Below are positions 1-38,645 of a DNA stretch of 38,645 bases, piece by piece. Location: contig DVJB01000063.1 of NCBI GenBank assembly GCA_018710845.1, positions 1 through 38,645 of the forward strand, in the 5' to 3' direction. The notes below the pieces were generated by a model. That model was not told the origin of the DNA. It saw only the letters and a list, made by a program, of their open reading frames with translations, and did no database searches. The position numbers were made by a program, and so were the translations under genes. This DNA is from Candidatus Onthomonas avicola. Lineage in GTDB: Bacteria; Bacillota; Clostridia; Oscillospirales; Oscillospiraceae. Positions within the stretch are counted from its first letter, which is position 1, and each line of letters starts with the position of its first letter.

Positions 1-105
1 ACCGCACCCCGTTTCCCCCGTCAGCCACGCCAGCAGGTATAACACACTACACTTTGCAAGCAAAGTCGTGTGCCAATGGGGGCAAGCCCCCTTTGGAAAC
101 CCCCA

Positions 106-160
106 CAAGAAAAGGCGGTATGCTCCCCTCCTCCACGGGGGCGCATACCGCCTTTTCTTG
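106..160. terminator. Perfect long inverted repeat, likely bidirectional terminator
   Basis: Two 18-bp arms (106-123 and 143-160) are perfect reverse complements, with an inner CCCC/GGGG pairing in the loop. Each arm ends in a TTTTCTTG-type T-rich stretch when read outward, so it could stop transcription from either side. A smaller hairpin (52-57 with 60-65) lies just to the left. No gene is visible in 1-221. Confidence 0.6.
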
Positions 161-221
161 TTATCCAGCCCTCCGGCTGTATCGGTTGAGCAAAAGTCAG
201 CGTGGGATTGGTGTGGTATCT

Positions 222-368
222 TTAACTTTGAGATACCCCCCGCTCCCACTTGCTCACCGCCTTGTCCGTCACACCCAGCCGCTCGGCCAGCTGCCGCTGC
301 GTCAGGCCGTGCTCCCGGCGCAGCGCGGCGACAAACCGCCCAAAGTGTTCGTTGTCAATCGTGTACAT
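222..368 (-). pseudogene. Truncated XRE-family helix-turn-helix regulator (48 aa remnant)
   Basis: Reading from ATG at 366-368, the product begins MYTIDNEHFGRFVAALRREH and continues through LTQRQLAERLGVTDKAVSKWERG, the N-terminal part of a classical XRE/Cro-type helix-turn-helix. It then changes to VSQS and stops at TAA (222-224). Full-length relatives continue for at least another 15-20 residues of HTH and usually a C-terminal domain, so this is a 3'-truncated gene. A good Shine-Dalgarno (GGGAGG) sits just upstream of the ATG, and a consensus-like promoter lies at 397-426. The stop codon falls in the loop of a small hairpin (215-221 pairing with 231-237). It lies downstream of the GH3 gene on the same strand but has its own promoter. 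Whether the stub is translated into something useful cannot be told from sequence. Confidence 0.7.
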
Positions 369-396
369 CTGCACACCTCCCGTCTCGGATGTCCCC

Positions 397-426
397 AGAA
401 TACCCGCCGGGGCGGCACGCTGTCAA
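397..426 (-). promoter_or_regulatory. Promoter of the truncated XRE gene
   Basis: On the minus strand TTGACA (421-426) is followed after 18 bp by TATTCT (397-402), about 30 bp upstream of the XRE start codon. The perfect -35 and its placement support a working promoter in front of a broken gene. Confidence 0.55.
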
Positions 427-484
427 CCGACCATCAGTAGAGTGGGCAAAATCCCCTGTATTCCTGAAAAAGGTAGCAGAAATT

Positions 485-498
485 CCGCCCTCAGGCGG
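485..498 (-). terminator. Small GC hairpin after the GH3 gene
   Basis: CCGCC/GGCGG arms with a 4-base loop lie about 100 bp downstream of the GH3 stop codon, followed on the minus strand by AATTTC. There is no proper T-run, so this is only a weak terminator candidate. The rest of 427-595 holds nothing else I recognise. Confidence 0.25.
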
Positions 499-595
499 GG
501 CCGGAGCGTTGTCCGGTCCTCACCGTCGGGCGGGACATTGTTCTGTACCGGTCTGCTTAGGAAGCGGCAGGAGGGGTCAGAACGCGGGGGGCGGA

Positions 596-3559
596 TTACT
601 TCTGCGCCGCCTTGCGCTTTTGCCAGCCGCGCACGGCCAGCACCTCGAGCGCGATCAGGACGACGGCCAGGACACCGTCCACGACGAAGGTCGTGACCTG
701 CCATGCCGGCATCGCAGTGGCCTCAGCATAGGCCTCAGCGGAGTAGGCGTGGGAGTTGACGATGGTATAGAGGATATTGTGGCAGGCGTTGCGCATCGCG
801 GTCACCGAGGTCGCGCTGGTCTGGTCGGTCAGGATGGCGTCGTTGCCGGCGGTGCCCAGCATGGAGTCCGTGCCGCCGCGGATCGCCTTGTCGGCGTCCA
901 TATAGCCGTAGTTGCCGAAGTAGTCGCTCAGCACCATGCCCACGAAGCCCCATTCGCCGCGCAGGATGTCGTTGAGCAGGGCGGAGCAGCCGCCGGCCCA
1001 GGTGGTGCCCACATAGTTGTAGGAGGACATGACCGCCAGTGTGTTGCCGTCGCTGGCCTTGACGCAGGCCTCGAAGGGCTTGAGGTAGATCTCACGGGCG
1101 GACTGCTCGGTCAGCCAGGTGCAGAGCATGCCGTTGCGGTTGATCTCCTGCTCGTTGAAGGCGAAGTGCTTGATGTAGGGGTACACGTCGTGGTCATAGG
1201 CCGCCTGGCACTCCTCCACCGCCATCGCCGCGCTCAGCAGGCCGTCCTCGGAGTAGTACTCAAAGTTCCGGCCGCCGAAGGTGGAGCGGTGCATGTTCAT
1301 GGAGGGGGCGTACCAGCCGTTGAAGCCGAACTCCATAAACTCCTGGAGCATATTGTAGGCGTAGGTATAGGCCAGCTCGGTGTTCCACGTCTGGGCCAGC
1401 GAGATCTCGCCGCAGTAGCCCATGCCCTGGCAGCCGGTCACGGCGGAGTTCACACCGGCAGGGCCGTCGGCGTCCAGGGTGGCAACCTTGCCGACCGAGG
1501 GGGCCTCCACCGTGCCGTAGCCGCCGTAGGCGATCAGGTCGACCATGTCCTCAATGGTCAGCTGGTCGAGCAGCGTATCCCACTGGGCGTCGTCATAGGC
1601 CACGCCGCGCAGGTCCACCAGCTCCAGGCCGTTGTTCGCGCCGGTGACGGGCATCACGTCCTCGTCGTTGTTGTACTGGTAGACGTCATAGGTGCCGTGG
1701 CCGGTGACCTCATAGCCCTCAGGCAGGGAGGTCGAAGGCACGGCGGTCGCCTCGGCATAGTTGGCAAAGCCACCCGCGCGGGAGAGATAGGTGATCTCGC
1801 CCTCGGCGAAGTCCAGCTTGACGTCGGCCACCTGCACGTCGCCGTCGTGGAGGTTGTTCTCGTCATAGACGATGTCGGCATCCACGTTAAAGTCGAAGGA
1901 GTCCACCACGGTGTGCGCGTCGGTGCGCAGGGAGACGGTGTAGGTGCCCGCCTCGAGCACATAGTAACCGGTGCCGTAGGTATCAAAGGAGGCGATGTCC
2001 TCCAGGTCAAAGCTCAGGGTGATGGTCTCCGACTCATTCGGGGCCAGCTCCTGGGTCTTGCCGAAGGCGGCCAGGTTGACCGCGGCCTTCTCAATGCCGC
2101 CGTCGGTGTAGGGCGGGGTGTAGTACAGCTCGACCACGTCCTTGCCGGCGACCGAGCCGGTGTTGGTCACGGTGACGTCCACGCTCACCGTGGTGTCGGT
2201 GACGGTCGGGGTCCCCAGCTCCTGGGTGAAGGTGGTGTAGCTCAGGCCGTAGCCGAAGGGGTACATGACGGTGGCGTCGTAGTCAAAGTCGAAGCCGTTT
2301 TCCTGTGCTTCCAGATAGGCCGTCTCATAGAAGCGATAGCCGACGTAGATGTTCTCCACGTAGTTCACGAAGGAGACCACGCCGTCTGCGCGCTCCCAGT
2401 GCTCCTTGGAGGCGGCGGCGACCTCTTCCACGTTGTCATAGGCGTTGTGACCGACGTTGTTGAAGGTGGGGGCGGCGGTCACGTCGCGCAGCCAGGTGTC
2501 CACCGTCTTGCCGGAGGGGTTCACCGTGCCGCGCAGGATGCTGCCCAGGGAGTTAAATCCGGTCGCGCCGGGGCTGGAGCAGAGCACCACGCCGCCGATC
2601 TGCTCGTAGTCCTCGGTCCAGCCCAGCTCCAGCGGGTTGGAGCCGTTGTAGACCACGATGACGTGATCGAAGTTGGAGGTGACCAGGTCCACCAGGTCGC
2701 GCTCGGTCTGGCTGAGCTCCAGATAGGTGGAGCCGGGCTCGAAGTCGTCATAGTCGCCGTTGTTGCGGTAGGCGGCGTTGGTGTACTTCGTGCCCTGATA
2801 GTACGAGCCGTTCGTGATGGCGTCGCGCTCGGCGTCATAGGTGCCGTCGAGCACCGCGCCCATGTCCTTCGGGAGGTCCGCGCCCTCTCCGCCGGGACGG
2901 GCGAGGACGATCACGGCGGTGTCAGAGAACGCGCGGGCGTTTTCCAGCATCTCGTCGGTGTAGCTCGCCGCCGTCGGCTCGGGCAGGGTCCAGTCCTGGC
3001 CGTTGTTAATGTCGATCACCGGGCGGTCGGAGCGGTAGGCGGTGTAGAAGTCGGAGAGCTCCGTGTTGAGCGAGAAGCCGGCGTTCTCCAATCCCCCCAG
3101 CAGGGAGACGGCGGTGGAGGCGTCCACCGTGCCGGAGCCAGTGCCGCCGTAGACCGGGTTGGTGGAAGCCCAGCCGAAGACGTTCAGGTTGTCGGTGCCC
3201 TCCAGCGGCAGGGTGCCGTCATTTTCCAGCAGGACGATGCCCTCGTTCATGACCTCTTCCACCGTCTCGCGGGAGGTCTGGATCGTCTCCTCTGTCAGGG
3301 TGCCCATCTCGGAGAGCGCCGAGGTGATCAGGTTGGACAGCGGGCCCAGCAGGATCCCGTTGACCAGCAGGGCGATCACCAGCACCGCGGCGATCGCGCC
3401 CTGGGCGCGGACAAAGCCGGCGTTCTGCTTGCCGGCCTTCCCGGCGAAGATCAGGACCAGGATCAGGGCCACCAGCGTGACGCCGATGCCGATCAGCCAG
3501 CCGCTGATCTGCCCGATGACGCTGAATACGTCTTCCCAGGCAATTTGGATACCAGTCAT
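596..3559 (-). CDS. Membrane-anchored GH3 beta-glucosidase with permuted domain order
   Basis: A 987-residue glycoside hydrolase family 3 enzyme that probably removes terminal beta-linked glucose (or xylose) from oligosaccharides at the cell surface. The usual order is reversed: an alpha/beta sandwich domain comes first (around residues 95-400), then a fibronectin-III-like region (about 480-560), then the barrel domain (about 650-920). The barrel shows DGPAG, KHFAFNEQ and the nucleophile motif MVLSDYFG, giving Asp879. This order is known from Ruminococcus albus and Butyrivibrio enzymes. Two transmembrane segments lie near residues 20-75 and one near 955-975. Charges place the K/R-rich loop and the QKRK tail inside and the catalytic part outside. 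The start at 3559 is chosen because GGAGG lies just upstream; the frame stays open beyond it but overlaps the promoter. A separate promoter and operator precede it. Confidence 0.9.
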   Translation of the reverse strand: MTGIQIAWEDVFSVIGQISGWLIGIGVTLVALILVLIFAGKAGKQNAGFVRAQGAIAAVLVIALLVNGILLGPLSNLITSALSEMGTLTEETIQTSRETVEEVMNEGIVLLENDGTLPLEGTDNLNVFGWASTNPVYGGTGSGTVDASTAVSLLGGLENAGFSLNTELSDFYTAYRSDRPVIDINNGQDWTLPEPTAASYTDEMLENARAFSDTAVIVLARPGGEGADLPKDMGAVLDGTYDAERDAITNGSYYQGTKYTNAAYRNNGDYDDFEPGSTYLELSQTERDLVDLVTSNFDHVIVVYNGSNPLELGWTEDYEQIGGVVLCSSPGATGFNSLGSILRGTVNPSGKTVDTWLRDVTAAPTFNNVGHNAYDNVEEVAAASKEHWERADGVVSFVNYVENIYVGYRFYETAYLEAQENGFDFDYDATVMYPFGYGLSYTTFTQELGTPTVTDTTVSVDVTVTNTGSVAGKDVVELYYTPPYTDGGIEKAAVNLAAFGKTQELAPNESETITLSFDLEDIASFDTYGTGYYVLEAGTYTVSLRTDAHTVVDSFDFNVDADIVYDENNLHDGDVQVADVKLDFAEGEITYLSRAGGFANYAEATAVPSTSLPEGYEVTGHGTYDVYQYNNDEDVMPVTGANNGLELVDLRGVAYDDAQWDTLLDQLTIEDMVDLIAYGGYGTVEAPSVGKVATLDADGPAGVNSAVTGCQGMGYCGEISLAQTWNTELAYTYAYNMLQEFMEFGFNGWYAPSMNMHRSTFGGRNFEYYSEDGLLSAAMAVEECQAAYDHDVYPYIKHFAFNEQEINRNGMLCTWLTEQSAREIYLKPFEACVKASDGNTLAVMSSYNYVGTTWAGGCSALLNDILRGEWGFVGMVLSDYFGNYGYMDADKAIRGGTDSMLGTAGNDAILTDQTSATSVTAMRNACHNILYTIVNSHAYSAEAYAEATAMPAWQVTTFVVDGVLAVVLIALEVLAVRGWQKRKAAQK

Positions 3560-3620
3560 TCTTTTCTTCCTCCTTTTCTCCGGCCCGGCGGTATCGGCCC
3601 GGGCCGTTGTCGCTGAGGAT

Positions 3621-3649
3621 ATTATAGCGCGCTGAAGCCTTCGCCCGTG
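3621..3649 (-). promoter_or_regulatory. GH3 promoter: perfect -10, no -35
   Basis: TATAAT (3621-3626, minus strand) lies about 60 bp before the GH3 start. The expected -35 position (around 3644-3649) reads CACGGG, which does not resemble TTGACA. A strong -10 with no -35 is typical of activator-dependent promoters and fits the direct repeats next to it. Confidence 0.6.
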
Positions 3650-3682
3650 TTTTTGGTAAAAGTGGTCCTGTTTTCGGTAAAA
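3648..3682 (-). promoter_or_regulatory. Direct-repeat operator with LytTR-type spacing
   Basis: Two 14-bp direct repeats occur at 3648-3661 (TTTTACCAAAAACA on the minus strand) and 3669-3682 (TTTTACCGAAAACA). They differ at one base and are offset by exactly 21 bp, two helical turns. The proximal copy abuts the -35 position of the GH3 promoter. LytTR regulators such as AgrA and ComE bind paired direct repeats with this offset at this place. The neighbouring LytTR regulator is the natural candidate to bind here; that link is inference. Confidence 0.6.
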
Positions 3683-3694
3683 TCGGCAAAGTGA

Positions 3695-3725
3695 CAAAAA
3701 AGAGCAGCTGTGCCCGGCCGCTCTT
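3695..3725 (-). terminator. Terminator after the histidine kinase gene
   Basis: On the minus strand AAGAGCGGC (3717-3725) pairs with GCTGCTCTT (3700-3708), with one G-T pair, followed by a run of six T ending at 3695. It lies 33 bp past the kinase stop codon and separates kinase transcription from the GH3 promoter. Confidence 0.75.
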
Positions 3726-3757
3726 CGTCTCTGTCTACAATTTTTGTGGTGTTGCGG

Positions 3758-5104
3758 TCAACCTGCCGCCTGTCCGGCACGCGGGACGGCCGCTTGGGCG
3801 GGCAGCAGGATATCGAGCACGAACAGCCCTCCCTGCGCACGCATCCGCAGCTGGCCGTCGTATTTGTGGACGATATAGCGGATGGAGCGCACGCCGAAGC
3901 CGTGAAAGTCCTTGTCCGCCTTATCGGTGACCGGCAGCCCGTCCTGGAAGTCTGGTGGGCGGCTGCAGCTGTTTTCCAGGTGGATGGAGACCATCTGCCC
4001 CCGCCGACGAATCTGCAGACTGATGATGCGCTGCTCCTCCGGCTCCTGGACGACGCGCTCCAGGGCGTTGTCCAGCGCGTTGCCCATTAGGGCATAGATG
4101 TCCGGCGGGCTGATGAAGTCGATGCTCTCCCCCTCCGCCATGCAGCTGAACTGCACCTTGTGTTCATTGGCCAGCAGCGTCTTCTCGCTGAGGATATAGT
4201 CCAGCGCCTCGCAGCCGGTGTGATAGGTCGCGTCGTAGATGGTGAGCGCGCGCTGGATCTCGGCCACATACTCCGAGCGGTCCGCCGTGTCCGGCATGCT
4301 GGCCAGGGCGCGGATCTGGTGCTTCATGTCATGGCACTTCATATTGATGATGTCGATCGCCTCCTTCGAGGTCTTCTGCTGGGCGTTTGCCATCTGGAGC
4401 ATCTGCTCCATCAGCTCCCGCTCCCGCCGAAAGCTGTTCTCCCGCAGCATGTAGTACTCCAGCGCCAGGACCAGCACGCAGCAGAGCATCCCGTAGAGCG
4501 GGCAGATCAGGCCGCTGAGCAGGTCCATCGGGTCATAGGACCACGCGGGAGAGTAGAACGAGCTGAGAATGATGGACGAGAGCAGCACCACCAGCGCCAT
4601 CGCCGCCAGCCCGAAGTCGCGCTGGCGAAAGGTCCCGCGCGAGGCATTGGGCCGCACGACGACGGCATAGACCAGCGCCGCGACCAGCAGATAGATCAGC
4701 AGGCGAAAGATCAGATTTTCCCAGACCACGCCGATCACATCCTCCGTCCAGCCGGTGGCATATTGCAGGATGCGCGCGATTGTGAAGGACAGGTGCTCTG
4801 TCGCGTAGCCGCTCGTGCCGACAAAGAGCAGCTCAATGGGCAGCAGGTCAAAGCAGACTGTCATCCCAACCAGCGTGAGCAGAAACAGTCCAATCCAGAA
4901 CAGGATATACGCCGGAATCACCTGTCCGGGAATTTGGTGCAGCAGAAAATACCACCCGCTCGCCGCGGCGGCATATCCCGCCAGCGCGCCGGCCAGCCGG
5001 GCCGGAAAGTGAGGTTTCCGGCTTCGCCCGATCAAAAACACCGCCTCGGAGAGCAGCAGTTGAATGGAAAAGCGGATCAGGCTGATATACTGCATGTCCT
5101 CCAT
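3758..5104 (-). CDS. Agr-type sensor histidine kinase (GHKL ATPase)
   Basis: A 448-residue membrane sensor kinase. Roughly the first 220 residues are hydrophobic with about six membrane segments and no large extracellular domain, as in peptide-sensing AgrC-like kinases. The cytosolic part has the H-box CHDMKHQ (His258), the N-box GNALDNALE (around 341-349) and the G-box GFGVRSI near the C-terminus, all typical of the HPK10/GHKL subfamily that pairs with LytTR regulators. The start at 5104 follows AGAAGGTGG; an in-frame codon at 5167 lacks a ribosome binding site. The partner regulator gene lies directly upstream on the same strand, separated by 351 bp of structured DNA. No agrB/agrD-like peptide gene is visible nearby, so the signal is unknown. 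Confidence 0.88.
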   Translation of the reverse strand: MEDMQYISLIRFSIQLLLSEAVFLIGRSRKPHFPARLAGALAGYAAAASGWYFLLHQIPGQVIPAYILFWIGLFLLTLVGMTVCFDLLPIELLFVGTSGYATEHLSFTIARILQYATGWTEDVIGVVWENLIFRLLIYLLVAALVYAVVVRPNASRGTFRQRDFGLAAMALVVLLSSIILSSFYSPAWSYDPMDLLSGLICPLYGMLCCVLVLALEYYMLRENSFRRERELMEQMLQMANAQQKTSKEAIDIINMKCHDMKHQIRALASMPDTADRSEYVAEIQRALTIYDATYHTGCEALDYILSEKTLLANEHKVQFSCMAEGESIDFISPPDIYALMGNALDNALERVVQEPEEQRIISLQIRRRGQMVSIHLENSCSRPPDFQDGLPVTDKADKDFHGFGVRSIRYIVHKYDGQLRMRAQGGLFVLDILLPAQAAVPRAGQAAG

Positions 5105-5197
5105 CAGAAACCACCTTCTAAATAGTACAAAATGTCGAAAAAGTATCTTTGCCAATTTCAAATACAAACAAAAAGCTCAGAAAGCCCTCCGCAGGAG

Positions 5198-5457
5198 TTT
5201 TGTTGCGTCAGCAACAAAATAGAGTGAAATCGTTTTTGGGACGGGCGCCCCCCAGGGGGCCCTCTCTTGCCCCTGCGGGGCAATTCACCTTGTTGTACCG
5301 GCCCAAAAACACAGGGAGGCCGAGAGTGTGTCCCGAAGGGACGCGCGCCCGAGCCGCCGAAGGCGGCGACAAAGTGCCCTTGGGGTGCGGGTCGGCCGCA
5401 TATTTCGAACAAAATCGTAGATTTTGTTCGAGCGTGTCGACCTTTGTCGACACGCTC
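5198..5457. repeat. Intergenic block of consecutive perfect hairpins
   Basis: Between the regulator and kinase genes at least six inverted repeats follow one another: 5198-5206/5211-5219 (9 bp), 5267-5273/5277-5283 (7 bp), 5330-5334/5338-5342 (5 bp), 5353-5358/5362-5367 (6 bp), 5406-5416/5420-5430 (11 bp) and 5430-5440/5447-5457 (11 bp). The last overlaps the regulator stop codon. Several share a GAA loop. No credible gene lies in 5105-5455. It could be a mobile palindromic element, an mRNA processing region or a partial terminator; sequence alone does not decide. Confidence 0.6.
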
Positions 5458-6157
5458 AACCGCCTCCCAAAAAGTCCATGTAATCCTGCGTAAACGCCTT
5501 TTTCATCCGCCGCGAGAGCGGCAGTTCGGCGCCGGCGGCGAGGACGGAGTCCTTGCCGATCCGCTCCACCCGGTCGAGGTTGACCAGACAGCCCGAGCTG
5601 CACTCGGAAAAGGGCTGTCCCCGCAGCCGCTCACGCGCCTCCTGCATCGTGCCGCGCGCCTGAAAGACCCCCTGCCGCGTGTGGTAGACCAGATAATTCC
5701 GGTCTTTTTCAATATAGAGCACGTCGGAGGCCGGGATGCGGTACAGCCCGTCCCCGTTGCTGAGCATCAGAAACTGCGCCCCGCGCTTCTCCGCCGCGCG
5801 CATCGCCTTCTCCAACTTCTGTACGAAGTTGAAATAGCCCACCGGCTTGACCATAAAGTCCACCGCGTTGACCTCATAGCCCCGGATGGCATACTAGGCC
5901 ATATTGGTGATAAAGACAATGGCGGCCGTCTCGTCCTTGCGGCGAATCTCGTGGGCAACCTCCAGCCCGTCGCTGCCCGGCATCTCAATATCCAGGAAAA
6001 TAATGTCGTAGTCGCCGTGAAACTCCTCCAAAAAGTCTACACTGGCGGCGAAAGTGCTCACCTGGATCGCTGTCCCCGTCTCGCGCTGGTAGCGGTCCAA
6101 AAACGTCTCCAGACGGCCCGCGTCCTCCCGCGCGTCATCCACAATGGCAATGTGCAT
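5456..6157 (-). pseudogene. LytTR response regulator interrupted by an in-frame TAG
   Basis: Start ATG at 6155-6157, preceded by GGGGAG. The receiver domain begins MHIAIVDD (acidic residues 7-8), with phosphoacceptor Asp56 in FLDIEMP and the switch Thr84 in FITN. Codon 88 is TAG (5894-5896). The same frame then continues without a gap as YAIRGYEVNAVDFMVKP (switch Lys) and a normal LytTR DNA-binding domain (SECSSGCLVNLDRVERIG, then LPLSRRMKK) to a TGA at 5456-5458. With the stop read through it would be 233 aa, the usual family length. Homologues normally have NMAQYA here, so one CAG-to-TAG change explains the break. TAG ends other genes in this window (cas3, cas2, galE), so recoding is unlikely. 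It is the presumed partner of the downstream kinase. Confidence 0.85.
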
Positions 6158-6200
6158 GCCCAAACTCTCCCCTTTTTCTCCGCCCGGCGGCGGGCCGCCT

Positions 6201-6235
6201 GCCTTTTTCCCTGTCCGTCTTTCGGACAAAAAGGC
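6201..6235 (-). other. Hairpin in the 5' leader of the regulator mRNA
   Basis: GCCTTTT pairs with AAAAGGC at the base and GTCCG with CGGAC at the tip (6213-6217 with 6222-6226), with an asymmetric bulge. It lies between the promoter at 6384-6412 and the start codon at 6157. It may affect mRNA stability or attenuation; no known riboswitch class is recognisable. Confidence 0.4.
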
Positions 6236-6383
6236 TTCGTCCCTCTCCTCTCCCTCTGTGCACGGCCGTCTCAGGCAGATCCGCTCTCTTGCGGTCCGGT
6301 CCATATCCGGTCAAAAATCCCGCCCCGCCGGGTGCGCTCTCCATTTGAAATAGAGCCCGTCGAGCGGCTTTTATTTTACGTTT

Positions 6384-6412
6384 ATTATACGGCAGGCCGG
6401 TATGATTTGCAA
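6384..6412 (-). promoter_or_regulatory. Promoter of the response regulator gene
   Basis: On the minus strand TTGCAA (6407-6412), a 17-bp spacer, then a perfect TATAAT (6384-6389). It implies an untranslated leader of about 220 nt. No copy of the GH3 direct repeat is seen here, so autoregulation is not evident. Confidence 0.65.
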
Positions 6413-6475
6413 ATATTTTTCCAGAACATTCCGCCCTCTTTTTTCCTCATTGAAGTGCACTCCAGGTCATATTTT

Positions 6476-6508
6476 GCCCCAAAAAGCGATTAGGGCGCTT
6501 TTCGGGGC
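6476..6508 (-). terminator. Terminator after the VWA gene
   Basis: GCCCC-AAAA-GCG (6476-6488) pairs with CGC-TTTT-GGGGC (6496-6508) apart from one mismatch. On the minus strand the descending arm contains a T-run. It lies about 40 bp past the stop of the minus-strand VWA gene. Confidence 0.55.
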
Positions 6509-6547
6509 GCGATTTCGCTCAGGCGCTCGCCATCCGGCGCCGCGGCG

Positions 6548-7930
6548 TTATCTCAGATCGGTCAGAGGGCAGCAGGCATAGTCGCTCTCCATGTGGTGGG
6601 CAATCACGCGGGCCTTAAAGTTGCGCGTGTTGCACATGGAATAAGGCGTCTGGCCGGACACATCCACATCCTCCGGCAGCACGAACTTGATGCATTTGAC
6701 CAGCACATCGCGACAGGTGGAATAGTGGTGCGCGGGAATGGTCATCGCCTTGACCCCGCGCTGGTGCTCCTCGCCCTGCTGGTCGACCTCAGAGAGCAGC
6801 ACACCCAGCGCGACCCGCCGGTTCGGGCAGACATTTTTGAGGTTGACATCCAGCTGCAGGAAGCGGCCCTGCGACTCAAGATAGACATCCCCGGCGGAGT
6901 AGACCAGGGCGTCCTGGCACCCGTCAAAACTCACATCTACCGGCTCCGGGCAGGGTTCCGGATGCACAATGATGCTGCAGTCCACCTGGATCGTCGGAGA
7001 GGGGAAGACGGCCTGATTGTTCTCATCGTCGGTATAGGTGATGGACTCGTTGACCTCCTTCGTCCCCGACGTGCTGCCCGTATGGCGCACCAGGAAGGAC
7101 AGGGAGGCGCCCTCGTTGGCCGTCGTGCCCAGCTCGTCAATTGTCCAGCGCAGGGTGGTGGCGTTGATCGTGCTGGCCACACCCTTGGAGGGCATAGAGA
7201 TGCTGTTGATGGCAAAGTCGGAGTTGAGCACCTCCTGGATGGCGATATTGGTCGCGCCCGGGTTGGAGATATTCTCGGCCAGGTCCTCAAACAGGTCTTC
7301 CAGGTCGGCGTCGTCCGGTGTGATGGCCACGTGGGAGGCGTCCGGATCGGTCGCCCACTCGTTGAGCACGGCGGGGTCGATGCCGTCCGAGCCGATCAGG
7401 CCGATGCAGTAGATGATGACGCCCGAGGCGCGCGCGGCGGCGGCCACCGGGTTGGGATCCGCGCCGGAGGTCGTCTTTCCGTCCGTGAACATGACCATCA
7501 CTTTTGCGTTGGTCGAGTTGGGGTCAAAGAGCGCCGCCGCCTTGGCAAAGGCGTCTGCGTGGTTCGTGGAACCGCCGGCCGTCAGGCTGTCGACCGCCGC
7601 CTTCAGGGTATCCACCGAAGTGATCAGCTGGGTGTTCTGCACTGCCGTGTCGGCGAAGCTGACAATTCCGATCCGACTGCCGGAGCCGATCTGGCCGTCC
7701 TGCGTGTTGTCGGTCGCCTCGTCGATGATGTCGATGAATTTTTTTGCCCCGCTCTTCAGGTTGGCCAGCGGACTTCCCGCCATGCTGCCGGAGCGGTCCA
7801 GAATCAGCACGATGTCGGTGGGGTTGCTGGTGATATCCGGTGAGGCGGACAGGGCCAGCGTAACCCGGAAGGTGCCGGAGCAGTCGATGCGGTCTGCGCT
7901 GACCGTCTTATTTGAACTCGTCAATCCCAT
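6548..7930 (-). CDS. von Willebrand factor A domain protein
   Basis: A 460-residue protein with a VWA domain over roughly residues 35-235. The metal-ion-dependent adhesion site is complete: DRSGSM (Asp45-x-Ser47-x-Ser49), a Thr in GGSTNHAD and an Asp in MFTDGKT. A DUF11/CARDB-like beta region follows (about 240-330), then a cysteine-containing C-terminal domain (about 335-460) that I do not recognise. There is no signal peptide, membrane segment or sorting motif, so a cytosolic or non-classically exported location is suggested. The start at 7930 is preferred because the ribosome binding site AGGAG lies within the first codons of the longer frame (7948). It appears to be a single-gene transcript, divergent from the transporter. 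Its partner is unknown. Confidence 0.85.
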   Translation of the reverse strand: MGLTSSNKTVSADRIDCSGTFRVTLALSASPDITSNPTDIVLILDRSGSMAGSPLANLKSGAKKFIDIIDEATDNTQDGQIGSGSRIGIVSFADTAVQNTQLITSVDTLKAAVDSLTAGGSTNHADAFAKAAALFDPNSTNAKVMVMFTDGKTTSGADPNPVAAAARASGVIIYCIGLIGSDGIDPAVLNEWATDPDASHVAITPDDADLEDLFEDLAENISNPGATNIAIQEVLNSDFAINSISMPSKGVASTINATTLRWTIDELGTTANEGASLSFLVRHTGSTSGTKEVNESITYTDDENNQAVFPSPTIQVDCSIIVHPEPCPEPVDVSFDGCQDALVYSAGDVYLESQGRFLQLDVNLKNVCPNRRVALGVLLSEVDQQGEEHQRGVKAMTIPAHHYSTCRDVLVKCIKFVLPEDVDVSGQTPYSMCNTRNFKARVIAHHMESDYACCPLTDLR

Positions 7931-8126
7931 AGTTGTTTCTCCTCGCATGATTTAGGGGCTTTTTAGTCCCTGTCACAGTATACGTTCGCCGTCGAAACGG
8001 CGTGACAGGTGTCGGACCAGAGGGGCAGGCAGGTATTGGGGACGGAACCCTGACCAGCCCATTGCAATGTAAAAATGGACGCTTTGGGTCACAATATTTT
8101 AAACACCCGACCAGTCCTATTTCCGT

Positions 8127-8155
8127 TTGACATTTTTTTGTTTTCAGTGTACCAT
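8127..8155 (+). promoter_or_regulatory. Promoter of the ArsB/NhaD-type transporter
   Basis: TTGACA (8127-8132), a 17-bp spacer, TACCAT (8150-8155), about 50 bp before the start codon. The perfect -35 and optimal spacing make it the likely promoter. The remaining part of 7931-8126 holds only a small hairpin (7987-7992 with 7997-8002). Confidence 0.6.
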
Positions 8156-8203
8156 CTCTACAATTAAGTCCGGTCCTCCGGATGACGGAAAGTTGGGAGA
8201 AAT

Positions 8204-9472
8204 ATGATCTATGCTCTGCTGCTGTTCGCCGCCACCTATGTGCTGATGCTGATCTTTGGCAAATACCGGCCCTATATCGCACTCGGCTCCGCGGCGATTT
8301 TTATTGTGACCGGCATGCTGCCGCTGGACCAGATTGTCGGGGCGATTGACTTTAACGTCCTGCTCATGATTGCCGGCACGATGGGCCTGGTACAGCTGTT
8401 TATCGACAGCAAGATGCCCGCGCTGCTGGCCGACCTCATTATGGAGAAGGTGCCAAACGTCCAGATGGCCGCGGTGTCCCTGGCGCTGTTTGCCGGAATC
8501 ATCTCCGCCTTTGTGGACAACGTCGCCACCGTGCTGATGGTCGCCCCCATCGCCCTGGAGATCTGCAAAAAACTCAAGACCAACCCGGTGCCCTTCATCA
8601 TCGCCATCGCGGTCTCCTCCAACCTGCAGGGTGCGGCCACACTGGTGGGGGACACCACCGCCATCATGCTCGGCTCGTACGCCAACATGAGCTTTCTGGA
8701 CTTCTTTGTCTATCAGGGCAAGCCCGGCATCTTCTTCGCCGTGGAGCTGGGCGCCGTCGTCTCGGCGCTGATTCTCGCCTGGCTGTTTCGCCGGGAGAAG
8801 GCACCCATCGCCAAAAGCACCCAGCGCACCGTGGTGACCGACTACGTGCCCACCGTGCTGCTGGTGGGCATGATCGCGCTGCTGATCGCCGCCTCCTTCC
8901 TCCCGTCCAAACCGGACATCACCAACGGACTGATCTGCGTGACGCTGTTTGCCATCGGCCTGCTCTACAGCCTGGTGAAAACGCGTGACCGCGCGGCTGT
9001 CATTGGCCCCATCAAAGCCATCGACTTTGAGACGATCGGGCTGCTGTTCGGGCTGTTCCTGGTCATCGGCGGCATCACCCATATGGGCGTCGTGGACGCC
9101 GCGGCCGGCCTGCTCGCGCAGATGGGCGGCGGCAATGTCTTTGTGATTTACACCGTCATCGTCTGGGCCTCCGTGCTCTTCTCCGCCTTTATCGACAACA
9201 TCCCCTATGTCGCAACCATGCTGCCGGTCGTCACCGGCCTGGCCTCCACGCTGGGCATCGACCCCTCCCTGCTCTATTTCGGGCTGCTCTCCGGCGCGAC
9301 GCTGGGCGGCAACTGCACGCCGATTGGCGCCTCGGCCAACATCACCGGCATCGGCATCCTGCGCCGCGCCGGGTATGAGGTCAAGACCAGCGACTTCTGC
9401 CGCATCGGCATCCCCTTTACGCTGGGCGCTGTCATCCCGGCCTATCTGTACTTCTGGGTGTTGTTCCGGTAA
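8204..9472 (+). CDS. ArsB/NhaD-type (ion transporter superfamily) permease
   Basis: A 422-residue integral membrane protein with about ten hydrophobic segments, belonging to the CitMHS/ArsB/NhaD branch of the ion transporter superfamily. It is a two-fold inverted repeat with the signature seen in each half: FVDNVATVLMVAPI and SNLQGAATLVGDT in the first, FIDNIPYVATMLP and LGGNCTPIGASANI in the second. Relatives move sodium against protons, arsenite, or di/tricarboxylates; the substrate cannot be assigned from sequence. The start at 8204 follows GGGAGA. There are no arsR or arsenate reductase neighbours, which argues mildly against an arsenic role. It has its own promoter and terminator. Confidence 0.85.
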   Translation: MIYALLLFAATYVLMLIFGKYRPYIALGSAAIFIVTGMLPLDQIVGAIDFNVLLMIAGTMGLVQLFIDSKMPALLADLIMEKVPNVQMAAVSLALFAGIISAFVDNVATVLMVAPIALEICKKLKTNPVPFIIAIAVSSNLQGAATLVGDTTAIMLGSYANMSFLDFFVYQGKPGIFFAVELGAVVSALILAWLFRREKAPIAKSTQRTVVTDYVPTVLLVGMIALLIAASFLPSKPDITNGLICVTLFAIGLLYSLVKTRDRAAVIGPIKAIDFETIGLLFGLFLVIGGITHMGVVDAAAGLLAQMGGGNVFVIYTVIVWASVLFSAFIDNIPYVATMLPVVTGLASTLGIDPSLLYFGLLSGATLGGNCTPIGASANITGIGILRRAGYEVKTSDFCRIGIPFTLGAVIPAYLYFWVLFR

Positions 9473-9523
9473 GGTCGCCGGCGGCTCGGCGGCGCCAGTC
9501 TCTCACAAATTCTGAATCAAACA

Positions 9524-9566
9524 GGCCCAAACTGCCCGCTCTGTCAGGGAGCGGACGGTTTGGGCC
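9524..9566 (+). terminator. Terminator after the transporter gene
   Basis: An 18-bp stem (9524-9541 with 9549-9566, two mismatched positions) is followed by GTTATTTTAT. It separates the transporter from the CRISPR-Cas operon. Confidence 0.8.
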
Positions 9567-9684
9567 GTTATTTTATGCCGTCCTTTTTCACTTTTCAATA
9601 TTGCGCGGAGTTTCCCTCACTGCGGTGCTGCCCCCGCCAATTAAAAACGAGGCGGTATACCGCAACACAAAGCTTAGTTTATTA

Positions 9685-9714
9685 TTGATTATATATAGGG
9701 ACTTATGTTAAAAT
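9685..9714 (+). promoter_or_regulatory. Promoter of the cas operon
   Basis: TTGATT (9685-9690), an 18-bp spacer and TAAAAT (9709-9714) in a locally AT-rich stretch. A perfect 12-bp palindrome (9652-9663, GCGGTATACCGC) lies just upstream and could be an operator. The start site would lie near 9720, so the open frame beginning at 9705 cannot be the true cas3 start. The leader to cas3 is about 140 nt with nothing else recognisable. Confidence 0.5.
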
Positions 9715-9857
9715 CTTTTTATCGCGAACAGGTGTCGCATAGAGCAGCGAAGAAACTCGACGTTCCTTTTAATGCCAAGCTTTTGCGCATGCCTTTGCGC
9801 GCCGCCAATACGTGTTTGTCTCTCTTTCTATTTTCAACGGAAAAGGGTGGAATGCCT

Positions 9858-12239
9858 ATGATCTATCCCGCACACCTGCGCCCGGAGGCGGACGGCTCCG
9901 TCTCCGTCCAGACGGTACAGGAGCACTGTCGAAACACCGCGGAGTTGGCCGCCCGATGCCTGCGCGGCGTCCCGCTGAGCAATGCCGCCTATCTTGCCGG
10001 ACTGCTGCATGACCTCGGAAAATATACGGCCACATTCAAGGACTATCTGGAACGGGGGACCGGGCGCCGGGGCTCCGTCATCCACACCCACGCCGCAGTC
10101 CGCTATCTGCTGGAGCGGTACCACCACCCGGGCGAGTTCACCGACTACGCCGACATGGCAGCCGAGGTGCTCGCCTGCGCCTCCGGGGCGCACCACGGAC
10201 TGTTTGACTGCGTAGACGCCAGGCACCGCTCCGGCTTTGACCACCGGCTGACGTGGGAGGACGCGCCCTACCGCGAGGCGGTGGAGCAATTCCTCCTCCA
10301 GTGCGCGCCTCAGGAGGAGCTGGACAGGCTGTTTCAGGCGGCGCTGGCGGAGCTGACCCCGCTCTTTGACTGGGCAAACAGTCAGACCAACGGCGGCGGC
10401 GAGGAGACCTTCTTCCACCTCGGCCTGCTGGCCCGCCTGCTTCTGTCCGCCGTGATCGACGGGGACCGGCAGGACACCGCGGCGTATCTGAACCGCGCCG
10501 CGCTCCCTGAGCGGACGGAGGACCTCCGCCCCCTCTGGCGGCGGCTGCTGGTGCGCCTGGAGAAGCGGCTGGGCGCCTTCCCCTCCGACACCCCCATCCA
10601 GCGCGCGCGCCAGGAGATCTCCCGCCAATGCCGGGACGCCGGGGAGCGGCCGTGCGGCGTCTACCGGCTGAACGTTCCCACCGGCGGCGGCAAGACGCTC
10701 AGCTCGCTCCGCTTCGCCCTGGCCCACGCCGCGCGGCACGGGAAGCGGCGGATCCTTTTCGCCTTTCCCCTGCTGAGCATTTTGGAACAGAACGCCGCGG
10801 TGCTCCGGGAGGCGGTCGGGGAAGACAGCCTGATTCTGGAGCACCACTCCAACCTGGTGCGCACCCGGTCCGGGGAGGACAGGCTGGACGAACACGAGCT
10901 GCTGGCGGAGAACTGGAGCGCCCCCATCGTCATCACCACACTGGTCCAGCTGCTCAACACCCTGTTTTCCGGAAAGACCACCTGCATCCGCCGCTTTCAG
11001 GCCCTCTGCGACAGCGTACTGGTGATTGACGAGGTCCAGACGGTCCCCTCCAAGCTGATTACGCTCTTTAACCTCGCCGTCAACTTTTTGACCCAGGTCT
11101 GCGGCGCCACCGTGGTGCTCTGTTCGGCCACCCAGCCCTGCCTGGAGGAGGTGGAGCACCCCATCTCCGGCGCGCTCACGCAGCTGGTCCCCTCTGACGC
11201 GTCGCTCTGGGCCCCCTTCCGCCGGACAGAGATTCTGGACGCCGGGCAGCGGCGGCTCGACGAGATTCCGGACTGGATCCGCGGCAGGCTGGAGGAAGTC
11301 CCCAGTCTCCTGGCCGTGTGCAACAACCGGCGGGAGGCGGAGTTCCTCTACCGGCAGCTCGACCGGCCCGGCCTCCTGCGCTTCCATCTCTCCGCGTCCA
11401 TGTGTCCCCAGCACCGGCGTGACACCCTCGCCCGGCTCACCGACGCCCTGTCGGAGAGCCGGAACGGCGGCCCGAAGGTCCTCTGCGTCTCCACGCAGGT
11501 CATCGAGGCGGGGGTGGACATCTCCTTCGGCGCGGTGGTCCGCCTCACCGCGGGGATGGACAGCGTGATTCAGTCCGCCGGGCGCTGCAACCGAAACGGC
11601 GAGAGCGACGCCCTCGCCCCCGTCCATCTGCTCACCTGCAGCGACGAAAACCTCAGCCGCCTGCGGGAGATTCAGGCCGCCAAGACGGCCACCCTGCAGC
11701 TCCTCTCCGACTTCCGCCGCCACCCGGAGGCCTATCAAAACGACCTCGCCTCCGACCGGTCCATCCGGCAGTATTACCGCTATCTCTATCTCGGGATGGC
11801 GGAGGGCGCGCGGGACTATCCCGCCCGAGAGCACGGCTCTCTCTTTGACCTGCTCTCGGTCAACTGCAAATATGCCGAATCTCAGCCAGGGAGCGAGCAC
11901 TACGGCCTGCGCCAGGCCTTCGCCCTCGCGGGCGGGCTCTTTGAGGTGTTCGACCAGGAGACGTCGGACGTCCTCGTGCCCTACGGGGAAGGGCGCGCGC
12001 TGATCGATGCGCTCGGCGCGCCCGGCGTCCCGTCCGACCCGCGCCGCCAGCGGGAGCTACTGGAGCGGGCCAAGCCCTACACCGTCTCCCTGTACCAATT
12101 CCAGCTGGAATTGCTGGAGCAGAGGGGCGGCCTGGTCCCCTTTTGGGACGGCGCGGTGCTCGCCCTGCAGCCCACGTTTTACGACAGTGAGACCGGTCTT
12201 GTGACCGAGCCGAATCCGATGCGCTATCTGGAGGTGTAG
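9858..12239 (+). CDS. cas3: Cas3 HD nuclease-helicase, type I-C
   Basis: A 793-residue effector nuclease recruited by Cascade to unwind and degrade target DNA. The N-terminal HD nuclease domain has a His near residue 23, HDLGK (51-55) and AHHG. The SF2 helicase follows with Walker A VPTGGGKT (about 273-280), DEVQ (about 390), the SAT-type motif CSATQP, and motif VI QSAGRCNRNGE (about 569-579). Both activities are on one chain and no residue looks lost. Start 9858 is preferred over 9852 because the ribosome binding site GGGTGG lies 7 nt upstream of it. It is the first gene of the operon, 2 bp before cas5c. Confidence 0.95.
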   Translation: MIYPAHLRPEADGSVSVQTVQEHCRNTAELAARCLRGVPLSNAAYLAGLLHDLGKYTATFKDYLERGTGRRGSVIHTHAAVRYLLERYHHPGEFTDYADMAAEVLACASGAHHGLFDCVDARHRSGFDHRLTWEDAPYREAVEQFLLQCAPQEELDRLFQAALAELTPLFDWANSQTNGGGEETFFHLGLLARLLLSAVIDGDRQDTAAYLNRAALPERTEDLRPLWRRLLVRLEKRLGAFPSDTPIQRARQEISRQCRDAGERPCGVYRLNVPTGGGKTLSSLRFALAHAARHGKRRILFAFPLLSILEQNAAVLREAVGEDSLILEHHSNLVRTRSGEDRLDEHELLAENWSAPIVITTLVQLLNTLFSGKTTCIRRFQALCDSVLVIDEVQTVPSKLITLFNLAVNFLTQVCGATVVLCSATQPCLEEVEHPISGALTQLVPSDASLWAPFRRTEILDAGQRRLDEIPDWIRGRLEEVPSLLAVCNNRREAEFLYRQLDRPGLLRFHLSASMCPQHRRDTLARLTDALSESRNGGPKVLCVSTQVIEAGVDISFGAVVRLTAGMDSVIQSAGRCNRNGESDALAPVHLLTCSDENLSRLREIQAAKTATLQLLSDFRRHPEAYQNDLASDRSIRQYYRYLYLGMAEGARDYPAREHGSLFDLLSVNCKYAESQPGSEHYGLRQAFALAGGLFEVFDQETSDVLVPYGEGRALIDALGAPGVPSDPRRQRELLERAKPYTVSLYQFQLELLEQRGGLVPFWDGAVLALQPTFYDSETGLVTEPNPMRYLEV

Positions 12240-12241
12240 CC

Positions 12242-12976
12242 ATGTCCAAACCAGTCCATCCCAATCTGGTCTCCTTTCAGGTGAGCGGCGATTACGCCCT
12301 CTTTACCGACCCCATCACCCGGGTCGGCGGCGAAAAGTGCACCTATCAGGTCCCCACCTATGAGGCGCTCAAGGGCATTTTGGCCTCAATCTACTGGAAG
12401 CCGACGCTGATCTGGTACATCGACGCCGTGCGGGTGATGGAGCCCATCCAGACCGAGGTGAAGGGCATCCGCCCCATCAAATACCACGGCGGCAACGACC
12501 TGGCCTACTATACCTATCTCAAGCACGTGCGCTACCGGGTGCTGGCCCACTTTGAGTGGAACGACAACCGCCCGGAGCTGGCGGGCGACCGCAACGAGCA
12601 CAAACACCACAACATCGCCCGGCGCATGATTCAAAAGGGCGGCCGGCGGGACATCTTCCTGGGCACGCGGGAGTGCCAGGGCTATGTGGAGCCCTGCGAC
12701 TTTGACGGCGAGGCGGGCCACTACGGGGAGCTCCCGGAGCTGAGCTTCGGGCTGATGTACCACGGCATCACCTACCCCGACGAGGCCTATTCCCCCGAGA
12801 CGGCCGGGCAGATGACCGCCAACTTCTGGTATCCCGTGATGCGCGGCGGCGTGATCTCCTTCGCCCGCCCGGAGGACTGCCCGCTGCACAAGCCGCTGCG
12901 CGCGCTGGAGCCAAAGCCCTTCGGCGCCGCAGAGCAGAACTTCTCCGGTCTGGCGGAGTTCGGGGAGGTGATCTGA
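12242..12976 (+). CDS. cas5c: Cas5c (Cas5d) crRNA-processing endoribonuclease
   Basis: A 244-residue RAMP-fold protein that in type I-C takes the role of Cas6: it cuts pre-crRNA at the repeat hairpin and stays bound to the 5' handle in Cascade. Residues matching the catalytic Tyr-Lys-His of the Bacillus halodurans enzyme are visible as Tyr40 (in VPTYEALKG) and Lys121-His122 (in NEHKHHN). The expected 11-nt handle is the end of the repeat, ATTGAAAT plus three upstream bases. The ribosome binding site GGAGGTG overlaps the end of cas3. The stop TGA overlaps the cas8c start by one base. Confidence 0.93.
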   Translation: MSKPVHPNLVSFQVSGDYALFTDPITRVGGEKCTYQVPTYEALKGILASIYWKPTLIWYIDAVRVMEPIQTEVKGIRPIKYHGGNDLAYYTYLKHVRYRVLAHFEWNDNRPELAGDRNEHKHHNIARRMIQKGGRRDIFLGTRECQGYVEPCDFDGEAGHYGELPELSFGLMYHGITYPDEAYSPETAGQMTANFWYPVMRGGVISFARPEDCPLHKPLRALEPKPFGAAEQNFSGLAEFGEVI

Positions 12977-14775
12977 TGGGCCTGTTCCAAAAGGCGGTGG
13001 AGACCTACGACGCCCACCGGGACTACGTCGGCCGGGAGATCGAGGGGCATCAGGTGCTCGTCCCCGTCTCCCACATCCTCGCCCGGCCGGAGATCGAGAT
13101 CACACTGGAGCAGGACGGCTCCTTCTCCTCCGCGCGGCTGTGGGACAAGTCCGAGCCGAAAATTTTCATCCCCGCCACGGAGGAGTCCGGCGGACGCACC
13201 AGCGCCCCCTGCCCCCATCCGCTCTGTGACCAGCTGTGCTATCTGGCCCCCTATGACGAAAAAAAGCATCCGCTCTACGTCAGGCAGCTCACCGCCTGGG
13301 CGGAGTCCCCGTATTCCCACCCCATGCTCGCGTCCATTCTCGCCTACGTGAAGGGGGGCACTATCCTCTCCGACCTCGCGGCGGCGGGCATCCTCACCCT
13401 GGACGCCGGCGGAAAACCCGCCAGGGAAAAGGCCCTTGTCTGCTGGCGGGTCCACGGGATTGGCACGCCGCGGGACGGCTGCTGGCAGCAGCCCTCCCTG
13501 GCGCAGGCATTTCAGGACTGGTACGCCAGCTTGCAGCCGGAGGACGCGCAGGCGCTCTGCATGATCACCGGCGCGCATGTCCCCCCGGCCAAGCAGCACC
13601 CCAAGGGGATTATCCCCATCAACGGCAACGCCAAGCTGATCTCCGCCAATGACCAGAGCGGCTTTACCTTCCGCGGGCGTTTTACCGACGAGACGCAGGC
13701 GGCCACCGTCAGCTACCTCGCCTCCCAGAAGGCGCACAACGCCCTGCGCTGGCTCGCGGCGGAGCAGGGGGCGCAGGCCGTCTTCGGTGGGCGGACCTTC
13801 CTGTGCTGGAATCCGCAGGGCGTGCGGGTCTGCCACGCCGCCGGGCCCTTCGGAAACCGCGATCTCGCCGTCACCAAGCCCAGCGACTACCGCGCGGAGC
13901 TGAAAAAGACACTGGAGGGCTACCGCTCCCAGCTCCCGGCGCGCAGCGGCGTAGTGGTGGCCGCCTTTGACGCCGCCACCACCGGGCGGCTCTCGCTGAC
14001 CTACTACAATGAGCTGGCCGGCTCAGATTACCTCCAGCGCCTGTATGACTGGGACCGCTATTGCTGCTGGTTCGGGCGGTCCAGCCAGATCTGCGCCCCG
14101 CCGCTCTGGCAGATTGTCAACTGCGCCTTCGGCTCCCAGATGACGGTCAAAGGCCAGGTCAGGCTCAAGACGGATGACCGGGTGCTGGGCCAGCAGATGC
14201 AGCGGCTGGTGGCCTGCCGGGTGGACCGGGCGCATATGCCGTACGATATCGTCCAGGCCCTGTTTCACCGGGCCTCCAGCCCGCAGTCCTGGGAGCGGGG
14301 GATCTGGGGCGTCATCCTCTCCACCGCCTGCGCCGTCATCCAAAAATACCGACACGATGTCTACAAGGAGGAATGCGAGATGTCCGTCAACGAGGAGAGC
14401 CGCGACCGCAGCTACCAGTTCGGCCGCCTGCTGGCCGTGCTGGAGAAGGTGGAGCGGGACACCTATTCCGACGACGAGGGCCGCGAGCCCAACGCCATCC
14501 GTCTGCAATCGGTCTACTGCCGGATGCCGCTCAAGACCGCGGCGCAGATCGAGGCGCAGCTGGAAAAGGCCTATTTCCCCCGCCTGCAGCCCGGGGCGCG
14601 CAGCTACTACAAGATGCTGATCGGCCAGATTCTGGACCGCATCCATACGGACACGGAGCAGTCACGCTGGAACGCCCCGCTGAAGGAGACCTACCTGATG
14701 GGCTACTATCTCCAGCGCAAGGACCTGTACACGAAAAAGCGTGAGCGCAGCGAGAACAACGAGGAGGGAAACTGA
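12976..14775 (+). CDS. cas8c: Cas8c large subunit of type I-C Cascade
   Basis: A 599-residue Csd1-family protein, the large subunit that recognises the PAM and supports R-loop formation in type I-C Cascade. The length and the place between cas5c and cas7c are standard. Recognisable family segments include an N-terminal LVPVSHI and the central MITGAHVPPAKQHPKGI. The C-terminal 131 residues form the helical region that is also made separately as Cas11c from an internal start. Translation is coupled to cas5c through a TGATG overlap. Confidence 0.93.
   Translation: MGLFQKAVETYDAHRDYVGREIEGHQVLVPVSHILARPEIEITLEQDGSFSSARLWDKSEPKIFIPATEESGGRTSAPCPHPLCDQLCYLAPYDEKKHPLYVRQLTAWAESPYSHPMLASILAYVKGGTILSDLAAAGILTLDAGGKPAREKALVCWRVHGIGTPRDGCWQQPSLAQAFQDWYASLQPEDAQALCMITGAHVPPAKQHPKGIIPINGNAKLISANDQSGFTFRGRFTDETQAATVSYLASQKAHNALRWLAAEQGAQAVFGGRTFLCWNPQGVRVCHAAGPFGNRDLAVTKPSDYRAELKKTLEGYRSQLPARSGVVVAAFDAATTGRLSLTYYNELAGSDYLQRLYDWDRYCCWFGRSSQICAPPLWQIVNCAFGSQMTVKGQVRLKTDDRVLGQQMQRLVACRVDRAHMPYDIVQALFHRASSPQSWERGIWGVILSTACAVIQKYRHDVYKEECEMSVNEESRDRSYQFGRLLAVLEKVERDTYSDDEGREPNAIRLQSVYCRMPLKTAAQIEAQLEKAYFPRLQPGARSYYKMLIGQILDRIHTDTEQSRWNAPLKETYLMGYYLQRKDLYTKKRERSENNEEGN
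14380..14775 (+). CDS. cas11c: Cas11c small subunit from internal start in cas8c
   Basis: Within cas8c, in the same frame, a textbook Shine-Dalgarno AAGGAGG (14365-14371) lies 8 nt before ATG (14380-14382). Translation from there gives a 131-residue helical protein beginning MSVNEESRDRSYQFGRLL and sharing the cas8c stop. In type I-C systems the small subunit Cas11 is known to be made from exactly such an internal start and to fill the belly of Cascade. The strength of this ribosome binding site, in the middle of a coding region, is the direct evidence; production in this organism is inference. Confidence 0.85.
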   Translation: MSVNEESRDRSYQFGRLLAVLEKVERDTYSDDEGREPNAIRLQSVYCRMPLKTAAQIEAQLEKAYFPRLQPGARSYYKMLIGQILDRIHTDTEQSRWNAPLKETYLMGYYLQRKDLYTKKRERSENNEEGN

Positions 14776-14776
14776 C

Positions 14777-15631
14777 ATGAGCGCTTTGGCAAACAAGATC
14801 GATTTCGTCGCCCTGGTCTCCGTCACCCGGGCCAACAGCAACGGCGACCCCTTAAACGGCAACCGCCCCCGCACCGACTACAACGGCTACGGCGAGATCT
14901 CTGATGTGTGCATCAAGCGGAAGATCCGCAACCGGATGCAGGACCTGGGCTACCCCATCTTTGTCCAGTCGGATGACCGGTGTGACGACGGCTTCGGCAG
15001 TCTTCATGACCGCGCCTCCGCCGTCATGAAGGGGACCAAGGACCGAGACGTCTATGCCCGCAAGGCCTGCGAGACCTGGATGGACGTGCGCGCCTTCGGG
15101 CAGGTCTTCGCCTTTAAGGACACCAAGGGCAAGGGCCTCTCCGTCGGCGTCCGGGGACCGGTGTCCGTCCATCAGGCGGTCAGCCTCTCCCCGGTGGAGA
15201 TCGAGTCGCTGCAGATCACCAAGAGCGTCAGCGGCGAGAAGCGGGAGAAGGGGGAGGCGCGCGCCTCGGACACGATGGGGACGAAGCACTTTGTCCGCTT
15301 CGGCCTGTATGAGATCAAGGGCTCCATCAATGTCCAGCTGGCGGAGAAGACCGGCTTTTCCCAGGAGGACGCGGAGGTGGTACGCGAGTGCCTGCGCACT
15401 CTCTTTGTCAACGACGCCTCCTCCGCCCGCCCGGACGGCTCGATGGAGGTGCTCCGTCTCTTCTGGTTCCGGCACAACTGCAAGGAGGGGCAGTACTCCT
15501 CCGCCCGGGTGCACCGCTCGGTGCAGGTCCGCCTGCGAGACGGCGTGGATCTCCCCACGCGCGCGGAGGACTACGAGATCACCCTCGAGCCGCTCGAGGG
15601 GCTGACGCCCGAGGTGCTGGAGGGCCTGTGA
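14777..15631 (+). CDS. cas7c: Cas7c (Csd2) crRNA backbone subunit
   Basis: A 284-residue RAMP protein of the Csd2/Cas7 family that polymerises along the spacer part of the crRNA as the Cascade backbone. The N-terminal segment NKIDFVALVSVTRANSNGDP and the GNRPRTD motif are characteristic. The start at 14777 has GAGGAGGG just upstream and lies one base past the cas8c stop; the longer in-frame opening at 14741 lacks this spacing. The following gene cas4 begins 4 bp after its stop. Confidence 0.94.
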   Translation: MSALANKIDFVALVSVTRANSNGDPLNGNRPRTDYNGYGEISDVCIKRKIRNRMQDLGYPIFVQSDDRCDDGFGSLHDRASAVMKGTKDRDVYARKACETWMDVRAFGQVFAFKDTKGKGLSVGVRGPVSVHQAVSLSPVEIESLQITKSVSGEKREKGEARASDTMGTKHFVRFGLYEIKGSINVQLAEKTGFSQEDAEVVRECLRTLFVNDASSARPDGSMEVLRLFWFRHNCKEGQYSSARVHRSVQVRLRDGVDLPTRAEDYEITLEPLEGLTPEVLEGL

Positions 15632-15635
15632 GGAG

Positions 15636-16298
15636 ATGCCCTATCAGGAAGAGGATTTTCTCCAGCTCGCCGGCTTGAACCACTTCCTCTTCTGCCGCCG
15701 CCAGTGGGCGCTGATTCACCTGGAGGAGCAGTGGTCGGAAAACAGCCGTACCGCAGAGGGCCGGCTGCTGCACCAGAGGGCCCATGACCCGGAGCGCCGC
15801 GCCCTGAGGGGCGGGGTCCTGTCCGTGGGGGACCTGCGCATCCACTCCGCCCGGCTGGGGCTCTCCGGCGCGTGCGACGTGGTGGAGTTTTACCCGGACG
15901 AGCGCGGCGTGCCGCTGGCAAAGACGCCGGGAACCTGGCGGCCCTATCCGGTGGAGTACAAGCGCGGCACAGTGAAGGCGGACCAGTCCGACCTGGTCCA
16001 GCTGTGCGCGCAGGCGATCTGTCTGGAGGAGATGCTCTGCACAGACGTGCCGGAGGGGGCGCTCTACTACGGCCAGACCCGTCACCGGCTGAAGGTCGCC
16101 TTTTCCCCGGAGCTGCGCGCGCTGGTGGAGCGGACCGCGGAAGAGATGCACCAGCTCTACCGGCGGGGCACGACCCCGAGGGTAAGGCCCACCAGGGCCT
16201 GCAACGCCTGCTCCCTGAAGGACCTGTGTCTGCCCCGCCTCCTGCGGGGACAGACGGTGGCGGCCTATCTGCGCCAGGAGATGGAGGACTCCCCATGA
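15636..16298 (+). CDS. cas4: Cas4 PAM-selecting nuclease
   Basis: A 220-residue RecB-like nuclease with an iron-sulfur cluster, which trims prespacers and helps choose those next to a PAM together with Cas1-Cas2. The four cluster cysteines are Cys20 (FLFCRRQW) and Cys189, Cys192 and Cys198 (ACNACSLKDLC). Nuclease residues are visible as His46/His50, Asp81 (GACDVVEF), and Glu107 and Lys109 (VEYKRG). The ribosome binding site GGAGGG lies at the end of cas7c. The stop overlaps the cas1 start as ATGA. Confidence 0.94.
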   Translation: MPYQEEDFLQLAGLNHFLFCRRQWALIHLEEQWSENSRTAEGRLLHQRAHDPERRALRGGVLSVGDLRIHSARLGLSGACDVVEFYPDERGVPLAKTPGTWRPYPVEYKRGTVKADQSDLVQLCAQAICLEEMLCTDVPEGALYYGQTRHRLKVAFSPELRALVERTAEEMHQLYRRGTTPRVRPTRACNACSLKDLCLPRLLRGQTVAAYLRQEMEDSP

Positions 16299-17326
16299 GA
16301 CATCTGCTCAACACCCTCTTTGTCACCCTGGAGGACGGCTATGCCGCCCTGGACGGGGAGAACGTGGTCATCCGCCAGGGCGAGCAGGTTGCCGGCCGGT
16401 TCCCCCTGCACATTCTGGAGGGCATCTATCTCTTCTCCTATGCCGGAGCCTCTCCCGCCCTGATGGGAAAGTGCGCGCGGATGGGGATTGACCTGGTCTT
16501 TCTCACCCCCAGAGGACGCTTTCTCGCCCGGACCTGCGGGGAGAGCCGTGGCAACGTCCTGCTGCGCCGGACCCAGTACCGGATGGCGGACGACCCGTTC
16601 CAGAGCTGCCGGGTAGCCCGGAACTTTATCTTCGGAAAGCTCTCCAACGCCAGGGCGGTACTCGACCGGGCCAGGCGGGACCACGGGCCGCGGCTGGACG
16701 TCGCATTGTTTCAGAATACCTCACAGCAGCTCAAGGGGCTGATGGCCCAGGTGCTGGAGGAGACCTCGCTCGACAGTCTGCGCGGCCTGGAGGGCGCGGG
16801 CGCAATCCTCTATTTCGGCCGGATGGACGACATGATCCTGCGCAGCAAGGAGGACTTCTACTACCGCGGCCGCAGCCGCCGCCCGCCGCTCGACCGGGTA
16901 AACGCCCTGCTCTCCTTTGTCTATACCATGCTGGGCAGCGACTGCGCCTCGGCGCTGGAGACGGTGGGGCTGGACGCCTATGTGGGCTTTCTGCACCGGG
17001 ACCGGCCGGGCAGGACCTCTTTAGCCCAAGATCTGCTGGAGGAACTGCGTCCCTGCATGGCGGACCGGTTTGTGCTCACGCTGATCAATGACCGCCTGCT
17101 CTCCGCCCGTGACTTTCAGGCGCAGGAAAACGGAGCGGTCCTGCTCACCCAGGAGGGCCGCAAGACGGTCCAGCGGGAGTGGCAGACCCGAAAGCAGGTC
17201 AAGATCACCCATCCGTTCTTGAAAGAGAAGCTGGAGTGGGGCCTGGTCCCCTATGTGCAGGCGCTCCTGCTATCGCGCTACCTGCGGGGAGACCTGGACG
17301 GCTATCCCCCCTTTTTATGGAAGTGA
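16295..17326 (+). CDS. cas1: Cas1 integrase, type I-C
   Basis: A 343-residue Cas1 that with Cas2 inserts new spacers at the leader end of the array. The metal-binding triad is present: Glu166 (SLRGLEGAGA), His234 (GFLHRDR) and Glu249 (AQDLLEELRP). The start at 16295 overlaps the cas4 stop by four bases. The same frame is open far upstream (to 15872), but that lies inside cas4 and does not read as Cas1. The adaptation genes are complete, so the locus should be able to acquire spacers. Confidence 0.96.
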   Translation: MRHLLNTLFVTLEDGYAALDGENVVIRQGEQVAGRFPLHILEGIYLFSYAGASPALMGKCARMGIDLVFLTPRGRFLARTCGESRGNVLLRRTQYRMADDPFQSCRVARNFIFGKLSNARAVLDRARRDHGPRLDVALFQNTSQQLKGLMAQVLEETSLDSLRGLEGAGAILYFGRMDDMILRSKEDFYYRGRSRRPPLDRVNALLSFVYTMLGSDCASALETVGLDAYVGFLHRDRPGRTSLAQDLLEELRPCMADRFVLTLINDRLLSARDFQAQENGAVLLTQEGRKTVQREWQTRKQVKITHPFLKEKLEWGLVPYVQALLLSRYLRGDLDGYPPFLWK

Positions 17327-17330
17327 TACC

Positions 17331-17621
17331 ATGATGATTGTCATTGCCTACGACGTCAGCACAGAGGACGCCGCCGGGCAGAAGCGGCTGCGGAAGGTGG
17401 CAAAACAGTGCGTCAACTATGGCCAGCGGGTGCAGAACTCCGTCTTTGAGTGTTTGGTAGACGCCGCCCAATTTCGATTTCTAAAGGCAAAGCTGCTGGA
17501 GATCATCGACCCGGAAAAAGACAGCCTCCGCTTCTACCTGCTGGGCAACAGCTACCGCTCCAAAATCGAACATTACGGTGCCAAGGCGGGATACCAGGCG
17601 GACGGCGTGCTGATGCTTTAG
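17331..17621 (+). CDS. cas2: Cas2 adaptation protein
   Basis: A 96-residue ferredoxin-fold protein, of the usual type I-C size, forming the central dimer of the Cas1-Cas2 integrase. It begins MMIVIAYDVST, with the conserved Asp in the first strand, and includes YGQRVQNSVFEC and DSLRFYLLG. The start at 17331 is chosen for length and family fit; it follows the cas1 stop by 4 bp with only a weak ribosome binding site, suggesting coupled translation. It is the last cas gene; the leader begins right after its TAG. Confidence 0.95.
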   Translation: MMIVIAYDVSTEDAAGQKRLRKVAKQCVNYGQRVQNSVFECLVDAAQFRFLKAKLLEIIDPEKDSLRFYLLGNSYRSKIEHYGAKAGYQADGVLML

Positions 17622-17791
17622 CGCGAAGCGGAAGCTGTCCGGTTTTCCCCGGGACCTTCGCACCGGAAATCCGCGTGATTCTGCCCCCGCATGGTAAGAT
17701 TTCCGGGAATTTTTGTCACGCTGCTTGCCTGTTTTAGGCAAGGTGCAGTATAATGGTCTTGTAGAATCAGGCATTGTTGTCTGGTTTTGCT
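17622..17791 (+). promoter_or_regulatory. CRISPR leader with array promoter
   Basis: The 170 bp between cas2 and the first repeat form the leader. A promoter is visible: TTGCCT (17725-17730), an 18-bp spacer and a perfect TATAAT (17749-17754), about 40 bp before repeat 1. A perfect 7-bp inverted repeat CTTGCCT/AGGCAAG (17724-17730 with 17736-17742) overlaps the -35 and could bind a regulator. Orientation is supported by the decayed last repeat at the other end. Confidence 0.75.
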
Positions 17792-19250
17792 GTCGCTCCC
17801 CTCACGGGGAGCGTGGATTGAAATGAGCACGTAGTCCAGATCGTCATCGGCGTCCTGGACGAGTCGCTCCCCTCACGGGGAGCGTGGATTGAAATCCAGC
17901 TCCTTTCTGCCCAGCCCGGGCCGCGCGGTGTCGCTCCCCTCACGGGGAGCGTGGATTGAAATTACAACGCTGGCATTGTTCTCGCCCTGATACCAGTCGC
18001 TCCCCTCACGGGGAGCGTGGATTGAAATTCCAATTGCTTCTGGAGGTCTGGCAGGGCCTCTGCGGTCGCTCCCCTCACGGGGAGCGTGGATTGAAATCCT
18101 GTTTTAAAATAATGCTTGATGCGTTATCAGGTCGCTCCCCTCACGGGGAGCGTGGATTGAAATGTTGAAAAAGACATGTTTGATTTAATGGCCATGGGTC
18201 GCTCCCCTCACGGGGAGCGTGGATTGAAATCATCGTAAGGCTCCGTCTCGTTCGCCAGAAGTTGTCGCTCCCCTCACGGGGAGCGTGGATTGAAATTTTG
18301 CCTGGCTATAGATATACTGATTCACAACAAGTCGCTCCCCTCACGGGGAGCGTGGATTGAAATATCACACGACCGAGAAACACCGTGAAGAGATGAAGTC
18401 GCTCCCCTCACGGGGAGCGTGGATTGAAATCGGTAAGACATTGTCCGCTGTAGCGGCGTTACAATCGCGTCGCTCCCCTCACGGGGAGCGTGGATTGAAA
18501 TAAACTAACATCATCCGTATAATATAGATCATAACCGTCGCTCCCCTCACGGGGAGCGTGGATTGAAATCCGCATGTACGAGAACCCGCTTCGCATGTTC
18601 AAGGTCGCTCCCCTCACGGGGAGCGTGGATTGAAATGACGTGCAAGCAAGAGCCTTGTATCAAGCCGAGTGGTCGCTCCCCTCACGGGGAGCGTGGATTG
18701 AAATATTAACAATTATTTTGATAGGGGGTTAGGCGACTACGGTCGCTCCCCTCACGGGGAGCGTGGATTGAAATTTGAGCTGGGGCAATATGGACCGATT
18801 CATCCGGGACGGTCGCTCCCCTCACGGGGAGCGTGGATTGAAATGGCCCTCCGGTGGGGGCGCTTTCCTTCGACCTCTGTCGCTCCCCTCACGGGGAGCG
18901 TGGATTGAAATGCGCTGATCGGATACTCCAGTCGGGGAGGCGATACGTCGCTCCCCTCACGGGGAGCGTGGATTGAAATGGGAGAAATCGCAATCTTCTG
19001 CACTGTGCGCTTCGTCGCTCCCCTCACGGGGAGCGTGGATTGAAATGTAGTGTGGACTGACCATCCGCCCACGCAAACGGGTCGCTCCCCTCACGGGGAG
19101 CGTGGATTGAAATGCATCCTGGAGACTTGACCATGGCGCGGGACTATATGTCGCTCCCCTCACGGGGAGCGTGGATTGAAATGGCGGCATACGGCAGGCT
19201 GCGCGTCATTGTCTCGTGTCGCTCCCCTCACGGGGAGCGTAGATTAAAAT
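17792..19250 (+). CRISPR. Type I-C CRISPR array, 22 repeats and 21 spacers
   Basis: The 33-bp repeat begins GTCGCTCCCC and ends TGGATTGAAAT; its CGCTCCCC/GGGGAGCG arms form the hairpin cut by Cas5c. Repeats start at 17792, 17863, 17930, 17996, 18065, 18131, 18198, 18264, 18331, 18398, 18469, 18537, 18604, 18672, 18742, 18812, 18879, 18947, 19014, 19081, 19150 and 19218. Spacer lengths in order are 38, 34, 33, 36, 33, 34, 33, 34, 34, 38, 35, 34, 35, 37, 37, 34, 35, 34, 34, 36 and 35. The first 21 repeats are identical; the last carries two G-to-A changes in its 3' part (TAGATTAAAAT), marking the leader-distal end. All spacers look different by eye. Confidence 0.98.
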
Positions 19251-19368
19251 GTCTCCACCTGGCTGAGTAAGGCTTTACGGATGGGTCACTCCGGTTTTGG
19301 CTTCCCGTATGCGGCCTCTCATGTAAAACGTTTTTTATTTCTCAGCCGGGACAAATTTGGCAGAATAC

Positions 19369-19397
19369 TTGTATATTGTATTTTTTGCTTTTATAAT
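19369..19397 (+). promoter_or_regulatory. galE promoter
   Basis: TTGTAT (19369-19374), a 17-bp spacer and a perfect TATAAT (19392-19397), 58 bp before the galE start. Between the array and this promoter (19251-19368) nothing else is recognisable except a T-rich stretch near 19331. Confidence 0.7.
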
Positions 19398-19454
19398 GTA
19401 TCGACAGAGAATCCCAAGACAGTCTCTAACACGCTTAAAAAGGAGTAATATTTT

Positions 19455-20462
19455 ATGGAAGTGCTTTTGACCGGTGGCGCTGGTTATATCGGCTCCCACA
19501 CCGCAGTTGAACTCTTAAGCGTTGGTCATAAGGTAATCATTGCAGATAACTATTCAAACAGCAAGCCGGATGTTCTCGGGCGCATCGGGCAGATCACCGG
19601 GCATCTGCCCAAAAGCTACGAGATCGACGTCGCAGATGCCGGTCAGCTTGAGACGGTCTTCCGCGAAAACAAGATTGACGCCGTCATTCACTTTGCCGGA
19701 TATAAGGCGGTCGGCGAGTCCGTACAGCAGCCCGTGAAATACTATCGGAATAATTTGGATACCACCCTGTCGCTTTTGGAAGTCATGGAGCGGTATGGCG
19801 TGTGCAAATTGGTGTTCAGCTCATCTGCTACTGTATACGGGGTGCCTGCTCAGCTGCCTCTTACAGAGGATATGCCCACGTCCGCCACCAATCCCTATGG
19901 CCAGACAAAGCTGATGATTGAACAGATTCTGCGCGACGTGGGACAGGCCTGCCCGAACTGGTCCATCAGCCTGTTGAGGTATTTCAATCCTGTCGGCGCA
20001 CACAAGAGCAGCCTGATCGGCGAGTCGCCCAACGGAGTTCCCAATAATCTGATGCCATATGTGGCTCAGGTTGCCGCAGGCCTGCGAAAAGAGCTGCGTG
20101 TTTTCGGAGATGATTATCCGACAAAGGACGGCACCGGCGTCCGGGACTTCATCCATGTCGTGGATTTGGCCAAAGGGCATGTCGCGGCGCTGGACTATAT
20201 TTGCAAGCACACGGGCGTATCGACATTCAATCTGGGGACGGGTACGCCGCACAGCGTCCTGGAAATGGTATCCGCCTTTGAAAAGGCAAGCGGCCGCACG
20301 GTCCCCTATGTCATCTGCCCCAGACGTCCCGGAGATGTCGCGGAGTGCTATGCGGATGCCGGCAAAGCGCAGCGCGAGCTTGGCTGGCGTGCGGAGCTCA
20401 CCCTGCTTGACATGTGCGAAGACACCTGGAGATGGCAATTAAATTCAGCCAAACTGTATTAG
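19455..20462 (+). CDS. galE: UDP-glucose 4-epimerase
   Basis: A 335-residue extended short-chain dehydrogenase that interconverts UDP-glucose and UDP-galactose (or the N-acetyl forms) using bound NAD. The nucleotide-binding motif GGAGYIGSH spans residues 7-15. The catalytic set is Ser123/Ser124 (FSSSATVYG), Tyr148 and Lys152 (NPYGQTK). AAGGAG precedes the start. It faces the exopolysaccharide cluster on the opposite strand and shares a terminator with it. It would supply the UDP-galactose that a galactofuranosyltransferase-like enzyme at the end of that cluster may need, after conversion by a mutase not present in the window. Confidence 0.95.
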   Translation: MEVLLTGGAGYIGSHTAVELLSVGHKVIIADNYSNSKPDVLGRIGQITGHLPKSYEIDVADAGQLETVFRENKIDAVIHFAGYKAVGESVQQPVKYYRNNLDTTLSLLEVMERYGVCKLVFSSSATVYGVPAQLPLTEDMPTSATNPYGQTKLMIEQILRDVGQACPNWSISLLRYFNPVGAHKSSLIGESPNGVPNNLMPYVAQVAAGLRKELRVFGDDYPTKDGTGVRDFIHVVDLAKGHVAALDYICKHTGVSTFNLGTGTPHSVLEMVSAFEKASGRTVPYVICPRRPGDVAECYADAGKAQRELGWRAELTLLDMCEDTWRWQLNSAKLY

Positions 20463-20473
20463 GGTAAAATCGA

Positions 20474-20503
20474 CGCCGGGAACCTTGTCAGAGGTTCCCG
20501 GCG
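20474..20503. terminator. Bidirectional terminator between galE and the polysaccharide operon
   Basis: A perfect 11-bp stem (20474-20484 with 20493-20503) with an 8-base loop, followed by CTCTTCC on the plus strand and by ATTTTACCC on the minus strand. It sits between two convergent genes. Confidence 0.7.
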
Positions 20504-20530
20504 CTCTTCCCAGAAGGGATATTCTCTTCA

Positions 20531-21625
20531 CTAGACGCAAGTGTTTACGGTCTGGATCGCCCGTTCAATTGCCTGGGTCGTGTAATATCCGCTGCGGAGT
20601 TTTTCCCCCTCCCGACGGACAGCTTCGCACATTGCCAAATAATCCTGTGCGGTCAATGAACGAATCCGCTCTGGAATTTCATCAATAGCGTCAACGGCAA
20701 AGCCAAAATTGTTTCTACAGACATAGTCTGCCAGCGCCGATTCGCTCCACACGATGACCGGCATATTGGATGCCAAATATAGTGAAACCTTGTGAGGATT
20801 ATTGTAGCGCAGATACTCTCCGGTATTTCCCGTACAGCTCTCGGTGGAATCGCCATCCCAGACAAGGCCGAAATCACCAGTCAGGTGATCCGGCAGCTCT
20901 TCCGGCTCAAAGGAGCCGTGATAATTCATATTTTCCGAGGCCATATCCGCATGAAACTCCACGCCAAACAGATGAACTGTCAGCTCATCCTTCCGGCAGG
21001 CAATCCGATAGAGATATCCGCTCTTTTGGGGGTTCAAATTGCCCGCAATTGCGATGGAGGGGACTTGGGATAAGACACCGCGTTTGGGCGCATAGGGGGT
21101 CAGATAATCAAAAACGCCGAGACAGATCACCTTCCGGGGGTCAAAGCCCCGGCCAACCAGATAGTCTCTCATCGCGGAGTTGTGGCAAATGACCGCGTCA
21201 AACTGTCTCAGCAGCGCATTATCCGCGATATCGTTTGTCTGCTCTTTTCCCTTGGTGTATGCAGTCCCGATTCCCTTTCGCAGAGATTCCAAATCGTGAA
21301 TCAGCGCAATAAACTTGCATCCTTTTCGCTTTTTCAGAACCGGAATGATGCGATTGACCAGACGGTTCCCATACAGCGGATGCTGGTACAGGACAATGTC
21401 GCCGCGGCGTACCTTCCAACCGACATTCAGCCAGGGAACTGCCCCAACCGTCATCAGCCACAATTTCATATACAGCTCAGATGCTGCATCCCGCGGAAAA
21501 GGCTGAAACACCAGGGGGCTCATATGCAGCCGCCGGCAGATCTGCGCAACGTCGTCCGGCGCTTTTGAGCCGGCGTTCTGTCTGTGAACCTTTGCGTATC
21601 CATTGGTCGTGATATACCAGTTCAT
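20531..21625 (-). CDS. Glycosyltransferase, galactofuranosyltransferase-like
   Basis: A 364-residue cytosolic glycosyltransferase with a GT-B-like layout. It resembles enzymes annotated as beta-1,6-galactofuranosyltransferases in Gram-positive polysaccharide clusters. Visible family features are ALIHDLESLR (about residues 107-116), the nucleotide-sugar part with IAIAGNLNPQKSGYLY, and the C-terminal NPHKVSLYLASNMPVIVW. No signal peptide or membrane segment is seen. It is the last gene of the operon, 6 bp after the preceding gene, with a weak ribosome binding site. The sugar donor is inferred from family resemblance only. Confidence 0.75.
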   Translation of the reverse strand: MNWYITTNGYAKVHRQNAGSKAPDDVAQICRRLHMSPLVFQPFPRDAASELYMKLWLMTVGAVPWLNVGWKVRRGDIVLYQHPLYGNRLVNRIIPVLKKRKGCKFIALIHDLESLRKGIGTAYTKGKEQTNDIADNALLRQFDAVICHNSAMRDYLVGRGFDPRKVICLGVFDYLTPYAPKRGVLSQVPSIAIAGNLNPQKSGYLYRIACRKDELTVHLFGVEFHADMASENMNYHGSFEPEELPDHLTGDFGLVWDGDSTESCTGNTGEYLRYNNPHKVSLYLASNMPVIVWSESALADYVCRNNFGFAVDAIDEIPERIRSLTAQDYLAMCEAVRREGEKLRSGYYTTQAIERAIQTVNTCV

Positions 21626-21631
21626 ATCATA

Positions 21632-22366
21632 TTATCCCACGTCATTTAAGCCTACGGTCAAAATCAAGACGGATGGCTCTGATTCATTTCCGTCAGAATC
21701 TGTCACATAAAAGACCAGTGGATAAATTCCCGCTGAATTGACATCAAACTCCCCTTCCATACGGCAATTCTGCGCCAATGTCTCAAAAGAATCGACGTCA
21801 TCTTCCAGGGTAATCAGGTACTCCTGCGGCTCAAAGGTCTCTCCGACGGCCAAGTTTACTACACTTTCCATTTGGATCACAGGGCGCTGCGTATCGCTCT
21901 CGTCAGCCGCATTATTTTCTGTCGCTGCATCGCCAGTTCCATCCGCAGGCCCGTTGGATAGGGAGTCCAGAAACTCCTGATAGATTTGCTCCGGGCTTTT
22001 CAGATAAGCCAGTCTCTGCGCGGTTGCCATATTATTGCTTCTGTCAAGCGCCCTGTAGTTGACCACGGCATACGAATGATCGCCATATATATTCACCGAA
22101 TATACAATGACGCGGTCAGTGATATCTCCGTCGCTGTCATCAAAGGCGCTGACCCCTGTCAGCAGGCAGGAGTAATCCTTCTGCAGCACAGCGGAAGCCT
22201 CCTCCTCCGTCAACTGGATAGATTCCGTGGCAAAGGTTATGCTCGGAGGCGTATTATCCTGATTCAAACGATCCAACACCAGGAAAACCGCCATAATGAC
22301 GCACAACACAAACAGCAAGCAGGTAATGACCGTCTTTGCCTTTATGTTTTGAAACTTTTTCCGCAT
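21632..22366 (-). CDS. Membrane-anchored surface protein with DUF5011-like repeats
   Basis: A 244-residue protein with an N-terminal membrane anchor (about residues 10-33, after a basic start) and an extracellular part. The outer part holds two beta-rich modules of the DUF5011/HYR kind, each ending in a pattern such as DSDGDITDRV or VTDSDGNES, joined by an acidic linker rich in Asn, Ala and Asp. Start ATG 22366 is chosen because GAGGT lies 8 nt upstream; the longer frame would use TTG at 22381 and overlap cpsD. It directly follows the tyrosine kinase, so it may act at the assembly site on the outer face, but its role is unknown. Confidence 0.7.
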   Translation of the reverse strand: MRKKFQNIKAKTVITCLLFVLCVIMAVFLVLDRLNQDNTPPSITFATESIQLTEEEASAVLQKDYSCLLTGVSAFDDSDGDITDRVIVYSVNIYGDHSYAVVNYRALDRSNNMATAQRLAYLKSPEQIYQEFLDSLSNGPADGTGDAATENNAADESDTQRPVIQMESVVNLAVGETFEPQEYLITLEDDVDSFETLAQNCRMEGEFDVNSAGIYPLVFYVTDSDGNESEPSVLILTVGLNDVG

Positions 22367-22377
22367 TCCGGTGTACC

Positions 22378-23088
22378 TCAATCATAATAGTGGCTATAGC
22401 TATTGTAATAGTACTTGTTTGTCCCGTACGTCCCGTACAGCGCCCGGTTGGAAAATTTAATCTTGTTCAGCACTGCGCCCAAAATCTTCCCGTCGGCGCG
22501 CTGAATCTGCTGCAAGGCGCGCTTTACAATACGGCAGCTGACCATGTCAGAGGCAATGACAAACAGCACTCCATCGCACTGAGCGCAAATGACTGCCGCA
22601 TCAATGACGCTGGCCAGCGGGGGAGAGTCAATAATCACATAGTCAAACGACTCTCTGCAGCTGTCCAATAAGGTCTTAAATGCCTCGCCGCCCAACAGCG
22701 CAGCCGGGTCCGGGGGCGTCGTTCCGGCGAGTATGAAGTACAGATTTGGGTTATCCGTCACCCTCAGCGTCTCAGAAAAGTCAATTTTTCCTGCCAGGAA
22801 GTCTGACAGTCCCTTTTTTTCCAGTCTGGAAATACCAAACAACTCAGACCACTGGGACTTTCGCATATCGGCGTCCAACATCAGGACTCTTTTCCCGCCC
22901 TGCGCCATCTCATTTGCAAGCTGGAGGGCAACCGTGGATTTGCCTTCGTGCGGGATGCTGCTGGTGATCAGGAGCACTTTGGGGGCATCGCTGCAAAAAT
23001 CAATGTTCACCCTGAGCGCCTTATAATTTTCCTTCAGTCTGGCAGAAAGCGCCGTATACCTCTTGGTATCCACCTTTTTCAGTTCCAT
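22378..23088 (-). CDS. cpsD: CpsD/CapB-type bacterial tyrosine kinase
   Basis: A 236-residue cytosolic BY-kinase that controls polysaccharide chain length and export together with CpsC. Walker A SSIPHEGKST, Walker A' LMLDADMRK and Walker B VIIDSPP are all intact. The C-terminal 19 residues contain eight tyrosines (YGTYGTNKYYYNSYSHYYD), the autophosphorylation cluster. As in other Firmicutes the kinase and its membrane activator are separate genes; cpsC lies 5 bp upstream. Confidence 0.93.
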   Translation of the reverse strand: MELKKVDTKRYTALSARLKENYKALRVNIDFCSDAPKVLLITSSIPHEGKSTVALQLANEMAQGGKRVLMLDADMRKSQWSELFGISRLEKKGLSDFLAGKIDFSETLRVTDNPNLYFILAGTTPPDPAALLGGEAFKTLLDSCRESFDYVIIDSPPLASVIDAAVICAQCDGVLFVIASDMVSCRIVKRALQQIQRADGKILGAVLNKIKFSNRALYGTYGTNKYYYNSYSHYYD

Positions 23089-23093
23089 TCAGA

Positions 23094-23822
23094 TCACCGC
23101 CGTTCCCGTTTGGGCTGTCTTCTGCCCTCATATGATATTGTTCCGAGCACAATCAGACCAAGTCTCTCCTCCACGTCATCGGCGGAGACGATTTTATCGA
23201 TGACCAGGTAGCGAACGACCACCACGAGCGCCGAGAGAAACACCGCCGCGCAGGCACTCAGCACGGCCCAGGCCGGCGCTGTGATATTCGGCTGGAGCGG
23301 CAGGTTGGCCTCCTCCCACACCGTGATTCCCTCAATCCCCATGCCGGCCTCGATGGCCGCAGTCGCGACATCCCTCAGATAGATGGCCAGATTACGGGCG
23401 AGATAGGGGTCTTCATCCTTGACTGAGATCTCAATAATTCGCGTGTCTGTCGGATTATTCACCGTCACCTTGCCCAAAAAGCGCTCATAGGTCAGATCCA
23501 GGTTGTAATAAGAGATGACCTGCTCGACCACGTCCCTGCCCTGGATCAGTTCGATATAATCCGTCGTCAATAAAGAGCCGACCTCGAGGTCCACATAGGA
23601 GGACTGCCCCGCCGTCTCCTGCGGCATAATGTAGATCTTGGTTGTAGATTCATAGTCCAGAGGGATCACCGTAGAGCAGGCCAAATAGGTCAGCAGGCCG
23701 CAAAAGATGCCCGCAAACAGAATGATCAGTATCTTATCCAGCAGCTCCATGAAGAGTGCCTTGAAGTCAATTGTAATGCCGTGGCTCCCTATGACCGACA
23801 ATTGTTCCACCGAATCGCGCAT
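23094..23822 (-). CDS. cpsC: CpsC/Wzz-type chain length determinant and kinase activator
   Basis: A 242-residue membrane protein with two transmembrane segments (about 28-52 and 185-208) enclosing an extracellular Wzz domain. A proline-containing stretch LPLQPNITAP precedes the second segment as is usual. The short basic cytosolic tail should activate CpsD. GGGGGAG precedes the ATG. It starts 3 bp after the hydrolase stop. In many Firmicutes cpsB lies directly in front of cpsC; here they are separated by five genes. Confidence 0.9.
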   Translation of the reverse strand: MRDSVEQLSVIGSHGITIDFKALFMELLDKILIILFAGIFCGLLTYLACSTVIPLDYESTTKIYIMPQETAGQSSYVDLEVGSLLTTDYIELIQGRDVVEQVISYYNLDLTYERFLGKVTVNNPTDTRIIEISVKDEDPYLARNLAIYLRDVATAAIEAGMGIEGITVWEEANLPLQPNITAPAWAVLSACAAVFLSALVVVVRYLVIDKIVSADDVEERLGLIVLGTISYEGRRQPKRERR

Positions 23823-23825
23823 GCT

Positions 23826-24791
23826 TTACTCTCCCCCGCTATCTAAAATGTACTGCTCCAGAAAACGATTGATCTCGGAGAAAACAGTCTCATTTTCTAT
23901 GATAATATGCCCTGCCCCCGGAATAACGGTCAACTCCGCCGTGACTCCGATTGCTTCCAGCGCATCGTACAAATTCTGGGATAGTGATACCGGCACAACT
24001 GTATCGTCGCTGCCTTGCAGAATTAAGACCGGCGGCAAATTTTCGGTCACATTATGCAGGATATCCACCTTATTGATCTCGGGAATTACATCGCTCCCGT
24101 AAACACCGTCAAAGATAAAGGACACCTGCACCAGCGAAAAACCAAAATCGTCTATCTGGATATTGTTGTATAGGTAATATCGGAAATCACTCGGCGCAGC
24201 CAGCAGGACAACCCCGTCCAGTTGAAACGCGTAGTCCTCCGGATGATCCGCAATCCGCTCGGCAAGGCGTCCCACCAGTTGACCTCCTGCGGAGTGCCCA
24301 AGCAGTACCACCCGACCGGTGTCAATCTGGTATTCTCCGGCGTGCTGGGCCAGATAATCAACTGCCGCCGCGACACACGCCTCTTCATCGGCAATGCTGA
24401 CGCAGTCTCCCTGAAGTGCAGTCGTGAAATCCAACAGGTCATAGTCAACCGAGGCCACAGTATAGCCAAGCGATGAAAAGGTGTAGAGCAGTGCATTCAT
24501 CTCTTCTTTTGCGCCGCTGGTCCAGCTGCCGCCATGCACCAACACCAAAAGCGGCTTCGCCGCCCCATCATCCCGAAAGGCGACGTCCAGATAGCAGTGA
24601 TCCCCTTCCGTCTCCTGGTACTGGATATCGGTCAAAAGCGTCACGCTTTCCGGCTGCTCCCGGAGGATTTGGATGGAGCTCGCGTCCGATTCAGCGTTTC
24701 TTCTCCAGAAAAAGAATAATGCGCCAAGAATCAACGCCGCCGCGACCACAACGGCGATCGTTCCAAGAATAATTTTGGTCCCTCGCTTCAT
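23826..24791 (-). CDS. Membrane-anchored alpha/beta hydrolase (esterase-like)
   Basis: A 321-residue protein with a single N-terminal membrane anchor (about 7-28, basic side inside), so the enzyme part should lie outside the cell. The alpha/beta hydrolase core has the oxyanion motif HGGSW (86-90), nucleophile Ser167 in GHSAGG, an acid in GSDDTVVP (Asp262 or Asp263) and His295 in GAGH, resembling carboxylesterases and acetyl-xylan esterases. Start 24791 overlaps the carrier-protein stop (TGATG) with GAGGG upstream. Its place next to an acyl ligase, carrier protein and membrane acyltransferase suggests that it removes or transfers acyl groups on the exported polysaccharide; that is inference. 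Confidence 0.85.
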   Translation of the reverse strand: MKRGTKIILGTIAVVVAAALILGALFFFWRRNAESDASSIQILREQPESVTLLTDIQYQETEGDHCYLDVAFRDDGAAKPLLVLVHGGSWTSGAKEEMNALLYTFSSLGYTVASVDYDLLDFTTALQGDCVSIADEEACVAAAVDYLAQHAGEYQIDTGRVVLLGHSAGGQLVGRLAERIADHPEDYAFQLDGVVLLAAPSDFRYYLYNNIQIDDFGFSLVQVSFIFDGVYGSDVIPEINKVDILHNVTENLPPVLILQGSDDTVVPVSLSQNLYDALEAIGVTAELTVIPGAGHIIIENETVFSEINRFLEQYILDSGGE

Positions 24792-25039
24792 CACGATTGC
24801 CCTCTCAGCTGGCTTATGATCACATCGCAAAGTTCGCCGACTGTTTTTACGTGCTCAACCACCTTGGGCGACAGTTCCACATCATAGATGTCTTCCAGCT
24901 CACCGAGCAGCATGAGAACCTCAACGGATGGCAGACCCAGTCCATGGACTACTTCGGTCTCCTCCGTGACGTCTACATCCGGTTCCGTAATCTTTACAAT
25001 GGAGTTTATAATGGCCTTTTTAGCCTCCTGCACTGTCAT
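24791..25039 (-). CDS. Acyl carrier protein-like (phosphopantetheine carrier)
   Basis: An 82-residue acidic, helical carrier protein. The attachment serine is Ser38 in GLPSVEVL, followed by LMLLGELEDIYDVEL, the usual helix II context. Normally the residue before the serine is Asp (DSL motif); here it is Pro37, an unusual change at the site recognised by phosphopantetheinyl transferase. Start 25039 follows AAGGATG; codons further upstream lack this. It sits between the AMP-forming ligase and the hydrolase, so it most likely carries the acyl group activated by the ligase rather than serving fatty acid synthesis. Confidence 0.85.
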   Translation of the reverse strand: MTVQEAKKAIINSIVKITEPDVDVTEETEVVHGLGLPSVEVLMLLGELEDIYDVELSPKVVEHVKTVGELCDVIISQLRGQS

Positions 25040-25075
25040 AAGTAACATCCTTTCTGTCATCCACTTCTGTTGAAA

Positions 25076-26554
25076 TTACAGTTTCACTTGACTTCTGAGG
25101 ACCTTTCCTGTTGCGTTTTTGGGGAGAGGGGAATCCCAAAAGCGCAGGCCGTGAAGCCGCTTATATGTCGGCATCCGGTCGTTGTATTCAGCCGTAAAGG
25201 TCCGAACGCGCTCCCGGGTGCGTTCCCTCTCCTCAGCGCTGCATGCGTCCGGATAATTGGGCCAGACCGCTGCCCACAGCGCGTCCTGATATTCTGTGAC
25301 AACCACCTCTGCGATATCGGGAGACAGGACCAGGTATTTCTCCAGCTCTTCCGGGCTGATATTTTCCCCGTTGGACAGGATGATCAGATTCTTCTTTCTG
25401 CCGGTCAGATAGTAATTCCCATCCTCATCCACACGGGCCAGGTCTCCGGTATGGTACCAGCCGTCCTTGAGCGCCTCTTCTGTGGCCTCCGGGTCGTTGT
25501 AATATCCAGACATCATCATGTCTCCGCGCAGCAGAAGTTCCCCATGTTCAATTTTTGCCTCTGCGTTTTGCGGCCTGCCCAGGGCTGTGGCATCCCCTCC
25601 GGCTGCCTCATGGGAGAACACGACGCCTGTGGTCTCTGTTGCACCGTATACATTTAAGATTGTTATATCTCTTTTTTGAAATGTCGAAATCAAGTCTATT
25701 GGGAGCTGTGCCCCACCGCATATAATACACCGCAGGCTCTCTCCAAATGCAGAACGCTCTCCCCCCTGCCGCTTCGTCAGCTCATGTTCTATGGCCCGGA
25801 GAAGCGATGGCACGGCAAACATGAGGTCTGGTTTCATCTGTTCAATGCCGCGTTTTGCCCGCATGGGGCCATCCACCAGGCCAAGAACACAGTTCTCTTT
25901 CAAGAGAACCGTCAGCGATGCGTGTACCCCTCCCACATGGTGCAGGGGCATGACAGACAGATACCTGGCAGTATTCCGAAAGGTCGTCGCCAAGCCGTGA
26001 CGAAACCCGGATACCACCGCCCGGTTGGAGAGCATAACCGCCTTTTGATCCCCCGTTGTGCCGGAAGTATACAGGATGCACATGATATCCTCCGGGCCTG
26101 CCTCATACGGCTGACCGGCAGAGGAGCTGTCCGCATAATGCTTTTCCTGCAGGCAAAACGTCGGATAGTCCGCGCGTTCCGTGTATACTTTGACCCGCTC
26201 CGCCGCATCGGCGTCAAAAAACAAGGCGTCAAGATCTGTATGCTGGATTGCCCGTCGAATCTCCTGTGCATTGAGGTCCGGATTCATCAGAGCAGCGGTC
26301 GCTCCGATATTGGTAATCGCGCAAAATGCGATCAACCACTGCACGCTGTTTCTCCCCATAATCCCAACATGTCTTCTCTGCAAACCCTCACGCAGCAGCA
26401 CGGCGGACAGCCTCCGGACTTCTTGCAAAAATTCCGCCGCGGACATATCGACCAGTTTTCTTCCGGCAAAATATTGTATCAGCGGACCATTGCCGGAGGT
26501 CTGCTCAATATACGCAAGTGCGTCGTGCATATTTTGAATTTCCTGTAATTTCAC
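25076..26554 (-). CDS. AMP-forming acyl ligase (ANL superfamily)
   Basis: A 492-residue adenylating enzyme that activates a carboxylic acid with ATP and passes it to a thiol, here probably the phosphopantetheine of the adjacent carrier protein. Core motifs are all present: YTSGTTGDQKA (162-172), NVYGATETTG, HTGDLARVD, GRKKNLI and the C-terminal catalytic Lys484 in PKNATGKVLR. The start codon is GTG (26552-26554) with AAGGAGG 7 nt upstream. The acid it uses cannot be read from sequence. Gene order (acyltransferase, ligase, carrier, hydrolase) parallels D-alanylation operons in logic, but this ligase lies outside a recognisable dlt context. Confidence 0.88.
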   Translation of the reverse strand: MKLQEIQNMHDALAYIEQTSGNGPLIQYFAGRKLVDMSAAEFLQEVRRLSAVLLREGLQRRHVGIMGRNSVQWLIAFCAITNIGATAALMNPDLNAQEIRRAIQHTDLDALFFDADAAERVKVYTERADYPTFCLQEKHYADSSSAGQPYEAGPEDIMCILYTSGTTGDQKAVMLSNRAVVSGFRHGLATTFRNTARYLSVMPLHHVGGVHASLTVLLKENCVLGLVDGPMRAKRGIEQMKPDLMFAVPSLLRAIEHELTKRQGGERSAFGESLRCIICGGAQLPIDLISTFQKRDITILNVYGATETTGVVFSHEAAGGDATALGRPQNAEAKIEHGELLLRGDMMMSGYYNDPEATEEALKDGWYHTGDLARVDEDGNYYLTGRKKNLIILSNGENISPEELEKYLVLSPDIAEVVVTEYQDALWAAVWPNYPDACSAEERERTRERVRTFTAEYNDRMPTYKRLHGLRFWDSPLPKNATGKVLRSQVKL

Positions 26555-26566
26555 CGTCTATCCTCC

Positions 26567-27661
26567 TTATTCAATCACAATTCGGGGACGGTTCCCCCTT
26601 CGTTTGATCCGCTTCCACTTTCGACTCACAAATTCAATCAGCTTGAGCCCGATCCAAATCACCACGCAGCGCAAAAGGAAGCACAAAATTACCGCAATGT
26701 ACTTTCTTTCGGAGAACAGATTTCCCAGGCGATACCACGGGAAGACCTTTTCTTCAAATGCGTGAATACAGAAAATCCAAAGTGTGTGAAACCCGATATA
26801 GCCCAAAGCTTCTGTTATTTTGTTCTCTATCGGAAACGTAGACAGCCATGCAAAAAGACGGCAGAACAAGACACCCAGACAGGCGGAGCCCAGAATATCA
26901 ATTGGCCCCAGAAGCCATGTAAAGCTGTACATGTCAACTCCTCCAAAAGCCAACGTAATCAGAGAAGGAACCAGCAGCACAGCGTATTCCGGCACGGTCA
27001 AGCTGGGTTTTTCCAACCAGGCGGTCTCTCTGAGCCGGTGTCCGATAAACAGAAAGCCAACCACAACCAGCATATTGGGAATGACGTAGACCCATACCTG
27101 CGAGATCAGCGTGAGCGACCACCCCAGCAGGACGCAGCCTAAGACGAGAATTCTTCTCACATTTTGGGATTGCAGACGGGCAATGAAATTATAGACAATC
27201 CATCCGCCCCAGAGCGCCCAAAAGAACCAAAACATCGCAACATTGTCCACTTCCAGGCCGAGTATTGTACCCTCCCAGCCCTCATTGACTGCAAAGAGGT
27301 AGGAAAAAATATATTGCCCGCCAAATTTCCAAAAGGAACGCCGCTCCAAAATTGCCAGGCCGAGCTTTGCGAGAAGAATCAGGCATACGGTAATCAAATA
27401 TGGTCTGAGCAGCAGCTTGGACTGTGTTCGGATACACTTCTTTGGTTTTTGCGGATAAAAGCCATATCCACTTATAATAAAAAACATCGCCATCAGTCCA
27501 GCTCCCAAATTGGGCAAGAGATTCCCAAAAAGGCCTTCCCGATATGTAATTGGGTAAAAATAGATCAGTGAGTGACATGCAACCACAAAGCAAATCCCAC
27601 AGCCGCGGGCAACATTAAAAAATCCGATTGAATTCGTGTCTCGCTCTCGTCTTTGCAGCAT
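26567..27661 (-). CDS. Acyltransferase family 3 membrane protein
   Basis: A 364-residue integral membrane protein with about ten hydrophobic segments, of the acyltransferase 3 (OafA/WecH-like) family. It opens with a short basic segment then FFNVARGCGICFVVACHS, where the His matches the conserved early histidine, and has FFIISGYGFY in the next membrane region. Such proteins acylate sugars on lipid-linked or exported glycans. GAGGGATG precedes the start. It is the only acyltransferase in the operon and stands directly before the ligase, so it is the probable acceptor of the carrier-bound acyl group. Confidence 0.85.
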   Translation of the reverse strand: MLQRRERDTNSIGFFNVARGCGICFVVACHSLIYFYPITYREGLFGNLLPNLGAGLMAMFFIISGYGFYPQKPKKCIRTQSKLLLRPYLITVCLILLAKLGLAILERRSFWKFGGQYIFSYLFAVNEGWEGTILGLEVDNVAMFWFFWALWGGWIVYNFIARLQSQNVRRILVLGCVLLGWSLTLISQVWVYVIPNMLVVVGFLFIGHRLRETAWLEKPSLTVPEYAVLLVPSLITLAFGGVDMYSFTWLLGPIDILGSACLGVLFCRLFAWLSTFPIENKITEALGYIGFHTLWIFCIHAFEEKVFPWYRLGNLFSERKYIAVILCFLLRCVVIWIGLKLIEFVSRKWKRIKRRGNRPRIVIE

Positions 27662-27674
27662 AAAACATCCCTCA

Positions 27675-28913
27675 TTATGAAATTTCAGAATATCTCTTTA
27701 TGTCTGACAACAGCACCCCAAGCAGGAAAGCCAGCGGCACAGCCATGGTATTGACAAACGCGGACTCGCTCGTACTGGAGATCAGCAGGTAAAAAAAGGC
27801 AGAGAGCGCAGAGGCAAACGAATACGCGTTATGTTTTCTCATGTGATAGATGACAGAAAAGAGAAGCAGCAGCGCCGCCGCATAGCAGACCAAACCCAGC
27901 CATCCGGTCTGACCCAGAATCATGGGCCAGAACGTGTCGGAGATAAAGGCGTTGTATTGTCTGGAGATCCCCCACACATTTTGGATATGGTAGAGATAAT
28001 ACACCTTGGAATATGGATCAGCCGAAAACGCGGAGGCAAACGTGCCAAAGCCGGTGCCAAAGGGAAAATGGTCCTCCGCAATCCGCAAGGAGGCCTGTGT
28101 CAGAGCCGTGCGCGCCGCCTCGGTTCCCAAGCTGTGAAAATAGTAGACAAATTGCCGTGCAGAGACGATCACCATCGCCCCTCCGAGGGCAAGCCAGGAA
28201 AAGAAGCCAAACTCCCGTCTTCTCTTGCAAATAATGTAATAGATGAAGAAGAGGCAGATGACCGCGCCAACGGCCTTCATACGCAGCGTGCAGACCGTCA
28301 CAAAGCCCAACATACACAGGTACGGGAACACCTGGCCCTTATAATACTCATATAGCCGCACCAATATGGAACATAAGAAAATGCAAGCCGCCGCCAAATA
28401 GGTATGCACGGAATAAAACAGATAGACAGACCGCAGTCCGTAACGCGTACTGGCTGGAAAAATATGAAACACAAGATCCACAAGGCAGAGCAAAAAAAGC
28501 AAAACCGACAGACCCCGCACCCACTTCCAGCTGAAGCGAAAAACAGGTTCCATATCACAGCCGGAAAACAGCAGATATCCCGCCGCAATTGCGAGAAAAA
28601 ATTTCAGATTCAAATACAGGTCAGACAGTGCTGTCGACAGCGGCTGATAGCGCAGCGTCAGGCTCCCATATATTCCGCAGGCCGTAAACAGGGCGAGAAA
28701 AACGATCATCATCAGCAGCCGCGGGGAGATGGTGCAGCGAAAATGATGCCTCACGCCCTGCAGCATCAGCAGCGGAATGACACAGGCGGCAAAGAGCTCA
28801 TCCAGGTAGCGAAAGGGCGCAAGAAGCGTCTGCAGCGGATTTTGAAACACAAACAAGAGCACCAGCGCCACAAAAATCCAATTATAGCATTGTTGTTGTC
28901 GTACTTGCAGCAT
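27675..28913 (-). CDS. Wzy-like polysaccharide polymerase / O-antigen ligase family protein
   Basis: A 412-residue, strongly hydrophobic protein with around 11 membrane segments and a larger external loop near residues 250-310 that carries GTGFGTFASAFS, a pattern typical of the O-antigen ligase/polymerase family. It most likely links repeat units on the outer face of the membrane. The start at 28913 has AAGGAAGAG upstream and overlaps the end of cpsB by 32 bp, so the genes are translationally linked. It is assigned by topology, the loop motif and the cluster, since Wzy proteins have little sequence conservation. Confidence 0.8.
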   Translation of the reverse strand: MLQVRQQQCYNWIFVALVLLFVFQNPLQTLLAPFRYLDELFAACVIPLLMLQGVRHHFRCTISPRLLMMIVFLALFTACGIYGSLTLRYQPLSTALSDLYLNLKFFLAIAAGYLLFSGCDMEPVFRFSWKWVRGLSVLLFLLCLVDLVFHIFPASTRYGLRSVYLFYSVHTYLAAACIFLCSILVRLYEYYKGQVFPYLCMLGFVTVCTLRMKAVGAVICLFFIYYIICKRRREFGFFSWLALGGAMVIVSARQFVYYFHSLGTEAARTALTQASLRIAEDHFPFGTGFGTFASAFSADPYSKVYYLYHIQNVWGISRQYNAFISDTFWPMILGQTGWLGLVCYAAALLLLFSVIYHMRKHNAYSFASALSAFFYLLISSTSESAFVNTMAVPLAFLLGVLLSDIKRYSEIS

Positions 28914-29652
28914 CGTACTCTTCCTTTTTCAGCAGCTTTCGGGGCTGTTCTCTCATCAGCCAGTCAAAGTAGTCCTGCCCGGTATGTCTGCGGAGATACG
29001 CGGCACATTCCCTGAATTGGGGCGGGCGGAAATCAATGCGATGACAGTCTGTCCCAATCAGATCAATCTTCTGCTCCTTCAGCAGCCGCCTGCAGAACCT
29101 GGCCGTAAAAAAACCGTTATTGCCGGCAATGCTGTCCGAATTGACCTGCATCCATGCCCCCTGATCTCTCAGCTCGTCTATCATTTTCTTGTTCTCACGG
29201 AGCGCCCGGTAACGCTCGATATGGGCAAAGACGGGCGTGTAGTCATTCGCCGTCAGCAATCTGGCCATTTGATACAGCGTGTCCTCAGAACAGTCTGGGC
29301 GGGTCTCAACCAAGACGCAGCCATCTCCCGCGGTTCGGCAGTCTCCGTTTTTCAGGTGATAGATCAGTCCGTCCTCCCAATACGCCTCATTCCACAGATA
29401 GATCCGGAGCTGCGGGTCTATTTGCCGCGCCAGCCGGCGCGTCTGCTGCAGGGCCATATGGAGCCGGTCCGTGTCCTGTCGCCACCGGGAGGGTCGAAAG
29501 TGCGGCGTCGCGATGACCGTCCGAACCCCCTGTGCGTGCTCCTGCCGCAAAAGCCGCTCCGTCTCCTCCAGGCTGCGGGAGCCGTCGTCCAATCCGGGCA
29601 GAATGTGGCAGTGGCAGTCGTAAAGTCCGATGTACTCCGTGTCAGATTTCAT
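28882..29652 (-). CDS. cpsB: CpsB-type PHP-family tyrosine-protein phosphatase
   Basis: A 256-residue manganese-dependent phosphatase of the PHP family that dephosphorylates CpsD. The metal-binding start DCHCHILPGLDDGS has His14 and His16; later ligands are seen in ATPHFRPSRW, FAHIERY and GTDCHRIDFR. The start at 29652 has GGAGAGG upstream; a longer frame to 29721 runs into the Stealth gene. It overlaps the Stealth gene by 11 bp and the polymerase by 32 bp. It is separated from cpsC and cpsD by the polymerase and the acylation genes. Confidence 0.93.
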   Translation of the reverse strand: MKSDTEYIGLYDCHCHILPGLDDGSRSLEETERLLRQEHAQGVRTVIATPHFRPSRWRQDTDRLHMALQQTRRLARQIDPQLRIYLWNEAYWEDGLIYHLKNGDCRTAGDGCVLVETRPDCSEDTLYQMARLLTANDYTPVFAHIERYRALRENKKMIDELRDQGAWMQVNSDSIAGNNGFFTARFCRRLLKEQKIDLIGTDCHRIDFRPPQFRECAAYLRRHTGQDYFDWLMREQPRKLLKKEEYDAASTTTTML

Positions 29653-30652
29653 AGGACGACCTCTCCGGCAGTATCTCCTCAAACGCCGCAATGAGCTGCG
29701 CCTTGGTCTGTTCAAAGTCAATCTCCTCAGCGCTGTCGTTCAGGCATACGGCCGTATACCTCCGCTTTCGGATGGCGTCACAGATGTTCCGATTGTCTCT
29801 CCCCAGCTCAAAGTGTCTGCCCCACTTATGGCTCCGAGGTGCCATATTGCCCTGACAAATCTGCCAGTCTCTAAAAATCCAATCCGTTACGTCCGTTGCG
29901 GAACGAAACCGATGAGTGCAAGTCTCTGCTAGGACGTGCTCCTCCTGGCTCCAGACCTCACAAAAGGCGCTCTTTGTGTAAGAGGCGGGCAAATGCCGTC
30001 CACGAAAGCAGGAAAAGTACTTTAGCGGTGCGAGAAGCGCGTTGCGCAGCAGCTCCTGTGCGGAATACTGTCTGGAAAAGAACAGCGTCCAGGTGCGCCG
30101 GAGCACCTCCTTCTTACGAAAATGCCGGTTGATGATCGCCCCGTTATTGAGCATCATGTGGGGAAAGACATCCCGGATGTCCCACGACACAGCGGTGTCC
30201 AGCAGCGCCGCATCGCAAGGCAGGCCACACCTGAAGAAATCCTCCGGGGCAGCCGGTCTGATCAAAAACACATCGTCATTGAATTGGACAAAGTGTTCCT
30301 GCAGCTCCCTGATCCGGTGCAGGTTCAGCAAAATGGTGTTGGAATTAAAGGTGGGAAGGTATTCTTGCGGGATGTAATCCTCATGCCGGACCAGTGTCAG
30401 CTTGGGATGATCTAAATTGAGCCACCCGGGATAGTGCCCACAGGTGACGAAATAAATATGGTTGACCCACGGGGCATACTGTTCCACCCCGCGAAACCAA
30501 TACGGCAGCAGCCCCCAGTCACGAAAGCGGTTGGGAGACGCGCTGTTGTCTCCCTGATGGGGGGCATATTTTTCTTTCTCGGCCTGCCATCCCGGATCAG
30601 ATCCATCCACCCAGGTAATCACAAAATCTATTTTATCAGCCTTTCGGTTCAT
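29642..30652 (-). CDS. Stealth family sugar-phosphate transferase
   Basis: A 336-residue cytosolic protein of the Stealth family, which transfers hexose-1-phosphate or N-acetylhexosamine-1-phosphate to make phosphodiester-linked glycans. All four conserved regions are visible: CR1 DFVITWVDGSD (about residues 9-19), CR2 FRDWGLLPYWFRGVEQYAPW with HIYFVT, CR3 NNGAIINRHF and the C-terminal CR4 with CLND. The length fits short Gram-positive members. It suggests that the polymer contains phosphodiester links. Ribosome binding site GGAGCG precedes the ATG, 17 bp after the radical SAM gene. Confidence 0.92.
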   Translation of the reverse strand: MNRKADKIDFVITWVDGSDPGWQAEKEKYAPHQGDNSASPNRFRDWGLLPYWFRGVEQYAPWVNHIYFVTCGHYPGWLNLDHPKLTLVRHEDYIPQEYLPTFNSNTILLNLHRIRELQEHFVQFNDDVFLIRPAAPEDFFRCGLPCDAALLDTAVSWDIRDVFPHMMLNNGAIINRHFRKKEVLRRTWTLFFSRQYSAQELLRNALLAPLKYFSCFRGRHLPASYTKSAFCEVWSQEEHVLAETCTHRFRSATDVTDWIFRDWQICQGNMAPRSHKWGRHFELGRDNRNICDAIRKRRYTAVCLNDSAEEIDFEQTKAQLIAAFEEILPERSSYEI

Positions 30653-30669
30653 AGAACGCTCCGAAACCC

Positions 30670-31848
30670 CTACCGTTTTCCCTCAATCTGCGCGGCAAAA
30701 TCCGATTTTCCGACATCCTCGCCGTCCTGGCTCTGCAGTTGGGCGTTACTGCCCTCGCTCAGCCCGTTGCTGGCTATCGCACACAAATCGCACGTAGAAC
30801 AGGCGTCCAGCTCCTCCTTTGTAACCCTGCCGTCCCGGTAGTCGCGCACAATTTTGTTCTCATACATACTGTACTTCTTCTTTTTCCAAAAACGCAGAAA
30901 TTTGTGTCGGATGACCCACCAGGCCGGCTTCCAGATATATTTGTGCATCGCCGGAGAGACAGAGCCAATCATCCAGCAGTTGCGGTCACAGCAGCGCACC
31001 TTTTTGCGCACTTCCTCAGCCTGTGCGCTGTTCCAAAGCTCCTCCCAGCTCTGCTCGTTCAGATTCCCCATGACCTCTTTGTCCCGGGTGCCATTGCAGG
31101 GCATGACGTCGCCGTAAGGGTCGATAAAAAAGGTGTCAAAGCTCATGTCACAGGGAAGCAGGCGTTTTTGCCCGTAAATGTAGTTGATCAGGCCATGATT
31201 GAAGTAGGCGCGAAACCATTTCTTTGGGCTGTGGGAGTTTAGCAGCTCGTTGATCAGATCCTCAAAATGCCCCGCCACCATGGGCCGGTCGTGAATGATA
31301 TTTTTTGTCTCCACAAAATAAAAGCTGTTGTGGAGAGAGGCGGTGGCAAATTCCATATCCAGCTCATTGGAAATCTGATATAGCGGGACCAGGTCGGGGG
31401 CATTTCTGTCCTGTACCGTCATGCCAAAGCCCACATCCCTCATCCCCATCTCGCGCAGCCTTTTCAGGGTCGTATAGCCGCGCTGATAGCCGTTCGGAAG
31501 CCCGCGAATCTCGTTATTGGTCTGCTCCAGGCCCTCAATGGAGATGCGAATCCCGACATTTGGAAATTCCCGGCAGAGCTCAATAATACGGTCTGTGAAA
31601 AACCCGTTCGTCGAAATGACAACGCGGTCACTGATTTTCATCAGTTCCCGGACAATGTCCCTCAAATCTGTCCGGATGAACGGCTCTCCGCCGGTGACGT
31701 TTGTGAAATACATCCTCGGCAGCTTCCGGATGGTCTCCACAGAGAGCTCCTCCTCCGGTCTGGACGGAGCTTTATAGCGGCTGCACATGGAGCACCGCGC
31801 ATTGCAGCGATAGGTGACAATGACGGTCCCGTTCAGCTTTTTCCCCAT
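30670..31848 (-). CDS. Radical SAM / SPASM-like enzyme in polysaccharide operon
   Basis: A 392-residue radical SAM protein. The [4Fe-4S] motif is Cys15-x3-Cys19-x2-Cys22 (CNARCSMC), followed by NVTGGEPF. A SPASM-like auxiliary cluster region contains CDMSFDTFFIDPYGDVMPC and VRCCDRNC. An extra CSTCDLC lies near residues 360-366, close to the C-terminus. The start ATG 31848 overlaps the preceding stop by one base; a TTG one codon earlier is possible. SPASM enzymes modify peptides or sugars; its setting between glycosyltransferases and Stealth suggests oxidation, epimerisation or dehydration of a sugar or side group. No precursor peptide gene is seen, which argues against a RiPP role. The reaction is unknown. 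Confidence 0.85.
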   Translation of the reverse strand: MGKKLNGTVIVTYRCNARCSMCSRYKAPSRPEEELSVETIRKLPRMYFTNVTGGEPFIRTDLRDIVRELMKISDRVVISTNGFFTDRIIELCREFPNVGIRISIEGLEQTNNEIRGLPNGYQRGYTTLKRLREMGMRDVGFGMTVQDRNAPDLVPLYQISNELDMEFATASLHNSFYFVETKNIIHDRPMVAGHFEDLINELLNSHSPKKWFRAYFNHGLINYIYGQKRLLPCDMSFDTFFIDPYGDVMPCNGTRDKEVMGNLNEQSWEELWNSAQAEEVRKKVRCCDRNCWMIGSVSPAMHKYIWKPAWWVIRHKFLRFWKKKKYSMYENKIVRDYRDGRVTKEELDACSTCDLCAIASNGLSEGSNAQLQSQDGEDVGKSDFAAQIEGKR

Positions 31849-33065
31849 CAAAGCACCCCTTTTCTTGCTTCGTATAAATTCATCAGCTTCTGTGTGTACT
31901 GTTCAATCGTATCAAATGAAACATCCCGGCAGTTATGCGCATAGGTGTCGGTCAGCGCCCTGTCATTCCAGAGTTTTTCAATTTTGGCTTTGAGCTGCGC
32001 GGCATTGCCGCTCTCAAAGAGTTCTCCGGTCCGTCCGTCTTCTATCAGCTCCGGGATGCCGCCGATATCGGCGCCCAGGACAGCCGTCCCGTAGATCTGG
32101 CTCTCCATCACAGAAAACGGGCAGTTCTCATAGCACTCCGACGGGCAGATCGAAAAGCGCGCTTCCCGAATCAGCTTCTCCAGAGCTTCTCCGCTCTGAA
32201 AGCCTGCATTCCAAATATTGGCGATCGCATCCAACTCACCCTCCAGCGGGCCGGTACCGGCAAAGACAAATTGTACGGCCGGAAGCTCTTTGCATACCTG
32301 AAGCAGGGTTTCCACTCCCTTTTCCCTGGAAAATCTTCCAAAATACAGCACATAATCCTTTTTGACGGTGTTCCTCCACTCCACTTGGTCTATAAAATTG
32401 TGCATCACCACTGTCTTCGCCGCAAGCAGCGGATTGCTGTCCAGCTTTGTCTTCAAAAACGCGGAGCAGCAGATGATCGTGTCAATATAGCGGTAAACCC
32501 TGTTCCACCGCCAGAAATACGCCTCCGCCGCCCCGACGGCGCTCTTGGCAAGGCTTCCGTGAATGCACTTTCCCCTTGCGCAGTTCCAAAAGCTGCCGCC
32601 GAAGCACTTCTCGCAGTTCTCATCCGTGTTCGGGTTGCGGCACATATGATTGGGACATACCAGCTGAGGATCATGCGCCGTATAGATCACGCGGCACCGG
32701 TGGCGCGCCTGTTCCCTCCACCGATGGATTTCCAGGATAATGGCGGGCGTGAGCTGGTAGTTAAAATTGTTGAGATGACACACGTCCGGCTGAAAATCCT
32801 CCAACACCAGTCGGATCTTTCTCCTCGCCTCGGCGGAGTAAATTGTCTTGACCGGGTAGGTCAGCTTGGACCGCTTGGAACCGCTATGGAAATCCATCGG
32901 GGAGGTATAGGCGTTTACCGCATTCCCCACGCAGCGTGCCGCGCTCTCCATGCCGAAGTACTGGACCTCGTGGCCCACCGACTCCAGATAGGCCCCGAGC
33001 TTGAGCATATAGGTCTCGCTGCCGCCCTTGGGATAGAGAAATTTATTGACCAACAAAATCCGCAT
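31848..33065 (-). CDS. Family 4 glycosyltransferase
   Basis: A 405-residue GT-B retaining glycosyltransferase. It begins MRILLVNKFLYPKGGSETYM, the glycine-rich acceptor loop typical of GT4. The C-terminal donor domain holds YFGRFSREKGVETLL and the EX7E-like segment CPSECYENCPFSVMES. There is a cysteine-rich patch (about residues 145-170, CxxH and CEKCF) as seen in some GT4 members with a zinc-like insert. Ribosome binding site AAGGAGCG precedes the start, which overlaps the upstream glycosyltransferase by 23 bp. The sugar is not predictable. Confidence 0.9.
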   Translation of the reverse strand: MRILLVNKFLYPKGGSETYMLKLGAYLESVGHEVQYFGMESAARCVGNAVNAYTSPMDFHSGSKRSKLTYPVKTIYSAEARRKIRLVLEDFQPDVCHLNNFNYQLTPAIILEIHRWREQARHRCRVIYTAHDPQLVCPNHMCRNPNTDENCEKCFGGSFWNCARGKCIHGSLAKSAVGAAEAYFWRWNRVYRYIDTIICCSAFLKTKLDSNPLLAAKTVVMHNFIDQVEWRNTVKKDYVLYFGRFSREKGVETLLQVCKELPAVQFVFAGTGPLEGELDAIANIWNAGFQSGEALEKLIREARFSICPSECYENCPFSVMESQIYGTAVLGADIGGIPELIEDGRTGELFESGNAAQLKAKIEKLWNDRALTDTYAHNCRDVSFDTIEQYTQKLMNLYEARKGVL

Positions 33066-34206
33066 AGCGCTCCTTCTCCCGGTACACCCTCAGCGTTCGC
33101 TCCACAATCTTGTCCCAGTCGTACCTCTCACAAATGAAATCGGCGCTTCCGCCGGCGTAGTGCTCCACCATCTCCGGCCTCTCGCAGAGCATCTGCAGCT
33201 TCTGCGCCAATTGCGCGCTGTCCCCCCGCCGGAAGGTAACCGCTCGGTCTCCCGTCAGATCTGTGCACTCGGAGATATCGCTGACCAGGCAGCAGTTCCC
33301 GTAGCTCATGGCCTCCAGCAGCCCCAACGGCATCCCTTCCAGGTCGCTGGGCAGGCAATAGAGGTAGCTGTTGCTGTATAACTCCTCCAGCATCTGTCCC
33401 TGCACAAATCCGGTAAAGAGAATCCGGCTGTCATCTGCCGCAAGCTGTTTCAGCTCCTGAAAGAATCCGTCTGCATCTGAGTTTCCGCCCGCGATGACCA
33501 GTCTTTTCTCCGTGCGTACCTCTTTGAACGCTTCAATGAGATACTTTACTCCCTTCTCAGGCACCAGCCGTCCCAGGTAAAGAATATAGGAGCCCTTTTT
33601 CAGCCCGAATCGTTCGGCAATCAGGCAGGCCGCCCTCCGCCGCGGGCGGCTGACGCCGTTGGGAATCAGCACGGTGTCCCGGCCATAACGGTCCTGAAAA
33701 TACCGCTGCGCGTCCTTGGACAGGACGATGATCTCATCGGCAAATCGAACCGCGCTCTTTTCGCCCAGCATAATATAGGCGCTGGCCAGCTTTCCCCATT
33801 TTGCACGCCGGTGATCCAGGCCATGAATGGTCACAACGACCCTCTTCCCGGCCAGCTTGGGCAGCCAGCACATCAGCGCGGGTCCCTCCGCGTGGAAGTG
33901 GACGACATCATACGCTCCAAAGGCCGCGCCGAGCGCCCCGGTCACGCTGGCCGACATCGCCGCCAGCCCGCGGCCGTTGATCGTCGGAACGCTTTTTAAG
34001 CGGACGCCCTTATACTCCTTGGCGCGCGGCACATCAAATTCCTTTCCCGCGGCGTGGTGGCCGCCGCGGTTATAGCAGGTCACGCTGTGTCCCAGCGCGG
34101 CCATCCGCGTGGCAAGCTCCTCTACAACCACTTCGACCCCGCCCTCGCGGCCCGGAATCCGCTTATGGCCCAGCATGGCAATTTTCAATTTCCCGCCGTT
34201 CCCCAT
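33043..34206 (-). CDS. Family 4 glycosyltransferase
   Basis: A 387-residue GT-B enzyme starting MGNGGKLKIAMLGHKRIPGR, followed by EGGVEVVVEELA, close to the rhamnosyl/galactosyl-type GT4 group that adds the second sugar after a WcaJ-like primer. The donor domain has YLGRLVPEKGVKYLI and LPSDLEGMPLGLLEAM. Start 34206 is chosen because GGAG lies just upstream; an upstream ATG at 34242 would overlap the priming transferase and has no ribosome binding site. Together with the priming enzyme it probably builds the first disaccharide on undecaprenyl phosphate. Confidence 0.9.
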   Translation of the reverse strand: MGNGGKLKIAMLGHKRIPGREGGVEVVVEELATRMAALGHSVTCYNRGGHHAAGKEFDVPRAKEYKGVRLKSVPTINGRGLAAMSASVTGALGAAFGAYDVVHFHAEGPALMCWLPKLAGKRVVVTIHGLDHRRAKWGKLASAYIMLGEKSAVRFADEIIVLSKDAQRYFQDRYGRDTVLIPNGVSRPRRRAACLIAERFGLKKGSYILYLGRLVPEKGVKYLIEAFKEVRTEKRLVIAGGNSDADGFFQELKQLAADDSRILFTGFVQGQMLEELYSNSYLYCLPSDLEGMPLGLLEAMSYGNCCLVSDISECTDLTGDRAVTFRRGDSAQLAQKLQMLCERPEMVEHYAGGSADFICERYDWDKIVERTLRVYREKERYADFVGQ

Positions 34207-34225
34207 ACGCTGTCTCCGCTTTGCA

Positions 34226-34909
34226 TCATTCACCATAGCCATGGACTACCGCGCCGATGGTCATAAAAATAATCTTCCAATCCACCCAAAAGCTGCGCTC
34301 CCGAATATATCGGATATCCAGTTCCACCCACTTGTCAAAAGACAGTTCATTGCGATGCGGCTGAATCTGCCAGTAACAGGTGAGCCCGGGTGTGACGCTC
34401 AGCCGCTGACGCTGATAGCTGTTATACTCGGCGACCTCTCTGGGCAGGGCCGGCCTGGGCCCCACAATGCTCATATCGCCCTTGAGGACGTTCACCAGCT
34501 GCGGCAGCTCGTCGATGCCGGTCCTTCTGAGAAACCTCCCAATGCGCGTAATGCGCGGATCGTCCCTTATCTTAAAAACAGGACCGTCCATCTCATTTTG
34601 ATCCAGCAGCTCTGCAAGCTTGGCGCCCGCGTCGATACACATGGTCCGAAACTTGTACATCCGGAATGCTTTTCCATTTTTCCCGCAGCGAATCTGCGAA
34701 TAGATTGGGCTGCCATGTGGGTCATCTATGTAAATAATCAGCGCCAGCAGCAGCAAAGCAGGCGCCAACACAGCCAGCGCAAGCAGCGAAAGCAGAATAT
34801 CCTGTCCTCTGCGCAGCAGCCAGTAGCCTCTGTGTACGCGCCCTCTCCCCTGTCTATCCAGTCTCACGGCCACTCCCTCATCACCAGCAAGAGACTCCGC
34901 CCTTTTCAC
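34226..34909 (-). CDS. Undecaprenyl-phosphate sugar phosphotransferase (priming enzyme)
   Basis: A 227-residue monotopic phosphoglycosyl transferase that moves a sugar-1-phosphate onto undecaprenyl phosphate and starts the repeat unit. One hydrophobic re-entrant helix (about residues 36-62) precedes the catalytic core with [44 protein letters not shown] and the C-terminal GLTCYWQI. It is the short form without the extra N-terminal membrane domain. The start codon is GTG (34907-34909) with GGGGGAGAG upstream. It is the first gene after the operon promoter at 34996-35024. Usual substrates in the family are UDP-glucose or UDP-galactose. Confidence 0.93.
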
Positions 34910-34995
34910 TCTCTCTCCCCCGCCGTCTGCCGGGACATTCCGCCGCTAGAGCGCGCTCCGCCCGGTTCTGTCCCTCTATTTCTTTACATATGTTA

Positions 34996-35024
34996 ATTCT
35001 AGCATATCCATACCGCTTACACAA
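34996..35024 (-). promoter_or_regulatory. Main promoter of the polysaccharide operon
   Basis: Minus strand TTGTGT (35019-35024), a 17-bp spacer and TAGAAT (34996-35001), about 85 bp before the GTG start of the priming transferase. Spacing and match are good, and it lies just past the flippase terminator. Confidence 0.65.
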
Positions 35025-35171
35025 GAGCCGCGTTCTAATGCGATCCACTCTCGCCTGCTAGACAGTATGAGCGGCGGCGCGGCATCATGTCTCACAAATG
35101 CAGGCGGGTATCGAAACCGTCTGCTTTCCCGCGCGCGTGCGCGTCGCTTCTTCGGCACACAGCCGTATTGG

Positions 35172-35228
35172 AAAAAAGGGAAAGAGCTTGCCGTCCGTTT
35201 TTCACAGACTGCAAGCCCTTTCCCTTTT
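35172..35228 (-). terminator. Terminator after the flippase gene
   Basis: Long stem: 35172-35191 pairs with 35211-35228, with one two-base internal mismatch. On the minus strand it is followed by six T. It lies about 60 bp past the flippase stop and cuts the flippase transcript from the rest of the cluster, at least in part. Confidence 0.8.
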
Positions 35229-35288
35229 GGCTGCTTCTCTTTGTCTTCAACTTCCAGCGCCGTCTTCCGCACGGGAGACAGCTCTGCG

Positions 35289-36755
35289 TCAGTGGCGTCT
35301 TACAAATCTCGTCCGCAACGCCTTTAATATCTGGCCGAGAAATTCGCGCATGAGAGGTTCTCTCAGGGCGATCAATAATGCGGCGTATCCCCCAAAAAAC
35401 AGGCAGGCAGAGGCCAGCAACGTCAAGAAGTTCCCGGCCCCAAGCGGAATCATCCAGACGGACGCCGCAGTTCCCACCAGCAGGGCCAGCAAAATCTTTC
35501 CATATGAAATCTCACGAAACACCCCGCCGGCCTCGCGGCGCAGCGCAGCATACTGTATCACAAGGACCACAAATTCTGCCGCCAGCGTGCCAATCGCCGC
35601 ACCCGCGGACGCCATTTTCGGAATCAGAATCAGGTTCAGAATCCAGTCGGTCACCGCGCCCGCAATCTCTGAGTATAGAACAATCCTCTCCTTCCCCAGC
35701 GGCACCAGGATCTGCATGCCCAAGACGTTGGTGATACCGATGAGCAGCAGGGTCGGCATGATGATCTGCATGGGAATTACGGCGCCCTCATACGCTGTGC
35801 CGGACAAAAAGTAAATCCCCTGCCGGGCGAACAGAATGAAGTAAAGCGTGAGCGGGGTCGCCGCCAGGAAGACAAAATGCAGGCTCTTTCTAATCACCCG
35901 GTAAAACTCGCCCAGCTTTCCCTGCTCAACATAGTAAGAGACTCTGGGAAGCAAAACGGTCCCCAGCGAGGTGACGACGCTCACCAAAATGCCCTTGATC
36001 TTCACCGCCGCATTATAATATCCCACATCCTCATCTGTCGCCATAAACCCGAGCATCACAGTGTCCAGATTCGTATAGACCGTGGTGGCGCAGGCCATGG
36101 CGAAGAAAACGGCCACCGCCTTCATATGCCGCATCGGATGATAGCCCCCAACGGGGTGCATATCAATATATTTATGCGCGTTGAGCAAATTCATAACGTT
36201 GGACGCGGATGCTGCAAAAATGGTGATCCCGCCATAAATGACATAGTCACTCTGCTCATGGATCAGGAAAAACATCCCGATCAGCGACACCAATTTGAAG
36301 ATAACAGATCGTATTGTAATATAGGAGTATTCTTCCAGCGCTTTATAGAGCCACTCCATGCCAATCGCGTTTAGCAAAATGGAAAGGCTGACAATCACAT
36401 AGAGCGTCCGCTCCTCCCACAGCCGGGGGACAAAGAGCAGGCAGAGAAACAGGCCGGCATAGGAGACCACGCTCATGACCAGGTTGATCGCCAGCAGCTC
36501 ATGCGCTGTACGGGTCAGCTCTTCCCGGTTGTCCCGCACCTTTGCGCAGGCGCAGATGCCATAGGTGGGGATGCCGAGCTGGGCAAACATATTAAAATAA
36601 GAGATCAGGGAGGTGGCAAACGATACCCTTCCTGTCCCTGCGGGGAGCAAAATACGGGAAATATACGGAAACGTGATCAGGGGGAAAAGCACGGAGGACA
36701 TCGTCAAAATAATATTCATCACGAAATTCATCGTTATAGAGTGATTTCGACGCAC
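35289..36755 (-). CDS. Wzx-like polysaccharide flippase
   Basis: A 488-residue membrane protein of the MOP/PST flippase family with about 14 membrane segments, moving lipid-linked repeat units across the membrane. The N-terminus MNFVMNIILTMSSVLFPLITFPYISRILLP is typical; it is recognised by that stretch and by the YYNAAVKIKG and NLILIPKMASAGAAIGT segments. Start is GTG at 36753-36755 with GGAGG 9 nt upstream; the frame is open to 36821 but that reaches the promoter. It has its own promoter and terminator, unlike the other cluster genes. Confidence 0.9.
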   Translation of the reverse strand: MRRNHSITMNFVMNIILTMSSVLFPLITFPYISRILLPAGTGRVSFATSLISYFNMFAQLGIPTYGICACAKVRDNREELTRTAHELLAINLVMSVVSYAGLFLCLLFVPRLWEERTLYVIVSLSILLNAIGMEWLYKALEEYSYITIRSVIFKLVSLIGMFFLIHEQSDYVIYGGITIFAASASNVMNLLNAHKYIDMHPVGGYHPMRHMKAVAVFFAMACATTVYTNLDTVMLGFMATDEDVGYYNAAVKIKGILVSVVTSLGTVLLPRVSYYVEQGKLGEFYRVIRKSLHFVFLAATPLTLYFILFARQGIYFLSGTAYEGAVIPMQIIMPTLLLIGITNVLGMQILVPLGKERIVLYSEIAGAVTDWILNLILIPKMASAGAAIGTLAAEFVVLVIQYAALRREAGGVFREISYGKILLALLVGTAASVWMIPLGAGNFLTLLASACLFFGGYAALLIALREPLMREFLGQILKALRTRFVRRH

Positions 36756-36824
36756 GAATGGATTCCTCCGTTTCTCAATAGCTGCAACGCTCCCGTCGAT
36801 ATAAAGCCAAAATCGTCGCACTTG

Positions 36825-36853
36825 ATTATGTAAGACCGCCAGAGGAAAGTCAA
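36825..36853 (-). promoter_or_regulatory. Flippase promoter
   Basis: Minus strand TTGACT (36848-36853), a 17-bp spacer and CATAAT (36825-36830), each matching the consensus at five of six positions. Transcription would start near 36818, which supports the GTG start at 36755. Confidence 0.75.
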
Positions 36854-37296
36854 GCAGAAATTGATCCGCCCCAAGACGGCTGATCCGGCCTCGCAGCCGG
36901 CAAGAGGGCGCAAGACACAGCTTTCCCCAGGGGCGCAGGCTTTTTTCCAGGCCGCTTTTGACTTGGTTCTCGCGTTTGGCCGCCCCTTTTGTGCCGCTTG
37001 CCCTTGCGGCTGGTCCCGGCAGGCAGTATAAGAGAGCGATATGACTTGCCCCTGCCCGGGGCGAAAGGAAGAGCGAGATGAAATTAGGAATCGGCGTTCA
37101 AAGGCCGGATTCTATATCTCCATACCTCTCCATAAACGCCACTAAAGCCTGATACAGCGCGGTTTTACGCAAAACCAACCAAATTATAAGTTCATATTTC
37201 TCTATGCAGCCCCACGCGGAAAAGGCGTAAAAATGGCGTAGAGAAATCGGCTAATTTGCAGAAGGAAAAGAGCACTACTACTTTGAGAAAGAACAA
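36854..37296. other. Gene-free stretch with short peptide-like frames
   Basis: No convincing gene. On the plus strand a 24-codon frame (37078-37152) has AAGGAAGAG before its ATG and a TATAAG box near 37027. On the minus strand 37098-37250 is open for 51 codons ending MERYGDIESGL but has no start with a ribosome binding site. Small inverted repeats occur near 36880-36900 (GCCGG-type). It may be a decayed gene or a long upstream region of the flippase. Confidence 0.35.
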
Positions 37297-37334
37297 AGAT
37301 GAGCACGGCCTATACAAACGGGTCGTGCTCATCT
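37297..37334. terminator. Bidirectional terminator
   Basis: A perfect 11-bp stem (37297-37307 with 37324-37334) with a 16-base loop, followed by CTTTTATAT on the plus strand. It lies just past the stop of the minus-strand gene at 37362 and probably marks the end of that transcript. Confidence 0.7.
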
Positions 37335-37361
37335 CTTTTATATGGTCAAACGGTTCTGTGC

Positions 37362-37793
37362 TTACTTGGCATCGCTATTGGTAGGATTCGGACGGAAATC
37401 TTCCTGAACGCCCTCGTTCAAATCAAAGCACATAGTTTTCGCATCAGCGACCCAGAAACCGCGAACGCGGTACCGCTTGCCCGGGACCCAATCCTCGCCC
37501 GTGGCAGCGCGGAGCGGTTCCAGCAAATTTTTGCTGGAAATCGTCACAACGCCCTTCTGTTCGCCCCGCGGCTTGGAGAACTTAAAGCCCTTCGGTTCGT
37601 TGCTCTTGCACATACGGATTGCGAACACTTTCGCCTTGGCATCCAGCAGGCACAGCACATAGGCGGGATACCCCAGATCCTCCAACACCTTCTTGGTGAA
37701 GGTGACGCCGTTCTGGTTGATGTACATATCCGGGTAAGCGTTGATGTTGGAGTCAATCGTTTCAAAATTCAGAGAAGAAAAATCAAAATTCAT
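37362..37793 (-). CDS. Hypothetical protein next to serine recombinase
   Basis: A 143-residue soluble protein beginning MNFDFSSLNFETIDSNINAY; no family recognised. It has no signal peptide or membrane segment, is mixed alpha/beta by appearance, and carries many Lys and Asn. The start at 37793 has AAAGGAT upstream; the longer frame to 37838 overlaps the recombinase end. It lies 13 bp downstream of the serine recombinase on the same strand, so the two are probably co-transcribed, and it may be an accessory protein of the integrative element. Function is unknown. Confidence 0.7.
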   Translation of the reverse strand: MNFDFSSLNFETIDSNINAYPDMYINQNGVTFTKKVLEDLGYPAYVLCLLDAKAKVFAIRMCKSNEPKGFKFSKPRGEQKGVVTISSKNLLEPLRAATGEDWVPGKRYRVRGFWVADAKTMCFDLNEGVQEDFRPNPTNSDAK

Positions 37794-37806
37794 TGGTAAA
37801 ATCCTT

Positions 37807-38645
37807 TCATTTCGTACTATTTTGTGTGTCATCGACAATTTTTATAAATTCCTGCCGCTCAGCAGGAGACCACCGGGAATCCAGAATCAAGTACCCTTTG
37901 AACAGGCCATCCTTGACGCGGTGAGCGACAAAGCGGCTGCTCAGGAAACGCAGTTTAGCCTTATGGGGCGAAGTGTGCCGCTCGGACAACAGCTTTTGCA
38001 CTTTCAGCCAATCCTCTTTTTTGATAATTGCTGTATGGTGATTTTCCTTGAAGTACATATTCAGGTCTGTGTTTTTCACAGACTTATGAGTGCGGAAATC
38101 CTTGGTGTAGGTTTTCTGCATTAAGGCATCACCACAGTATTTTTCGTTTCGGAGGATGCTGCGGACGGTACCGGCAGACCAGCTATCGTTGCCCATAGGG
38201 GATTTGATCCCCTGTTCAGTCAGTGCGGCAGCAATCTCTGACGGCGATGCTCCTTCCAGACAGCTTTCGTAGATGTACTCAATAATCCTTGCCTCGGTTG
38301 GCTCAATCACTAGACGGCCAAAGTGGTCGCGGTAAAATCCCAGTGTATTCTGCACAGAGAATTTATAAATTCCCTCGGCCATTCGCCAACGAATCCCCGC
38401 TTTGATGGCCTCGCTTTTCTGCTGGGACTCCATTTCGGCAAGTGCAGACAGAAGCACGATCAGCAGATTGTTTTTTCCGTCGCCTGTATAGGTGATATGT
38501 TCTGTCTCAAATTCCACTGATACAGGGGGATTCAGCGCGGAAAGAATATTCAGGTTATCCAGTATGTCTACAATATTCCGGCCAAAGCGGCTGATGCTCT
38601 TGGTAAGGATCAGATCGATTTTGCCGTCCACCGCATCGGCAATCA
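37807..38645 (-). CDS. Serine recombinase, partial (5' end outside window)
   Basis: The C-terminal 279 or so residues of a large serine recombinase, as used by integrative and conjugative elements. The visible part starts within the catalytic domain: DAVDGKIDLILTKSISRFGRN, then NLLIVLLSALAEMESQQKSEAI (helix E), followed by the Recombinase domain (GIYKFSVQNTLGFYRD to NEKYCGDALMQKTY). The C-terminus reads SSRFVAHRVKDGLFKGYLILD and lacks the cysteine zinc ribbon of many relatives, a form seen in some ICE recombinases. The catalytic serine is beyond the window edge. Confidence 0.9.
   Translation of the reverse strand, partial: IADAVDGKIDLILTKSISRFGRNIVDILDNLNILSALNPPVSVEFETEHITYTGDGKNNLLIVLLSALAEMESQQKSEAIKAGIRWRMAEGIYKFSVQNTLGFYRDHFGRLVIEPTEARIIEYIYESCLEGASPSEIAAALTEQGIKSPMGNDSWSAGTVRSILRNEKYCGDALMQKTYTKDFRTHKSVKNTDLNMYFKENHHTAIIKKEDWLKVQKLLSERHTSPHKAKLRFLSSRFVAHRVKDGLFKGYLILDSRWSPAERQEFIKIVDDTQNSTK

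Follow-up and report, generated by a model that had tools for sequence, protein, structure and literature searches.

A cassette of three core genes, encoding an AT3 membrane acyltransferase, an AMP-forming acid ligase of the acyl-CoA-synthetase type and an acyl carrier protein (ACP), plus an optional gene encoding an alpha/beta hydrolase, was identified in an EPS/capsule operon of Candidatus Onthomonas avicola (GenBank accession number DVJB01000063.1; the 38645 nt stretch analysed is referred to as the window). It is likely (probability ~0.6) that the cassette directs carrier-protein-dependent trans-membrane O-acylation of a surface glycopolymer. The first-pass annotation had described a single unit of four consecutive genes here, and all four ORFs were found, on the minus strand, and their families were confirmed using Pfam. 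However, comparison with other genomes revealed that only three of them form the core.

The AT3 gene (coordinates 26567 to 27661) encodes a 364 aa protein that matches PF01757 (Acyl_transf_3; 1.6e-11) at 44.3 bits, against a curated cut-off of 31. The products of the ligase gene (coordinates 25076 to 26554; 492 aa), the ACP gene (coordinates 24791 to 25039) and the hydrolase gene (coordinates 23826 to 24791) also passed the curated cut-offs for PF00501 (AMP-binding; 1.1e-58), PF00550 (PP-binding; 6.1e-6) and PF20434 (BD-FAE; 4.2e-24) or PF07859 (Abhydrolase_3; 3.3e-15), respectively. The longest ACP ORF extends from 25060, and translation probably begins at the ATG at 25039, in line with relatives; for the hydrolase, the ATG at 24791 is more likely than the TTG at 24830. 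The cassette lies between wzy and wzz and is tightly packed, with 13 bp between wzy and the AT3 gene, 12 bp between the AT3 and ligase genes, 15 bp from the ligase gene to the first ATG of the ACP gene (36 bp to the likelier start), an ACP stop codon that overlaps the hydrolase ATG (tgATG at 24791), and 3 bp between the hydrolase gene and wzz. Recoding at in-frame TAG codons flagged in ligase matches was discounted, as those inspected were ordinary gene-end stops of complete 473- to 475-aa ORFs.

The remainder of the operon, also on the minus strand and assigned using Pfam, encodes a Wzx-type flippase (coordinates 35289 to 36821), an initiating sugar-phosphate transferase (Bac_transf; 34226 to 34909), two GT4 glycosyltransferases (31848 to 34242), a radical SAM/SPASM protein (30670 to 31851), a Stealth-family sugar-phosphate transferase (29642 to 30652), a CpsB/CapC phosphatase (28882 to 29721), a Wzy-like polymerase (27675 to 28913), a Wzz chain-length protein (23094 to 23822) and a CpsD-like kinase (AAA_31; 22378 to 23088). 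The Wzy_C match of the polymerase falls under its cut-off, and relatives of this protein are encoded near the cassette in seven other genomes of the genus, each of which also has a relative of the Stealth transferase in the locus. The Stealth transferase presumably indicates a phosphodiester-containing glycan. The acid that the ligase would load had been expected to be unusual, but no acid-making gene was recognised in the window's operon, and the acid may therefore be a common metabolite.

The AT3 belongs to a clade found in 17 sampled genomes from two families. In 16 of them the ACP gene is next to the AT3 gene or separated from it only by the ligase gene, and in 15 the ligase gene is within 5 kb, whereas neither an ACP nor such a ligase was found in any of 30 ordinary PF01757 loci (flanks up to 1.5 kb). 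Although module AT3s from G454 and G922 occur among the 72 PF01757 matches behind this control, the 30 loci contain neither of them. The prediction that a ligase and a carrier accompany this AT3 was thus upheld. Of the predicted co-occurrence of four families, the part concerning AT3, ligase and ACP held, but the hydrolase gene is missing from the cluster in 11 of the 17 genomes (G002, G004, G028, L060, L077-L080 and L083-L085).

Within the genus, the AT3 subfamily was present in 8 of 148 relatives (the genome of the window included), always with an ACP and a ligase and in an EPS locus. The cassette is not a chance assembly, as seven other genomes have all three core genes in their EPS loci and four of these also have the hydrolase. 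In a second family (f52), 11 of 200 genomes matched; eight fall in the clade and have an ACP gene adjoining the AT3 gene or just behind the ligase gene, and the other three lie outside the clade and have no ACP. A search of 180 f52 genomes using alignment A1 (E<=1e-20) matched eight, seven of them with the ACP gene in either of these positions. The eighth, G964, carries AT3 and hydrolase genes on one contig and hydrolase, ligase and ACP genes on another. This links the hydrolase to the module and contradicts the possibility that the ACP is always linked. An arrangement that always includes four genes is contradicted by the same genome, by G002, G004 and G028, and by the f52 modules. Looser arrangements were also seen: G922 has AT3 and ACP genes without a ligase gene in its 12-kb stretch, and about four genes separate ACP from ligase in G1062. 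The set had been assigned to polysaccharide operons, but it is not confined to them, as the trios in L060 and L079 are outside recognisable EPS loci. In L078 the module is two genes away from a gene for a TagF-like glycerophosphotransferase, which fits acylation of a surface polymer.

In a 55-row tree, all 17 rows for ACP-linked AT3s, from 16 genomes, grouped in a single clade with support of 100/99, though the clade label was partly selected by the searches that found the clade, and near-copies within the genus inflate the counts. The AT3 of G964 was also placed in this clade. The tree replaced an earlier 37-row version with only six controls and included 24 of the 30 control loci, three having no usable ORF and three being dropped for over-long frames. 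Further module AT3s (L080, L083, L159 and L060) scored above the PF01757 cut-off. His30 is invariant in 8/8 sequences in A1 and 12/12 in the wider alignment A5, and is matched to the invariant His in the first-helix region of the family. Neither the AT3 sequence nor its structure model (pLDDT 71.5; E<=0.001) matched an entry in the PDB. The C-terminal tail, a candidate docking site for ACP, is slightly more basic than that of the controls (mean +5.6 versus +3.0 and +4.3), a difference too weak to count in favour of such docking.

The module is sparsely distributed. At 1e-8, A1 matched 4 of 391 genomes in the class, comprising that of the window and G454, which have the trio, and G342 and G378, which have neither ACP nor ligase, and 2 of 398 in the phylum, that of the window with the module and G675 without it. 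The wide profile A5 matched 12 of 291 class genomes, including G380 with a broken frame, but, other than the window, no locus among nine examined (eight genomes) had an ACP near the AT3; in L130 a ligase gene lies on the far side of an unrelated gene. A5 is therefore not selective enough to delimit the clade. Searches of plasmids for the AT3 and a scan of viral contigs produced no match. A scan of genome contigs with the ligase produced a single match, a rhizobial ligase of 24% identity, and the ligase matches in plasmids (2552 records, all <60% identity) look generic. The one locus examined among these, on a Lachnospira eligens plasmid, has ligase and ACP genes near EPS genes but carries other acyltransferases and was not counted as a module.

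In the mechanism proposed, the ligase would adenylate a carboxylic acid other than an alpha-amino acid, and the linked ACP, in which the attachment Ser is invariant (12/12 aligned ACPs), would receive the acid as a thioester on its phosphopantetheine arm. The acyl-ACP would dock at the cytoplasmic side of the AT3, which would carry the acyl group across the membrane. Outside, the acyl group would be esterified to the EPS/capsule polymer, either during its growth or after its completion, and the polymer probably has phosphodiester-linked sugars as suggested by the Stealth transferase. A hydrolase, if present, would either act with the AT3 as an outer transferase, in the place of SGNH or DltD-type partners, or serve as a cognate esterase and trim back the acyl groups.

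Co-occurrence, which alone is no proof, suggests that the AT3 takes its acyl group from the ACP. The ligase and ACP could instead supply the donor for a cytoplasmic acylation, with either a sugar nucleotide or a lipid-linked repeat unit as the acceptor, as proposed for the Vibrio cholerae O1 tetronate, with the AT3 an adjacent, ordinary acetyl-CoA O-acetyltransferase. RfbL and RfbK are a ligase and carrier encoded in the V. cholerae O1 O-antigen cluster (PMC12208996, in the part available), and a ligase-ACP pair without an AT3 of the clade in the fetched stretch (G024, L044 and the L. eligens plasmid) indicates that the pair has other uses. However, the linkage is specific to one AT3 clade, G922 retains AT3 and ACP with no linked ligase, no further acyltransferase was recognised from the ORF lists for the L060 and L079 trios, and no sugar aminotransferase or soluble acyltransferase was recognised among the window's operon genes run against Pfam, and we consider cytoplasmic acylation unlikely. 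Slightly less probable again is attachment of a long-chain fatty acid that would not decorate repeat units but serve as a membrane anchor for the polymer or for a glycolipid. In NCBIfam the ligase scores highest with the model for a long-chain fatty acid-CoA ligase subfamily (247 bits, cut-off 476), and PDB matches of the ACPs include fatty-acid and meromycolate ACPs, but the operon includes Wzy/Wzz-type polymerisation genes, and alignment of the ligase with 4-chlorobenzoyl-CoA ligase, which with feruloyl-CoA synthetase is among its PDB relatives, placed small residues at several of what we take to be the acid-facing positions. That the module is a divergent D-alanylation (Dlt) system is very improbable, despite the shared logic of ligase, carrier, membrane acyltransferase and outer Ser-hydrolase-type protein and the presence elsewhere in 9 of 17 genomes of DltA-model matches (E<=1e-60) below the cut-off. 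The Asp of the amino-acid-binding position is absent from 13/13 module ligases, whereas an FD motif is present in 9/13 DltA-like or amino-acid references; an xHH/xYH stretch occupies this position in 23/23 ligases. The module ligases also branch separately from amino-acid adenylation domains, and from these sequence features are predicted to be of a non-amino-acid type. As none of 17 genomes searched (G964 not among them) has a DltA (TIGR01734) above the curated cut-off, the module does not appear to be Dlt by descent; in addition, there is no DltC among the seven NCBIfam matches of the ACP.

For the hydrolase, the single N-terminal hydrophobic stretch makes the surface anchoring proposed in the first-pass annotation a fair inference. 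The protein has both an alpha/beta-hydrolase match and a complete Ser-Asp-His triad (S180, D276 and H308, long numbering), invariant in 5/5 hydrolases and in 4/4 of a second set that includes a more divergent sequence, and its esterase activity is putative; the structure model (pLDDT 53) was unusable. A substantial possibility, at somewhat less than even odds, is that it is a plain cognate esterase or deacylase and that the AT3 alone performs the outer transfer, as it belongs to the BD-FAE/esterase family, the solved structures that match it best carry the name lipase or esterase, and clusters without it exist. However, OatA and PatB are precedents for an outer Ser-His-Asp transferase (PMC12148441, in the part available), and in L159 the hydrolase gene adjoins the AT3 gene without linked ligase or ACP genes, a placement expected of a partner but also conceivable for an esterase. 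We lean slightly towards an outer transferase, and the editing outside the cell that had been suggested stands as one of two possible roles rather than the only one. Unlinked relatives of 25-27% identity in G002, G004 and G028 may act in trans.

No description of the module was found in the full-text literature by searches partly aimed at it, consistent with the earlier statement that no well-described system has this exact set. The acyltransferase for the V. cholerae O1 tetronate is of a different type from AT3. The rfbK/rfbL (wbeL) genes likewise place a ligase and a carrier protein in a surface-polysaccharide cluster, but feed N-acylation of perosamine (PMC3441752 and PMC12208996, in the parts available), and the Pfam searches with the window's operon genes found no soluble acyltransferase or aminosugar genes of this kind. 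The PatA/PatB type of MBOAT-SGNH pair resembles the fullest form of the module in combining a membrane acyltransferase with an outer Ser-His-Asp transferase, which in the module is putative, but PatA/PatB has an MBOAT and acyl-CoA as donor (PMC12148441, same part). Stand-alone AT3 proteins of EPS and capsules (ExoH/ExoZ, GumF/GumG, WcjE and IcaC) and AT3-SGNH proteins (OatA and OafB) have PF01757 in common with it, and several are encoded in EPS operons, whereas the module has a linked ACP and ligase and its alpha/beta hydrolase, the candidate for the outer role, is a separate protein. The available sections of a 2022 review (PMC9558356) give acyl-CoA as the donor for characterised AT3 proteins, favour it over ACP for the family, which supports the cytoplasmic alternative above, and make no mention of a linked carrier or ligase. 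They also raise the question of a partner requirement, 'SGNH or otherwise', for AT3-only proteins, and both questions become testable in small, separable sets with and without the candidate outer protein.

As proposed, the module departs from the usual view of the AT3 family as acyl-CoA-fed. Dlt D-alanylation of teichoic acids involves DltA-DltC-DltB-DltX-DltD. In the descriptions available in part, the system has its own small carrier, charged by an AMP-forming ligase, and exports the acyl group through a multi-span membrane acyltransferase, with an anchored outer Ser-His-Asp protein possible; the Dlt-like logic with AT3 replacing MBOAT that was proposed from the window is supported. The module has a dedicated carrier with a Ser attachment site, but differs in having a PF01757 protein in place of the MBOAT DltB, ligases predicted not to use amino acids, and an optional candidate outer protein that has the triad but is an alpha/beta hydrolase rather than an SGNH protein like DltD. 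There is perhaps just short of an even chance that this AT3 clade is fed by a dedicated acyl-ACP rather than acyl-CoA, that in the most complete modules the acyl group passes on to a separate outer transferase with an alpha/beta-hydrolase fold, and that exchangeable ligases place different acids on the surface polymers of related bacteria, making it an independently evolved AT3 counterpart of Dlt. If so, these bacteria could use acids other than acetate to alter the charge and chemical make-up of the coat, and the Dlt logic would have arisen at least twice, each time around a different and unrelated membrane enzyme.

Analysis of ORFs and Pfam matches identified an EPS/capsule operon on the minus strand of the window, which is part of contig C44 in the 2.39 Mb assembly of the source genome (G000). 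The wzx gene (coordinates 35289–36821, minus strand, Pfam match) is followed by genes for an initiating sugar-phosphate transferase, two GT4 glycosyltransferases, a radical SAM/SPASM protein, a Stealth sugar-phosphate transferase, CpsB and a Wzy-like protein. The four cassette genes (coordinates 23826–27661, minus strand), encoding an acyltransferase-3 protein (AT3), an AMP-forming ligase, an acyl carrier protein (ACP) and an alpha/beta hydrolase, lie between the gene for the Wzy-like protein and that for Wzz, which precedes genes for a CpsD-like kinase, an Ig-like protein and a probable glycosyltransferase that fell below its cut-off. The ORFs and family matches bear out the first-pass annotation of four consecutive genes inside a polysaccharide operon. 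Co-transcription is very likely, since the cassette ORFs are no more than 15 bp apart (36 bp if the ACP begins at its likelier start) and the final pair, for the ACP and hydrolase, overlap.

The Ig-like domain protein (coordinates 21632–22381) is encoded directly after the kinase, and relatives (loci L036, L037, L039 and L040) also carry one after the kinase ORF; in these, Wzz and the kinase are seemingly fused in one 479-aa ORF, with two genes in the window. A serine recombinase gene (Resolvase/Recombinase; coordinates 37807–38631) adjoins the EPS operon at the end of the window, and the EPS locus may be mobile. Type I-C-like CRISPR-Cas genes, encoding a Cas3-type helicase with HD and Csd1, were also seen, and behind them a 22-repeat array with a spacing of 66–71 bp (coordinates 9705–14775 and 17792–19278 for genes and array together).

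The AT3 subfamily was present in 8 of 148 relatives (source genome counted), all among the 32 sampled genomes of the genus, and in all eight the ligase and ACP share the EPS locus with the AT3. Three gene arrangements were seen, AT3-ligase-ACP-hydrolase in the window, AT3-ACP-hydrolase-ligase in G001, G019, G022 and G027 (G001 and G019 having two ligases in tandem), and AT3-ligase-ACP, without the hydrolase, in G002, G004 and G028. Sequence identity to the window proteins was 31–43% for AT3s, 28–47% for ACPs, 33–40% for ligases and 37–40% for hydrolases. A related ACP and ligase pair (27% and 29% identity) occurs without this AT3 in G024 (locus L044). G014 has two tandem ligases alone on a 5.5-kb contig; an AT3 of this kind was not found in that assembly, which was left out of the carrier count. 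Just beyond the ACP of G002 (L041; 6450–8180), G004 (L042; 9620–11347) and G028 (L043; 5975–7780), the opposite strand carries one more AMP-ligase-like ORF, which matched the module ligase profile weakly (2e-15 to 3e-17).

A profile of the eight genus AT3s, run on 391 class genomes (E<=1e-8), matched four: the source genome, G454, and two with an AT3 but no ACP or ligase. In G454, from a second family (f52, at a guess Lachnospiraceae), the AT3, ACP and ligase genes are consecutive, with an overlap between the first two, and no recognisable EPS locus surrounds the trio. With this AT3 as query, 11 of 200 f52 genomes were matched at 1e-10, and the ACP adjoins the AT3 or sits just behind the ligase in eight (G454, G1062, G950, G1025, G922, G1091, G937 and G1002); no ACP was seen at the AT3 loci of G1057, G1098 and G1015. 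Of these eight, only G922 lacks a ligase in the fetched stretch; in G1062 about four genes separate the ligase from the ACP. In G1091, AT3-ligase-ACP is located within a CpsB-Wzz-kinase locus, and the AT3 and ligase are each 39% identical to their window counterparts. In G950, AT3-ligase-ACP-ligase-ACP stands directly behind an ABC exporter and ahead of a histidine kinase, two genes away from a TagF-like transferase. At about 10282–12001 of this locus (L078), the second ligase/ACP pair is followed by the histidine kinase and by a gene whose start reads as an ABC ATPase, which by analogy may form a peptide-stress sensor set. Such sets are involved in regulation of the D-alanylation (Dlt) system.

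The genus profile was also run on 180 f52 genomes at 1e-20, and the eight matched were seven already known and G964. The latter has wzy-AT3-hydrolase-wzz without an ACP or ligase at that locus. At other places in this genome, three ligases matched strongly (1.8e-139 to 1.5e-137), one beside a hydrolase and ACP in an EPS-like locus (contig C63) and two in tandem (its contig C44). Rnf complex-like genes, read from gene starts, precede wzy-AT3-hydrolase-wzz (locus L159; 159–5448).

AT3s of this clade were thus carried by 17 genomes (8 genus, 9 f52). The ACP is next to the AT3 or behind the ligase in 16, adjoining the AT3 in nine (G001, G019, G022, G027, G454, G1062, G922, G937 and G1002) and with only the ligase between in seven (window, G002, G004, G028, G950, G1025 and G1091), and the ligase is within 5 kb of the AT3 in 15 (not G922 or G964), counts that are inflated by near-copies within the genus and come from a set in part found through itself. 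Among 30 control PF01757 loci from 16 f52 genomes (30 of 72 matches, at most two per genome; flanks up to 1.5 kb per side, some shorter), none included an ACP or module-type ligase. A tree of 55 AT3s joined all 17 ACP-linked rows, which come from 16 genomes (two from G1025), in one clade with support 100/99, and the G964 AT3 fell inside this clade once added; the six AT3s nearest to the clade, from the same searches, had no ACP or ligase in the fetched stretches. Linkage of AT3, ACP and ligase is conserved and specific. The anticipated co-occurrence of four families held for these three, and not for the hydrolase, which is inside the cluster in 6 of 17 genomes (window, G001, G019, G022, G027 and G964) and missing from that of 11.

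All three triad residues are present in the hydrolase, which also has a hydrophobic anchor at its N-terminus and is related to esterases. Single copies are found in the window, G001, G019, G022 and G027, and two in G964. The G964 copies stand with separate parts of the set, one with the AT3 alone and one with ligase and ACP, which links the hydrolase to the system despite its absence from most clusters. Among the matches listed for the 148 relatives, only the four genus cassettes reached ~40% full-length identity to it, the next-best being 3e-18; nearly full-length relatives elsewhere in G002, G004, G019 and G028 are 25–27% identical. It may be an outer transferase or a cognate esterase, and an esterase can be needed for acylation, as Staphylococcus aureus FmtA is in teichoic acid D-alanylation (PMC12505958).

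The ligases resemble acyl-CoA-synthetase-type enzymes (MenE, 4-chlorobenzoyl-CoA ligase, feruloyl-CoA synthetase and FadD). At the position that we take to be the amino-acid-binding Asp, none of 13 module ligases has Asp, and FD is present in 9 of 13 DltA-like/amino-acid references; a His in that stretch is common to all 23 module ligases, including those of G014 and G964. The phylogeny placed module ligases and amino-acid references on separate branches, the former not as one clade. Ligases from G002, G004 and G028 grouped with stand-alone modules (95/75), their AT3s grouping with the window, and the G937 ligase grouped with unlinked ligases (96/89). As the ligase grouping departs from that of the AT3s, at forks that are partly weak, ligases appear to have been exchanged on a conserved AT3 chassis, and hence would use different acids.

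A dedicated ligase and carrier activating an unusual acid had been proposed; the ligase and carrier stand, and the acid need not be unusual. As no acid-making gene was recognised in the window's operon, a common metabolite may serve as the acid. Alternatively, the radical SAM/SPASM protein encoded in the operon (coordinates 30670–31851) could be the source of the acid, or it could act on a sugar; nothing similar to it turned up in the EPS stretches fetched from relatives.

No description of an AT3-ACP-ligase module was found in the literature searched, which left out most subscription papers; the module is real, conserved, specific and, in that literature, undescribed. Its mechanism is strongly suggested. 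A ligase and ACP also stand beside capsule genes on a Lachnospira eligens plasmid (L055; NC_012780.1; coordinates 264727–290157), together with two lysophospholipid acyltransferases, a patatin and an SGNH hydrolase; this set may be a separate system in which a carrier feeds lipid or glycan acylation.

The predicted Dlt-like logic with different families held, in that the module works like Dlt with an AT3 as membrane enzyme. However, as the ligase type and membrane enzyme differ, and DltA was over its cut-off in none of the 17 genomes (weaker matches in nine), the module falls outside Dlt. By family, the membrane enzyme is an AT3 (AT3 structure, PMC9833829). OatA and PatB are precedents for an outer Ser-His-Asp transferase (PMC12148441). 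A review of AT3 proteins argues for acyl-CoA over ACP as donor, and does not settle the matter of partner proteins (PMC9558356). Among surface polysaccharides, the closest precedent with both a ligase and a carrier is rfbL/rfbK of Vibrio cholerae O1 (PMC12208996 and PMC3441752).
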